NCBI GenBank assembly: GCA_024688885.1
Contig: JAILDV010000053.1
Location: forward strand, 36,988 to 100,987
Origin: Bacteroidaceae bacterium
GTDB lineage: Bacteria > Bacteroidota > Bacteroidia > Bacteroidales > Bacteroidaceae
DNA: 64,000 nt
Direction: 5' to 3'
Made by a program: the position numbers and the translations under genes. Positions 1 to 64,000 of this stretch are shown here, in pieces. Each line of letters starts with the position of its first letter. Position 1 is the first letter of the stretch. Under the pieces are notes generated by a model. That model had not been told where the DNA came from. It worked only from the letters and a program-made list of their open reading frames with translations, and made no database searches.

Positions 1-2315
1 CCTTGGCTGTCAGCGTATCCTTGCAACGAACACGAAGGGTACCATTTTGCTGGGCTTTGATAGTCGCAGTCTTGATGGTGCCATTTTCCCATGCCTCGCT
101 CACTTCGTAACCACCACGGGCGCGAAGACCGCTCACGCTACCCTCTTTCCATGCATCGGGCAGAGCTGGCAACAAATGGATGGCCGGCTTCTCGTTGGTG
201 ATAGGATCACTCTGCATCAGCATTTCAGCAATACCTGCTGTGACACCGAAGTTTCCGTCAATCTGGAAAGGTGGGTGTGCATCGAAGAGGTTCGGGAAAG
301 TACGTCCGTTGGGGTACTGACGTTCACGTCCCTCGTTGGGCAGGAGCCTCAACATGTTGCTGATAATGGTGAAAGCATGGTTGCCATCGAGCATACGCGC
401 CCAGAAGTTTGTTTTCCATCCAAGACTCCAACCCGTAGCTTGGTCACCACGCTGTTTCAAGGTCACGCCTGCTGCCTTCCAAAGGTCAGGTGTGGTATAA
501 GGAGAAATCTGATTAGAAGGATAGAGTCCGTACAGATGTGAGATGTGACGATGTTGGTCATTAGGATCATCAAGGTCGTCACGCCACTCCTGCAGCTGAC
601 CATACTGTCCCACTTTCATCTTGGGGAGTTTGCTGATAGCAACGGAGAGTTTCTGCTGGTAGCCAGCGTCTTCACCCAGAATCTTAGCTGCTGCCAAGGT
701 CTGTGAGAGAACGTCGTGAACAATCTGGTTGTCCATCGTACAACCTGCTGTAATGGTTGATGACTTGCCGCGACCACCATGCTCAGGAGATGTGCTGGGC
801 ACAACAAGGAGTTCGCCATTACGCTCCACCATAAAGTCAAGATAGAAATCGGCAGCACCTTTCATGATAGGATAATATTCACGCAGGAATGCCTTGTCGA
901 GCGTATACTGGTAGTGCTCCCACAGGTGAGTGGTGAGCCAACCTCCTCCATGAGGGAACATGCCCCATGCGGCACCATCCACAGGACCTGCAATGCGCCA
1001 AATGTCCGTGTTGTGGTGTGCCACCCATCCTCCGCAGTTATACATGACGCGGGCAGTCTCTGCACCTGTTACACTCAGGTCTTTCACCATTGAGAACAGA
1101 GGTTCGGCAGTCTCAGAGATGTTGCACACCTCAGCAGGCCAGTAGTTCATTTCCGCATTGATGTTGATGGTGTATTTCGAATCCCAAGGAGCATCACGTT
1201 TGTCATTCCACACGCCCTGCAGATTGGCAGCCTGTCCACCCTTCTGCGAAGAGGAAATGAGCAGGTAACGACCATAGTTGAAGAGAAGCGAAACCATGCC
1301 CATGTCGCTGCTTCCATAGAACTTGTCCAATCGTTGGTCGGTTGGGAGCTTCTGATTGTCAGAAGAGGTCAAAGAAAGATTGACACGATTATATTGCTTC
1401 TGATAAACAGCCAAATGGCGTTTCAAAAGCTGGTCAAACTTCATCTTATCTGCTGCCGCCAGGAACTGTTCGTTCTTCTTGGCTGCATCGCCAGACACAT
1501 CGTGGTAGTTGACGAAATTAGTGGCTGCAGAAATGTAGAGCGTGGCTTCTGTCGCGCCAGCCACCACCAACGAATCACCTTCAGCCTTAGTTGTGCCGTC
1601 AGCCTTCACACGTGTCAAGCACTGAGCTGTCAATGCCGCACGAATACCCTCTTGGTCAACGCCCTTGATGGTTGCCTGCAACTGATTGCCGGAAGCTTTT
1701 GCCTCCATCGGGAAGATACATTTGTGAGAGAGTGTGAAATTCAGCGCACCCTTCTTGCTTGCCTTCACGTTCACCACGACAATGCCGTCGGCAAGTGAAG
1801 CGATGACACGACGAGTGTATTGTACATTGTCACAGGTATAGGAAGTGGTGCTGACAGCTGTCTGCAAATCCAGGTCGCGCACATAGTTTTCCACCTTCTG
1901 ATGTCCGAAATGCAAGCGCAGGCTTCCCACTGTGAGGAAACGCATGCCATGAGGACCTTTGACAAATTCCTTGTTGATGATGTTCTCAGCCTCACGCTCC
2001 TTACCGTCAAAAATCAGGTTGCGCACCTCATCGAGATGCTGCAAGGAAGTGGTGCTGTTGTTGTTGTGAGGGCCACCGCTCCAGAAGGTCTCCTCATTCA
2101 ACTGGATTTCCTCCACATCGGTACCACCAAACACCATGGCACCCATGCGTGAATTACCCAGAGGAACTGCTTCGAGCCACACCGTGGCTGGGTGGTCATA
2201 CCACAACCGCTGGTCATTATCCACTGACTTTGTCTGAGCCGCTGCCCACACCTTTGTCTGTCCGCCAATGCATGCCACGAAAGCCAGACAGATACAAACA
2301 ATAATCTTTTTCATA
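1..2315 (-). CDS. GH95 family alpha-L-fucosidase-like protein (3' end runs off the window)
   Basis: Open reverse-strand frame starting at cat 2313-2315 (MKKIIVCICLAFVACIGGQTKVWA signal peptide), then WYDHPATVWLEAVPLGNSRMGAMVFGGTDVEEIQLNEETFWSGGPHNNN, the GH95 N-terminal signature; later AEMNYWPAEVCN and HRHISHLYGLYPSNQI. Absent from the ORF track because no stop lies inside the window. Confidence 0.92.
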
Positions 2316-2437
2316 TACAATATAGTTCTTGATTAGTAAAAATATGCCGCAAAGTTACTCCTTTTTTACCGAAAGAGCATTGCACCATGTACCCTAAAGT
2401 TGCAAATTTGTAACATTCTCTCCTATTTTGTCGCATA

Positions 2438-4765
2438 TTAACGAATATACACCTTTCTTCCATTGTAAATGTAGATGCCACGAGTAGGATGTTCGACAGG
2501 CTGACCCTGCAAATTGTAATACAGTTGAGAGTTGGCAGTTGAAGGTTGAGAGTTGGTAACAGGACTGTTGATAGCCATCTCTGACTCCGTAGGAATCAGG
2601 TAAGCACCCTTGAGGTTCACCATGCTGTTCCAATCCACCTTGAGTGCATTCAGGTGTACAAAATCATCCACTCTCCGCTCATTTTCCGTCGTACGCATTG
2701 TACGGATTTCCTCCAATGGAATCACGATAGCACCCAATTCGCTGTCCCAATAGGGGTCATCCTCTCTGAAGGACACCACAATCTGTTTCCATGGTCCATG
2801 CGGCACCAGCCTGTTCGTAAGGATGCGCAATCCACTTCCTGTGCCACGCAGGACAAGTTTCTCGTACGGACTGATATCAGCATATTGATTGTGATCCACA
2901 TTCACAAAACCAGCCAAAGCCGTGCCACCCCCTGTGTTCTGACGCATGTTCCAATCCACATTCACATCTTTATCCAGAGGCTGTGCATCAGCATCCACGC
3001 CATTCCATTCCTTGAACATTTCGGGTGCCAAAGCAATCCATCCGTCTGGCATCTCGAAGTCATCTACATTGACGAGGCTCACAATGCTGTTCAGCACACG
3101 CTCAGTACGCACTGGGAAGTATTGCGTCAAGAGTCTGTTACGCTCTTTCATATAGGTTCCATCGACGGTGTAGAGATTACCCCTGGTTGTGTAGGGATGG
3201 ACGTCACGACGGTAGTCACCCCAACGGGCAGCCTCCACATAGAGTGCCGAAGAAATGGTATTGTAGAGACTGTCCCACACTGCCACAACAGACGCCTCGC
3301 CTAACAAGCCATCGTCTGCCAACATCTCTTTAGCACGACGGAGATAGCGACGGGCGAAATCCTCATTCTGCAACAGATTGTTGAAGATACCTGTAGGGAA
3401 ACTTTTGCCATTGTTCTTGCCCAGCACATTCTCATTTTCACTTTCAAAGATGATTTCCGAATCCCAACACAAGAAACGGAACCCTTCGGAATCCAGACCA
3501 TGACGACGGATGGCATACCAATTATGATGGTCCCAATCCGTGTTACCACCATATTGGTTGATAAGCATATAGTCAATAAAGTTGTCCACATCAAGCAATG
3601 TATCCAATTGAGCATAAGCTTCCGGCGAAGCAGCATGAGTCACTGTTTCCACCATGAGGTTCCATGCTTCCAAATCACCTTCACTCGCCTCAATGTGGTT
3701 GCCACCATCTTCTTCTATCTTGATGACATCGTAGTCACCTTTCTTACCCCCGATGTGATTTTTTCCGAACTGGTCATCAACCCGTTCTGCAATGTTGTAA
3801 AGTCCCCAGTACATACCATTGAGGAACAGATGGACATAGAGGGCATTGGCTGCAGTATGTCCCATCTTACGCTGCATGCGGCGAGCCCAAACATCGCGAG
3901 TGTATTGAGCTTTCTGACGGTTTGCTTCTGTCCAATGTTGCCAAGCATTACCAAAGTGACAACGCAGCACCAGTTGGTCAAACTTACTGGGTTCATCTTC
4001 ACCATAGAGAGGGTATTTCAGAGTCTTCTCACCATACTTTTCCTTGAAGACAAGACGGAACGAATGCTTGGGATTCTTTTCAGCCAAACGCCCATGACCT
4101 CCATGCAGACGCAATCCGCAAGTGGCAGAGAGGTCATGTTTCTGGTCGCCGCCCATCAACTCGATGCTGGCAGGACGTGTCCATCCGTGCCCCGTCGCAT
4201 CACCTATTGGAGGACCTGTAAAGATGTAGATGCCCCCCTTCTCCTCGTCATTCTCATGACTGAACAGATTATCTTTGTCAGTCACGATACTGAGGATTGG
4301 CAACGATTTCAATCCTTCTTGTATCTTTTCTTTCAACACAGGATCGTTTGTCATTTCCGCATCCATGCCATAGTCGGCTGGAGCTACACCGCTCATCTGG
4401 GTGTAGCGTCCCCACTCTGTCGGATAGCCCGTCGGGGTGTCCGACTGGTTCAGCACACTATTCATGAAGATATAAGATGCTGTGGAGATGGGCGAAATAA
4501 TTTCCCCATCTTTCACCTCAACGGCGCGTATGATAGTCGTCTTGCTGATAGTGAGCGGTGCTGAATAGAGTCGGCTGGTCGTGGTCGGTTCACTGCCATC
4601 CGTGGTATATCGAATGGCTGCCTCAGCATCTTGTGCTGTCATACTAACACTCAAGCTGCCACCATCATAAAGACCATGAGGCTGACTGAATTGAGGCTGA
4701 GCCATCATTGGCATTACACCCATCCACGCCATCACCCATAGCTTCAAAAATGTTTTCTTCTTCAT
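2438..4765 (-). CDS. CotH kinase family secreted protein with N-terminal chitobiase/hexosaminidase C-terminal-like domain, C-terminal CBM-like module and Prevotella-type C-terminal tail
   Basis: 775 aa; AAIRYTTDGSEPTTTSRLYSAPL (CHB_HEX_C-like), CGLRLHGGHGRL...KHSFRLVFKEKYG, NTDWDHHNWYAIRR, RFLCWDSEIIFES (CotH-like); tail YYNLQGQPVEHPTRGIYIYNGRKVYIR. Confidence 0.85.
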   Translation of the reverse strand: MKKKTFLKLWVMAWMGVMPMMAQPQFSQPHGLYDGGSLSVSMTAQDAEAAIRYTTDGSEPTTTSRLYSAPLTISKTTIIRAVEVKDGEIISPISTASYIFMNSVLNQSDTPTGYPTEWGRYTQMSGVAPADYGMDAEMTNDPVLKEKIQEGLKSLPILSIVTDKDNLFSHENDEEKGGIYIFTGPPIGDATGHGWTRPASIELMGGDQKHDLSATCGLRLHGGHGRLAEKNPKHSFRLVFKEKYGEKTLKYPLYGEDEPSKFDQLVLRCHFGNAWQHWTEANRQKAQYTRDVWARRMQRKMGHTAANALYVHLFLNGMYWGLYNIAERVDDQFGKNHIGGKKGDYDVIKIEEDGGNHIEASEGDLEAWNLMVETVTHAASPEAYAQLDTLLDVDNFIDYMLINQYGGNTDWDHHNWYAIRRHGLDSEGFRFLCWDSEIIFESENENVLGKNNGKSFPTGIFNNLLQNEDFARRYLRRAKEMLADDGLLGEASVVAVWDSLYNTISSALYVEAARWGDYRRDVHPYTTRGNLYTVDGTYMKERNRLLTQYFPVRTERVLNSIVSLVNVDDFEMPDGWIALAPEMFKEWNGVDADAQPLDKDVNVDWNMRQNTGGGTALAGFVNVDHNQYADISPYEKLVLRGTGSGLRILTNRLVPHGPWKQIVVSFREDDPYWDSELGAIVIPLEEIRTMRTTENERRVDDFVHLNALKVDWNSMVNLKGAYLIPTESEMAINSPVTNSQPSTANSQLYYNLQGQPVEHPTRGIYIYNGRKVYIR

Positions 4766-4842
4766 TGATCAGTTCTTGGTATTTCTTTTCTTCTTTATAT
4801 CAATTGTTTTAGGTCTCGTTTTTATGAAACTTGAGTCGATTG

Positions 4843-7329
4843 TCATTTGTATGGCGCACCAAAGTAACTGTAATGCTGGTTGTCAGGATTAACCACGATT
4901 TGTTCCACCACGATCTCAGGGTCTATCATGATGACCTTCAACGTGTGTTTGCTTGCGGTGGTGTTGAAAGTGGCATCCAACCAACGAAGGTTGTCAAACA
5001 CCTCGTCACGACGGGGAAGTTGGCGTCCCTGCCAAGAACCGCTCAATGCAAGGCGACTTCGAGGGGGCAATGCCTTCAACACTTTGGACACGGCCAAATT
5101 TTGTTTTGTATATTCAGAGAAAGTGTCCACGAGTCCACGACGGGCATCAATCACTTGCATAGGCTGGTCATCCAATTGGATTCCGAGACGAAGACCCCGA
5201 GCCGGATAAATATCCTGAGTGGGGAGAATCCCAATGGCAATCGTAAGAGACGAGGAATCAGAGGTGAGGGACGACAGGTCGTATTCCAATGTGGCACCAC
5301 TATTTTCTGCTAGCACATTGCTACTCCCCATGCAACCTTCACCACGTCCGAGATCTGGCAAGAATGTCCATGAAGCATCTTTCCCGTCAGTTTTTCGAGT
5401 ATAGCGGAAGGCCGGGATGGAATATTCCTGTGTGGCAGGCTGTTCTTGTAGCGCATGAGCCGTGCCAAACCTGAAACTGAGGGTGACAGGATTGATATTA
5501 TCCTTAGGCATCGACCACTGCGTATAGCCAATGTGCTTGTCCTGCATCATGTTGCGCCACTTGCCATGTGCCATTTCGTTGTTATAATAGGCTGTGAGCT
5601 GGCGATCTTTCTCCATCAGTTGCTCAATACGGAGGGAATCACCCACAGTGGCAGCATTGTAGATTTCAGCCACCCCAGCACTTGCCACAAGAGGATAATA
5701 AACCAATTGATAGTAGGCATCCTGTGCTTCTTGAGGCAGCATACCTTTGAGTTTTTCAGCTCTCTCGACAAGGTTTTGCCAAAGACCGCTGATATGCGCC
5801 ATTTCCTCACGGTTGTAAATACCTGGCACCTGTACTTCTGGTTTGCGCCACAAGTTGAATTTGCTGTATTTGGCAATGAGGTCAGCTATTTCCGTAGCGT
5901 ATTCAGCAGGGAAAATGCTACGGGCGAAACTTTCAAGATAGGTCTTCTCATCACCTGCCTGTACCGCGTCGGGGTTCCAAGCATAATGCATAATGAAGTC
6001 AATGGGCACTTCTTTCGGTTTGAGGTCACCTACATTAATAAGCCAAATTCTGTCGATGCCCGTCTGATAGGCAAGATTGAGTTGTTCGCGAAGTTTGGGT
6101 ATGGTGGTGGTGTTGACCCATCGGTCATTCCAAGGACCACCGTTCATATCTATATGATAATAAAGCCCGAGACCGCCTTTGCGCTTACGTTCGAAGTCGC
6201 GTCCGATACGGCGTATGTAACCCCAGTTGTTATCGCACAGCAGGAGGGTTACATCGTCTGGCACCGTGAAACCCGCATCGTAGTAGCGTTGTACCTCCGT
6301 GAAGATTGCCCACAGCTGCGGCACCTCACTGGCTGGCTTACCATATGCCTTGCTGATGATACGGCGCTGCACGTCAATAACCTTCTCCAAGGTCTTCATG
6401 TTGTCAGCATCATTGCCAGTACCCATCGCCACATCGCCATCGCCACGCATGCCAATGGTGATAAAATTCTCATAATTCTTGTTACGCTCAATGCCTTCCG
6501 TGAAAAACTTTTCGATGCGCTCGGGATTCTTGGCATAATCCCATGCACCCACTTCCTCGCGACGACGGGTGTATTCCTTATGGGCACGCATCATCGGTTC
6601 ATGATGGGAGGTACCCATCACAATACCCATCTCATCTGCCACCTGTGGAGAAAGCGGATCATCCTCGTTGAAAGCAGAATCCCACATGGCAGGCCATAGG
6701 TAATTTGCCTTCAAGCGAAGAAGCAGTTCAAACATGTGAGCATACATCTTGGAATTCACACCACCAAAATTGGCTGTTGCCCATCCTCCAAAGGAAGGCC
6801 ACTCATCGTTGATGAAAATACCACGGTACTTCACCTTCGGCTCCCCATCTGTATATTCCCCCCGATGGACATATATGCTTTCGTGTTTTGCAATCGGTGC
6901 ATCAGCCCACCAATACCAAGGACTAACCCCAATCTGACGGGAGAGCTCGTAGATGCCATAGATAGTGCCCCTCTTGTCACTACCAAGAATGACCAATCTA
7001 TTGCCGTCTGTAGTGATGATGTACTGCTCCCATTTGCCCTCCAGCTGTTTGACAAGTTTCTTGTATTTCTTCGCGAATTTGCTCTTACCCACAGTGCCAA
7101 CTACGACAGGGGCACAATCACTGCCCGTCACTGCCTTCATGTCAGTGCGAAGATTACGAACGGCTATTTTCACGCCTTCCCAATCGGCGGCATCATATAA
7201 GATTGTGTCCTTGCTGCCTGTCAAACACAATTGAGAGGCATTCTCTTTGGAAAAAGTGACAAATGGTTCTGCTGCCCACACACCAGAGGTGAACAACACA
7301 CACAACAACAATGAATACAATTTTCCCAT
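4843..7329 (-). CDS. GH115 family xylan alpha-1,2-glucuronidase (start chosen at signal peptide MGKLYSLLLCVLFTSGVWAAEP)
   Basis: Motifs IVILGSDKRGTIYGIYELSRQIGVSPWYWWADAP, YRGIFINDEWPSFGGWA, LLRLKANYLWPAMW typical of GH115. Confidence 0.93.
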   Translation of the reverse strand: MGKLYSLLLCVLFTSGVWAAEPFVTFSKENASQLCLTGSKDTILYDAADWEGVKIAVRNLRTDMKAVTGSDCAPVVVGTVGKSKFAKKYKKLVKQLEGKWEQYIITTDGNRLVILGSDKRGTIYGIYELSRQIGVSPWYWWADAPIAKHESIYVHRGEYTDGEPKVKYRGIFINDEWPSFGGWATANFGGVNSKMYAHMFELLLRLKANYLWPAMWDSAFNEDDPLSPQVADEMGIVMGTSHHEPMMRAHKEYTRRREEVGAWDYAKNPERIEKFFTEGIERNKNYENFITIGMRGDGDVAMGTGNDADNMKTLEKVIDVQRRIISKAYGKPASEVPQLWAIFTEVQRYYDAGFTVPDDVTLLLCDNNWGYIRRIGRDFERKRKGGLGLYYHIDMNGGPWNDRWVNTTTIPKLREQLNLAYQTGIDRIWLINVGDLKPKEVPIDFIMHYAWNPDAVQAGDEKTYLESFARSIFPAEYATEIADLIAKYSKFNLWRKPEVQVPGIYNREEMAHISGLWQNLVERAEKLKGMLPQEAQDAYYQLVYYPLVASAGVAEIYNAATVGDSLRIEQLMEKDRQLTAYYNNEMAHGKWRNMMQDKHIGYTQWSMPKDNINPVTLSFRFGTAHALQEQPATQEYSIPAFRYTRKTDGKDASWTFLPDLGRGEGCMGSSNVLAENSGATLEYDLSSLTSDSSSLTIAIGILPTQDIYPARGLRLGIQLDDQPMQVIDARRGLVDTFSEYTKQNLAVSKVLKALPPRSRLALSGSWQGRQLPRRDEVFDNLRWLDATFNTTASKHTLKVIMIDPEIVVEQIVVNPDNQHYSYFGAPYK

Positions 7330-7497
7330 TTGGTTTTGGCTTTTTTCTTTGTAAAAGATAACGTGATGACCCATCATCACAAAACATGTTGCAAAGGTAG
7401 GTGTTCTTGAAGAAAACCACTTTGCAACACGTTTCATATTATTGTGTGTATGTTACCTTGTATAATAATCGGGAGTAGCACCTACATCAAAAGCCTT

Positions 7498-9900
7498 TTA
7501 TTGGAAGGTGATCTGCTGAACCATTTGTCCAGGATCGCCGATGACGAGGGTCAAGACATGCTGTTTCCTGGCACGGTCGACAGGGAATGTGAGAAGGTAG
7601 TCTTTACGGTTTTCGAGCACTTGCAGTTTCCAAGGATAAGACCACTCTTCGAATTTGTTTTCGCAGACAACAGGGGGGCAACCATCGACACTGACACCAA
7701 TACGGTTACCACGTTCAAGGGTGACGGGCCAGAAGGGAATGGTCGAGATGCAGACCGAGAGGGTGTCTTTGGAAGAGGAATAATCGAAGGGGATGTCTAT
7801 ATGAGCAGAGGTGAGACGGGCAGGATTCTGCACAGGGTCGAGTGGTTCACCCATCTGGAGAGCCATCCAGTCAGTGCCGATTCCCTCAATGAGGCGGAAA
7901 GGAGCGCGTGCCTTCACTTGTTCAAGGTTCATGTGCTGGTCATAAATAGGATGCCGTTGATGATCAGGTAAGCGATGAGCATGAGTGGGAGCTGTGACCA
8001 GTTCCGGCATGAGCTGATATAAGGCACAATAACCAGGGGGTATTTGCGAAATCATCTGGTTCCATTTGCCCGAAAGCTGCGTGTTGTAAGTGTCAAGGAG
8101 CGTTTGAAGGCTGTCAAAGGCTTGAGTTGCCTCTCTTGCAGCCTCCGCATCTCCCGTTTCGTGATTGCGCTGTGCCATAAGAAACTTACGGTTCATCTGA
8201 CAGGCAGACTTGACGCTGTAAGCAATGATTTCAAAGAAGGATGGTTGCAGAACAGGAGGCAGTTCCTGCTGAATGGCATCGATGCGGTCAGAAATACGCT
8301 GATAGTCTGCAAGGCGCTTCTGTGCAGTGCCTGACTCAAAAGAGAAGTCTGTATCGTGCAGCTTACTGTTCTCCTGATTGTCCCACTCTATTTCATAACC
8401 CATGAATTCGGGTTTTCTTTCCCATGCCAAACGATAGTAAGTGTCGAGAATCTGTTGGAAATCACGCTCATACTTTTTCCCATATATAGAAGCAAGCCAT
8501 GTTGCTTGGTATTGGTTCACATTCTCATAAGTGAAGGAAGAGAAATCCCATGCCATGTCAAAGAAATGCTGCATTTCCATCTCCATCGGCTTGATGTCGC
8601 CAACATTCAGCAGCCAGTAGCGGTCTGCTCCTGCATCATAAGCTTTTTTCAGTTCCTCATACATCAGCATGGGAGCTGTGGTGGCTATCCAGATGTTGTC
8701 ATGCGGGGTTCCCAAATAGCTGAGGTGATAGTACACACCAGAACCGCCCTTGCGCTGACGTTCCTGCTCGTTTGACACGCGTTTCATATACCCATAGTTG
8801 TCATCAGGCCACACCAGCGTGATGTCATCAGGTACACGAAGACCTGCATCGTAGATGTCCAACGTCTCTTTGTAAGGAACAAATATTTGGGGAATGTCTG
8901 CAGCAGGCTTCCGCTTGTGGGTTTCCAATATTTTCCGCTGATCCGCAAACACTGTTTCCAAAGTCCCTGCACGGACTTTCGGGTCTGTGGAGCCTTTCAT
9001 CGCCTCATCATGCAAACCGCGCATGCCAGTCGTGTAGATGTTGTCATATTGAGCCGTCTCACGCAGGCGGTTGTCCAACTTTTTCCAAATCGTTTCCTTG
9101 TTAGTCAGGTAATTCCATTCGCCATCACGTTCCTTATCCCATTCAGAAGGAGCTGCATTATTAAAGAGCAGCGGTTCACAATGGCTTGTTGTAATCATAA
9201 TGCTCCACTCTGCCGCCACTTTCTGACTTCCCGGATGACTGTAGAAAGCGCCCGTGCAGTCGTGCATGGCAGGTGCCAACATATTGGCTTTCAAGCGCAA
9301 CAGCAGCTCACACACTTTGTCGTAGGTTTTCGGACCTATATCATTCAGTTCTTTTTCAAAGTTCTCAGCAGCCCACGTCTTCATTCCCCAGTCCTCATCG
9401 TTAATGAAAATGCCACGATACTTGATGGTGGGTGACTTGGATGTATAGTTTTCCTTATAATCAAGTGTCTTCTTTTTCTGCACAGGCACATCGGCAAACC
9501 AATACCACGGAGACACACCGATACGCTCACTCACGTGGAATGCGCCGTATGCAGCCCCTCTCGCATCACTACCTACAATGATGAGGCGGTTGCCTTTGGT
9601 GACAATCTTGTAGCGTTCCCAGCACCCCCTGACATCACTCACATCCACGTCCAACGATGCCGGCAGATGCTCCACGGTTGCCAAGACAACCTCATTCTTG
9701 GAAGATGCTGTTCCCGATGTCTCCACCACGGGTTTCACTCCTGTCACCCGTTCTATGTCCTCACTCAGCACCACGCCCATCTTCTTCACCAAAGCGGCAT
9801 CCTCTTCAGCCACCACAATACGACACTGCTTCAAATCGACCGCGCCAGCCGACAAGAAGCAGCAAATCAAGACTAAGAAAAAGAAACAGATTTTTTTCAT
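7498..9900 (-). CDS. GH115 family xylan alpha-1,2-glucuronidase (second paralogue)
   Basis: 800 aa; IVGSDARGAAYGAFHVSERIGVSPWYWFADVPV, YRGIFINDEDWGMKTWAAENFE, LLRLKANMLAPAMHD; signal peptide MKKICFFFLVLICCFLSAGA. Confidence 0.93.
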   Translation of the reverse strand: MKKICFFFLVLICCFLSAGAVDLKQCRIVVAEEDAALVKKMGVVLSEDIERVTGVKPVVETSGTASSKNEVVLATVEHLPASLDVDVSDVRGCWERYKIVTKGNRLIIVGSDARGAAYGAFHVSERIGVSPWYWFADVPVQKKKTLDYKENYTSKSPTIKYRGIFINDEDWGMKTWAAENFEKELNDIGPKTYDKVCELLLRLKANMLAPAMHDCTGAFYSHPGSQKVAAEWSIMITTSHCEPLLFNNAAPSEWDKERDGEWNYLTNKETIWKKLDNRLRETAQYDNIYTTGMRGLHDEAMKGSTDPKVRAGTLETVFADQRKILETHKRKPAADIPQIFVPYKETLDIYDAGLRVPDDITLVWPDDNYGYMKRVSNEQERQRKGGSGVYYHLSYLGTPHDNIWIATTAPMLMYEELKKAYDAGADRYWLLNVGDIKPMEMEMQHFFDMAWDFSSFTYENVNQYQATWLASIYGKKYERDFQQILDTYYRLAWERKPEFMGYEIEWDNQENSKLHDTDFSFESGTAQKRLADYQRISDRIDAIQQELPPVLQPSFFEIIAYSVKSACQMNRKFLMAQRNHETGDAEAAREATQAFDSLQTLLDTYNTQLSGKWNQMISQIPPGYCALYQLMPELVTAPTHAHRLPDHQRHPIYDQHMNLEQVKARAPFRLIEGIGTDWMALQMGEPLDPVQNPARLTSAHIDIPFDYSSSKDTLSVCISTIPFWPVTLERGNRIGVSVDGCPPVVCENKFEEWSYPWKLQVLENRKDYLLTFPVDRARKQHVLTLVIGDPGQMVQQITFQ

Positions 9901-11651
9901 TCAACCCACACCTTTCTGCCGTTTCTGATATAGATTCCGTGTTGGGGATTTGAAACCTTGCGTCCCTGCAAGTCATAGATTTCATTTTCCATAAGGAAAG
10001 GTGAAGCGGGCACAGCGCTGATGGCTGTTGACACATAACTGTTTGCCGTCAGGGAAAGTTGCCCCAAGATGCAGTCACTCCATTCCTGTTCTGCCGAATA
10101 AAGGGCAATGACATAATTGCCCTGCTCTGTGATGTCAAACTCAAAGGTCTGCTGTTTCAACGAACCAAAACTATTGGATGCATTATTGCCAATATTGATG
10201 GTTGGGGTATATATCTGACTTGCAACGCTCACGCTACCAACACGTTTCTCAATACTCAGTTCAATGGGCGCAAAATCAGGTTTGTTCCAATTGCAAATCT
10301 TATATTTCAACGTATAGTGTCCGGGCGCCATACTGATGGTTGTGCCACTTTCAGAGAGACCAAACTTTGCCCATCCCTGATGGGTTTTCCCCTCGATGTT
10401 GCGGAAATAGAGTCCATAGTCCAATCCACGAGGCGAACCCGTGAACTGCAAGACACGACATCCCTGCGAATATCCGCTGCCGTAACCAACACGCTTTTCA
10501 GAGCCATCGAAAGTGACCCAGCCTGCAGGCAGCGCTCCTCCCTCGGTGAACGCCGTGGAGATGGTAAGGGTCAGGGGGGCTTGCAGCATCACCTCCACGG
10601 TGGCTGAGCCCGTCTCACCGTCGTTGTCTGTAGCAACCACTTTCAACGTATGTTTACCCACTTTGCTACTCGTCAATGTAGCCTTGTAGGGTTTTGCCGT
10701 GCAAGTGGACAACAGGGTTGTTCCATCATAGAACTCCACTTTCTCAATAGTTCCATTGGGGTCATCAGCAGTGGCTGTGACAGCAATGTCAGGAAAGGTT
10801 ACCTCACCAGTAGGAGCATAATTGACATACCTGAGGCCCGAAGAAGGCGCTGTAATCTTCACGCTGGGAGCAGTCTTGTTCAGCGAGTAACGCTTGCAGA
10901 AGTTCCAAATCTCCTTACCAGTGTACACCTGACGTTCCTTGCAAATCCAGTGACCTTTGTCCTTCAACTCCAAAAGCTTGACCTCAACACCGTCGTTGCC
11001 GGGTCCCCAAGTGTGCATCTTGGCTCCTGCAAAACCATTGTAATTGGAAACGACCTTGTCTGTCGTTGGACATCCATTATGCTGAATCCAAGGGTTCAGT
11101 GCAGGTTGTACACCTCCGAAGTTGTCGGCAGTTCCTTGAATATGCAAGATAGGCACTGCGCGAGTGGTTGATCTCGGAGTTACAACTGAAGGACCACTAC
11201 AAGAAACAAAAGCTGCAATGATATTGGACATCTTGTTGATGGCGTTGTACGTCAGCATGCCACCCATCGAGAACCCGCCGAGGTAGATGCGGTTACGGTC
11301 AATCTTGTGCAGCGTCACCATCCTTTCGATGATAGCCTTGATGAAATTAATGTCGCGGTCACCACCAGTGTCCCATGCTCTGTCTATACCATTGGGGAAC
11401 ACACAGATAAACTTGGCAGTGTCACACACGGCTTCCATGCTGACATTGTCATTCTTGAACTCGCTGTTCTGCATCCAGTTGGCATCTTGGTTATAGCCAT
11501 GGCAGAAGATAAGCAAAGGACGGTTCTCACCTAAATTCTTAGGCACAATGACATTATACGAACGATTAGTGCCGTTGACGGTGATGTTGTCAGCCTTCAC
11601 GGACAGGAATCCCGCCACAAGCAGGATGAATGAAAGAACGGAATGTTTCAT
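9897..11651 (-). CDS. Secreted PHB-depolymerase/CE1-like esterase with Ig-like domain and C-terminal tail
   Basis: LLIFCHGYNQDANWMQ, IYLGGFSMGGMLTYNAINK (GxSxGG nucleophile elbow), ILHIQGTADN; Ig-like VEFYDGTTLLSTCTAKPYKATL; tail IYDLQGRKVSNPQHGIYIRNGRKVWVE. Stop overlaps the downstream GH115 start (ATGA). Confidence 0.85.
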   Translation of the reverse strand: MKHSVLSFILLVAGFLSVKADNITVNGTNRSYNVIVPKNLGENRPLLIFCHGYNQDANWMQNSEFKNDNVSMEAVCDTAKFICVFPNGIDRAWDTGGDRDINFIKAIIERMVTLHKIDRNRIYLGGFSMGGMLTYNAINKMSNIIAAFVSCSGPSVVTPRSTTRAVPILHIQGTADNFGGVQPALNPWIQHNGCPTTDKVVSNYNGFAGAKMHTWGPGNDGVEVKLLELKDKGHWICKERQVYTGKEIWNFCKRYSLNKTAPSVKITAPSSGLRYVNYAPTGEVTFPDIAVTATADDPNGTIEKVEFYDGTTLLSTCTAKPYKATLTSSKVGKHTLKVVATDNDGETGSATVEVMLQAPLTLTISTAFTEGGALPAGWVTFDGSEKRVGYGSGYSQGCRVLQFTGSPRGLDYGLYFRNIEGKTHQGWAKFGLSESGTTISMAPGHYTLKYKICNWNKPDFAPIELSIEKRVGSVSVASQIYTPTINIGNNASNSFGSLKQQTFEFDITEQGNYVIALYSAEQEWSDCILGQLSLTANSYVSTAISAVPASPFLMENEIYDLQGRKVSNPQHGIYIRNGRKVWVE

Positions 11652-11798
11652 GTTGAGTAGTCTCATATACGGTTTGGAAATTGGAATTAGGTTTTATTGT
11701 GCAAATTTAGCACAAATTACCCCTTTCCTCTTTTACGACAGGTTACATTTTCTTTTCTTTATCGTTCATTCTTCCCAATTTCAGGCAGAATCAGGCAC

Positions 11799-11835
11799 AA
11801 AAAAAGAGGAGAATCGCATCACTGCGGCTCTCCTC
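11799..11835 (-). terminator. Rho-independent terminator downstream of the Spy-like gene
   Basis: Minus strand reads GAGGAGAGCCGCAGTGATGCGATTCTCCTC followed by a T run (plus-strand poly-A 11799-11805). Confidence 0.75.
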
Positions 11836-11904
11836 CCCAATCACTCTTTTTCTATCCAGTAAAAGAAATGTATATTTTTGTCGTGTTTAATTTGTGAGAT
11901 TCTT

Positions 11905-12639
11905 TTATTTGATGTACACTCGTTCCCCCTTACTATTGAGATAGATGCCAGGAGTGGTGGGCATGCCATTGATGGTTGTTCCATTCATGGACACCCAACG
12001 GTCAGATTTCCTGCTCTGCTGTTCCACGGACTCAATGTCCGAGGCTATACCTTCTGACACCTGAGCCTTGCGCTGCTTGGCATCAGCCCCACTATTGGGA
12101 CGCTGTGGGGGATTAGGCTTGCCATTCGGTTTGCCGTTGAACTTACCATTGGGCATGCGGCGCATCCGTTCAGACTTCATGCGCTGCAGATTCATCCTTT
12201 CCAACTGTTTCATCTTTTCGTACTGACGCTGGGTGAGCACGGTGAGGAAACGCTTGTAGTAGGTCTCTTCCACATCGATGGTGGCACGGCTGCGAGCGAA
12301 ACGGTTGGCATTCATTTTCTCCAGTTCTTCCTCTGTCGGCTGGTGATATTTAGGTTTTTCACCCCCCTGAGGCTTTCCCTGCTTTGCCGTAGGATGGTTG
12401 GAATACTTCTCCCACACCGCTTTCAATTCACTGCGATAATCCACATAGATAGGAACAAATTTCGAAGTCTTCTCTTCGTCCAGCTGAAGCTGACACGCCA
12501 TGCGTGCAGCCAGCCTTTGTGAAAGTTGTTCTTCAGTCAGTCTTTGAGGCTTGCCACCCTGTTTGGGTTGAGCCATCAGTGTGCATCCTGCCACGAAGAG
12601 GAATGCCACTGCCATTGAAAGAATCCTTTTCATATTCAT
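11905..12639 (-). CDS. Spy/CpxP-like periplasmic protein
   Basis: Signal peptide; LTEEQLSQRLAARMACQLQLDEEKTSKFVPIYVDYRSELKAVW...YKRFLTVLTQRQYEKMKQLERMNLQRM, in an ECF-sigma locus; C-terminal TTPGIYLNSKGERVYIK. Confidence 0.6.
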   Translation of the reverse strand: MNMKRILSMAVAFLFVAGCTLMAQPKQGGKPQRLTEEQLSQRLAARMACQLQLDEEKTSKFVPIYVDYRSELKAVWEKYSNHPTAKQGKPQGGEKPKYHQPTEEELEKMNANRFARSRATIDVEETYYKRFLTVLTQRQYEKMKQLERMNLQRMKSERMRRMPNGKFNGKPNGKPNPPQRPNSGADAKQRKAQVSEGIASDIESVEQQSRKSDRWVSMNGTTINGMPTTPGIYLNSKGERVYIK

Positions 12640-12655
12640 ACCATTTTTTCAGTGG

Positions 12656-12976
12656 TTATAAAACTGTATTGTCTATATTCTCGTAGATGGCAATCCACTC
12701 ATCGAGTGCATCGTCAGTCATGTAAGTCTCGACCGACTCGTCTGCCAGCAGATTCGTCTCTGACTGCTCTGAGCGTTGGAGAGTATAGAATGACACTCCT
12801 GCGATGAGCAGCACCACAGCCGCTGCCGACATCCAGAAACGGCTGCGAGAGTGAACCGTTGGCAATTGAGAATTGACGGTGGTCTTCTCCATCAATCGCC
12901 CGTGCATCTCATCGAAAAAGCCTTCCGGCACTGTGTATGGCATACGCTTGCCGATGTTATTGAGTTGCTCTTCCAT
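12656..12976 (-). CDS. Small single-TM protein, probable anti-sigma-like component of the ECF locus
   Basis: 106 aa with one TM segment (FWMSAAAVVLLIAGVSFYTL) between sigma and Spy-like genes. Confidence 0.5.
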   Translation of the reverse strand: MEEQLNNIGKRMPYTVPEGFFDEMHGRLMEKTTVNSQLPTVHSRSRFWMSAAAVVLLIAGVSFYTLQRSEQSETNLLADESVETYMTDDALDEWIAIYENIDNTVL

Positions 12977-13004
12977 ATCTATTCAGTTTATTTAAGTTGC
13001 GCAA

Positions 13005-13195
13005 GTTTTATTTATTTGAAGTTATAGAAGTTATAGAAGTTCTCGCTTCGCTCAGTTGACAATTGACAGTTGACAAACTCATCGTACATCGTTCATCGTA
13101 CATTTCCCTGATGTCCTTCTCACTGCCAGGTATCGTCGTTAACTCCTTTAACTTCAATTACTCCGTCACTTCCGAAATTTGAGTTAATTTAGTAG
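13005..13195 (-). repeat. Mosaic intergenic repeat element (copy A) inside the ECF sigma locus
   Basis: Reverse-orientation relative of 18270-18470: cagttgacaattgacagttgac, catcgtacatcgttcatcgtacat, atcgtcgttaactcctttaacttc. Confidence 0.8.
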
Positions 13196-13708
13196 TTCAT
13201 TCTTAATTTTCTCTTTGGCATGGTGATATGCAACCTTGAGGGTAGCCACCTTACTACCAGTCACTTCGCTAATCTCCTCATAACTCATCTCGTCATAGTA
13301 GCGCATGTTGAACACCATGCGTTCCTGCTGGCTCAATCGGAGGATTGCCTGTTGCAGGCGCACTCCTTCCACATCTTCCCAATCCACATGCTCCGATGCT
13401 GTCAGACGGTTCAACAGCACATCCTCCTCGCTCAGTTCCGACATCGTCCGTTCTCTCATCTTGTTGAGATGACGGATGCACTCGTTAGTGGCTATCCTGT
13501 ACACCCACACTTTCAGCAGCTCCTTCTTCCTCAGTTTTTCCAAGCCCTGATACACACGAATGAAGGTCTCCTGCATCACGTCCTGCGCATCCTCGTGGCT
13601 GACCACCATGCGGCGGATATGCCAATAGATGGGGCGTTCGTACTGTTTCAGCACGGCTTCAAACGTAGGCGCGTCATCGTCTTGCCGTCCCAACCGCATC
13701 AATCTCAT
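13184..13708 (-). CDS. ECF-type RNA polymerase sigma factor
   Basis: HEDAQDVMQETFIRVYQGL (region 2) and ILRLSQQERMVFNMRYYDEMSYEEISEVTGSKVATLKVAYHHAKEKIK (region 4). Confidence 0.93.
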   Translation of the reverse strand: MRLMRLGRQDDDAPTFEAVLKQYERPIYWHIRRMVVSHEDAQDVMQETFIRVYQGLEKLRKKELLKVWVYRIATNECIRHLNKMRERTMSELSEEDVLLNRLTASEHVDWEDVEGVRLQQAILRLSQQERMVFNMRYYDEMSYEEISEVTGSKVATLKVAYHHAKEKIKNELLN

Positions 13709-13829
13709 ATCAAAAGTACTTTCGTTGTGTGTATATTGTAAAGAAACTTCAAAAAGGAAAAAGTTAATGCAGGAAAACTAATTTTTATACAAAAAAGTTT
13801 TCCTGCATCATTTTCAAAGACAGGTTGTA

Positions 13830-15218
13830 TCACTTCACATAGATAGTCTTGGCATTGGAACCTGTGCGGACAATGTTCATGCCTTTCTGGGGTTGAGGCA
13901 CGGGAACACCTGCCAGCGTGTAATAGGCTGCTGCCTGATTATGAAAGGCATTGGGCACCTGAATACTGGTCATTTCTTCATCGGTGGCAGTATGGAGTTC
14001 GATGTTCGTCACACTAATGTTGTCAGCGTTATCATTGCGGGTCAAAGCAAAAATATATTCACCCCAGCCATCCTCCACCTTGAAGCAGAAAGCAGCATCT
14101 TCGCCCACCTTTGCAGTAGTGTCAAGCACATAATCTCCACCTATTTTTTTAATACGCACCAAGAAATCCTTACCCACATCACCAGAAGACTTAAAGGTCA
14201 GTTTGTAGTTTCCCTTGTCAAGCTGGAACGAGCGATACACATTGTGGTCACTGTTATCGCTGGCATGCTTGGCACCACCATAGCGAAGAATGGTCTTACC
14301 CGTCATTACCCATCCGTGTTGAGCAGGTTGATAGCCTTCTTCCTCCACTCGTGGCATCCACTTGAGCGTGGCATCACAAGGGGTGTCCAAAGTGTACTGT
14401 TTGAAGTGAGCCCACATAGTTTTAGCAGAGTTACCCTCTGGTGTGTTGTTTGTAATGTCATTATGCCCCATTCCGTCCATTTCGTAGTACACGTACGGGA
14501 ATCCTCCTTCGGTTGCCTCATACACACTCTTCGTGTACTTGCCAGTAACGGTTGTCTTCACTGGCACTGGATTTGCACCCACTCTTGCGACCATTTCATC
14601 TACAATCGTGGGCATCAACGAATACTTTACAAAATCGTCCGCCTTTCCATGAATGTGCAGGAATGGCACAGGACGTACACCGGTATGACGGAAATGGAAT
14701 TCATTCATCTGGAATCCACTAATGGAAGCAAATGCCGCGAAAATGTCAGCACAAGTGTTGGAGAGCGCATAGGTCATCATACCACCATTAGAGAATCCAC
14801 AGCAATAAATGCGTTTGCTATCCACCGAATAGTTCTTCTTCACGTCTTCAATAACAGCCTTAATGAACTCGACATCAGCATTGACCTCACCAGAAGAGAC
14901 CCAACCCGTCGTATTCATTCCTGCCAAATAAAAATCCACCGTCTTTCCTTGTGGATAGACAACAATGAAACCTTCATCGTCAGCTACCTCTGTCGTCATT
15001 GGATGGTTAGCCCACTGATTGCCATTAGCACCATGGAGCGAAACCACCAACGGAGCGTTATCCCCCACATTGGCAGGCACATACAGTCTATAAGAACGTG
15101 ACTCTGTTTTCCCTTTGTCATCTTTCACGGAGATGTTCACAATTTTGTCCACCTTCGCTGCAAATCCCTGCATGGCACAAAGCAGCATCAAGGCAAACAC
15201 AAAAAATAACTTTTTCAT
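13830..15218 (-). CDS. Secreted PHB-depolymerase/CE1-like esterase
   Basis: APLVVSLHGANGNQW, IYCCGFSNGGMMTYALSNTCADIFAAFASISG, FLHIHGKADD; signal peptide. Confidence 0.87.
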   Translation of the reverse strand: MKKLFFVFALMLLCAMQGFAAKVDKIVNISVKDDKGKTESRSYRLYVPANVGDNAPLVVSLHGANGNQWANHPMTTEVADDEGFIVVYPQGKTVDFYLAGMNTTGWVSSGEVNADVEFIKAVIEDVKKNYSVDSKRIYCCGFSNGGMMTYALSNTCADIFAAFASISGFQMNEFHFRHTGVRPVPFLHIHGKADDFVKYSLMPTIVDEMVARVGANPVPVKTTVTGKYTKSVYEATEGGFPYVYYEMDGMGHNDITNNTPEGNSAKTMWAHFKQYTLDTPCDATLKWMPRVEEEGYQPAQHGWVMTGKTILRYGGAKHASDNSDHNVYRSFQLDKGNYKLTFKSSGDVGKDFLVRIKKIGGDYVLDTTAKVGEDAAFCFKVEDGWGEYIFALTRNDNADNISVTNIELHTATDEEMTSIQVPNAFHNQAAAYYTLAGVPVPQPQKGMNIVRTGSNAKTIYVK

Positions 15219-15255
15219 AGATTAAGATAGATAATTGAGTGATTTAAAGATGAAG

Positions 15256-16443
15256 TTACTTATAATCATTGACAAGTTTCCGTTCCTCCTCTGTAAAGTC
15301 AGAGGTATCCTGATTCCATTGAGGATCGGGCATATACCACCAAAGCGACTTGAAGTAGGCTGCCAATTTCTGGTCTTTGAACACATACCCACGATTGGCA
15401 TAAGGAAGATTACGCAAGATGCGAGAGTTGGGAATGCCATCGGTCGTGGCATTGGCGGGAATCCGAAGGTCGTCATCCGTCTCTTCCATCAGTTCGTAGG
15501 GCACCAACATATTCATGGGGGCTGTACGATCATAAAAGCGTCCCAATTTGAAATCCTCCCGTGAGAAAAGAGCACCTTCCGCAGAATCGATATGGATGTC
15601 ATCCGTTGGACGGAAATTCTTAGCATGCCACTCATAGGTGCCATTGCGCAAAGAGAACTCATAATACCCTGTATCATATCCGCTTTGAACGACATGCATC
15701 TTACCTGCCCCCTCTGCCAAACGCCATTGGGCAGCGCTCCACATCGGATCTTTGGCTATACAGAACTGTTTGGCTGTTTTCTCAGCCTTGATGCGAAGTG
15801 TGAAATCATCTATCTGATGGTTTGCCCAACGCATGGCAGGCTTCAACCAATAGGGAATGCCGAAATGGTTATAGATTCCACCAGACATCTGATATCGGTA
15901 AGTGTGATGAACCACATTCTTTCCCTCCTTAAAGTTGGCTTTGAAACAATAAGCATAGGAATAGTCGATGTTTTCTTTCGTCTTTTTATTGATGATGCCT
16001 GATATTGCTTCATCGGAATCCTCAAGGTCACGCCACTGACTGAGGTCAAGCGGCACAAAATCGGTTGGTTCATCTTCTGAACTATGATGCACTACATAGT
16101 TGCGGATAGGAAGTTTCGCTCCATTCATTTCAACGGTGAAATCGAAAATGTAGGGGTGCTTACCCGTCTTATCCAATTCATCCCCTGTATTGTAAGGTGA
16201 CGACGCTTCAAAACCCACATCCACCACTTTTGCGGCTCCACGATTGGTGAATTCATAAAGCACGTCCACGGCTGCGTATCCATCATCCTGAATGCTGATG
16301 GTCAGCACTTCCTTTGTCACTGCCACATCTGTTTCCTGCAAGGGAACAATTTGGTTACCATTCACATAAAACACGCCATCATTGGCACTTGCCAGTATGG
16401 CGATAATCCACAAAATTGATGTTGTCAGAAATTTCATTTTCAT
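15256..16443 (-). CDS. Secreted protein with DUF4424-like region and C-terminal YARHG-like domain
   Basis: Start chosen at MKMKFLTTSILWIIAILASANDG; ends SRILRNLPYANRGYVFKDQKLAAYFKSLWWYMPDPQWN...FTEEERKLVNDYK, a YARHG-type ending. Confidence 0.6.
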   Translation of the reverse strand: MKMKFLTTSILWIIAILASANDGVFYVNGNQIVPLQETDVAVTKEVLTISIQDDGYAAVDVLYEFTNRGAAKVVDVGFEASSPYNTGDELDKTGKHPYIFDFTVEMNGAKLPIRNYVVHHSSEDEPTDFVPLDLSQWRDLEDSDEAISGIINKKTKENIDYSYAYCFKANFKEGKNVVHHTYRYQMSGGIYNHFGIPYWLKPAMRWANHQIDDFTLRIKAEKTAKQFCIAKDPMWSAAQWRLAEGAGKMHVVQSGYDTGYYEFSLRNGTYEWHAKNFRPTDDIHIDSAEGALFSREDFKLGRFYDRTAPMNMLVPYELMEETDDDLRIPANATTDGIPNSRILRNLPYANRGYVFKDQKLAAYFKSLWWYMPDPQWNQDTSDFTEEERKLVNDYK

Positions 16444-16541
16444 TATCATTTTGATGATTGATGATGCAAAGATAAAAAAAAGTGACGAGTTGGAGGGGAT
16501 GAGTTGGGATTTTTTTATACCTTTGTCCCGTTTTTTCAACA

Positions 16542-18266
16542 ATGAAGCAACTATTATTAAGCATATTATGGCTATTTGTGGCGGGAACAACATGGAGCAT
16601 TCCTGCCCAATTAAGACCTTTCACTGTGACGAACAGTGATGGTACTGTGCTGACCATCACTCTATGCGGTGACGAGTGTTGTCATTTCTATGCCACATTA
16701 GATGGCGTGCCTGTAGTAGAGGAAACCAATGGTGACTGGCGATTGGCACCCGAACTCACCGATTCCATCAACAAGGTGTGGAACGAAAAAAGCACACGGC
16801 TCAACTTGCGCCGTCAGCAACGTGCTTTACAGAACAAGACCAGGCAAGCATTTGGCTATCCATCCTCCTACACTGGGAAGAAAAAGGGCATTGTCTTATT
16901 GGTGAACTTTGCCAACAAAGCAATGAAAAGCACCCATACGAGAGACACGTTCGACAAAATGTTCAACCAAGTGGGATACAACGAAGACAACATCGTCGGC
17001 TCTGTCCACGATTATTTTTATGACCAATCCTACGAGCAGTTCGACCTTTCTTTCGATGTGTATGGTCCCATCGTAGTCAACCAGGACTATGCTTATTATG
17101 GTACAAATAGTAAAGGTGGTGACGACCAACGAGTGGGAGAACTCACCACAGAGGTATGTCGATTGGCAGATACAAAATACGACATCAATTGGGCTGACTA
17201 TGATTGGGATGGCGACAAAGAGGTGGATCAGGTTATCATCATCTATGCTGGTAGCGGAGAGCATGCCAACAACGACAAAAACACCATCTGGCCACACGAA
17301 TCATCACTCACTATTCTCAAGACATTCGGAGACGGGGAAGGCCCTATCAAATTTGGTGGAATAAAAATTGACACCTATGCCATGACTTGCGAGCTGGCCA
17401 ACGACAACAGCAGCACCCTGAACGGCATTGGCACTGCCTGTCATGAGTTCAGCCACTGCCTCGGACTTCCCGATTTCTACGATGCCAATTATTCAGGTGG
17501 CTATGGCATGCAGCATTGGGACATCATGGCTTCTGGCAGCAACAATGGAATGTATTACAATAGCGAATGCCCAGCAGGTTTCACTGCCTATGAACGTTGG
17601 TTTGCCGGATGGCTCGACTTGATTGAATTGAATGAGCCAACCACTATCACCGACATGCCCTGCCTTCAGGATGAGCCCGTGGCATACGTCATCTACAACG
17701 ACGGCAACCGCAACGAATACTTCATCCTTGAGAACCGCCAATCCAAAGGTTGGTACCAATATGTCAGCACCTTCACCGGTATGCATGGGTTGCTCGTCAC
17801 ACACGTGGATTATGACCGATATAAATGGGTGCTCAACACCGTCAACACATTGAAAAAGCACCAACGTATGACCATCATCTGCGCAGGAGGTGAATATGGC
17901 ACTTATTCAGGCAAAAGCTATATTATCACCGCCTCACAATATCGTTCCCAACTCTTCCCTGGCAGAAAGAATGTGACAGAACTCACTAATGATTCCCATA
18001 TTGACTATGGCGGGAAGCTCTTCAACAAAAATACTGACGGCACCTTATTCATGAACAAGCCCATCACCGACATTCAAGAAAGCAACGGGTTGATTTCCTT
18101 TAAGTTTATGGGTGGAAACGAAGCAATGGACATTCATGACTTGGCAGACGCCAAACTACCTGTCACCTACTACACATTGGATGGCATTCGTGTTGAGAGC
18201 CCTCAATCACCAGGCATTTACCTAGTCAGACAAGGTACACAAACACACAAAGTCTTCCTCAAATAA
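16542..18266 (+). CDS. M6 family metalloprotease domain protein with C-terminal tail
   Basis: GTACHEFSHCLGLPDFYD (HExxHxxGxxD), KGIVLLVNFANK; tail YYTLDGIRVESPQSPGIYLVRQGTQTHKVFLK. Confidence 0.9.
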   Translation: MKQLLLSILWLFVAGTTWSIPAQLRPFTVTNSDGTVLTITLCGDECCHFYATLDGVPVVEETNGDWRLAPELTDSINKVWNEKSTRLNLRRQQRALQNKTRQAFGYPSSYTGKKKGIVLLVNFANKAMKSTHTRDTFDKMFNQVGYNEDNIVGSVHDYFYDQSYEQFDLSFDVYGPIVVNQDYAYYGTNSKGGDDQRVGELTTEVCRLADTKYDINWADYDWDGDKEVDQVIIIYAGSGEHANNDKNTIWPHESSLTILKTFGDGEGPIKFGGIKIDTYAMTCELANDNSSTLNGIGTACHEFSHCLGLPDFYDANYSGGYGMQHWDIMASGSNNGMYYNSECPAGFTAYERWFAGWLDLIELNEPTTITDMPCLQDEPVAYVIYNDGNRNEYFILENRQSKGWYQYVSTFTGMHGLLVTHVDYDRYKWVLNTVNTLKKHQRMTIICAGGEYGTYSGKSYIITASQYRSQLFPGRKNVTELTNDSHIDYGGKLFNKNTDGTLFMNKPITDIQESNGLISFKFMGGNEAMDIHDLADAKLPVTYYTLDGIRVESPQSPGIYLVRQGTQTHKVFLK

Positions 18267-18269
18267 AAG

Positions 18270-18470
18270 ACTCAACTTTCTGAAGTGACGAAGTTAATGG
18301 AGTTAACGAAGTAAACGACGATACATAGCAACGAGAAGGACATCAGGGAGATGTACGATGAACGATGAGTCTGTCAACTGTCAATTGTCAACTGAGCGAA
18401 GTGATAACTTCTATAACTTCAACAACTACAAAAAAGTGAAGCTTACGAACCTTCAGCTCGACGAAGTCAA
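18270..18470 (+). repeat. Mosaic intergenic repeat element (copy B)
   Basis: tcaactttctgaagtgacgaagttaatggagttaacg...gacgatac...gagaaggacatcagggagatgtacgatgaacgatgag...tgtcaactgtcaattgtcaactgagcgaag. Confidence 0.8.
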
Positions 18471-18477
18471 ACTTGAG

Positions 18478-18996
18478 TCAATTATCCTTATACCATTCAG
18501 CATACATGATGTAATGCTTGGCAATTCCAATGTTGAGTTCCTTCGCCTGTTCGGGATCCACCTTCTTGATGAATTTTGCCGGCACACCACCCCACATCTC
18601 TCCGTCACCCACCTGTGTGCCCTTCAACACCAAGGCACCTGCTGCAATAATCGCGCCCTCGCCTATCACGGCATCATCAAGCACTGTCGCACCCATGCCA
18701 ATCAGAGCACCACTCTTCACTGTGCAGCCATGCAAGGTCACGTTGTGTCCGATGGTCACATCGTCACCAATCTCAATCGCTGCTTTCTTATATAAAGTAT
18801 GCAGACATGACCCATCCTGTATGTTCACGCGGTTACCTATCTTGATGTAGTTCACATCACCACGCACCACCGCATTAAACCACACCGTACATTGGTCGCC
18901 CATCTGCACATCGCCCACAATTGTGGCGTTCTCGCTGAAATAGCAGCCCTCGCCCCATTTGGGAGTCAAGCCGCACACTGTCTTGATTAAAGCCAT
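18478..18996 (-). CDS. Gamma-carbonic anhydrase family hexapeptide-repeat protein
   Basis: NATIVGDVQMGDQCTVWFNAVVRGDVNYIKIGNRVNIQDGSCLHT...DDVTIGHNVTLHGCTV, classic gamma-CA/YrdA pattern. Confidence 0.93.
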   Translation of the reverse strand: MALIKTVCGLTPKWGEGCYFSENATIVGDVQMGDQCTVWFNAVVRGDVNYIKIGNRVNIQDGSCLHTLYKKAAIEIGDDVTIGHNVTLHGCTVKSGALIGMGATVLDDAVIGEGAIIAAGALVLKGTQVGDGEMWGGVPAKFIKKVDPEQAKELNIGIAKHYIMYAEWYKDN

Positions 18997-19039
18997 TCTT
19001 ATTTACAATTTGACAATTTACGATTAATTGTTTAGGGGT

Positions 19040-21196
19040 TTAGATTTTCCGCAAGCGAATCACCCTGCTGGCGAACTGTCCGCCCATCGTCGCTTCGATG
19101 CCCGTCTCCATTAGGAACTTACCCGAGAAAGTCTTGCCTTCAAAGTTGCGCCTTCTTTCCGCCCCCTCAAACTCATTGAGGCGGTAGGTCGCATCAGGGT
19201 CAAGACCTGCCATATGCCAACGGGGAGTTTCCAAACCGATGTAGTTCTCAAACTTATAACAAAAGAACACAGCCTCGTTCTTGTCCTCACTCACAAACAT
19301 CTCACTACAGAAACCCTGATTCTCGTAAGGTGAAAGCAGACGATAGAGGTCACCTTGCTGCACAAGAGGACGAATCTCCTTGTAGAATGCCACTGCCTTC
19401 TTCGCGTAGGCACGCTCCTGCTCATTTAAGTCACTGGGCTTCATCTCCATGCCCAGACGCCCTGTCATCGCCACATCGAAGCGGAACTTCAACGGAATTA
19501 CACGTCCCGTCTGGTGGTTAGGCGAGGCGCTCACGTGCTGAGCCATCGCCATCGGAGGGAAGAAGTGGCTGGTGCCCCATTGAATGAAGAGTCGCTGCTG
19601 GGCATCAGTGTCATCACTTACCCAAAACTCATCGAAATAGGGCAAAGCACCCCAGTTTACACGACCGCCGCCGCTTGAACAGAGCTGAATGACAAGGTCG
19701 GGATGAGCCTTGCGAATACGCTCCAATGCGCTGCGCAATCCCAGATGATAATCCACGAAGAGGTGGCTCTGCTTATCTGCTGTCAGATAGCTGCTACCGA
19801 AGTTCTGCATAGACATGTTGCAGTCCCATTTGATATAGTGCAGCGTCGGGTTCTCCTTCACCAAATTGTCCACGATGCCCACTACAAAGTCCTGCACTTT
19901 AGGGTTCGAGAGATCGAGCACCAGCTGTGTGCCTCCACGCCCTTTCGCCAATTCTCGGGTAGGATGTGCCACCACCCAATCAGGATGCGCCTCAAAGAGT
20001 TCGCTCTTGCTGTTGGTCATTTCGGGTTCTATCCAAATGCCGAACTTCAAACCACGGTTCTCAGCAGCCTTCACCAAGGCAGGAATGCCGTTAGGCAGTT
20101 TTTGTGTATCAGTCACCCAGTCGCCCAAGCCCTGTGTATCATCGGTGCGTCGATACTTACGCCCGAACCAACCATCATCCACAACGAACAATTCACCACC
20201 CAACTCCTTGATGCCATCCATCATCTGTTCGCACACCTCTTGATTCACGTTCATATAGACGCCTTCCCATGAGTTCAGCAAAATCTCGCGCAGAACATGT
20301 CCATTGTGCAGCTGCACGTTGCGGCCCCATCGGTGGAAAGCCCGACTCACGCCACCCTTACCCTCATTGCTGAAGGTCAATGCCAGTTCTGGGGTCGTAA
20401 AGGTTTCGCCAGATTTCAACGTATAGGCTGTATGCAAATCATCAATACCAGCCAAAAGTGTATGTCTGTTCTTGCCACGCGTCTCGATGCGAAGTTTGTA
20501 GTTGCCCGTCCAACAAAGGGCAGCACCCACCACACGCCCACAGTTCTCTTGCGGCTTGCCGTCGAGAGAAATCATGACTTCTGCACGGTCATCCATTGCT
20601 GTGCGCACTCCATCATGATTCACAATGGTTTTCAAGCCAGCCGTCAGCGGCTCTTCAGTCATGCCTGCCTCCTGTCCCCATGCTCCATGAAAATGAGTAA
20701 GCCAGGCACCCTCTTGACGGAACGTCATCACACCGCTGGCATACTGCTCCATCTTGACAGGCTTCTTTTCACCATTGCGAATCACCGACCATGTCACAAT
20801 CACATCGCTCTTATCGTCAGCACGGTAATACAAATCCACAAAAAAATCATACGTCTTGTCTTTCAGCGACACAATTGTTTCATTGCCCCATTGCTGGCAA
20901 CCCGTCACCACCAATTCCGTGGTCATATTACCATCGGCATGCGTCACGCTCAGCGCCGTCTCGTCGAAACTATTGCGACCAAAAGCAGGATAGGCATCTC
21001 CATTCAGACCTGAGGCATCATACACCTCATGCGCATGTTCCGGCTTGATACGAGAACCATAATACTGGATACGTGGCGTCTGGCCCTCGTTCACAGCGAG
21101 CATCAACGTCGTCTTGGGCGTGTTCACAAACACGTCTTTGGCACTGGCAACCTGACACATGGTCAAGGTAAGGACGAAAAGAACTAATTGTCTCAT
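19040..21196 (-). CDS. GH36 alpha-galactosidase
   Basis: LFVVDDGWFGRKYRRTDDTQGLGDWVTDTQKLPNG, GLKFGIWIEPEMTNSKSELFEAHPDW, YIKWDCNMSMQNFGS. Confidence 0.95.
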   Translation of the reverse strand: MRQLVLFVLTLTMCQVASAKDVFVNTPKTTLMLAVNEGQTPRIQYYGSRIKPEHAHEVYDASGLNGDAYPAFGRNSFDETALSVTHADGNMTTELVVTGCQQWGNETIVSLKDKTYDFFVDLYYRADDKSDVIVTWSVIRNGEKKPVKMEQYASGVMTFRQEGAWLTHFHGAWGQEAGMTEEPLTAGLKTIVNHDGVRTAMDDRAEVMISLDGKPQENCGRVVGAALCWTGNYKLRIETRGKNRHTLLAGIDDLHTAYTLKSGETFTTPELALTFSNEGKGGVSRAFHRWGRNVQLHNGHVLREILLNSWEGVYMNVNQEVCEQMMDGIKELGGELFVVDDGWFGRKYRRTDDTQGLGDWVTDTQKLPNGIPALVKAAENRGLKFGIWIEPEMTNSKSELFEAHPDWVVAHPTRELAKGRGGTQLVLDLSNPKVQDFVVGIVDNLVKENPTLHYIKWDCNMSMQNFGSSYLTADKQSHLFVDYHLGLRSALERIRKAHPDLVIQLCSSGGGRVNWGALPYFDEFWVSDDTDAQQRLFIQWGTSHFFPPMAMAQHVSASPNHQTGRVIPLKFRFDVAMTGRLGMEMKPSDLNEQERAYAKKAVAFYKEIRPLVQQGDLYRLLSPYENQGFCSEMFVSEDKNEAVFFCYKFENYIGLETPRWHMAGLDPDATYRLNEFEGAERRRNFEGKTFSGKFLMETGIEATMGGQFASRVIRLRKI

Positions 21197-21272
21197 TGGG
21201 CAAGAATAGTATTTTTGTGAGTGAATAATTGGTATTAACCACAGAATCTCTGCAAGACTCCATTTGTGACTA

Positions 21273-21304
21273 CAAAGTTACGAATAAAAATTCCCCACCA
21301 CCAA
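21273..21304 (-). promoter_or_regulatory. Bacteroidetes-type promoter for the GH36 gene (TTG-N21-TAACTTTG on minus)
   Basis: Plus strand caaagtta 21273-21280, 21-nt spacer, CAA 21302-21304. Confidence 0.5.
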
Positions 21305-21387
21305 AATATCGGGCAAAAATTTACTTTTGTGTAGATTACTTAACTTTGGAAAGTTAAAAATGAAGTGAAAATGGGAGTGAAAGCATT

Positions 21388-21590
21388 TACTCAACGTTCT
21401 GAAGTTATCGCTGCGCTCGAAGTAATCGAAGTTAAAGGAGTTAACGACGATACCTGGCAGTGAGAAAATCATCAGATAAATGTACGATGAGTTTGCCAAC
21501 TGTCAATTGTCAACTAAGCGCAGCGCTCACTTCGGTAACTTCATTTACTTCAAATAAATTAAACTTGCGAACCTTTAGACGGAGTCAATC
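21388..21590 (+). repeat. Mosaic intergenic repeat element (copy C) upstream of the atp operon promoter
   Basis: tgaagttatcgctgcgctcgaagtaatcgaagttaaaggagttaacgacgatacctggcagtgag...tgtcaattgtcaactaagcgcagcgctcacttcggtaacttc. Confidence 0.8.
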
Positions 21591-21608
21591 TTAAATTATC
21601 TAAAAAAA

Positions 21609-21639
21609 TTGTTCGATAATATGATTTTACTTATATTTG
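21609..21639 (+). promoter_or_regulatory. Bacteroidetes-type promoter upstream of atpD (TTG-N20-TATATTTG)
   Basis: TTG 21609-21611, 20-nt spacer, TATATTTG 21632-21639, 25 nt before the ATG. Confidence 0.6.
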
Positions 21640-21654
21640 CATTCGAAAATGTGA

Positions 21655-23175
<1,521 letters not shown>

Positions 23176-23179
23176 GGGT

Positions 23180-23425
23180 ATGCATCTACAAATCATCACA
23201 CCTACAGGCACACAATACGAGGGGGAAGTGAAGCGTTTCCAGTTCACCTCGGCAACGGGACTTATGGAGTTCTTGCCAGGTCATGCACCGATGATAGCGG
23301 AGCTGAAGGAGGGGAGCATTCACACGGAAAGTGAAGCGATCAATTGCGGCAATGGTGTGGTGAGGATTGAGAATGACGAAATAAAAGTGGTATGTGAGCC
23401 AGCCCGTCAGCTGGATGAATCATAA
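23180..23425 (+). CDS. atpC: F1Fo ATP synthase subunit epsilon
   Basis: MHLQIITPTGTQYEGEVKRFQFTSATGLMEFLPGHAPMIAEL; between atpD and atpB. Confidence 0.93.
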   Translation: MHLQIITPTGTQYEGEVKRFQFTSATGLMEFLPGHAPMIAELKEGSIHTESEAINCGNGVVRIENDEIKVVCEPARQLDES

Positions 23426-23429
23426 AGGC

Positions 23430-24434
23430 ATGGTTAAAAGACTGCTTGTATATATAATATGTGCATTGGCTTTCGCCGCACCCATCAGAGCGGAGGAGGA
23501 AGAGCTGGATGTGTCCAAGCTCATCTTCGAGCATTTGGGTGACAGCTACGAGTGGCACATCACGAAGGGGGCAGTCATTCCCCTACCCTGCATTCTCATC
23601 GGAGAGGGGGGCGTGGACGTGTTCATGTCGGACAAGCTGGAGCATGGAGCGACCTATAAGGGATACCATATCGCCGAGGAGGGTGACCATGAGGGAAAGA
23701 TTGTGAATGCAGCTGGTGAACGACCCTTCGACATCAGCATCACAAAGAATGTGCTGGAGCTGTTCATTGTGTGCACCTTGCTTTGTTCTGTGGTGTTAGG
23801 CTTGGCACGATGGTACAGGAAGAATGGCTACAAGAAAGCCCCAGGTGGCTTTGTAGGCATGATGGAGGCAGTCATTGATTTCATAGACAAGGATGTAGCA
23901 AAAGAGAGCATCGGACATGGGTATGAGAAGTTCTCTCCCTATCTGATGACGGTGTTCCTCTTCATCTTGACCAGCAACCTCTTAGGGCTCATTCCCGTCT
24001 TCCCCGGCGGAGCGAACCTGACAGGCAACATCGCTGTGACACTGACGTGTGCTGTCACAGCATTCATCGCCATCAACTGCTTTGCGCCAAAGGGGTACTA
24101 CAAAAGCATCTTCTGGCCAGACGTGCCCATCTTCCTCAAGGCACCGCTGCCCATCATGCCAACCATCGAGTTCATCGGGGTCTTCACAAAACCCTTCTCG
24201 CTGACCGTCCGTCTCTTTGCCAACATCATGGCAGGACACATCATCATCCTCGCTTTGACCAGTGTGGTGTTTGTGACGGCAAAGATGGGCACCGCCATGT
24301 GCGCCTCGATGACGGCTGTGAGCGTCCTTTTCTGCATCTTCATGAATTGCCTCGAACTACTCGTGGCGTTCATCCAAGCATATGTATTCACCATCCTCAC
24401 CGCCAACTTCATAGGATTGGCGCACGATGAATAA
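23430..24434 (+). CDS. atpB: F1Fo ATP synthase subunit a
   Basis: FTKPFSLTVRLFANIMAGHIIILAL and LVAFIQAYVFTILTANFIGLAHDE; start moved to MVKRLLVYIICALAFAAPIRAEE. Confidence 0.97.
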   Translation: MVKRLLVYIICALAFAAPIRAEEEELDVSKLIFEHLGDSYEWHITKGAVIPLPCILIGEGGVDVFMSDKLEHGATYKGYHIAEEGDHEGKIVNAAGERPFDISITKNVLELFIVCTLLCSVVLGLARWYRKNGYKKAPGGFVGMMEAVIDFIDKDVAKESIGHGYEKFSPYLMTVFLFILTSNLLGLIPVFPGGANLTGNIAVTLTCAVTAFIAINCFAPKGYYKSIFWPDVPIFLKAPLPIMPTIEFIGVFTKPFSLTVRLFANIMAGHIIILALTSVVFVTAKMGTAMCASMTAVSVLFCIFMNCLELLVAFIQAYVFTILTANFIGLAHDE

Positions 24435-24460
24435 ATAAACCAAGAACAATAAAACTGTAA

Positions 24461-24730
<270 letters not shown>

Positions 24731-24741
24731 GTTTCAAAAGA

Positions 24742-24800
24742 ACTAGCATTACTAGAAAAGACTAGCATCACTAGAAAAGACTAGTATATCTAGCTAAAAG
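24742..24800 (+). repeat. Three tandem ~19-21 bp units (ACTAGCATTACTAGAAAAG) in the atpE-atpF spacer
   Basis: actagcattactagaaaag / actagcatcactagaaaag / actagtatatctagctaaaag read directly. Confidence 0.9.
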
Positions 24801-24807
24801 AAAAAAG

Positions 24808-25293
24808 ATGAATCCACTCATACCAGACCCGGGGTTGCTCTTCTGGATGGTACTCTCCTTCGGTGTGGTGTTCTTCCTGCTGGCGAAGTTCGGCTTCCCG
24901 GTCATCGTGAAGGCCATCAACGAGCGTAAGGAGTTCATCGAGATGTCGCTCCTCTCTGCCAAGCAAGCCAACGAAAAGTTAGCAAGCATCCAAGCAGAGG
25001 GTGAGAAGTTGTTGGCTGATGCCAAGGCACAACAGAAAGACATCATCGCCAGTGCCATGCAGGAAAAGAAACAGATTGTGCAGGCCGCACAGGACGAAGC
25101 GCAAGCCGCTGCCGACCAAATGATTGAGGAAGCACGGCTGAGCATTCAGGTGGAGAAGGAACGAGCCTTGCAAGACGTGCGGCAAGAGGTGGCAAGCCTC
25201 GCCCTCGACATTGCAGAGAAGGTAATTGGTGAACGGATGAAGGACGATGCCATTCAGAAAAAGGCCATCGAGCAACTCATTGACAAGCTCTGA
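24808..25293 (+). CDS. atpF: F1Fo ATP synthase subunit b
   Basis: N-terminal TM followed by charged coiled coil; operon position. Confidence 0.95.
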   Translation: MNPLIPDPGLLFWMVLSFGVVFFLLAKFGFPVIVKAINERKEFIEMSLLSAKQANEKLASIQAEGEKLLADAKAQQKDIIASAMQEKKQIVQAAQDEAQAAADQMIEEARLSIQVEKERALQDVRQEVASLALDIAEKVIGERMKDDAIQKKAIEQLIDKL

Positions 25294-25336
25294 GCCCGCA
25301 ACTTTCATTTTTCGCCATTCAACTGTCAACTAAAAC

Positions 25337-25885
25337 ATGATGAACGGAAGTATTGCCAAACGGTATGCCACAGCCTTGTACGAAGAGGCGAAGGCGCAGT
25401 TCGTAGATCAACAAATCTATGAACACCTCGGCATGCTCCATACCACCATGAAAGCGGAGCCCGACTTGCAGATGGCGCTCATCAATCCCCGTGTCACGGC
25501 AGAGAAGAAGTACATGCTGCTCCTGTTGGCATCGGGACTTGACCCTGAAGCCGACACGCTATACACACGATTTCTTCGCCTTTTGCTGAAAAACCACCGC
25601 GAGAACCAGTTGCGCATCATCATCTTTGTCTATCGCGACATGTATAGAGAGCATCATGGCATTGACCGCGTGGTGTTTGAAACGGCAGTAGCAGTCGATG
25701 ACACCATCGTTAACCACTTGACCGAGCGTATCAAGGCACATCGGCATCGCGAAGTGGAATGTGTACACAAGGTCAATCCCAACCTCATCGGTGGTTTCCG
25801 GCTCCGCATCGGTGACCGCCACTATGATTATAGTTACAGACATCAACTTGAAAAGATTAGGAAAGAATTATGTCCGACCCCATAA
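25337..25885 (+). CDS. atpH: F1Fo ATP synthase subunit delta
   Basis: [20 protein letters not shown]...[19 protein letters not shown]...[29 protein letters not shown]. Confidence 0.93.
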
Positions 25886-27456
25886 AAGTAAGTGAAGTGA
25901 CAGCGATGCTGCGTCAGCAACTCGCTGACATCGACAACGAAGAGAACACCCTCGGTAACGAAACCGAGGTGGGTACCGTACTGACAGTCAGTGACGGTGT
26001 GGTTCGTGCCTACGGACTCCGCAATGCAGAAGCGGGCGAACTCCTCCAGTTCGACAATGGCATGGAAGCCATCGTGATGAACCTTGAGGAAGACAATGTG
26101 GGCGCCGTGTTGCTCGGTCCTACCGACAATATCGAGGAGGGCGACATCGTGAAACGTACGGGACGCATCGCCTCCATCGCTGTGAGTGAAGGGATGGTGG
26201 GACGTGTGGTTGACACCCTCGGACATCCTATTGACGGACAGGGTGCCATCACGGGAGAGACCTTTGACATGCCACTGGAGCGCAAAGCCCCTGGCGTCAT
26301 CTTCCGTCAACCCGTGAACGAGCCGTTACAGACAGGACTCAAAGCGGTGGACGCCATGATTCCGATTGGCAGAGGACAACGAGAACTCATCATCGGTGAC
26401 CGTCAGACAGGTAAGACAGCCATTGCCATCGACACCATCATCAACCAGCGTGCCAACTACGAGGCTGGGAAACCCGTCTATTGCATCTATGTGGCGATTG
26501 GACAGAAAGGCTCCACCGTTGCCACTATTGTCAACACGCTTCGTCAAAAGGGGGCGATGGACTACACCATCGTCGTGTCCGCCACTGCCAGCGACCCTGC
26601 AGCTATGCAATATTACGCACCATTTGCCGGTGCGGCGATTGGCGAATATTTCCGAGACACAGGACGTCACGCCCTTGTGGTGTATGATGACCTTTCCAAA
26701 CAAGCCGTCGCCTACCGTGAGGTGTCGCTGATTCTGAAACGTCCTTCAGGTCGTGAAGCCTATCCTGGCGACATCTTCTATCTCCACTCCCGTCTGCTCG
26801 AACGATCCGCCAAGATCATTGCCCAACAAGAAGTGGCTGAGCAGATGAATGACTTGCCAGACAGCCTCAAGGGAAAAGTGCGTGGTGGTGGTTCACTCAC
26901 AGCATTACCTATCATTGAGACACAGGCTGGTGATGTGTCGGCATACATCCCCACCAATGTCATCTCCATTACAGATGGACAGATATTCCTCGAGACAGAC
27001 CTCTTCAACCAAGGTGTCCGTCCTGCCATCAACGTCGGCATCTCAGTCTCACGTGTAGGTGGCAACGCCCAATTGAAAGCCATGAAGAAAGTGGCAGGTA
27101 CGTTGAAGATAGATCAGGCCCAGTATCGTGAACTGGAATCTTTCTCCAAGTTTGGCAGCGACATGGATCCTGTCACCGCTTTCACCATTGATAAAGGTCG
27201 CAAGAATGCCCAACTGCTCATTCAAAAGCAGTATCAACCCATGCCCGTGGAGGAGCAGATTGCCATTCTCTATTGTGGCACACACGGATTGTTGCGTGAC
27301 ATCCCTGTTGAGAAGTCACGTGAATTTGAGGCAGCCTTCCTCGATTTGCTTCGCACCACCCATCAAGAGGATGTGCTCACAGCACTTCGTGCAGGCAAGA
27401 TTGATGACAAAATCACCACCATCATCGAACAAACTGCCGCCACCATCAAATTGTAA
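25870..27456 (+). CDS. atpA: F1Fo ATP synthase subunit alpha
   Basis: [27 protein letters not shown]; full length. Start overlaps atpH end by 16 bp. Confidence 0.99.
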
Positions 27457-27484
27457 ATTGTAAATAGAATAATTGTAAACCATC

Positions 27485-28441
27485 TTGGCTTCTCTCAAAG
27501 AAATAAAAAGTCGCATCGCGTCTGTCCGCAACACACAGAAAATCACCAGTGCCATGCGCATGGTGGCAAGCGCGAAACTCCATCACACACAAGGTATGAC
27601 GGAGGCATTCCTGCGGTATAAGGATGAACTGGAAAAGACAGTTGACAGTTTACAGTTGACAGTTGACAGTTCCATGCAGACAGATGACAGCTCCATGCAG
27701 ACAGATGACCCACAAGGCGCCAGCCAACTGTCAACTGTCAACTGTCAACTGTCAACTCTCCTAATTCCCATTTCTTCCAATAGCGGACTTTGTGGTGCGT
27801 TCAACAGCAACATTGCTAAAGCCACGATGCAACGTGTTCAGGAGTTAGAAGCACAAGGTAGGCAGGTCCAACTGTTGCCCATCGGTAAGAAGATTGCTCA
27901 TGAACTGAAAAAGACGAATAAAGACTTCAGTACAGACTTTGTGGACATGCTCGACAAGATAGAGAAGAGTAATGCCTATACAGATGTGGAGACTTTAGTA
28001 AGATGTGTGAATGGGCTCTACCAACGTGAGACAATTGATGACGTGGAATTCTTGTACCATCATTTCAAATCAATGGGCACACAAGTTATTCAAGTTGACA
28101 GTTTACAGTTGACAACTGACAATTCCATGCGGACTGATGACACACAAGTCGCCAGCCAACTATCAGCTGTCAACTATCAACTGTCAACTTATCTCACCGA
28201 GCCATCCCGCCAAGAACTGCTTGCCTCTCTTTTCCCTCGTCTGCTCAACGCCAAGGTTTATGGCATCATGCTTGATTCTCTCACCAGTGAGCATGCTGCA
28301 CGAATGTTGGCAATGCAAACAGCAGATGACAATGCCAACGACTTGCTCAAAGAACTGACATTACTTTACAACAAGACCCGTCAACAAAGCATCACCAACG
28401 AACTTATCGATATCATGTCGGGAAAAATTGGTGAACACTAA
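27485..28441 (+). CDS. atpG: F1Fo ATP synthase subunit gamma, TTG start, containing two in-frame palindromic repeat elements
   Basis: ASLKEIKSRIASVRNTQKITSAMRMVASAKL and EHAARMLAMQTADDNANDLLKELTLLYNKTRQQSITNELIDIMSG are canonical gamma termini; codons 53-91 and 204-235 are repeat-derived. Confidence 0.96.
   Translation: MASLKEIKSRIASVRNTQKITSAMRMVASAKLHHTQGMTEAFLRYKDELEKTVDSLQLTVDSSMQTDDSSMQTDDPQGASQLSTVNCQLSTLLIPISSNSGLCGAFNSNIAKATMQRVQELEAQGRQVQLLPIGKKIAHELKKTNKDFSTDFVDMLDKIEKSNAYTDVETLVRCVNGLYQRETIDDVEFLYHHFKSMGTQVIQVDSLQLTTDNSMRTDDTQVASQLSAVNYQLSTYLTEPSRQELLASLFPRLLNAKVYGIMLDSLTSEHAARMLAMQTADDNANDLLKELTLLYNKTRQQSITNELIDIMSGKIGEH
27641..27757 (+). repeat. In-frame palindromic heptamer element, copy 1 inside atpG (117 bp)
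   Basis: gttgacagtttacagttgacagttgacag ... ccaactgtcaactgtcaactgtcaactgtcaact arms; encodes VDSLQLTVDSSMQTDDSSMQTDDPQGASQLSTVNCQLST. Confidence 0.93.
28094..28189 (+). repeat. In-frame palindromic heptamer element, copy 2 inside atpG (96 bp)
   Basis: gttgacagtttacagttgacaactgac ... ccaactatcagctgtcaactatcaactgtcaact; encodes VDSLQLTTDNSMRTDDTQVASQLSAVNYQLST. Confidence 0.93.
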
Positions 28442-31038
28442 TCCTTTACAAGCACTTTCTTCACCTTTTCGCCCTTACGGATGATGATGAATTGCCCCTT
28501 CTGCACATTCGTCATGTTCTTGATTTGCCTACCCTGCAAGTCATAATACTGTTCCACATCCGAACGGGAAGCATCCACCACATCCTCAATGCCTGTTGAA
28601 GAAAGATCCAGAGGAATGAAATCCTCCGTAGAGCCAAGTTGTGCATAGACATCAAAAGGCACCAAGGTTGAAACGGCCGTCTGCCGAACCCAACCCCATT
28701 GACCATCCTTCTGTCCCAAAACGTAATCACCTGCACAAAGCGGTATCTGCACATAGGTTCCTCGGAAGGTAGCTTCCAGAGGACTAGTAGCAAAGGAGAC
28801 CTGATGCATGACAGCTTCTTCACCCACTGTGAAGGTCACATCGCCATTCGCAACAATGAACACAGGCTGATGAGCAGCAATTGTCGTCACCTCTTGCAAC
28901 ATCTGGTCATCGCCAATGGTGTATGCCGTCACACCCTTAGGCACATTCGCCGCAAATGGTAACATCAGCATACGTGCACCTTCCACATGAACCTCCAATG
29001 ATGCATCCTGGGCTGTGAAGGCAGTCGCAGGACGGAAGTCACCACCTGTTGCCGAGAGTTTCAAGATTGGGCAAACTGCACCTTTCACCACATTATCAGC
29101 AGTCAGTGTGCTTTCCTCACCCACATACACCACACGGTTAGTTCCGTCCAGCCATGGCAGTTCCGCAGGCAAGCCCGTCACCCCCGTCAAGTCAAGACTG
29201 GTGCAAGCCTCATCCTCGGTATATTCCAGCACATTGCTGTCATCTGCCACGTAAGCACCACTCAGTTTTGCAGCATAATTGTTTCCATTGTCCAAATAGA
29301 CATCGCCAAACGTGATGGTCAGATGCGATTGGGCATTGTCACAAGTGAAGGAAATCAATCCCATGCAACCATCAGTAAGAGTTGCAGGCGAAAGATCCAA
29401 TACCACATCAAAGTTCTGTGCACGGCTCAAGTCAATACGTTCATATTCATGTTTCTGCACCTTGCCCTCATCATTCACATAGATAAGTGTAGGAGCACCC
29501 ATCGTAAGTGAATTGGTGGAGGTCACCTTGTTGATGTGCATGACCAACCTCGAGAAGCGGTCACTCAGTGCCACATACCCGCTGGCAGCAGTTGTTCGGG
29601 TTGAAATGAGCGGATTAGAGGCATCGAAAGTCTTAGTCTTACCACTCAGTTTGTAGGTGGTACCGAAATTCGTCTTCGTGGTTTGCATATCATCAAGGCG
29701 GTTGAATCGAGTTGTCGAACCAGTCATGTTCGAAGCCTGACGGTCACGCGAGCGCACAAACAGCACCGTGCATACACTTTTGGCAGCGATAGTTGCCACA
29801 GGACGGCACGTCTCCTTCTCCTGATTCAGCACCGTCTTCGAGAAGTTCTTCGTTTTTGCGGTTGTGTAGAGTTCACCCTTCTCCGTATAGAACGGCAAAT
29901 CTACAGTCAGCGTCACCTCTTCATCACCACTGTTCGACATCACAGCCACCACAGTGTCACCCGTCTGCGACAGATATGCCGAACTTTCCAAACTATTGCC
30001 ACTCCATGTGGCATCAATGCGAGTCATGCCCGTTACAAACTTGGCAAAGTGCGCCATGATGTAACCACGTTTCGTGATGACACCATTCGATGTACCACGC
30101 TGTCCATCACCCATCATCGCATAGAAGCGCTTCGATGCATAGTGAATCCATGCATTGAAGTCACCCACCATGCAGTTGTTGATGGCTGAGAAGAAATTGA
30201 AGAAGTCCTTCGAGAAGTCGAAGTTGCGCATGTCACTCTCCTGCTTGTTCTCATTCCAGTTGATGAGGTACTCTGTCATCCACACCTCCTTGCCCTTCTT
30301 CCCATGGTTCTTATATGACGACTGGATGCCACCATACTGGTGTCCGCCATAAATGTCGAAGCATTCGAGCACATCTGTCTTATTCAGCGCATTGGCGTAG
30401 GAGTCACTCACGCCGATGGTCTCAGGAGCCATCACCTTGCAACTGATGCTCTTTCCGTAAGTCTTCACAAACTCAGCCATCTCAGAGGCTGACCACAGGC
30501 ACCCCGCATACGTGGCATCCCAATCGGGCTCGTTCTGAATGGAGATGGCATCCAACTCCACCCCGTTCTGACGCAGATACTTCACATAGTCATCCAGATA
30601 CTTCGCGTAATCAGGCCAATTGGCTTTCTTCAACTTACCCGTGGTGCCATCGCTGTTCTTCGCGTTGCTGGTTCCGTTCGTCTTCCACTCGGCTGGCTGT
30701 CCCCAAGGCGAGGCAAACACGATGAGTCCCATCTGCTTGGCTTTCTTGGCAGTAGCCAACGACTGTCCCCACGCATTCTTTCCGATGGGGATATAGAGTC
30801 GCATGATATTACACCCCACAGTGCTGTTCTTTCCCCACACCTTTTCAATCTCCGTGTTTGACATATGGTTATATGTAAATTGCGGGCTACACACAAATCC
30901 ACCAAAACCAGTGATACGCTGATGCGTCTTCTGAGCATCGAGGTGCACTGTAGCCTTTGTTTGCGCGATTGCCACAGACGAGATGGTCGCAAAAAGGATT
31001 GCCATCATCGTCACGTTTTTCCATTTTCCGTCTATCAT
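28438..31038 (-). CDS. GH30 family glycoside hydrolase (glucuronoxylanase-like) with C-terminal extension and tail
   Basis: HQRITGFGGFVCSPQFTYNHM, AISIQNEPDWDATYAGCLWSASEM, KEVWMTEYLIN; tail YYDLQGRQIKNMTNVQKGQFIIIRKGEKVKKVLVKD. Confidence 0.88.
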   Translation of the reverse strand: MIDGKWKNVTMMAILFATISSVAIAQTKATVHLDAQKTHQRITGFGGFVCSPQFTYNHMSNTEIEKVWGKNSTVGCNIMRLYIPIGKNAWGQSLATAKKAKQMGLIVFASPWGQPAEWKTNGTSNAKNSDGTTGKLKKANWPDYAKYLDDYVKYLRQNGVELDAISIQNEPDWDATYAGCLWSASEMAEFVKTYGKSISCKVMAPETIGVSDSYANALNKTDVLECFDIYGGHQYGGIQSSYKNHGKKGKEVWMTEYLINWNENKQESDMRNFDFSKDFFNFFSAINNCMVGDFNAWIHYASKRFYAMMGDGQRGTSNGVITKRGYIMAHFAKFVTGMTRIDATWSGNSLESSAYLSQTGDTVVAVMSNSGDEEVTLTVDLPFYTEKGELYTTAKTKNFSKTVLNQEKETCRPVATIAAKSVCTVLFVRSRDRQASNMTGSTTRFNRLDDMQTTKTNFGTTYKLSGKTKTFDASNPLISTRTTAASGYVALSDRFSRLVMHINKVTSTNSLTMGAPTLIYVNDEGKVQKHEYERIDLSRAQNFDVVLDLSPATLTDGCMGLISFTCDNAQSHLTITFGDVYLDNGNNYAAKLSGAYVADDSNVLEYTEDEACTSLDLTGVTGLPAELPWLDGTNRVVYVGEESTLTADNVVKGAVCPILKLSATGGDFRPATAFTAQDASLEVHVEGARMLMLPFAANVPKGVTAYTIGDDQMLQEVTTIAAHQPVFIVANGDVTFTVGEEAVMHQVSFATSPLEATFRGTYVQIPLCAGDYVLGQKDGQWGWVRQTAVSTLVPFDVYAQLGSTEDFIPLDLSSTGIEDVVDASRSDVEQYYDLQGRQIKNMTNVQKGQFIIIRKGEKVKKVLVKD

Positions 31039-31345
31039 GCTATTATTCAAGTTTTTGGTAATACACTCTTCGTGTTGGTTAAATATGTACAATTATTTGC
31101 GCGACAAAGTTAGTATTTATCTTCCAGATTCATCATCTTCCACGTTACATATATTTATTCACATGTTACAACCGTTTCGTACCTGCTCCACTTCTTAGTA
31201 GTTCGAGGAGTTAAAGGATTCAGAAGCCGAATGTGTTACTGACGTCAGAGGGATTGGTTTCACTTCTAAGCAGAGCGATAATCCCCCTTTACTCCCACAT
31301 AAAGAATAAAAGAGTGACCAAGCACAACAAAAAGAGTTTTTCCTT

Positions 31346-31376
31346 TGGCATTTCGCTCGGAATGTACTACCTTTGC
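31346..31376 (+). promoter_or_regulatory. Bacteroidetes-type promoter (TTG-N20-TACCTTTG) for the SNF2 helicase gene
   Basis: TTG 31346-31348 and TACCTTTG 31369-31376 with 20-nt spacer, before ATG 31403. Confidence 0.6.
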
Positions 31377-31402
31377 ACGCTTTTAACCAACACAAACGAT
31401 TC

Positions 31403-34400
31403 ATGGTATTTGACAAGTACGAACAACTGAGTGAGGATGCACAACGGCTGCTCTGCTTCCATGTTGACATGGGAGTGGATTCCAACAAGCGGATGGACGA
31501 GCACATCTACATTTTGGGGCAGTATTGCTTCAAAGTGTTCGATGGCAAGGCCGCATTGAACGAGCTGGTACAAAAAGGCATCTTCACAGAAGAGGGGAAA
31601 GATTGGTATTCCAATATGCCACGCTATGGGGTGAATGAAGAGGATTTCATACCTGCACTGTGGTATCTGTATGAATGCCGTAAGGATTTGTTGCTGGCAT
31701 TCAAGAAATTGCAACAGTTTAGCGGTCAGACCTACATGTTTGTGCGATATGCAGTCAAACAGTTAGTGGAGAGCAACTACCAACTATGCCGCAGTGCCAA
31801 TGTAATTGGGAAAGACCACGTGCATCTTTTCTATAGCGTGGCGACAGAACCCCGTTTCCAGTCATTATTTGAGAACTTGCAAACAGAATCCTTCATGCAG
31901 TTCTACGGGCACCTGAGCAACTACCTCCTCTGCCACGACATGGTGGTCGATATGACATTGACACTCACCATCATCAGCAACTACAACGCCATTACAGAAT
32001 CCTCGCGCTTCCGTCTGTTAGCAGAGATGGAACTTTACGAATACATCGCCACTGGACAAGCACCCTCTGAAGGCATCTACTCTAACATCTCAGCAGGATT
32101 TCAGTTGGGGGCATTGCGGAACCTTTGTGCAGGCAAGGTCATTGAGTCAGCGCAGTGGTTTGACATGGCACTGAAGACACAACTGAAGGAAGGAGGAATA
32201 AGAGGCTATTTCCTCAATGGACTGCTGACGTTCTATCTGGTGTTATCATATATGGCTGTGGCTTCGGAAGGGACAACAGACAACGGACAACAGACAACAG
32301 AACGCGGAAAGATGGCTGCCGCCTGTCGTAACAGACTCAAGGAGCTTGTAGCGAACATGGGAGTGAGAACAGACAGACAGATGTTGCCTGCCAGACTTTT
32401 AGCTGAAGATTTCTGCAACATCAGCATTTCCCTGCACAAAGAACAAGTACAGAAAATGTATGAGGATGGAGTCAATGGCGAATTACCACCACTGTTTCGC
32501 CATTTGGCATTCTTGCTTGCCAACTACTTGGGTTATCCCACCAACGGCATGGATGTCAATCTCTGCATTCCCCATTTGGCATTGCTGCAACATGAGATGT
32601 CGAAATATCTTCCTTTATACGACTACGAACGCGAATCATTGCGTCATCGTTTCGGTGACCACCCCACTCTCGCGAACATTTACCACAAGGCAGAATGGGA
32701 ATCCGTGTTACAGGGTCTGATAGACGAGGCAAACGGCAGCAAGCCTGTAATCGAGATGCAAGACACGCGATTGATGTATCTTCGTGAGTCTGCTGATTCG
32801 CGCACCATACAAGTCAGGGAACAGACACGACTGAAGAACGGTGCATGGGGTAATGGCAAGCGACTGAGTGATACCAGATACAGAAGAGGAGACGTGGAAT
32901 GCATGAACAATGCCGACCGCCGCATATTGGCACGACTCAACCACAGCGAGCATTGGGAACTGCTGGTGGAAGACGTGATTGAGGAAATGGTTGACGAAAG
33001 TCGCCTGTACGTCGGTCCATCAGTTCCATATGAGCTGGTGAAGGTGGATCGGGACAAGCCCTATCTGATTGTAGAGAAGGAAGACGACCGGTTTGTGGTT
33101 AAGTCAAACGTGCCACTTGGAAATGCAAAGGATGACCTTGTGATTGTGGAGGACTCTCCCACACACTACAGCCTCATCAACATTCCTAATGAAATACGCG
33201 GCTACTACGTCAAATTACTGCAGCTGGGCAGTCTGCCCCTGGAAGCGGAGAACACCCTCAGAAGCCTTTTGGCAAAGATTGGCGGCAAGGTGGAACTGCA
33301 CTCTTCATTGATAGAGGGCGGCAGCACCCTACCCCTTGTTGATGGACAATGGAACGTAGGATTCAAACTTAGCCCCAAGCAAGGCAGCAACTGGGAAGTG
33401 GAAATCTTTGTACGTCCCCTGCAAGGAGGCAGAAAGACGTTACGTTTAGGAAAAGGTGACGACACCATCATCGATGAGAACGAAGAAGGTCGTGTGAGGG
33501 TGAAGCGCAACATGGAGATGGAACGACAAAACCTTGAGTTGGTACATGCCTTCTGGCGAAGCGAAGGGTATGATGAAGAAGAGGCTGTCTATCCCCCTGA
33601 GTTCATGCTTGACCTCGTACAACTGATACAAGAGCACCCCGACACTTTTTATGCCGAATGGCCTGAAGGTCAAGGTTTCAAGATTCGCAACCTCACCAAG
33701 GGCACAGGTTCATGGAGCGGTGTGGTGAAACAGCGTGGTCAATGGTTCGACATCGAGGGTGAGGTCAACATCGACGAACAAACGCGCATCAGCATCAGCG
33801 AACTGCTGGAACTGGTGGGTAAGAGCAAGGGTAAGTTTGTCAAAATTGCCGAAGGTGAATTCCTTGCCTTGAGCGAGAAACTAAGGAACCAATTGAAGGC
33901 GCTTGATGCCATTGCCAACCGTGAACGTGGCAAAATCAAGATTTCACCTTTCAGTGCAGCCTTGATGGGCGATGACCTCCTGTATGGTGAAATGAGACTG
34001 GACATGGACGAAAAACTCATGGACATCCGAAAGCGCATCCTTGAAGGTTCCAATTACAGTCCTGAAGTGCCTAAAGAACTGAATGCAACCCTACGTCCCT
34101 ACCAGAAGGACGGCTACATCTGGATAGCCCGCCTCAACAGTTGGGGAGCCGGAGCTTTGCTTGCCGACGACATGGGACTTGGCAAAACCATACAAACCAT
34201 TGCATTCCTTTTGTTGAAGAAGGAAGAAGGGCCATCCCTTGTGGTGGCACCTGCATCTGTTGCACCGAACTGGAAGACAGAGATGGAAAAATTTGCGCCT
34301 ACCCTCAACGTGCAGATTCTCAATTTTGCGACTGACCGTCAACAAACCATTCAAGATGCCAAGGCTGGCGACGTGATAGTGACCACCTACGGCATCCTGC

Positions 34401-35452
34401 TCAGCATACAAGAACACATCACCAAGAAACATTGGAACGTGGCATGTCTGGACGAGGCACACATCATCAAGAATAGAGGGGCCAAGACCAGTGCCGCAGC
34501 GATGAAAATACAAGCAGACAATTGTGTGATGCTGACAGGTACGCCCGTACAGAACCACCTGGGTGAGCTTTGGAGCCTTTTCCAATTCGTCAATCCAGGA
34601 CTTTTGGGCAACTACGAACATTTCTCACAAAAGTTCATCATTCCCATCGAAGGACATCAAGATAAAGAAAAGCAGGAACAGCTTGAACACATCGTACACC
34701 CCTTCATGCTCAGGCGCACCAAACAGGCTGTGCTGAAAGAACTGCCCGAAAAGACAGAAATCTACCATTCCGTGGAAATGAACCGCGATGAACTTGCCAT
34801 TTACGAAAGCATCCGCATCCGCGCCGAGAAGATGCTCCAAGCCTCAGGAGCAGAAATTGACATGCATGTATTGGCAGAAATCACACGACTGCGCCAAGCG
34901 GCATGCAGCGCACAACTCATTGAACCGAAATGGACTGGCGAGTGTTCCAAGATCACAGCTCTCACTGAATTGCTGCAAGGTGTCATTGAGGGAGGAAACA
35001 CAGCTTTGGTATTCAGTCAGTTCGTCAGTTTCTTCGATCTTGTCAGACGTGAGCTTGACCGTCTTGGCATGTCCTACTTCTACATTGATGGTGGGGTGCC
35101 TCTCAAGCAACGCACCGAGATGGTGGATGCCTTCCAGCGTGGTGAAAGGCCCATTTTCCTCATCAGTCTTAAAGCTGGAGGATTGGGTCTAAACCTCACT
35201 CAAGCCAACTATGTGTTCCACCTCGATCCATGGTGGAATCCTGCCATTGAGCAACAAGCCACCGACCGTACCTACCGCATCGGACAGAACCGTGCTGTCA
35301 CTGTCTATCACCTGGTCAGCAAGAACACCATCGAGGAGAAAATCATCCGTCTCCACCAGACCAAGCGAGACCTTGCCGAGAACATTCTGGCAGGAACAGA
35401 TGCCAGTTACAAACTCACAGGCAAAGATTTGCTCGAAATGGTTGCCCAATAA
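31403..35452 (+). CDS. SNF2/Swi2-family DEAD/DEAH-box helicase
   Basis: LADDMGLGKTIQTIAFLLL, VACLDEAHIIKN, LTGTPVQNHLGELWSLFQF, LISLKAGGLGLNLTQANYVFHLDPWWNPAIEQQATDRTYRIGQ. Confidence 0.96.
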   Translation: MVFDKYEQLSEDAQRLLCFHVDMGVDSNKRMDEHIYILGQYCFKVFDGKAALNELVQKGIFTEEGKDWYSNMPRYGVNEEDFIPALWYLYECRKDLLLAFKKLQQFSGQTYMFVRYAVKQLVESNYQLCRSANVIGKDHVHLFYSVATEPRFQSLFENLQTESFMQFYGHLSNYLLCHDMVVDMTLTLTIISNYNAITESSRFRLLAEMELYEYIATGQAPSEGIYSNISAGFQLGALRNLCAGKVIESAQWFDMALKTQLKEGGIRGYFLNGLLTFYLVLSYMAVASEGTTDNGQQTTERGKMAAACRNRLKELVANMGVRTDRQMLPARLLAEDFCNISISLHKEQVQKMYEDGVNGELPPLFRHLAFLLANYLGYPTNGMDVNLCIPHLALLQHEMSKYLPLYDYERESLRHRFGDHPTLANIYHKAEWESVLQGLIDEANGSKPVIEMQDTRLMYLRESADSRTIQVREQTRLKNGAWGNGKRLSDTRYRRGDVECMNNADRRILARLNHSEHWELLVEDVIEEMVDESRLYVGPSVPYELVKVDRDKPYLIVEKEDDRFVVKSNVPLGNAKDDLVIVEDSPTHYSLINIPNEIRGYYVKLLQLGSLPLEAENTLRSLLAKIGGKVELHSSLIEGGSTLPLVDGQWNVGFKLSPKQGSNWEVEIFVRPLQGGRKTLRLGKGDDTIIDENEEGRVRVKRNMEMERQNLELVHAFWRSEGYDEEEAVYPPEFMLDLVQLIQEHPDTFYAEWPEGQGFKIRNLTKGTGSWSGVVKQRGQWFDIEGEVNIDEQTRISISELLELVGKSKGKFVKIAEGEFLALSEKLRNQLKALDAIANRERGKIKISPFSAALMGDDLLYGEMRLDMDEKLMDIRKRILEGSNYSPEVPKELNATLRPYQKDGYIWIARLNSWGAGALLADDMGLGKTIQTIAFLLLKKEEGPSLVVAPASVAPNWKTEMEKFAPTLNVQILNFATDRQQTIQDAKAGDVIVTTYGILLSIQEHITKKHWNVACLDEAHIIKNRGAKTSAAAMKIQADNCVMLTGTPVQNHLGELWSLFQFVNPGLLGNYEHFSQKFIIPIEGHQDKEKQEQLEHIVHPFMLRRTKQAVLKELPEKTEIYHSVEMNRDELAIYESIRIRAEKMLQASGAEIDMHVLAEITRLRQAACSAQLIEPKWTGECSKITALTELLQGVIEGGNTALVFSQFVSFFDLVRRELDRLGMSYFYIDGGVPLKQRTEMVDAFQRGERPIFLISLKAGGLGLNLTQANYVFHLDPWWNPAIEQQATDRTYRIGQNRAVTVYHLVSKNTIEEKIIRLHQTKRDLAENILAGTDASYKLTGKDLLEMVAQ
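32271..32300 (+). repeat. GGACAACAGACAAC direct repeat inside the SNF2 helicase reading frame
   Basis: ggacaacagacaacggacaacagacaacag; two units of a 14-bp motif, in-frame (GTTDNGQQTTE). Confidence 0.75.
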
Positions 35453-35472
35453 AATGATTATTCGTAACTTTG
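35442..35472 (+). promoter_or_regulatory. Promoter-like TTG-N20-TAACTTTG overlapping the 3' end of the helicase gene, upstream of the intergenic repeat and PL11 gene
   Basis: TTG 35442-35444; TAACTTTG 35465-35472. Confidence 0.5.
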
Positions 35473-35491
35473 ACACCACTTTAACATTATA

Positions 35492-35680
35492 CACTCAACT
35501 TTCGGAAGTTATCGCTGCGCTCGAAGTAATCGAAGCTACTCCGAATTAGGAATGAGGAGTTAGGAATTAGGAATGGAATCTGTCAACTGTCAATTGTCAA
35601 CTGTCAATTGTCAACTAAGCGCAGCGCTCACTTCACTAACTGCATTAACTTCAAGTAAATAAAACTCTCGAAACTTAAAA
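35492..35680 (+). repeat. Mosaic intergenic repeat element (copy D)
   Basis: caactttcggaagttatcgctgcgctcgaagtaatcgaag ... tcaactgtcaattgtcaact ... aagcgcagcgctcacttc...aacttc; homologous to 21388-21580 and others. Confidence 0.8.
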
Positions 35681-35734
35681 AATATCATATTCTTAGCAAC
35701 AATAACTAACAGAAACAACTAATTATCCTATTTT

Positions 35735-38700
35735 ATGAAAAAAATCATTCTCACATCCCTCTTCGTCATGCTTGCCGCAGCAGGTTTCGCACAGCGCTTC
35801 ACTGACAAGCTTGACCGTGGACTCGTAGCGGTACCAAGTGGCAATGGAAATTTCGTCAGTTGGCGTGTACTTGGCGAAGAATACTATGATGTGACCTACA
35901 ACCTCTATTGTAATGGTACGAAGATAGCCGAGAACCTTCAGGCATCTAACTACACGCACATTTCAGGCAATGCTTCCAGCAGTTATCAGGTGGCGCCTGT
36001 GGTGCGTGGTGTCGAACAGACAAAGAGCAAGTCTGTGACACGATGGAACAACGGTCACTTCGACATTCCTGTTGCCAAAGTATTGGATCGCAATGGGAAC
36101 GATGTGACTTCCCAATACATCATCAACGACATCTCCTTAGGTGACGTGGATGGTGACGGCATGGTGGAGTTTATGGTGAAGCGCAACTACAAAGGCGACA
36201 TCCTCAATGCCGCCAACACTACCAAGTTCCACCACTACGAATGCTACAAGCTTGACGGTACACGCCTGTGGTGGATAGACCTTGGCCCCAACCTCATGGC
36301 TGGTCCCGATGAACAGTGGGATCTCGTCAGCTACGACTGGGACATGGATGGAAAAGCAGAGTGTCTCATGCGTGGTGCTGACAATATGATTATCCATGCT
36401 GGCGATGGCACAGTCATCAAGGTGGGTAACATGAACTATGTGGCTCCACGTGACGAATACACGCGCAATGGTGCTGAATACCTGCTCTACATGAACGGAG
36501 CCACGGCTGTGCCTTACGATTATCAATCGCAATCAGCGACATACACCCCGATGACATACCCTCTTCCCCGTTTCGAAAGCGATGAAAGTGACTATGCCAC
36601 CGTTTGGGGTAAAAACGACACAGGACACCGTTCGTCCAAGCACTATTTCGGTGCCCCTTATCTTGATGGGCGCAAACCCAGCATCTTCCTTGGACGTGGC
36701 TGTTACAGCCAGCACAAGATGTGTGCGTTGGACGTTGATCCGCAAACTCACCAGCTGAATCAACTCTGGCGTTGGGATGCCACTTCGGGACCTTGGTTTG
36801 GCAATGGTTTCCACAACTTCACCATTGGAGATGTTGACTGGGACGGACGCGATGAAATCATCTTCGGTTCCATGATGATTGACGACAACGGAAAGGGACT
36901 CTGCACCACAGGGCTCGGACATGGCGATGCACAACATTGTGCAGACCTTGACCCTTACCGCAAATACGCAGAGCAGTTCATCTGTAACGAGACACAGCCT
37001 GCCTGCACCTACTACAATGCCACCACTGGCGAAATCTACTACCGTTTGAAATCCACATCAGATGATGGACGTGCGCTATGCGCCAACTTCTCCAATGACT
37101 TTGTGGGCAGCATAGGCAGAAGCACCCAGACAGGCATTGTTTCCACCGTAAAGGATTTGGTGGTGGCAAATGCTCCCGGCGGCACCAACGATGCACTCTT
37201 CTGGCCACACCTTAACCAGCGCATCTATTGGGACGGTGACCTCTGCGATGAAGTGTATGATTCTCCCGGTAGTGCCAATGAAGGACGCGCTGCAGCCATC
37301 TACAAGTATCCATCAGGGCGTCTTTTCAACTCCGACGACTGCCTGACCATCAACGGCACGAAAAACAATGCATGTGCCATTGCCGACATCTTTGGAGACT
37401 GGCGTGAAGAAGTGGTGACGCGTACATCTGACAACAAGAACATCCGCATCTTCACCACGCCCCATGCCACCACTTACCGCATCCCTACCCTCTGGTCTGA
37501 CCACCAGTACCGCAATGCCATGGTGACACAGCCTATCGGATACAACCAACCTCCTCACAAGAGTTACTTCCTTGGTGAACTGGAGGGTATCACTCAGGCT
37601 CCTCCCACCAACACCATGACAGGACGCACCGAGGTGAAAAATGGCGGTACCATCTCCACTACGAGCGACCATCTGATTGTATGTGAGACAAACAACACTA
37701 AAGTGAGCATCCAGGACGGTGCCGCACCCTATATCGTGACCTTCAATGTGCCATCACATGTACAAGGCAATGCAACCAGCGGCACTACCGCAAAGCCTGC
37801 CCCCACTTATCAATACTTCACCTGCGAGGTGACAGGTGGTGGTCTGGCTGGTGATGCCCGTCTCGTAAAACAAGGTGATGGTATCCTCACCTTGCCGAAC
37901 GTGACCATGAAGCACACCGGCAACACTGACGTATGGGCAGGTACTGTCAACTTCAACGGCACATTTCAGAACTCAGCTCTTTGGCTCAACCGCTTTGTAG
38001 AACTGAATTCCAATGGTGGCAAATTCCTCGGTGGCATCAAGGCAGACTACGCCTCCACCATCCGTCCGGGTGGTGAGAACACCATGGGTACCATCACCAC
38101 AACCACCTACACGATGGGCTTTGGTTCACGATTGGCCCTTGATCTCTATTCCGACGGGGTTAAGGCAGACCAAGTGATTGCCGACAAACTTGTCATTGAG
38201 ACCAAACTCAACGAGAAAGTCTGGATGGACTATGGCCCACGCTATCTGCAGCCCGTCATTGAGGTGGTGGAACACTGCAAGGATGGTGCCAAGACCCTCG
38301 AACCTGGCAGCTACATCATCGGTAAGATTGGTGCGGTGTCTGGTTCTCTCAACGACATCAAGATTGAAGGTGTCACCAACCATCGCGCCGTTCTCTCTCT
38401 CAATGCTCAAAACCAGCTCATCCTCACCATCAGTGCCGTGCGTGCTGCAAGCGAGATCGTGTGGACAGGTGCAAACTCTTCCACTTGGGACTTTGCCAAG
38501 ACTGAGAACTTCTACGTAGCAGACGACCAAGCCAAGGCTGCTGACATCTTTGTGAAGGGCGACATTGTCAACTTCACCGATGAAGCCTCCAAGACATCCA
38601 TCGCCATCACTGAAAATCTCGATCCCAAGACGTTTAAGGTAAATGCCTCCAAGAACTACACCATCTCGGGCAATGGAGCCATCACCTCTGGTGCTTTGGT

Positions 38701-40411
38701 GAAAGAAGGCACAGGCACACTGACAATCTCCACTGAAAACTCCTATATGGACGGCAATGCGCTGAAAGGGGGCACAGTCGTAGTTTCCTCGCTTTCCAAT
38801 GAAAACAAAGCGGCAGGCAACTTAGGTGCCGTAACCACTTCTGCAGACCTATTCACCATGGAGAATGGAGCCATGATTCAGACAGCAGCCACGGTCACCA
38901 ATGGTTCGCCCATCAAGTTTGTGGGTGAAAAAGGAGGCGTCATCAGTGCTGATGCCAATAAGGACTTCATCCAAAACAAGGCTCTCTCTGGCACGCTCCT
39001 CACCAAGAAGGGGTCAGGATGGCTCAAGACCTACACCAGCGGTGCCAACCTTAATAGAGTCATCATTGTTGGTGGAGCCATTGACAACTTCTCCGGCAAT
39101 GCCGCCAAAGTCGTCGAGTTCCAAGGTGGAACGCTGATTGATGAGGTAGGCACCAACAATGAACTCAACATACCAAAGGATAAGAAAGGTGCATGGAACA
39201 CCGCCAACCGTTCCACCTACACCAATAAGGTGACAGGAGAAGGCTCCCTCGACATTACTTGTGCAGGAGAGCAGGGAAATGGCTGGGTGGCTACACGCAC
39301 CGCGCTCCAGCTCAACCTCTCTGCCTTCAAAGGCACCATTGTACCACACGCTGCCATCGTTGCTGACAAACGATTCACACTCGACACCAGCAATGGCTCA
39401 GAGAACTGCACCTTCAACATTCCTGAAAATGTCATTGTACAGAACTCAGGTAAGACCTTGCGCATCGGTAAACTGACTGGCAAGGGCACATTGGGTGGTT
39501 TCTGTTCATTCCAGCAGAATGCCACTGTAAGAGCCAACACATGGCAGGTAGGCAATGACAATAACTTCAAGTTCGAAGGCATCGTCACCAGCAACGATAA
39601 CTTCACCAAGATGGGCTCAGGAGAGATGACCGTCACCGGTGCTTGGAACAGCACAGGAGCAGTGAACATCTCTGCCGGCAGCATTCGTTTGGGCACAGGT
39701 GGCTCACTCGGTACAGGCTCACTGACAGTTTCCGAGAACGCCGCACTGACAGGTGTGAGCGACAGCAAGTTGGCACTGACCAACAGCAGCATCACCATCA
39801 ACGGCACTGTCCACCCAGGAGAGTCAGCTACTTCCACTTTAGGCAACATCAATTTGGGTGGCAAGAATGTCACCTTGAGCAAGACAGCTAAAGTGGTTAT
39901 CGGCATCCGCAAGAGTGCCTCTGAAAATTCCATCAACAACTCATACATCAAGGGCATCGGCACCCTGAAGTTGGCAGCAGGCACTACCATTGGTGCTGTC
40001 ATCAGCAAAAACAACTTAGGGAAACTCACCACCGATGAGGCAGTGGCAGACTCCTTCTATGTTTGGACAGACGTGAAGAATGTCAACATCGCAGGTGAGC
40101 TCAACTTCGACCTGCCTGAACTGCCCGTCTATAACTACTGGGACACCAGCCGCATCAGCGAAGGTATCCTTTATGTGAGATGCAATGCCGCCAAGTATCA
40201 GGAATACCTCACAGGCATCAGTGCCATTGATGCAGGAGAAACCGTTGTGGTGGATGTCATCAATACAGGCAGTGTCACAGTCAAGACATTCACCTGCCAG
40301 ATGGGCGATGTGTCCGACACCTTCGCCAAAACACCCCTTCCAAAGGGAATCTACCTGTTACGCATCAAAAGCGAGGCAGGTAAGAAAGGTACGCTCAAAC
40401 TCATGAAATAA
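35735..40411 (+). CDS. PL11 family rhamnogalacturonan lyase fused to autotransporter-type beta-strand repeats and a C-terminal tail
   Basis: DRGLVAVPSGNGNFVSWRVLGEEYYDVTYNLYCNGTKI, DISLGDVDGDGMVEFMVKR, YSQHKMCALDVDPQTHQLNQLWRWD; repeats such as LVKEGTGTLTISTENSYM, FTKMGSGEMTVTGAWNSTGAVNISAGSIRLGTGGSLGTGSLTV. Confidence 0.92.
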   Translation: MKKIILTSLFVMLAAAGFAQRFTDKLDRGLVAVPSGNGNFVSWRVLGEEYYDVTYNLYCNGTKIAENLQASNYTHISGNASSSYQVAPVVRGVEQTKSKSVTRWNNGHFDIPVAKVLDRNGNDVTSQYIINDISLGDVDGDGMVEFMVKRNYKGDILNAANTTKFHHYECYKLDGTRLWWIDLGPNLMAGPDEQWDLVSYDWDMDGKAECLMRGADNMIIHAGDGTVIKVGNMNYVAPRDEYTRNGAEYLLYMNGATAVPYDYQSQSATYTPMTYPLPRFESDESDYATVWGKNDTGHRSSKHYFGAPYLDGRKPSIFLGRGCYSQHKMCALDVDPQTHQLNQLWRWDATSGPWFGNGFHNFTIGDVDWDGRDEIIFGSMMIDDNGKGLCTTGLGHGDAQHCADLDPYRKYAEQFICNETQPACTYYNATTGEIYYRLKSTSDDGRALCANFSNDFVGSIGRSTQTGIVSTVKDLVVANAPGGTNDALFWPHLNQRIYWDGDLCDEVYDSPGSANEGRAAAIYKYPSGRLFNSDDCLTINGTKNNACAIADIFGDWREEVVTRTSDNKNIRIFTTPHATTYRIPTLWSDHQYRNAMVTQPIGYNQPPHKSYFLGELEGITQAPPTNTMTGRTEVKNGGTISTTSDHLIVCETNNTKVSIQDGAAPYIVTFNVPSHVQGNATSGTTAKPAPTYQYFTCEVTGGGLAGDARLVKQGDGILTLPNVTMKHTGNTDVWAGTVNFNGTFQNSALWLNRFVELNSNGGKFLGGIKADYASTIRPGGENTMGTITTTTYTMGFGSRLALDLYSDGVKADQVIADKLVIETKLNEKVWMDYGPRYLQPVIEVVEHCKDGAKTLEPGSYIIGKIGAVSGSLNDIKIEGVTNHRAVLSLNAQNQLILTISAVRAASEIVWTGANSSTWDFAKTENFYVADDQAKAADIFVKGDIVNFTDEASKTSIAITENLDPKTFKVNASKNYTISGNGAITSGALVKEGTGTLTISTENSYMDGNALKGGTVVVSSLSNENKAAGNLGAVTTSADLFTMENGAMIQTAATVTNGSPIKFVGEKGGVISADANKDFIQNKALSGTLLTKKGSGWLKTYTSGANLNRVIIVGGAIDNFSGNAAKVVEFQGGTLIDEVGTNNELNIPKDKKGAWNTANRSTYTNKVTGEGSLDITCAGEQGNGWVATRTALQLNLSAFKGTIVPHAAIVADKRFTLDTSNGSENCTFNIPENVIVQNSGKTLRIGKLTGKGTLGGFCSFQQNATVRANTWQVGNDNNFKFEGIVTSNDNFTKMGSGEMTVTGAWNSTGAVNISAGSIRLGTGGSLGTGSLTVSENAALTGVSDSKLALTNSSITINGTVHPGESATSTLGNINLGGKNVTLSKTAKVVIGIRKSASENSINNSYIKGIGTLKLAAGTTIGAVISKNNLGKLTTDEAVADSFYVWTDVKNVNIAGELNFDLPELPVYNYWDTSRISEGILYVRCNAAKYQEYLTGISAIDAGETVVVDVINTGSVTVKTFTCQMGDVSDTFAKTPLPKGIYLLRIKSEAGKKGTLKLMK

Positions 40412-40426
40412 ACATTCATTTAACCT

Positions 40427-42094
40427 ATGAAAACAGACATAGAAATCGCACGTGAATGTAAGCTGAGTCCCATTGAGGAGATTGCAGCATACATTCAGAT
40501 TCCCACCGATGAACTTGAGCATTACGGCAAGTACATCGCCAAGGTGCCCACGCACCTCATTGACGAAAAGAAGATGGCGAAAAGCAACCTTATCCTTGTC
40601 ACAGCCATCACCCCCACCAAAGCAGGCATTGGCAAAACCACTGTCAGCATTGGGCTTTCCCTTGGATTGAACAAGATAGGAAAGAAGGCGGTGTGTGCCC
40701 TGCGTGAACCCTCATTAGGCCCTTGCTTCGGTGTGAAGGGAGGTGCAGCAGGAGGTGGCTATGCACAGGTGCTGCCTATGGAGAAAATCAATCTCCATTT
40801 CACAGGCGATTTCCATGCTGTCACCACAGCCACCAACATGATTGCAGCCCTGCTGGACAACTATCTCTTCCAGCACCGTGATGATGGCTTTGCGCTCAAG
40901 GAAGTGCTGTGGAAACGTGTGCTTGATGTGAATGACCGCAGCTTGCGCAACATCGTGACAGGGCTTGGTCCTAAAACTGATGGTATCCCTGCAGAGACCG
41001 GATTTGACATCACGCCTGCTTCCGAGATCATGGCGATTCTTTGTCTCTCCAAAGACCTCGACGACCTGCGCAGACGCATTGACAATATCCTCCTTGGCAT
41101 CAAGATGGACGACACACCCTTCTATGTCAGAGACATGGGTGTAGGAGGCGCCATCACAGTGTTGCTCATGGATGCCATCAAGCCCAATCTTGTGCAGACC
41201 ACAGAGCAGACTCCTGGTTTCGTGCATGGAGGACCTTTCGCTAATATCGCCCATGGATGCAACACACTCCTTGCCACACAAATGGCAATGACTTTTGCTG
41301 ATTACGTGGTGACAGAAGCGGGCTTCGGTGCTGACCTTGGCGCAGAGAAGTTCTTCGACATCAAGTGCCGCAAGAGCGGGCTACAACCCAAACTCACCGT
41401 CATCGTTGCCACCACACAAGGGCTCAAGATGCATGGAGGAGTTCCTATAGAAGCCATCAAGGAACCAAACATGGAGGGACTTGCCAAGGGCTTTGACAAC
41501 TTGGATCGTCACATCCGCAACTTGAAAGGGTTTGGACAGAGCGTGGTGGTTGCTTTCAATCGCTTCGACACCGATGCAGAAGAGGAGATAGAACTCGTGC
41601 GCCAGCATTGCAACAGCATTGGTGTGGGATTCGCCATCAACAATGCCTTCCACGAAGGAGGAGAAGGGGCAAAGGAATTGGCACAGTTGGTAGTAGATAC
41701 CATAGAACAGCAACCCTCGCATCCGCTCACCTACACCTATGCAGACAACGACTCCATCAAGACAAAAGTGGAGAAGGTGTGCCGCAAGATATACGGGGCT
41801 TCCAGTGTCTCGTATGGCAAGACAGCAGAAGCAGCGTTACTGCGCATCCAGAAGTTGGGGCTCGAGCACTACCCTGTCTGCATTGCCAAGACACAATTCT
41901 CGTTCTCCGCAGACAAGAAACTGTATGGAAGTCCTCGAGACTTCAACATCAAGATTCGTGACTTTGTCATCAATACGGGTGCAGAGATGATTGTCGCCAT
42001 CGCAGGTGACATCATGCGAATGCCAGGATTGGCGAAGTCACCGCAAGCGGAACGCATCAACATCGTTGACGGGTTGATAGAAGGGCTGTCATAA
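40427..42094 (+). CDS. fhs: Formate--tetrahydrofolate ligase
   Basis: [74 protein letters not shown]. Confidence 0.98.
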
Positions 42095-42244
42095 AGAAAG
42101 TTGACAGTTGACAATTGACAGTTGACAGTTGACAAGTAGCCATACTCCTGTCTTAATATAGACATACTCTAGCCTTACTCAAGGAGCAGTTTAGGAGGAG
42201 CTTAGGAGGAGGATAGGAGCAGGCATGATTTTATGGGAACGGAT

Positions 42245-42281
42245 AAAAAAGGGTGGAACCATGCGGCTCCACCCTTTTTTT
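42245..42281 (-). terminator. Rho-independent terminator of the 42305-46522 gene
   Basis: AAAAAAGGGTGGAACCATGCGGCTCCACCCTTTTTTT; fully paired (one G-U) on the minus strand, one A-C mismatch on plus. Confidence 0.8.
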
Positions 42282-42304
42282 ATAGAATTGTTAATTCTGT
42301 CGGA

Positions 42305-45300
42305 TTACTTGATTGCAACACCAGCAGCGTTGTACTTCACACCGTTCTTCACGATAACGATCTGACCATTGATGAAGTACTTGCCATCCTTAACAGCGTC
42401 TTCTGCAGTCTCAACGCCTTCGATAGCAGTTGCAGTTGCCTTGTGCTTGTAGATGCCATAAACCTTCATGTCGAATGGATAGCCACCAGGCCAGAGTGTC
42501 AGAACACAAATCTGTGGGAGAACGTCGTCCTTGATAGCGCACTTCGCATCATCAGCAAATACATACTTATATTCAGTAGCACCTTCTGGAATTTCCACAT
42601 TGTCTGTGCCACCCTGTGCCCAGAATGCGATGTTCCAACCCTTAGGAGCAGGCTGAGCGAACTTCACTGTTACATAGTCGCAGTCCTTCACGTCGATGTC
42701 ATACATCTTGAACGCAACCTGAAGGTCAGCAGAAGCTGTGTAAGTATTGAAGTCTGCACCTTCCTCAACTGCTGTACGAGCAAATGTGTCAAGATCCTTA
42801 CCCTGATCCTGTGCAATCTCTTCGAAGTCTGCATAGTCTGGATCAGTTTCAGGCTTTGGCAGATACTCTTCTTCTCCAGACTCAACAGCCTTGAAGGTAG
42901 CAGTTACCGTCACAGCAGCAGCAGGCATCGTGAAGGTGTTGTCATCAGCCACCTCTACAGGAGTTTCGCCAGCAGCGACAGAGAGTGCGTCAAGCTCATA
43001 GCCCTCAGCAGGAGAGATGGTGAGAGTCACCTTGGCACCCTCAGCAGCCTCAGTCACATTTGCAGAAACAGAACCGTTCTCAGCCTCAGTAATGGTGATA
43101 GCGTAAGTAGGAACATATTCTTCAAACTTAACGTTTCTGAACTTATAAGTGATAGGATCTGCATTATTAGAAAGATCCACGCAGTACTGGTCAACCTGAC
43201 GGCTTGAATAAGGAGCACCAGCGTTTGACTTAACATTCTCTGTGTTCAGGATGCGCTCGATGGTGATCCACTTGTCTTGTTCAGTGATTTCAAGTTTAGC
43301 ACTTGCACTTGGTGCAGCATTAGCACCCCAACCCTTACCGGTAGCGGTAGCCTGATAGCTTTCAGGAGCAGAAACAACCTGATCAGCCATAACCTCGAAG
43401 GTCATCTTAGTAGTCTTGCCTACCCATTCGTCTGGAATCTGAATCCAAATCTGGCTGTTGTAAGGCTGGCTTGGGCTAGCGTTAGACACAACCTGTACAT
43501 AGCCACCTTCAGCTACGTAATTAGCCAATGGGTGTGGAGTGTCAGTGTCAGTATAAGTAGCAGTTGGATCCAAATAGTCCTTTGCACGGATTTCCTGAGC
43601 ATAGTACCAGTCAGCCTTGTACTCTTCAACCTGAACGTCATCGATGTAGAAGTTGTTAGAAGTACCATTCTTCTCGCTGAGGTTGAACACAACGCTCACG
43701 AAGTTGGTTGGATGACCGTTACCAGCTTCAACCTTCAGAGACACCTTCTTCCATTCAGTGGTTACATCTATTTGACCAAAGCCAAGATAACCATTTGAAG
43801 CATTGTTATAATCCCAATCAACACCGTGACCCTGAGTAGCAATGGTCTGAGCGCGGTCAGCTCTGATGCGGAATGAGAGAGCAAGAGGAGTAGATTCCTC
43901 AGTCATTGGCTCGTCACTTACCTTCATCCAGAACTGAGACCAATAATCCTCACCAGCATTGTTGTCAGTAGTAACTACGATGCAACCATTGCCAGTTGTC
44001 TTATCTTCCAGTTCGAAACGAGGAATTTCACGGATAAGCTTACCCTGTTCGTCCTTTTCAATGCGACCACCGTCCTCTTTACCCTTGTAGTCAACCACGC
44101 GGAAGTTGTCTGCAACGAACCATGCGTCTGGCGTGATAGGTGTAGCAGACTCGACAAAGGTAGCGCTAACAGTAACAGGGAATGCAGGCATAGTGAACAC
44201 ACCCTCAGCAGACACCTCTACATCCTTGTCCTCAGTACCATCATTGTAAGTAACATAGAAAGCTTTCAGTTCATAAGTTACAACAGGAGTAGCCTCCAGA
44301 GTAACCTTGGCACCCTCAGCAGCCTTCTTAAGGCCATCCTTCACAGCTACAGTACCGTTCTCGATACCATCAGCAATAGTGATGTCATACTTAGCAGCTG
44401 GGAGGTAAGCCTCAACTGTGGCGAGCTTCATCTCCTCAACGTTAACCGTTGTGTTCCATGAAGAAGCCTTAATGGCGTTCAGGTGAACAAAACCCTTGTC
44501 AGCCTTGAACTTAGCGAGGTCGTAAACGATAACACCATTCTCATTGCTTACAACATAGTCAGCATCGTTAGCATAAACAAGGATGTTATTGGCATCATTT
44601 TGGTTGAAGAACAAACGTGGTTCACCAGATGCTGCAACGATTGTGAGGTAATCCCAGTCACCGAGGTCAGCAAACTGTGTTGCTGTGCCTGCGTTGATAT
44701 CGCTGTTACCATATACACAACCTGTTTCTTTATTCAAATCATAAGCACAATTAGGATTGTCAGGATCTGCGATAGTTGCCTCGGCATCGTAGCCTGTCCA
44801 CTTGTGGAACATGTCAGCAGCAAGGTCTGCAACCTCAGCTTTTACAGGGATGTAAGGCTTAACTGTAGCAAGCTTCATCTCTGCAACATTTGCTTTTGTG
44901 TTCCATGAAGAAGCCTTGATAGAGTTCAGGTGAACGAAACCTACAGCTGCCTTGATAGCAGCAAGATTGTAAACGATGACACCATCCTCGTTGCTCACCA
45001 CATAGTTCGCATCGTTGGTGTTCACTTGAATGCGGTCGCTGCCACCCTTGCTGTTGAGGAACATACGGGGCTGGTCGTCAGTATTCAAAACAACTGTGAG
45101 ATAATCCCATGCAGAGAGGTCTGCATACTCGAATTCTGTCACGTTCGTGTTACCGTATGGGCAGTCAGTCTCAGCGTCCAGATTGATCGCGCCACCATTT
45201 TCATCGGGATCTGCCACTGTAGCTTCAGCATCGAAACCAGTCCACTTGTGGAACATGTCAATAGCCAAGTCAGCAACTTTCGCCTCTGTGCCTTGTTCTT

Positions 45301-46522
45301 CTCCACCTTCTTTCTCCTTGAAGGTAGCAGTCACAGTCACGGCAGCAGCAGGCATGGTGAAGGTATTGTCGTTAGCCACTTCTACAGCAGTTTCACCAGC
45401 AACAACAGAGAGTGCGTCAAGCTCATAGCCCTCAGCAGGAGTGATGGTGAGAGTCACCTTGGCACCCTCAGCAGCCTTCTTAAGGCCATCCTTCACAGCT
45501 ACAGTACCGTTCTCGATACCAGCAGCAATAGTGATGTCATACTTAGTAGCTGGGATGTAAGGCTCAACAGTAGCGAGCTTCATTTCCTCAACAACAGCTT
45601 TTGTGTTCCATGAAGATGCCTTAATGGCATTCAGGTGAACAAAGCCGCGAGCTTCCTTAATGGCTGCGAGATTAATGACATACACGCCATCACCCTTGTT
45701 CTCAACGTAAGGATCAGAAGCATTTGCAGTTGCGACAGTGAGACGTCCGCCATCCACACTACTGTCATTGAAGAACAAACGGGGGTTGTCAGAAGTCACA
45801 ACGAGTGTGAGATAATCCCATGCAGTAAGGTCTGCAAAATCTTGTCCTATCACACCTGTGTTACCATAAGGGCAATCGGTCTCAGTGTTAAGTTTAACGC
45901 CTCCATCGGGAGCATCTGGGTCTGCGATAGCAGCATCAGCCTCAACACCAACCCATCTGTGATACATGTCTGCAGACAGATCTGCAACCTCAGCTTTTAC
46001 AGGGATGTAAGGAGCGCCCTTGGCAAGCTTCATTGCTGAAACAACAGCTTTTGTGTTCCATGAAGATGCCTTAATGGCATTCAGGTGAACAAAACTGCGA
46101 GCTTCCTTGATGGCTGCGAGATTAATGACATACACGCCATCACCCTTGTTCTCAACGTAAGGATCAGAAGCATTTGCAGTTGCGACAGTGAGACGACCGC
46201 CACCCACACTACTGTCGTTGAAGAACAAACGGGGGTTGTCAGAAGTCACAACGAGTGTGAGATAATCCCATGCAGTAAGGTCTGCAAAATCTTGTCCTAT
46301 CACACCTGTGTTACCGTAAGGGCAATCGGTCTCAGTGTTAAGTTTAACGCCTCCATCGGGAGCATCTGGGTCTGCGATAGCAGCATCAGCCTCAACACCA
46401 ACCCATCTGTGATACATGTCTGCAGACAGATCCGCCACTTCCGTGGGTTTCTGTCCATACGCCACACCTGCCACCATCAGTAACAGGAGCGTAAGAAAAG
46501 ATTGTGTAATCTTTTTCAACAT
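42305..46522 (-). CDS. Large secreted multi-domain protein: four copies of a ~140-150 aa CBM-like module, three InlB-B-repeat-like units, CBM4/9-like modules, C-terminal tail
   Basis: Repeats of ADLSADMYHRWVGVEADAAIADPD...FVHLNAIKASSWNTKAVV; YDITIAAGIENGTVAVKDGLKKAAEGAKVTLTITPAEGYELDALSV...FTMPAAAVTVTATF. Confidence 0.8.
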   Translation of the reverse strand: MLKKITQSFLTLLLLMVAGVAYGQKPTEVADLSADMYHRWVGVEADAAIADPDAPDGGVKLNTETDCPYGNTGVIGQDFADLTAWDYLTLVVTSDNPRLFFNDSSVGGGRLTVATANASDPYVENKGDGVYVINLAAIKEARSFVHLNAIKASSWNTKAVVSAMKLAKGAPYIPVKAEVADLSADMYHRWVGVEADAAIADPDAPDGGVKLNTETDCPYGNTGVIGQDFADLTAWDYLTLVVTSDNPRLFFNDSSVDGGRLTVATANASDPYVENKGDGVYVINLAAIKEARGFVHLNAIKASSWNTKAVVEEMKLATVEPYIPATKYDITIAAGIENGTVAVKDGLKKAAEGAKVTLTITPAEGYELDALSVVAGETAVEVANDNTFTMPAAAVTVTATFKEKEGGEEQGTEAKVADLAIDMFHKWTGFDAEATVADPDENGGAINLDAETDCPYGNTNVTEFEYADLSAWDYLTVVLNTDDQPRMFLNSKGGSDRIQVNTNDANYVVSNEDGVIVYNLAAIKAAVGFVHLNSIKASSWNTKANVAEMKLATVKPYIPVKAEVADLAADMFHKWTGYDAEATIADPDNPNCAYDLNKETGCVYGNSDINAGTATQFADLGDWDYLTIVAASGEPRLFFNQNDANNILVYANDADYVVSNENGVIVYDLAKFKADKGFVHLNAIKASSWNTTVNVEEMKLATVEAYLPAAKYDITIADGIENGTVAVKDGLKKAAEGAKVTLEATPVVTYELKAFYVTYNDGTEDKDVEVSAEGVFTMPAFPVTVSATFVESATPITPDAWFVADNFRVVDYKGKEDGGRIEKDEQGKLIREIPRFELEDKTTGNGCIVVTTDNNAGEDYWSQFWMKVSDEPMTEESTPLALSFRIRADRAQTIATQGHGVDWDYNNASNGYLGFGQIDVTTEWKKVSLKVEAGNGHPTNFVSVVFNLSEKNGTSNNFYIDDVQVEEYKADWYYAQEIRAKDYLDPTATYTDTDTPHPLANYVAEGGYVQVVSNASPSQPYNSQIWIQIPDEWVGKTTKMTFEVMADQVVSAPESYQATATGKGWGANAAPSASAKLEITEQDKWITIERILNTENVKSNAGAPYSSRQVDQYCVDLSNNADPITYKFRNVKFEEYVPTYAITITEAENGSVSANVTEAAEGAKVTLTISPAEGYELDALSVAAGETPVEVADDNTFTMPAAAVTVTATFKAVESGEEEYLPKPETDPDYADFEEIAQDQGKDLDTFARTAVEEGADFNTYTASADLQVAFKMYDIDVKDCDYVTVKFAQPAPKGWNIAFWAQGGTDNVEIPEGATEYKYVFADDAKCAIKDDVLPQICVLTLWPGGYPFDMKVYGIYKHKATATAIEGVETAEDAVKDGKYFINGQIVIVKNGVKYNAAGVAIK
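45551..46450 (-). repeat. Near-identical 450-bp tandem duplication within the large CBM-like gene
   Basis: ttgtgttccatgaagatgcc occurs at 45601 and 46051 with nearly identical flanks; period 450 bp = 150 codons. Confidence 0.85.
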
Positions 46523-46830
46523 AGTTTTTTAAGTTTTAGTTAAATGAAATTGGTTAATTAAAGAAATGTGTAAAACAGTGATTGTCAATCGCCGGCAAAG
46601 ATACGACGTTCCTTGAAAAAGCTGGAAATTATCCTGTTACAAAAATTTGTTCCCATGTTACGTAAATTCAAATTTTTCGAACAGTTCCCCTTAAAACACA
46701 AATTGTTATCTATTAGAAAACTGATGCAACATAGGGAAAAGCGATTTCTGTGAAAAGTCCGTAACTTTGCACCCAGAAAAGCAAATAAGATTTAGTTAGT
46801 AAAAAAGTTGATTATTATTAGTATGAAATC

Positions 46831-46859
46831 CTCCTTCGTGAGAAGGGGGAGTTTTTTTT
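46831..46859 (+). terminator. Rho-independent terminator-like hairpin in a large intergenic region
   Basis: tcctccttcgtgagaagggggagtttttttt: 9-bp stem, GTGA loop, T8. Confidence 0.65.
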
Positions 46860-47039
46860 AGTTCGGGTGCTAGATGAACATTCCCACATGTGTCAAAGTC
46901 ACTCCCCCACAAGGGACAAGCTGAGACTTCCACAAAGACTGCTTTGCGTAGCCCATAAGGACTAAGCTGCGTCCCCCACAAGGACAGTGCATCTTTCGGA
47001 ACACCACGGGGAATTATTGGCTCACTTGCATAATCCCGT

Positions 47040-47600
47040 GTATAGGTTTGAATACATCCTATAAATCTGCTGAATCAGCTTAATCATCCCAAAGGAGTAT
47101 GTTTTATATCAACAAGTTCCTGCGTAACGATTGAGCGAAGGTGAACGGAGTTTTAATATTTTCAACCACGAATTGAACCGATTATGCTGATTTTTTGTTT
47201 ATGGATATAGCATTACCCAGATTAGAGTCGTGGATGACTCTTGCTACCATCCGGACGGGCTTTTTTGTGTCACACAGATAGCACAGATATTCACAGATTA
47301 TTTTTAATAACTCAACTTTCGGAAGTTATAAAAACCACTCACAGTTTTTTAACAACGAACCTTTATCACGCCGCGCAAGGCGTTTCATCCGTGCCATCTG
47401 TGCAATCCGTGTGGACTTTTACATCTCTCACGGATTCCACTGATTCCACAGATTTTTGTTTGACCCCCTTTACATTTCTCATTTATCATTTAGCGCCGCG
47501 CAAGGCGTTTCTTCTGCTAAATCGGCTTAATCCGTGGTTTTATTACTTACGAGTGGCTTTGTTTAAGACAGACACGGGGTTTTACAAGTAAACTGAATTA
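47040..47600. repeat. Composite intergenic repeat block, homologous to 55480-55810 and partly to 53560-53700
   Basis: Shared TTAATCATCCCAAAGG.GTATG...AACAAGTTCCTGCG.AACGATTGAGCG; ATTAGAG..GACTCTTGC.A..ATCCGGA.GG; GTTTAAGACAGACAC. Confidence 0.8.
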
Positions 47601-47649
47601 ATTCCCCTTTTTTCTTTTGTGATTCAAAGACAGTAAATATCTTCACATC

Positions 47650-47686
47650 AAAAAAGGGGTGGAACCATGCGGCTCCACCCTTTTTT
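47650..47686 (-). terminator. Rho-independent terminator of the 47710-52449 gene
   Basis: AAAAAAGGGGTGGAACCATGCGGCTCCACCCTTTTTT, near identical to 42245-42281. Confidence 0.8.
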
Positions 47687-47709
47687 ATAGAATTGTTAAT
47701 TCTGTCGGA

Positions 47710-50700
47710 TTACTTGATTGCAACACCTGCTGCGTTGTACTTCACACCGTTCTTCACGATAACGATCTGACCATTGATGAAGTACTTGCCATCCTTAACA
47801 GCGTCTTCTGCAGTCTCAAGACCTTCGATAGCTGTTGGGATTGGGAGAGCTGGCTTTTCACCTGCATAACCAAGCTTAATCTCTGTAACAGTAGTGTTAG
47901 CCCAGTTAGCGCCCTTGATAGCGTGGAGGTGAGCGAAGCCGTATTCAGCTACGATAGCAGCAATGTCGATGACGTAAGTCTTGGAACCGTCGCCATTGTC
48001 AACAACAGTCTCATACTTATCCTTATCGCGTGGAACTTCTGCAAATACAGTACCTTCATTTTCGATGCGGTTGAAGAGGAGACGAGGCTCACCCTCAGTA
48101 GCTGTCAACTCGATAGTGTTGTAAGCAGAGAGGTCTGCGAATCTGTCATGGTTAACAGTGCTCAAACCATAAGGCTGACCTGTAGATGTACCAATGTTGT
48201 AATCACAGTTAGAAGCTTCAATAGGCTCTGCAGTTTCATCAGCAGCATTCCAATGGAAGAACATCTCCTTAGTCAAGTCGGTGTAAGCGAGTGCAGGAGC
48301 ATCCTTCTTTAGACCTGCGATAGCGTCAGTGATAGCCTGAGCAGCAGCAGTGAGAGACTCAGCAGTAGCCTCTGCATTGGCGAGTTCAGCCTTGGCAGCA
48401 GCGATAGCGTCTGTCAGAGCCTGGAAGCTCTCCTCAGTGTACTGACCATCCTCGTTGCTGTAGCTTCTACCCTCGTGTGCAGCCTCGTTGGCAGCGAGAG
48501 TCTCAGCCCAAAGAGTAGTCTCGTCAGCTGTAGCAGTAGCAGCCTCGATGGCAGCCTTGTCGTCGTTGACAATCTGAACCTTGATGTTAGAGAATCCATA
48601 AGTGGTAGCATCAGCAACTGCGAGGTTGAATGCAATAGTGCGCATATCATCTGGGGCAGTCAAGTACTCCTGGAAGTGAACAGCGTCTACTGATGGGTCT
48701 GTCTTAACTGAGCTTATGTTAGCCTTCCACTCACCAGGTTCTCCGTGAGCTGCAATAGCAAGTGTATTGATATGCTCTGCATAGAGGTCAAACTCAAGGT
48801 TGAACTTCTTGCCCTTTGGCAGAACGTATGGCAGACGAACAAAGAACTGAGCATCGTAGTCATTGCCACCAACTGAGCCGTCTTCATTAGTTGGACGTGC
48901 AACAGTTTCGATGCCAATTTCACCATATTGATTCTTCTCAGCCAGAAGCATCTCTGGATCCTCAACATCGTTGTTCTTCAGAATGAACTCGCTCATGTCG
49001 TCAGTAGAGAGGTCACCATTCTTAAGGATGTTTTCAGACCAGTCAAGAGTAGTTGGATCAACATACTCATAGATTGGGTATTCAGTAGCGGAGAGGTAGT
49101 CAGGAGCAACTTCTTTGCCTTCTGTATCCTTGATTGGGAGCGTACCAGAAGGAACCTGAACTCTGATATTATCGATGAATACGATAGCATTTGGCTGACC
49201 AGACTGTGCCATATCAAACACGTCCCAACGGAGACCGTTGTCACGGCTAATCTTATATTCGTCAGAATAGTGCAGCCAAGTATTTACTTCACCTTCCTTC
49301 ACTGTCATAGCCTTTGTGCCACCTGATGCATAAGAACCAACGCCGCCATCCCATGACTGAGTGCCGAAGTTTGCTGTAGCGTTAACCATGTAGTCGAACT
49401 CAATTCTATACTTTGTACCGTTTGGCAACTGATATGGGAAACGGATCTCAAACTGGCTGTCCCAGTTAGCAGAACCACCTTGTGTGCGGAATTCAATACC
49501 GTACTTGCTATCTTTACCAGCACCTTCTACGATACGAGCTCTGTGAGTGTCATCTGCTGCGATAACATTCTCCTTAGAGAGGAAGTAGAATATCTCATCA
49601 TCAGCGCCAGTGTAACCAGCTTCGAAGTCCTGAAGAGGAATCAGGTCAACCCAGTCAAGAACTGGAGCCTCTGTCCAAGTAGCAGAAACTTCGTCAATCA
49701 GATAAGTGATAGGATTAGCATCCTGTGAAAGGTCGATTGAGTAGCATGTAGGAACACCCTTGTCATATTCAGAGATATCCAATGTCAGTTCAACGGGTGT
49801 CCATTCACCAACCGTGAACTTAGCAGCAGGAGCACCGGCCATCCAGTTAGCGCCATCATATGAACCGTGGAAACCGCCACCAGCCTGAATCTCAGTGCCA
49901 GCAGCAAGAGTTTCTGTTGCAAGAGCCTTGATCTTGAACGACAGCTTCACTGTCTCGTTCTTCTTCAAAGCCTTAGATGGAGCAACGTCAGCAATCTGGA
50001 AGAAGAACTGAGTCTCGTAAGTCTGTTCCTGCTTACCAGCAGCTGTCACTTCGAAGTAACCGCCTTCTTCGCCACCAGTACCGAAGCTATATGTTGGAGC
50101 ATTGTTTGTATCTGGTTGCTTTTCACCTTCAACGAATGGAGTAACCTTCACACGATAAGCCATTGTTTCAGTCCAAGCCTCTTCTGCGTCTTCAAATTTC
50201 ACGTTTCTGAACTTGTAAGTGATAGCTTCTTTGTCACCACTTGCCTCAGACAGATCCAGACAATACTGGTCAGCCTGCAAGTCTTTCCAAGTACCAGTTG
50301 ATTTAACGCCATTAGTCTTGAGAACACGTTCAACTGTAGTCCATTCACCAACAGTGAATTCGACACCGTTGCCAGGACCAGGGTTACAACCCCAACCGTT
50401 ACCAGTTGCTGTTGCCTGGAAGCTCTCTGGACACTTGATAGCCTTAGAAGCCTGAACTTCCATGGTCATCTTAGTGCTTGTTCCAACATACTTCTCAGGA
50501 ATAGCAATCCAAAGCTGGCTGTTGTAAGTCTGACCTGCATTAGCATTAGAGATAACCTCTACATAACCACCCTCTGCATCAGAAACGAAGCGAGCAGCTG
50601 GATGTGGATCTTGGCCATCAGAGTATGAAGCAGCTGGATCCTTATAGTCCTTAGCGTGGAACTCATTGTTGAGATACCACTCAGAACCTCTTACAATCTG

Positions 50701-52449
50701 AACATCGTCGAAGTAGAATGTTCTATCAGCATCTGAAGCAGCCAGGTTGAAGCAAAGGTCTGTAAAGCCAGCTCTCGCATCATCAGCTATACAAACAAAT
50801 GTTACAGTCTGCCATTCTTTTGTTACATTCAGAGTGCCAAAGCCGTCATTGGACACGTGCTGGAAAGCTTTATGAGTCTGAGATCCAGCGGAATATTCGC
50901 CATCAGCCTTCACACGCATTGTAACTTTGAATCCTGTTCCAGAAGCAAAGCCTCCCTTATCATAAACAGCTGTCAATTGAGCCTTATCTTTACCAATATA
51001 GGTAGGCTCAACATACTCAGCACCTCTAATCCAGAACTGAGCATTAGTTGCACTGCTATTTTTGCCTGCAGTCGCTACAATACAGCCATTCGTAACATCA
51101 TCAGGATCTGCTCCCCATACTGCAAAAGTCTTTTCCGTGGACGTTGCAACAGTAGAAGCCTTATCCCTGAAGCAGAAGTCAATTTCATTGAACCACTTGT
51201 CCTTTTCAGGAGCAGTAGGAGCAACAGCTGGCTTAACCAGAGTAAGTTTGAAGTTGTCAACAGTGAACCAACGAGCAGCCATTGGAGCTTCGAAGCTCTT
51301 TACACCAATGCGGATTTTGCCATCAGTCACTTCAATTTCGTCAGTAACATAAGGAACGCGAGTTTCAGAATTCACATCTACAAGCTTAGAAACAGTAGTT
51401 TCACCAACTGTAGCATAAACACCAACTGTAGGCTTGAACTCAGTGTAATCACCACCTTCATTGTTCAAAGAGTTGTACATTTCTGCACTAACAGTGTAAG
51501 TTCCATTTGGAAGACCGGTGATTTCCTGCCAATAATCGAAGGAAGCCTCTGCGCGGTTAGAAGCATTACCTGCCCAATATTCGAAATCACCACCATGATC
51601 AGGACCATTACCGCCAAGAGGCTTTTCACAAGTCCAACCATCCTTAGCACCGCAATCGAAGTTAGCAATAACACGAGTGAAATCAGAACCAGCAGCTGTC
51701 TGAGTCTTTGCAAGCGCTGGAAGAGCAGCTTCCACCTTCTGAGCATCAGCAAGTGCATCAGCAGATTTATCAGGATCGATACCAGCAATAGCAGCATCGT
51801 ACTCTGCTGATGTTGCACCCTTCTTCTTCATAGCTTCACCTTCTGCGAGGAGAGCCTTCAGAGCTGGTACATAAGTGATCGATACAGGAACAAAAGCAAA
51901 GTAAACAGCTTCTTCCTTATTAGCTGTACCACCATCTGCACCCTTGTAAAGACCTGTACCAATGTTCTTCAGAGAGAAACCTTTTCCCTCTACAAACTGA
52001 ACATCCCATACTGCACCATAGTCGATGTCTTGACCCAGCTTCTTGGCTGTGATACCCAAGTTGAAGCAGCACCAACCGCCCTTATCCTGAGAGTTCAGAT
52101 ACTTACCTCCCCAATCTGAAGTTGGAACTGGCGTTCCATTAGGAGCCACAAGATGGAGAAGATAATAACCATGGACAGACTCGTCTTCGTTTTCAGCCAA
52201 ACTTTCGAGCTGCCACGTGTAACCAGAATTTGTTGTAACAAACGCGCTACCATACGCGTCGAAAGCCAAATTCTGGTTGTTTGAGCCAAACAGTGCCTTT
52301 TCAGCAGCCTTGTCAACAATCGCAAATGTCTTGCCGTCAAGAGCTGCAACACTGGTAAACTCATCACCAAGTTGGACAGTTGGTGTAATAGCAGCATTTG
52401 CCACCATCGCAACTACCATTGTCAGGAGAAATGTAAATAATTTTCTCAT
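47710..52449 (-). CDS. Very large secreted multi-CBM-like protein (CBM4/9-type modules, FIVAR-like region, module shared with the 42305 protein, same C-terminal tail)
   Basis: 1579 aa; repeated WIRGAEYVEPTYIG..., FYFDDVQIVRGSEWYLNNEFHAKDYKDPAASYSDGQDPHPAARFV...YKFRNVKFED; AIEGLETAEDAVKDGKYFINGQIVIVKNGVKYNAAGVAIK. Confidence 0.8.
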   Translation of the reverse strand: MRKLFTFLLTMVVAMVANAAITPTVQLGDEFTSVAALDGKTFAIVDKAAEKALFGSNNQNLAFDAYGSAFVTTNSGYTWQLESLAENEDESVHGYYLLHLVAPNGTPVPTSDWGGKYLNSQDKGGWCCFNLGITAKKLGQDIDYGAVWDVQFVEGKGFSLKNIGTGLYKGADGGTANKEEAVYFAFVPVSITYVPALKALLAEGEAMKKKGATSAEYDAAIAGIDPDKSADALADAQKVEAALPALAKTQTAAGSDFTRVIANFDCGAKDGWTCEKPLGGNGPDHGGDFEYWAGNASNRAEASFDYWQEITGLPNGTYTVSAEMYNSLNNEGGDYTEFKPTVGVYATVGETTVSKLVDVNSETRVPYVTDEIEVTDGKIRIGVKSFEAPMAARWFTVDNFKLTLVKPAVAPTAPEKDKWFNEIDFCFRDKASTVATSTEKTFAVWGADPDDVTNGCIVATAGKNSSATNAQFWIRGAEYVEPTYIGKDKAQLTAVYDKGGFASGTGFKVTMRVKADGEYSAGSQTHKAFQHVSNDGFGTLNVTKEWQTVTFVCIADDARAGFTDLCFNLAASDADRTFYFDDVQIVRGSEWYLNNEFHAKDYKDPAASYSDGQDPHPAARFVSDAEGGYVEVISNANAGQTYNSQLWIAIPEKYVGTSTKMTMEVQASKAIKCPESFQATATGNGWGCNPGPGNGVEFTVGEWTTVERVLKTNGVKSTGTWKDLQADQYCLDLSEASGDKEAITYKFRNVKFEDAEEAWTETMAYRVKVTPFVEGEKQPDTNNAPTYSFGTGGEEGGYFEVTAAGKQEQTYETQFFFQIADVAPSKALKKNETVKLSFKIKALATETLAAGTEIQAGGGFHGSYDGANWMAGAPAAKFTVGEWTPVELTLDISEYDKGVPTCYSIDLSQDANPITYLIDEVSATWTEAPVLDWVDLIPLQDFEAGYTGADDEIFYFLSKENVIAADDTHRARIVEGAGKDSKYGIEFRTQGGSANWDSQFEIRFPYQLPNGTKYRIEFDYMVNATANFGTQSWDGGVGSYASGGTKAMTVKEGEVNTWLHYSDEYKISRDNGLRWDVFDMAQSGQPNAIVFIDNIRVQVPSGTLPIKDTEGKEVAPDYLSATEYPIYEYVDPTTLDWSENILKNGDLSTDDMSEFILKNNDVEDPEMLLAEKNQYGEIGIETVARPTNEDGSVGGNDYDAQFFVRLPYVLPKGKKFNLEFDLYAEHINTLAIAAHGEPGEWKANISSVKTDPSVDAVHFQEYLTAPDDMRTIAFNLAVADATTYGFSNIKVQIVNDDKAAIEAATATADETTLWAETLAANEAAHEGRSYSNEDGQYTEESFQALTDAIAAAKAELANAEATAESLTAAAQAITDAIAGLKKDAPALAYTDLTKEMFFHWNAADETAEPIEASNCDYNIGTSTGQPYGLSTVNHDRFADLSAYNTIELTATEGEPRLLFNRIENEGTVFAEVPRDKDKYETVVDNGDGSKTYVIDIAAIVAEYGFAHLHAIKGANWANTTVTEIKLGYAGEKPALPIPTAIEGLETAEDAVKDGKYFINGQIVIVKNGVKYNAAGVAIK

Positions 52450-52942
52450 AATTGGTTTGAATTTAAGTTAATAAAAAAGTTGATTAAAAAAATTGTTTTT
52501 GGTTTTGATATTTTTGTTTTGGTTGTCTCTGCTTATTATATATTAATGTGTATTTTGATTGATTAGTATCAGCTGAATCCTCCCGAGAGAGGTATTCAAG
52601 AATGGGTGTTAGCCAATTCGGCGGTAAAGTTACGGTTTATTATTGTTAATTCCTCATGTTTTTGCAATTTTTTTTGCGAAAATTGATGGTTTTTTTCAAA
52701 TTTTTACATTTTTAGGTGTTTTTGGAGACATAAGCGGAGGAAAGAGAGGTGGCGAAAGACAAAATTTAACAATTTAACAATTTAACAGCATGTGCTAAAT
52801 GATAAATGACAAATGAGAAAGAATAAAGTCTTCGAATTGTGAGATAACACTTGACCGAACATTCCATTCCTCACTCCTCATTCCTAATTCCTCATTCAAA
52901 AATAAGTCTCCCCCACTCGTGCATACAAGTGTTCCCCACACG

Positions 52943-52988
52943 CGAACGTAAGTCTTGCTAACAAACGAACGTAAGTCTTGCCCACAAA
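52943..52988. repeat. Tandem 23-bp direct repeat (two units)
   Basis: cgaacgtaagtcttgctaacaaa / cgaacgtaagtcttgcccacaaa. Confidence 0.85.
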
Positions 52989-53081
52989 CGAGTTGCAAAT
53001 CGTGGAATATTCCAAACATTTCATTTTTTTCTGGACTTTTTTGGTAAAACCAATTATTTACGCTACGCTAAATGATAAATG

Positions 53082-53390
53082 ATTAACTCAACTTTCGGAA
53101 GTTATCGCTGCGCTCGCAGTAATCGGAGTTAAAGGAGTTAACGTCGATACCCAGTCATTGGAAATGAGGAATGAGGAAAGATGCGGTTGAGCGAGTGCAG
53201 AGGTCAAGCTTGTTTGAACTATGCCGAGCGTGAGCATCTTCGGCGAAGCCAATGAGGTATTGAATCTCTAATCTCTAAACCCTAAACTCTAAACTCTCAA
53301 CCCTCAATTGTCAACTGTCAACTCAGCAAAGCGCTTACTTGGGTAACTTCATTAACTTCAGATAAATAAAACTTGCGAAACTTTAGTGAT
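53082..53390 (+). repeat. Mosaic intergenic repeat element (copy E, with internal insertion)
   Basis: tcaactttcggaagttatcgctgcgctcgcagtaatcggagttaaaggagttaacg ... tcaattgtcaactgtcaactcagcaaagcgcttacttgggtaacttcattaacttc. Confidence 0.8.
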
Positions 53391-53808
53391 TAAGAAACTC
53401 ACACAGATAGCACGGATGACACGGATGGAACGCCTTGCGCGGCGTAAGGAAGGGAGTGCCCTGTGCGGGTAGAAATTAGACAAATCCATTCAAAATCATT
53501 CAAATATGGAAGATTTGGAGCGATTTGTATGATTTTTCGCGAAGCGACTCCTTTCATTCCGATGAATCAACTTAATCATCCCAAAGGGGGTATGTCTTTA
53601 TGTTAAACAAGTTCCTGCGGAACGATTGAGCGAATGAAGCGGAATTCACCCAAGCCCCGCGGGACTTCAAATCTGTGGAATCTGTGGAATCTGTGTGAGT
53701 TATTATATATCACACTGAAAATATAGATTTGTTCGAACACGGATGACACGAATGGAACGGATTTTATGCGACTCTAAACCCTAAACTCTCATCCCTAAAC
53801 TCTAAACC

Positions 53809-54532
<724 letters not shown>

Positions 54533-54549
<17 letters not shown>

Positions 54550-55360
54550 AATGCTGGCAGTAGTTAGCTTTGAGGTCTGTTTTCTCGTTGCAGCGGGGGC
54601 ATCTTCCGTTCTTGCCCTTCTTCTTGGTCTCGTCTATCATGGTGGCTGACACAATGCCGGTGGGGACAGCGATGATGGTGTAACCAAGTATCATGACCAC
54701 ACTGGAGAGGAGACGCCCGACAAGGGTGACAGGAGTGATGTCGCCATATCCCACGGTGGTGAGGGTGACGATTGCCCAGTAGATGCTGGTGCCGATGTCG
54801 GTGAATTGTGTGCCAGGCTGTCCTCCTTCAACCATAAACATCAGAGTTCCGATGATGGTGACGAGTATGAGCACGAAGAGAAAATAGACAAGTATCTTGC
54901 GGAAACTCAGGCGAATGCTCTGAAGAAGCAGATGACCTTCGTTGATGAAGGAGAAGAGCTTGAGCACACGGAAAATGCGCAGGAGACGGAACACTCGCAA
55001 GATGAAAAAGTAGCGTGCGGAAGATAGATAAGGAATGAAGGAAAGATAGAGCGGCAAGGTTGCCAAGAGGTCTATGATGCCAAAGAAACTGAGGGCATAA
55101 TCTTTAGGACGTGGCGAACAATAGAGCCGGAGAATGTATTCGATGGTAAAGAAAAAAGTGAGGACATACTCCATGATGGTGAGCACATCCTTGAAACGTC
55201 CCATCACAGCGGGTTTCGTCTCGATGAACGCCACAATGAGACTGAGGACAATCGCCACCATGACAGCGAGATCGAATGCCTTGCCAGCTTTCGTGTCGGA
55301 ATTGAACACGATATTGTAGAGGCGTGGCTTGTCTTTGAGCAATGCAAAAAACCTTTTCAT
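54533..55360 (-). CDS. Voltage-gated-type potassium channel with C-terminal zinc ribbon
   Basis: TVGYGDITPV selectivity filter, S4-like SSARYFFILRVFRLLRIFRVLKL, C-terminal CPRCNEKTDLKANYCQHCGERL; start at MKRFFALLKDKP rather than the longer track ORF. Confidence 0.9.
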
Positions 55361-56229
55361 ACTGCAAAGATACGAAAAAGTTGACAGTTGACAGTTGACA
55401 GTTGACAGTTTTTTTCTATTCAGATGTATTTTTAGGGAATATGGCTCGACTTTCCGGTTCACCAGTAAAACCCTGTGTGGGGATTTAGATAAATCCCATA
55501 AATCTGCTGAATCAGCTAAATCATCCCAAAGGGGTATGTTTTTATATAAACAAGTTCCTGCGGAACGATTGAGCGGATTAAACAGATTTTTGCTTATGGG
55601 TAAGCCATTACTCGGATTGATTCTGATTAATCGGATTAGAGCCTCGCGCGGCTCTTGCAACTATCCGGATGGACTTTCGCCAAGAAAGGGGAAATCTGCA
55701 ATCTGTCATAATCGGAGTAAATAAATCTGAATCAGCTAAATCCGCGGTTTTATTACTTGAGAGTGTTTTTGTTTAAGACAGACACAGGTGTTTACGAGTG
55801 AGCCGACTTTCCGAAGTAGTTAAGTAGTTAAGCCGATACCGATTTACAATTTGACCATTTACAATGTACAATTTATTTGGCAATTTGAGAATTGAGCAAT
55901 TGAGAACCTTAGAGCTCGGCGTAGCCAATTAGGCTAACGCGGTGCGTACACCCCGCATGGCAACTCCTCACTCCTAATTCCTCATTCCTCATTCGCTATA
56001 GCTGTCAATTGTCAACTGTCAACTTTCTTCGTTTTTGCACACGTTTTTGGTGTGGTGTGCAATTATTTTTGTCATTTATTACACAGAAAGGCAAAGTGTG
56101 TGTAAAATGCTCATTTTTATGTGTTTTTTATTTGTTCAAACCGCAATTTGTCTGTAATTTTGAACTCGAAAAGCAGCACCTCCTGTGTGGAGTGTGCATT
56201 TTTCATGGAGTAAAGAGAAAGAAAGAGAT

Positions 56230-57906
56230 ATGACCAACACAATGCTTGACAGGTTCCTGAAAAAGTCAACCTTCAATTCTCAAGAAGATTTCGAGAAGAA
56301 CTTTGAATTTGTGATTCCCGAAAACTTCAATTTTGCCTACGACGTGATGGACGTGTGGGCAGAGGAGACGCCCGACCGCTTGGCGCTGCTATGGTGCAAC
56401 GACAAGGGGATTGAACGCCGATTCACTTTTGCTGACATCCGCCGCGAATCGAACAAGGTGGCAAGTTACCTGCTTTCATTGGGCATCGGGAAGGGTGACT
56501 TTGTGATGCTGATTATGAAACGCCGTTACCAGTTTTGGCTCACGATGTTGGCACTGCATAAGATTGGTGCGGTGGCGATTCCGGCATCGTTCTTGCTGAC
56601 GAAGAAGGACATTGTGTATCGCGTGAAGGCCGCAGGTGTGAAAGCGTTGATTGCCACTGGCGACGAGGAGATCTTGCGCCACGTGAACGAGGCGCATGCC
56701 GAGTTTCCCGCACTGAAGCACCGCATCAGCATCGGTCCTGTGGTGCCCGAAGGATGGGATGACTTCAAGGCTGGTGTGAAGGTGGCGCAGGAATACAAGG
56801 GCGAGCGTGTGACGAAATCTTCGGATTTCCTGCTCATGTACTTCACTTCAGGCACGAACGGACAGCCTAAGATGGCGATTCATGACCACACTTATCCATT
56901 GGGACATATCGGCACGGGGGCGTTCTGGCACAACCTGCACATGGGCAGTTTGCACCTGACGGTGGCTGACACGGGTTGGGCAAAGGCTACATGGGGAAAG
57001 ATGTACGGACAATGGATTGCCGGTGCAACGCTGTTTGTGTATGACCATGAGAAGTTCCATGCTGCCGACATTCTGGAGAAGGTGGGTCAGTACCGCATCA
57101 CCAGTTTCTGTGCTCCTCCGACGATTTACCGCTTTATGATTCGTGAGGACTTGAGCAGGTTTGACCTCAGTTCTCTGGAGCACGTGACGACTGCAGGAGA
57201 GGCATTGAACTCAGCTGTGTTTGACAAGTTTAAGGAGATTACGGGACTGGAAATCAAGGAAGGTTTCGGACAGAGCGAAACAACCTGTCTGATTGCCACA
57301 ACTCCTTGGATGAAAACAAAACCCGGCTCAATGGGTAAGCCCATGCCACAATATGACATTCATTTGATCACACATGAGGGGAAAGAGGCCAAAGTGGGCG
57401 AAGAGGGACAGATTGCCATCCGTACGGACAGGGAAAAGCCGATTGGTTTGTGCTGTGAGTACTACCACAACGCAGGTGAGACGAAGAAGGGCTGGCACGA
57501 TGGCTTCTACTTCACAGGCGACTTGGCATATAAGGATGAGGACGGGTATTTCTGGTTTGTGGGACGTGCTGACGACGTCATCAAGTCATCGGGTTACCGC
57601 ATTGGTCCTTTCGAGGTGGAGAGTGCCTTGATGACTCACCCATCGGTGGTGGAATGCGCCATCACGGGTGTGCCTGACGACATCCGAGGTATGGTGGTGA
57701 AAGCAACTATCGTGCTGGGCAAGGAATGGAAGGACAAGGCAAACGAAGATTTGGTGAAGGAGCTGCAAGACCATGTGAAGAAGACCACCGCTCCCTATAA
57801 GTATCCACGCATTATCGAGTTTGTGGATGAACTGCCCAAGACTCACTCTGGAAAAATCAGAAGAGTGGAAATCAGAGAGAATGACGCGAGGAAAGTTGAG
57901 GGTTGA
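56230..57906 (+). CDS. AMP-binding acyl-CoA synthetase (acetyl-/medium-chain type)
   Basis: LLMYFTSGTNGQPKMAIHDHTYPLGH, EGFGQSETTCLIAT, YFTGDLAYKDEDGYFWFVGRADDVIKSSGYRIGPFEVES, KTHSGKIRRVEIR. Confidence 0.95.
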   Translation: MTNTMLDRFLKKSTFNSQEDFEKNFEFVIPENFNFAYDVMDVWAEETPDRLALLWCNDKGIERRFTFADIRRESNKVASYLLSLGIGKGDFVMLIMKRRYQFWLTMLALHKIGAVAIPASFLLTKKDIVYRVKAAGVKALIATGDEEILRHVNEAHAEFPALKHRISIGPVVPEGWDDFKAGVKVAQEYKGERVTKSSDFLLMYFTSGTNGQPKMAIHDHTYPLGHIGTGAFWHNLHMGSLHLTVADTGWAKATWGKMYGQWIAGATLFVYDHEKFHAADILEKVGQYRITSFCAPPTIYRFMIREDLSRFDLSSLEHVTTAGEALNSAVFDKFKEITGLEIKEGFGQSETTCLIATTPWMKTKPGSMGKPMPQYDIHLITHEGKEAKVGEEGQIAIRTDREKPIGLCCEYYHNAGETKKGWHDGFYFTGDLAYKDEDGYFWFVGRADDVIKSSGYRIGPFEVESALMTHPSVVECAITGVPDDIRGMVVKATIVLGKEWKDKANEDLVKELQDHVKKTTAPYKYPRIIEFVDELPKTHSGKIRRVEIRENDARKVEG

Positions 57907-58013
57907 GGGTTTAGGGTTGAGGGTTTAGAGTTGAGAGTTGAGAGTTTAGAGTTTAGGGGGTAGAGTTTAGAGGGTAGAGTTTAGAAGTTAGAGTTGAGGG
58001 TTTAGAGTTTAGA
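57896..58013 (+). repeat. Degenerate heptamer array, telomere-like (GGGTTTA/GGGTTGA/GAGTTGA/GAGTTTA)
   Basis: gttgagggttgagggtttagggttgagggtttagagttgagagttgagagtttagagtttag... Confidence 0.9.
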
Positions 58014-58014
58014 G

Positions 58015-58194
58015 ATGACGGAACAGGATTGGATAGCGAAGGGCAAGGAGGCGTATGCACGGCAGGACTGGAAGGAGTGCCTGGATGCTTATGCTGAAGC
58101 CATCAAGCTGAATCCGGCTTCGGAGGCGGTGGAACTGAGGAAGATGACAATGGAGATTGTGGAGTTCTATTGCAAGGACAGGTTTAATCCTTAG
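58015..58194 (+). CDS. Small TPR-like protein (59 aa) at the head of the vor operon
   Basis: ATG 58015 to TAG 58194: MTEQDWIAKGKEAYARQDWKECLDAYAEAIKLNPASEAVELRKMTMEIVEFYCKDRFNP; A/Y/A...P spacing fits a TPR unit. Below the track's length cutoff. Confidence 0.75.
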   Translation: MTEQDWIAKGKEAYARQDWKECLDAYAEAIKLNPASEAVELRKMTMEIVEFYCKDRFNP

Positions 58195-58331
58195 ACAGTT
58201 GACAATTGACAGTTGACAATTGACAGTTGAGAGTTGACAGTTGAGAGTTGACAAGAGGGGGAAGGGTTTAGTGGAGAGATGAGATGGAGTAAAGATTCTA
58301 AAATAAAAGCAAAAGTATAATATAAGTAATT

Positions 58332-58571
58332 ATGGCAAAAATGAGAGGCGCTATCGTTGTGGACATCGAGCGTTGCAAGGGATGCAACCTCTGCACGATA
58401 GCTTGTCCATTACATCTTGTCACACTGAGTGCAACTGTCAACCACAAGGGTTACAACTATGCGGAACAGACAGATTGGGAGAAGTGCAACGGCTGTACCA
58501 GTTGCGCTATTGTATGCCCTGACGGCTGCATTACAGTTTATCGGAAAAAGGAGGAAAGCGATGGACAATAA
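58332..58571 (+). CDS. 4Fe-4S ferredoxin-type delta subunit of 2-oxoacid:ferredoxin oxidoreductase
   Basis: CKGCNLCTIACP and CNGCTSCAIVCPDGCITVYRK. Confidence 0.93.
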   Translation: MAKMRGAIVVDIERCKGCNLCTIACPLHLVTLSATVNHKGYNYAEQTDWEKCNGCTSCAIVCPDGCITVYRKKEESDGQ

Positions 58572-59694
58572 GAAAGACATTGTATTGCTGAAAGGCAATG
58601 AAGTAATTGCCAAGGCCGCCATCCGCTATGGATATGACGGTTTCTTTGGCTATCCTATCACCCCACAAAGTGAAGTGTTGGAGACACTCGCCGTGGATAA
58701 GCCTTGGGAAACTACCGGCATGGTGGTGCTGCAGGCTGAGAGCGAGCTGGCTTCCATCAATATGCTGTATGGCGCTGGCTGTACGGGCAAGCTGGTGTTT
58801 ACATCCAGTTCATCGCCGGGCATCGCACTGATGCAGGAAGGCATCAGCTACATGGCTGGTAATGAACTCCCCGGTGTGATTGTCAGTGTTGGTCGTGGTG
58901 GTCCAGGTTTGGGCACCATCCAACCTGGTCAGGCAGACTATTTCCAGGCCGTGTATGGCGGTGGCAACGGTGACTATCACACCATCGTGCTGGCTCCTAA
59001 TAGTGTGCAGGAGATGAGTGACTGCATGGGCAAAGCAGCAGAACTGGCGTTTAAGTGGCGCATGCCCGTCATCATCCTGTCAGATGGTATGATTGGACAG
59101 ATGATGGAAAAGGTGGAACTGCCACCCTATCATCCACGCCGCACCGATGAGGAGATTGCCAAGCAGTGTCCTTGGGCAACCAATGGCATCGGGCTGAAAA
59201 ACCGTAAGTACAACTTCATGTCCACACTGGAGTTTGACCCTGCCGTGATGGAGGAGCGCAACCAGAAGATGGCTGCCAAATACCGTCAGGTGGAGGCTGA
59301 GGAGGTGGATTATGAGCTTTATCGTGTGGATGACGACACTGAATATCTCATCGTGGCATACGGCATCTCGTCGCGCATCAGCATGAAAGCCATTGATCTG
59401 CTGCAAGAAACGGGTGTGAAGATTGGCATGCTGCGTCCGAAGACGCTGTGGCCATTCCCCAACAAAATCATCAGCCAGCTCTCTGAGCGAATCAAGAGCA
59501 TCCTCTGCGTGGAACAGTGCGAGGGACAGATGATTAACGATGTGCGCCTTGCCACCGAAGGTCAAGCCACCGTGTTCCACTCCGGACGCTCTGGCGGCAT
59601 GATTTCCTCCCCAATGGAAGTGGTTGAGGACTTCAAGTGCATGGCTCGCGAAAAGATGAGCAACAACTGGCCAAAAGGCTACTGGATGAAGTAA
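58561..59694 (+). CDS. vorB: 2-oxoacid:acceptor oxidoreductase alpha subunit (VorB-like)
   Basis: IRYGYDGFFGYPITPQSEVLETLA, AGNELPGVIVSVGRGGPGLGTIQPGQADYFQ; start at MDNKKDIVLLKG overlaps the ferredoxin stop by 11 bp. Confidence 0.93.
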   Translation: MDNKKDIVLLKGNEVIAKAAIRYGYDGFFGYPITPQSEVLETLAVDKPWETTGMVVLQAESELASINMLYGAGCTGKLVFTSSSSPGIALMQEGISYMAGNELPGVIVSVGRGGPGLGTIQPGQADYFQAVYGGGNGDYHTIVLAPNSVQEMSDCMGKAAELAFKWRMPVIILSDGMIGQMMEKVELPPYHPRRTDEEIAKQCPWATNGIGLKNRKYNFMSTLEFDPAVMEERNQKMAAKYRQVEAEEVDYELYRVDDDTEYLIVAYGISSRISMKAIDLLQETGVKIGMLRPKTLWPFPNKIISQLSERIKSILCVEQCEGQMINDVRLATEGQATVFHSGRSGGMISSPMEVVEDFKCMAREKMSNNWPKGYWMK

Positions 59695-59705
59695 ATCCAT
59701 GTACT

Positions 59706-59821
59706 ATTTGACAATTTACAATGTACAATTGATTGGACTATTTAATGATTTAGCCATGCGGTTCGTACAGAAATTGTCAAATGATAATTAAAAATAAATT
59801 GTACCTTGTAAATTGTCAAAT
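59706..59821. repeat. 25-bp inverted repeat pair (59706-59730 / 59797-59821) between vorB and the TPP subunit gene
   Basis: atttgacaatttacaatgtacaatt versus aattgtaccttgtaaattgtcaaat (one mismatch as reverse complement). Confidence 0.85.
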
Positions 59822-59831
59822 TGTAATTGAT

Positions 59832-60602
59832 ATGTTGACAAAAGAACAACTCATAATTCCTGAGAATAAAATATATGGCAAGCCAGCGCTGATGAATGAG
59901 ACGCCTATGCACTATTGCCCTGGTTGTAGCCATGGTGTGGTGCACAAGTTGGTGGCTGAAATCATCGAGGAGATGGGCATGGAGGAAGACACCATCGCCA
60001 TCTGTCCCGTGGGTTGTGCGGTGTTCGCATACCGCTATGTAGATGTGGATTGGATTGAAGCCAGCCACGGACGTGCTCCTGCATGTGCTTCTGCCGTCAA
60101 GCGTCTTTGGCCCAACAAGCTCGTCTTCACTTATCAGGGTGACGGCGACATGGCCTGCATCGGTACGGGTGAGACCATCCATGCACTAAACCGTGGTGAG
60201 AACATCGCCATGATTTTCATCAACAACGCCATCTACGGTATGACTGGCGGACAAATGGCTCCCACCACCTTGATGGGCATGAAGACTGCCACATGTCCTT
60301 ATGGCCGTCAGGCAGACCTGCACGGATACCCACTCCACATCACCGACCTCGCTGTCAACCTCGAAGGCACCTGCTACGTGACCCGTCAGGCTGTCAATAA
60401 TGTTGCCAACATCCGTAAGGCAAAACGCGCCATCAGACAGGCATTCGAGAACTCTCTGAACAAGAAGGGAACTTCCCTTGTAGAGATTGTCTCCACTTGT
60501 GCATCAGGTTGGAAGATGACACCAGAGCAGGCAAACCAGTGGATGACGGAGAACATGTTCCCCTATTACCCATTGGGCGACTTGAAGAATACAGTAGAAT
60601 AG
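59832..60602 (+). CDS. 2-oxoacid:ferredoxin oxidoreductase TPP-binding beta subunit
   Basis: YCPGCSHGVVHKLVAE, FTYQGDGDMACIGTGETIHALNRGENIAMIFINNAIYGMTGGQMAPTTL. Confidence 0.94.
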   Translation: MLTKEQLIIPENKIYGKPALMNETPMHYCPGCSHGVVHKLVAEIIEEMGMEEDTIAICPVGCAVFAYRYVDVDWIEASHGRAPACASAVKRLWPNKLVFTYQGDGDMACIGTGETIHALNRGENIAMIFINNAIYGMTGGQMAPTTLMGMKTATCPYGRQADLHGYPLHITDLAVNLEGTCYVTRQAVNNVANIRKAKRAIRQAFENSLNKKGTSLVEIVSTCASGWKMTPEQANQWMTENMFPYYPLGDLKNTVE

Positions 60603-60729
60603 GAGACCTTCCCCTCACCCTTCCTGAAGAGAGGGGGTGGTTACCTGTTAAATAAAAAAAACAAACAGTAGAATCCTCCCCACTAACATTCTACTCTTCC
60701 CCTTTAGGGGGAGCGGGGAGGGGGTCTTT

Positions 60730-61275
60730 ATGACTGAAGAAATCATCATATCAGGCTTTGGAGGACAGGGTGTCCTCTCGATGGGAAAAATTCTGGCATA
60801 TGCAGGCATCATGGAAGAGAAGGAAGTGAGCTGGATGCCCGCCTATGGTCCCGAACAGCGTGGCGGTACTGCCAATGTGACCGTCATCGTGAGTGATGCC
60901 CCCGTCAGCTCTCCTATCGTCAGTGCCTACGACACTGCCATCGTGCTTAACCAACCTTCTTTGGAGAAGTTCGAACCATTGGTGAAACCTGGTGGCACCA
61001 TCATCTATGACGGACATTCCATCATCCAGCCACCAAAGCGCGATGACATCAATGTCTATCGCATCGATGCCATGGAAGAGGCTGCACGTACCGGCAACTC
61101 GAAGGTGTTTAACATGCTCGTCCTTGGCGGCTTCCTCAAGGTGCGCCCTATTGCCACTGTTGAAGACGTGGTGAAAGGACTCCACAAGGCACTGCCAGAG
61201 CGTCACCACAAGCTCATCCCCATGAATGAGGAAGCCATCCGCAGAGGCATGGAACTCATTCAGAAAATGAATTGA
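60730..61275 (+). CDS. 2-oxoacid:acceptor oxidoreductase gamma subunit
   Basis: IISGFGGQGVLSMGKILAYAGIMEEKEVSWMPAYGPEQRGGTANVTVIVSD. Confidence 0.94.
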   Translation: MTEEIIISGFGGQGVLSMGKILAYAGIMEEKEVSWMPAYGPEQRGGTANVTVIVSDAPVSSPIVSAYDTAIVLNQPSLEKFEPLVKPGGTIIYDGHSIIQPPKRDDINVYRIDAMEEAARTGNSKVFNMLVLGGFLKVRPIATVEDVVKGLHKALPERHHKLIPMNEEAIRRGMELIQKMN

Positions 61276-61495
61276 TAATACATTTTTGAATGAGTTGGGA
61301 TGGAAGTAGCATTCTGCGAATCAAGGAACGAAGATGAAGCGGAATACGAACGGACATCGGGGGATTATTCAGAAAATGAATTGATAATACATTTTTGAAT
61401 GAGTTGGGATGGAAGTAGCATTCTGCGAATCAAGGAACGAAGATGAAGCGGAATGCGAACGGACATCGGGGGATTATTCAGAAAATGAATTGATC
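61258..61495. repeat. 109-bp tandem repeat (two full units plus ~19 bp) spanning the vor gamma gene end and the cydB-like gene end
   Basis: attcagaaaatgaattgat at 61258, 61367 and 61476; intervening unit identical except aatacgaac/aatgcgaac. Confidence 0.95.
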
Positions 61496-62202
61496 AACAG
61501 GTGAATCAAATAGACTCCGAAGAGTCCCGTGAAGGCGATGGCACTGCCCGTCAACCGAACACGGGCTCTTGAACGGATGTCAGCATCATTCACCTTTCGG
61601 AGCACATACAGAGTGCCCATCACCCTTGCCAAGAACAACACGGAAAAGCCCAGAAGAAGCACCCACGGATTGAGCAAGGCATCTAAACCATCTGTGTCAA
61701 ATATAGACCAACGGAGGAAGTGCTTGTGTTCCAAGAAGGTTCCTAAAATACTCCCAAAGAGAAAGGGTATCGCCATGCCAGTCATGACAAAGAAGAGATG
61801 GAATGGGCGAGATCCGAACACGCGGGAGAGTATAGATTGGAAAACATAAAGGACTGTCTGAAGGACAGAGAAAATGAAGAGGGCCATCCAAAGTCCATAG
61901 GGACCATAAAGAGACATCCACAATTTATTATAGTCATTGGGGCTCAAAAAATAGAGAATCGCTTCGCTGGCGCCCCAGAAGAGAACGAGTGAGATGAAGG
62001 TGAACTTCCATTTTGGACGCGTAGAGTGAATGATTACCCTACGCCCTTTGGCATCACCTCCCAAAGAGCCCAACAAGGAATTGGCTCCTTGCACAAATAG
62101 CAAGGTGACCGACAATGCTCCCAACAACAAAACCAGGAGTATACAGCATGTCTGCAAAAAACCGTATGATATCATCTTACTTACAAATTGGGCATGCATC
62201 AA
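61474..62202 (-). pseudogene. C-terminally truncated cytochrome bd oxidase subunit II (CydB)-like protein
   Basis: LLGALSVTLLFVQGANSLLGSLGGDAKGRRVIIHSTRPKWKFTFISLVLFWGAS...FVLQ-type TMs...LDALLNPWVLLLGFSVLFLARVMGTLYVLRKVND; 242 aa versus roughly 380 for full CydB; ends in the 109-bp repeat. Confidence 0.65.
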
Positions 62203-62264
62203 CCGCCCGCTTTCTTGACCATCATTAAACTTATGGGTGACAAAGGTACGAAAAAGTTAGGAAT

Positions 62265-63464
62265 TTAGAGTTCTTTCGTACTACATAATACTTCCTTCAG
62301 CCGCTCCAACGCTTCTTTCAGCACATAACGCTGGGTACCCACATTCAAACGCATGAAGCCTTCGCCACCAGAACCGAACATCTCACCATCATTGAGGGCA
62401 AGGTGGGCTTGATTGACGAAGAGGTCAACGAGTTCCTGATGGTTGAGTCGCAAGTCACGGCAATCGAGCCAGACAAGAAAGGAGGCTTGAGGACGAAGGG
62501 GCTTGATTTGCGGAAGGTACTGCTGGCAGTAGTCGATGAGGAAGTCTATATTACCCTCCACATAACGAAGCATCTGCTGTCGCCACTCTTCTCCGTGTTG
62601 CAGGGCTGCAAGGGTGGCAATTGGGGCAAAAAGATGGGGTTCGTTCCATTCGTTGGCTGTTAGCCATCGGTAGAAGGGATTACGCAGTTGCGGATTGGGG
62701 ATGATTGCCCACGAAGAGACGATGCCTGCCATGTTGAAGGTCTTGGTGGGAGCACCAAAGGTGATGCTCACTTCGGCAGCCTCCTCGCTCACGGAAGCGA
62801 AAGGAACGTGCTTATAGCCATAGAGCGCCATGTCTGAATGTATCTCATCGCTGATGACAATGAGGTGATGCTCTTTGGCAAAGTGAGCTAAGCGTTGCAG
62901 GGTTTCTTTATCCCACACAATACCAGCTGGGTTATGAGGGTTCGCCAAGATGAGTAGACGGCACTTCTCGTCACACACCTGTTCGAGATTCTCGAAGTCC
63001 ATCTGGTAACTCATTCCCCCTTGGGGGGACAAGAAGGGGACTAACGGATTCCAAACCACTTCCCGCTTGTTCCCTCTGGGAGTGAGATAGAACGGATGGT
63101 AAATAGGCGGTTGCACAATCACTTTCTCATCGGGTTTCAGAAAGAAATTGATGACCATGCCAATCCCTTTCACAATGCCCGGAATATAAGACAGCCACTC
63201 GCGTTCCACCTTCCATTGGTGGTGTTCCTCTATCCATCGCTGCACTGTTGGCCATAGTTCTTTCGGTTCGATGGTGTAGCCAAACAACGAGTGTTCGAGC
63301 CGCTGTTTCAACGCCTCAGTGATGAATTGTGGGGTTTCCCAATCCATATCAGCCACCCAAAGTGGCAGCAAATCGCCACGTCCATATCTCTCCTTCAGCA
63401 CCTCATGCTTCAGGTCGCCTGACCCAATGCGGTCAACAGGCTTGTCAAAATCATATATCATCAT
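62265..63464 (-). CDS. PatB/MalY-type pyridoxal phosphate aminotransferase (cystathionine beta-lyase-like)
   Basis: DLLPLWVADMDWETPQFI, ILANPHNPAGIVWDKETLQRLA, VISDEIHSDMALYGYKHVPFASV, GAPTKTFNMAGI. Confidence 0.93.
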   Translation of the reverse strand: MMIYDFDKPVDRIGSGDLKHEVLKERYGRGDLLPLWVADMDWETPQFITEALKQRLEHSLFGYTIEPKELWPTVQRWIEEHHQWKVEREWLSYIPGIVKGIGMVINFFLKPDEKVIVQPPIYHPFYLTPRGNKREVVWNPLVPFLSPQGGMSYQMDFENLEQVCDEKCRLLILANPHNPAGIVWDKETLQRLAHFAKEHHLIVISDEIHSDMALYGYKHVPFASVSEEAAEVSITFGAPTKTFNMAGIVSSWAIIPNPQLRNPFYRWLTANEWNEPHLFAPIATLAALQHGEEWRQQMLRYVEGNIDFLIDYCQQYLPQIKPLRPQASFLVWLDCRDLRLNHQELVDLFVNQAHLALNDGEMFGSGGEGFMRLNVGTQRYVLKEALERLKEVLCSTKEL

Positions 63465-63592
63465 TCACTAGTGTCTCTTAAAATTATTTAAATTAGAAAT
63501 TAAAATTCTCATGCACAACGTTTTAGCCATCCGATACCCTGTCCGGGTTTTGAAATGCCTACCTTTGCATCCGATTCTAAATCGGAGCAGAT

Positions 63593-64000
63593 ATGCATAT
63601 AGGGACATTCGTTTTTGCACAGATAGTACAGTTCCTCCCTCAGAGGCAGTTCAGGCGTATTGTCGCCAAGTACAACGACAGGACCAAAGGCTGGTCGATG
63701 TCTCATTGGAACCATTTGCTGGTTCTGATGTTCGGTCAGCTCATGGGCTGCGGAAGCCTCAGGGAACTCACAGATATAACAACCGCCCATGCCAAGAAGT
63801 CCAAACACCTCGGATTTGGCCACCAATCCATCAACAGACAGATGCTGTCGAAGGCCAATACCCTCAGAGACCATCGCATCTTTGAGGAGTTCGCTTTCTA
63901 CATGGTGGCTATTGCCCAATCCAGACGTATCACGAAGGAGTTTGAATTGCATGGCAGATTCTATGCCATTGACTCCACGACCATTGACCTGTGCATGTCC
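63593..64000 (+). mobile_element. 5' part of an IS4-like transposase gene with DUF4372-type N-terminus (runs off window)
   Basis: Open frame MHIGTFVFAQIVQFLPQRQFRRIVAKYNDRTKGWSMSHWNHLLVLMFGQLMGCGSLRELTDITTAHAKKSKHLGFGHQSINRQMLSKANTLRDHRIFEEFAFYMVAIAQ...FYAIDSTTIDLCMS. Confidence 0.88.

Follow-up and report, generated by a model that had tools for sequence, protein, structure and literature searches.

Two giant modular proteins of a gut Bacteroidales bacterium as probable glycan-binding adhesins with a sorting-like C-terminal tail

What can two adjacent giant genes do for a gut bacterium when their products are built of repeated modules and show no recognisable enzyme? This question is raised by a locus of a herbivore-gut Bacteroidales bacterium, in which the original prediction had placed two neighbouring reading frames of 1405 and 1579 aa at 42305-52449 of the window (the whole stretch of 64,000 nucleotides that was analysed). 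Both are present there on the minus strand, as protein A (42305-46522) and protein B (47710-52449). We consider it quite likely that they are non-catalytic, multi-CBM glycan-binding proteins, exported by the type IX system, hypervariable, and most likely acting as adhesins on plant cell-wall polysaccharide. A and B probably hold the cell onto plant-fibre sugars, because they bring together many sugar-binding domains, no recognisable enzyme, a probable export tag and domain swapping. Their parts are ordinary (CBMs and InlB repeats) and the whole is unusual, in that it includes a sorting-like tail and a module absent from current libraries; a search of the open-access literature returned no description of the pair or of its tail.

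Both proteins are modular, as had been proposed, with repeats far beyond chance. HMMs built from the module copies themselves give for A the order X-X-InlB-X-X-InlB-CBM4-CBM4-InlB-Xp-tail. Its signal peptide (MLKKITQSFLTLLLLMVAGVAYG-QKP) is read as ...GVAYG-QKP, which fits the Bacteroidetes Q-rule (PMC5837995). There follow modules X1 (aa 29-168; 46019-46438; HMM 5.3e-49) and X2 (aa 179-318; 45569-45988; 1.3e-50), 95% identical to each other over 440 bases, an InlB-B-like repeat (aa 329-405; 45308-45538), X3 (aa 416-553; 44864-45277; 4.6e-51), which shares 97% aa identity with the copy in the sister genome G029, X4 (aa 564-702; 44417-44833; 1.1e-53), and a second InlB-B-like repeat (aa 713-808; 44099-44386, borders approximate) delimited by the Pfam match and the module HMMs. 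The C-terminal half consists of two CBM4/9-like modules (aa 817-965, 43628-44074, and aa 975-1133, 43124-43600), found by HMM and by profile comparison with the PDB, a third InlB-B-like repeat (aa 1140-1213; 42884-43105) with 92% DNA identity to the first, module Xp (aa 1233-1360; 42443-42826; 2.3e-63) and the tail (aa 1365-1405; 42308-42430), located with a tail profile. The InlB-B-repeat-like units noted earlier are borne out by an above-cut-off Pfam match of A to Flg_new_2 (123 bits, 4.5e-36), which covers three stretches including the third repeat.

Protein B, read with HMMs made in the same way, has the order TREF-helical-CBM61-CBM4x5-helix-X-tail, and its orthologue in G029 (L040) is 60% identical over the full length. 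Its signal peptide is MRKLFTFLLTMVVAMVANAA; in both proteins the peptide, as read from the sequence, is devoid of a lipobox cysteine. The N-terminal TREF domain (aa 29-186; 51892-52365; HMM 8.4e-68) is trefoil-like by eye only, has no PDB sequence match, and is poorly modelled, with a pLDDT of 65 overall that is too low for a fold verdict. It is followed by a linker with helices in the predicted model (aa 187-246; 51712-51891), the CBM61-like module (aa 247-406; 51232-51711), and five CBM4/9-like modules assigned by HMM (aa 420-585, 50695-51192; aa 590-752, 50194-50682; aa 773-922, 49684-50133; aa 931-1103, 49141-49659; aa 1135-1303, 48541-49047). The proposed FIVAR-like region (aa 1325-1385; 48295-48477) is modelled as a single long helix, and its Pfam score of 17.5 bits stays below the cut-off of 29.2. 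B ends with one module X (aa 1389-1527; 47869-48285; HMM 2e-54; model pLDDT about 97) and the tail (aa 1539-1579; 47713-47835), which was recognised by the tail profile and in the model.

The CBM4/9-like assignment of the modules, two in A and five in B, is made firmer by profiles: compared with the PDB, they match CBM4-2 of laminarinase 16A (1gui; 1.7e-9, over most of the module) and a GH10-associated CBM (4mgq; 1.7e-5), single modules mostly falling below the Pfam CBM_4_9 cut-off. They differ from known members of family 4 in that up to five stand in a row in the pair, with no enzyme attached. The B segment at aa 247-406 matches by profile the arabinogalactan endo-beta-1,4-galactanase 9fli (3.4e-18) and TmCBM61 (2xom; 1.2e-8), and Foldseek with the N-terminal model of B, whose overall confidence is low, recovers CBM22, CBM61, CBM6 and CBM4 structures with a probability of 1.00 for the top ones. 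The likeness to CBM61, a galactan-binding family, extends from the profile to the beta-sandwich fold. However, known CBM61 members are part of galactanases, and the B module, a predicted binder, retains some of the tryptophans aligned with TmCBM61 and lacks one tryptophan stretch. Homology to CBM61 and CBM4 is not enough to define the ligands of these modules. The original prediction did not include this CBM61-like module, the TREF domain or Xp, nor what the tail is likely to mean, nor the module exchange described below.

The module shared by both proteins, which had been singled out as new, is our module X, with four copies in A and one in B. It has no significant match in Pfam, among PDB sequences or, by Foldseek, among PDB folds, and could not be placed in any described CBM family or fold. 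Scanning genomes with a narrow X alignment (a broad one contained no conserved blocks) identified 69 loci, all in Bacteroidales and nearly all labelled as MAGs or uncultured; those with a source in the record title come from herbivore gut, mostly ruminant. No match to X was found in phage records. X is present in a conserved family of about 1240 aa in Prevotella, with the order X-CBM4-about 650 aa unassigned-CBM61-type A CTD, and X or Xp occurs in the same chain as GH98 and a dockerin (L063), an esterase-like domain and a dockerin (L061), or CotH (L206, L210). The window itself encodes a CotH-kinase protein (2438-4765, minus strand) with X at aa 578-717 and a type A CTD. Relatives combine X with GH98, esterase-like and CotH domains; it is accordingly a candidate new CBM that may bind carbohydrate, such enzyme company being expected for a CBM. 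Xp, with no match among PDB sequences, is also carried by a type A CTD protein located beside SusD in the same genome (L225). We saw no silent cassettes in this genome, where other module copies are scattered only (Xp in C17, X in the CotH protein).

Two further features of these X-bearing families were observed. The CotH-kinase protein of the window has chitobiase-like domains, then a C-terminal X, then the classic type A CTD, and CotH-X proteins adjoin the 1240-aa family in L206 and L210. The latter is widespread (L165-L219, e.g. L166:5923-9642), and its middle part of about 650 aa, with no Pfam or PDB match, could be a new catalytic domain.

A and B end, as predicted, with the same tail: 40 of 41 residues are common to both (97.6% identity), with the motif GKYxENGKIVIxKNGxKYNxxGxxIK. 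A profile built from 19 tails matches three proteins of this genome, namely A, B and one GH10-CBM6 xylanase. Among relatives, about 80 proteins end with the tail, a few residues from the stop codon (a few loci being counted under two ids). They range from 265 to 2435 aa in length, and none of them has a dockerin or a type A CTD in addition. A simple signal-peptide test detects a signal-peptide-like N-terminus in 71 of the 74 complete ones, and the cargo includes GH10+CBM6, PL10, pectinesterase, M6 peptidase, BspA LRR (LRR_5) and CotH proteins. As 279 of 295 genomes in an order-wide sample have SprA, co-occurrence at that scale is uninformative, and a family-level sample was therefore used: SprA is present in all 37 tail genomes versus 144 of the 219 genomes of the family (hypergeometric 2.9e-8, a value that ignores phylogeny, with 15 of the 37 from one genus). 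Another genus, in which SprA is patchy, includes a single genome with the tail (G504), and this genome has SprA. The genome studied here encodes both SprA and PorU.

None of the type A CTD models (TIGR04183, PF18962) matches A or B even at E<=1, Pfam and NCBIfam miss the tail altogether, and profile-profile comparison with the type A CTDs of relatives gives an hhalign probability of 9%, which is not significant; we thus rejected the idea that the tail is a classic CTD of type A, B or C. Because of this lack of significant profile similarity, the link of the tail to type IX secretion rests on position, distribution and replacement. The last is illustrated by two homologues (L146 and L075) that share 41% identity over 1017 aa as far as the C-terminal signal, which at the same position is the tail in one and a type A CTD in the other. 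Like type A sorting domains, the tail is C-terminal, follows a signal peptide upstream, accompanies the same kinds of cargo, is strand-rich and usually has a basic last residue. At about 20-40 aa it is also near the size of the minimal type A signal (PMC10202324), the last 22 residues of type A CTDs being sufficient for GFP export (PMC10202324, PMC4804311). A and B have a Sec signal peptide and a conserved C-terminal domain, and are encoded in a genome with the translocon, as is expected of type IX cargo. The tail is therefore a probable type IX-like sorting signal outside the known CTD classes, and this behaviour supports the surface location originally proposed for the pair.

Four genomes are rich in tail proteins: G258 and G315, from other families of the order, with 25 and 7, and G361 and G419, from another genus of the same family, with 14 and 15. 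In these the tail may be a main export signal.

The original prediction had placed the pair in a hemicellulase-rich region. This holds only in part, the nearest neighbours being a PL11 rhamnogalacturonan lyase (35735-40411, plus strand), a formate-THF ligase (40427-42094, plus strand; 83-98.5% DNA identity in relatives that have the gene) and, on the other side, phosphopantetheinyl transferase and ion channel genes (53809-55660, minus strand), the ligase and the latter genes being named from sequence. These genes are conserved flanks. A giant gene occupies the same slot in ten congeneric loci, as far as contigs reach: PPTase, ion channel and AMP-ligase genes border it on one side, and formate-THF ligase, frequently together with PL11, borders the opposite side. 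There is one giant gene where a single contig spans the slot (L045, L050), and one also in L048, whose contig continues past the gene before ending on the PPTase side. Two are present in our window, and both have a counterpart in G029, where they lie on different contigs. No plasmid matches were found for the A-B intergenic and B DNA. Separately, a PATR-type (autotransporter-like) repeat lies in an extension of about 900 aa of the PL11 lyase, whose C-terminus is weakly type A-like; this combination looks unusual.

Comparison with G029 indicates that the content of the slot is a mosaic. Its flanking genes are 93-98.5% identical in DNA to those of the window, while protein identities along B are 97% for TREF, 95% for CBM61, 49, 83, 33, 20 and 66% for the successive CBM4 modules, 35% for X and 93% for the tail. 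The sister A protein (L041) has no CBM4 modules. Module X4 of A is 75% identical to the B-type X of the sister genome versus 64% to its A-type X, and a 3' block made of tail and terminator is common to A (42245-42432) and B (47651-47837, with a terminator hairpin at 47657-47680), with 181 of 188 bases identical. Exchange between the paralogues A and B is therefore likely. We also observed that L041 starts with tandem copies of a further unassigned module (L041:1631-4942, aa 30-440); a 482-aa protein encoded in another Prevotellaceae genome (L195) shares 72% identity with it.

Exchange appears to reach across species as well. Measured in 120-base windows, single modules are 80-100% alike in more distant species; immediately beyond them identity drops to the level of unrelated sequence, and the edges lie close to module borders. 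G036 (L044) shares the signal peptide and most of TREF at 97-100%, with flanking genes at 73-85%. G032 shares CBM4 module 1 of B at 80-95% (L046), with flanks at 76-86%, and X at 82-99% (L047), with PL11 at 81% and formate-THF ligase at 85%. The genomes include metagenome-assembled ones, repeats may lead to assembly errors, and the giant gene is where several contigs end; a single chimeric join would not account for the L044 and L046 segments, however, since both of their edges lie inside the contig. The slot is best read, on the sequence comparisons, as a probable recombination hotspot in which modules are exchanged between related species.

The most obvious competitor of a multi-CBM adhesin is a cellulosome-like scaffold, in which X would be cohesin-like and dock the dockerin-ended proteins of the genus, A and B gathering enzymes. 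In line with this, about ten of the best 50 Foldseek matches of X are cohesin or scaffoldin structures, and dockerins are encoded in 34 of the 45 genomes of the genus, with 14 to 24 in some. All these fold matches are non-significant, however (best E-value 0.089, none below 0.001), Pfam recognises no cohesin family in A or B, and X shares a chain with GH98 or an esterase plus a dockerin, as would be expected of a CBM. Moreover, G044 has X (L049) and no dockerin match at 97% completeness, and the present genome has two dockerins only. A cellulosomal scaffoldin is thus not supported, and we regard such a role as very unlikely; of the "scaffold or adhesin" originally suggested, a glycan-binding surface protein or adhesin is what the data best support, and no match to a described scaffold family was found. 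As a side observation, six genomes of the same genus (G003, G014, G025, G035, G037, G042) have 10 to 24 dockerin type I matches each, and where examined (G003, G025) the module-bearing proteins have a dockerin at the C-terminus in place of a type IX tail. It is likewise highly improbable that A and B are enzymes whose catalytic domain, in TREF or X for instance, has escaped recognition. The poor model of TREF and its lack of a PDB match leave room for one, the model being too poor to exclude it by fold. However, TREF is about 160 aa long and matches no catalytic family, X is repeated up to four times in a protein and also accompanies real enzymes, and the majority of the remaining modules match families without catalytic activity. 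Neither protein has a catalytic family match in Pfam or NCBIfam, on which ground a catalytic domain was rejected, in agreement with the lack of a glycosidase signature noted before, and no catalytic fold was found.

Alternatively, A and B could be hypervariable surface antigens or phage receptors whose diversity serves escape from phages or host antibodies, glycan binding being secondary. The drop of B modules to 20-49% between nearly identical flanks and the sharpness of the exchanged segments speak for it, and Porphyromonas gingivalis diversifies its type IX adhesins by domain rearrangement (PMC5266723). Yet modules of CBM families, which also accompany plant cell-wall enzymes, are among the exchanged units, and the N-terminal and CBM61-like modules of B are conserved in the sister genome. 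We hold this reading unlikely as the main account; it is compatible with a multi-CBM adhesin and does not exclude it.

For such an adhesin, we propose that Sec would export A and B through an ordinary non-lipoprotein signal peptide, and that the C-terminal 40 residues would then serve as a type IX sorting signal missed by current type A, B and C models, so that the proteins would cross the outer membrane and stay at the surface or be released from it. The CBM4/9-like, CBM61-like and probably the X and Xp modules would bind several glycans, and the InlB-like repeats and helices would serve as spacers. The N-terminal part of B and both tails would be kept. The middle modules would undergo duplication, conversion and exchange, both within the pair and across species, and this turnover would retune glycan specificity or antigenicity. 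What the sequences show directly is the architecture of the pair, the CBM homology, where the tail lies and how it is distributed, and the mosaic DNA; the export route, surface location, binding, ligands and adaptive benefit proposed here are inferred from them. More tentatively, and with somewhat less than even confidence, the tail could be a fourth class of type IX signal with its own cargo in gut Bacteroidales, X a new carbohydrate-binding family, and the locus a system of interspecies module exchange between a kept N-terminal part and tail, all three together. Should the tail indeed serve as a sorting signal, annotation pipelines overlook a class of exported proteins in Bacteroidales of the rumen and gut, xylanases and pectinases among them. 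Module X is an assayable candidate for a new CBM family. At this locus, the exchange of single modules between species can be put to the test, and it would alter the range of plant glycans that a bacterium is able to hold.

The adhesin proteins HagA and the gingipains of P. gingivalis are exported by the type IX system. Like A and B, they are large surface proteins of repeated adhesin domains, without a catalytic domain in the case of HagA, and their domain-level rearrangement and allelic exchange are analogous to what we describe here (PMC5266723). However, their domains are unrelated (cleaved adhesin, DUF2436), they carry a type A CTD and belong to an oral pathogen, and exchange takes place among strains, whereas for A and B it would occur between species and involve modules akin to plant-glycan CBMs. 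Closer in niche are the multimodular type IX cellulases of rumen Ca. Paraporphyromonas, which share with the pair a gut Bacteroidales host, CBMs, a plant-fibre setting and type IX export (putative for A and B), and in which unassigned modules can act as new CBMs; unlike A and B, they bear GH domains and TIGR04183 tails (PMC5831590).
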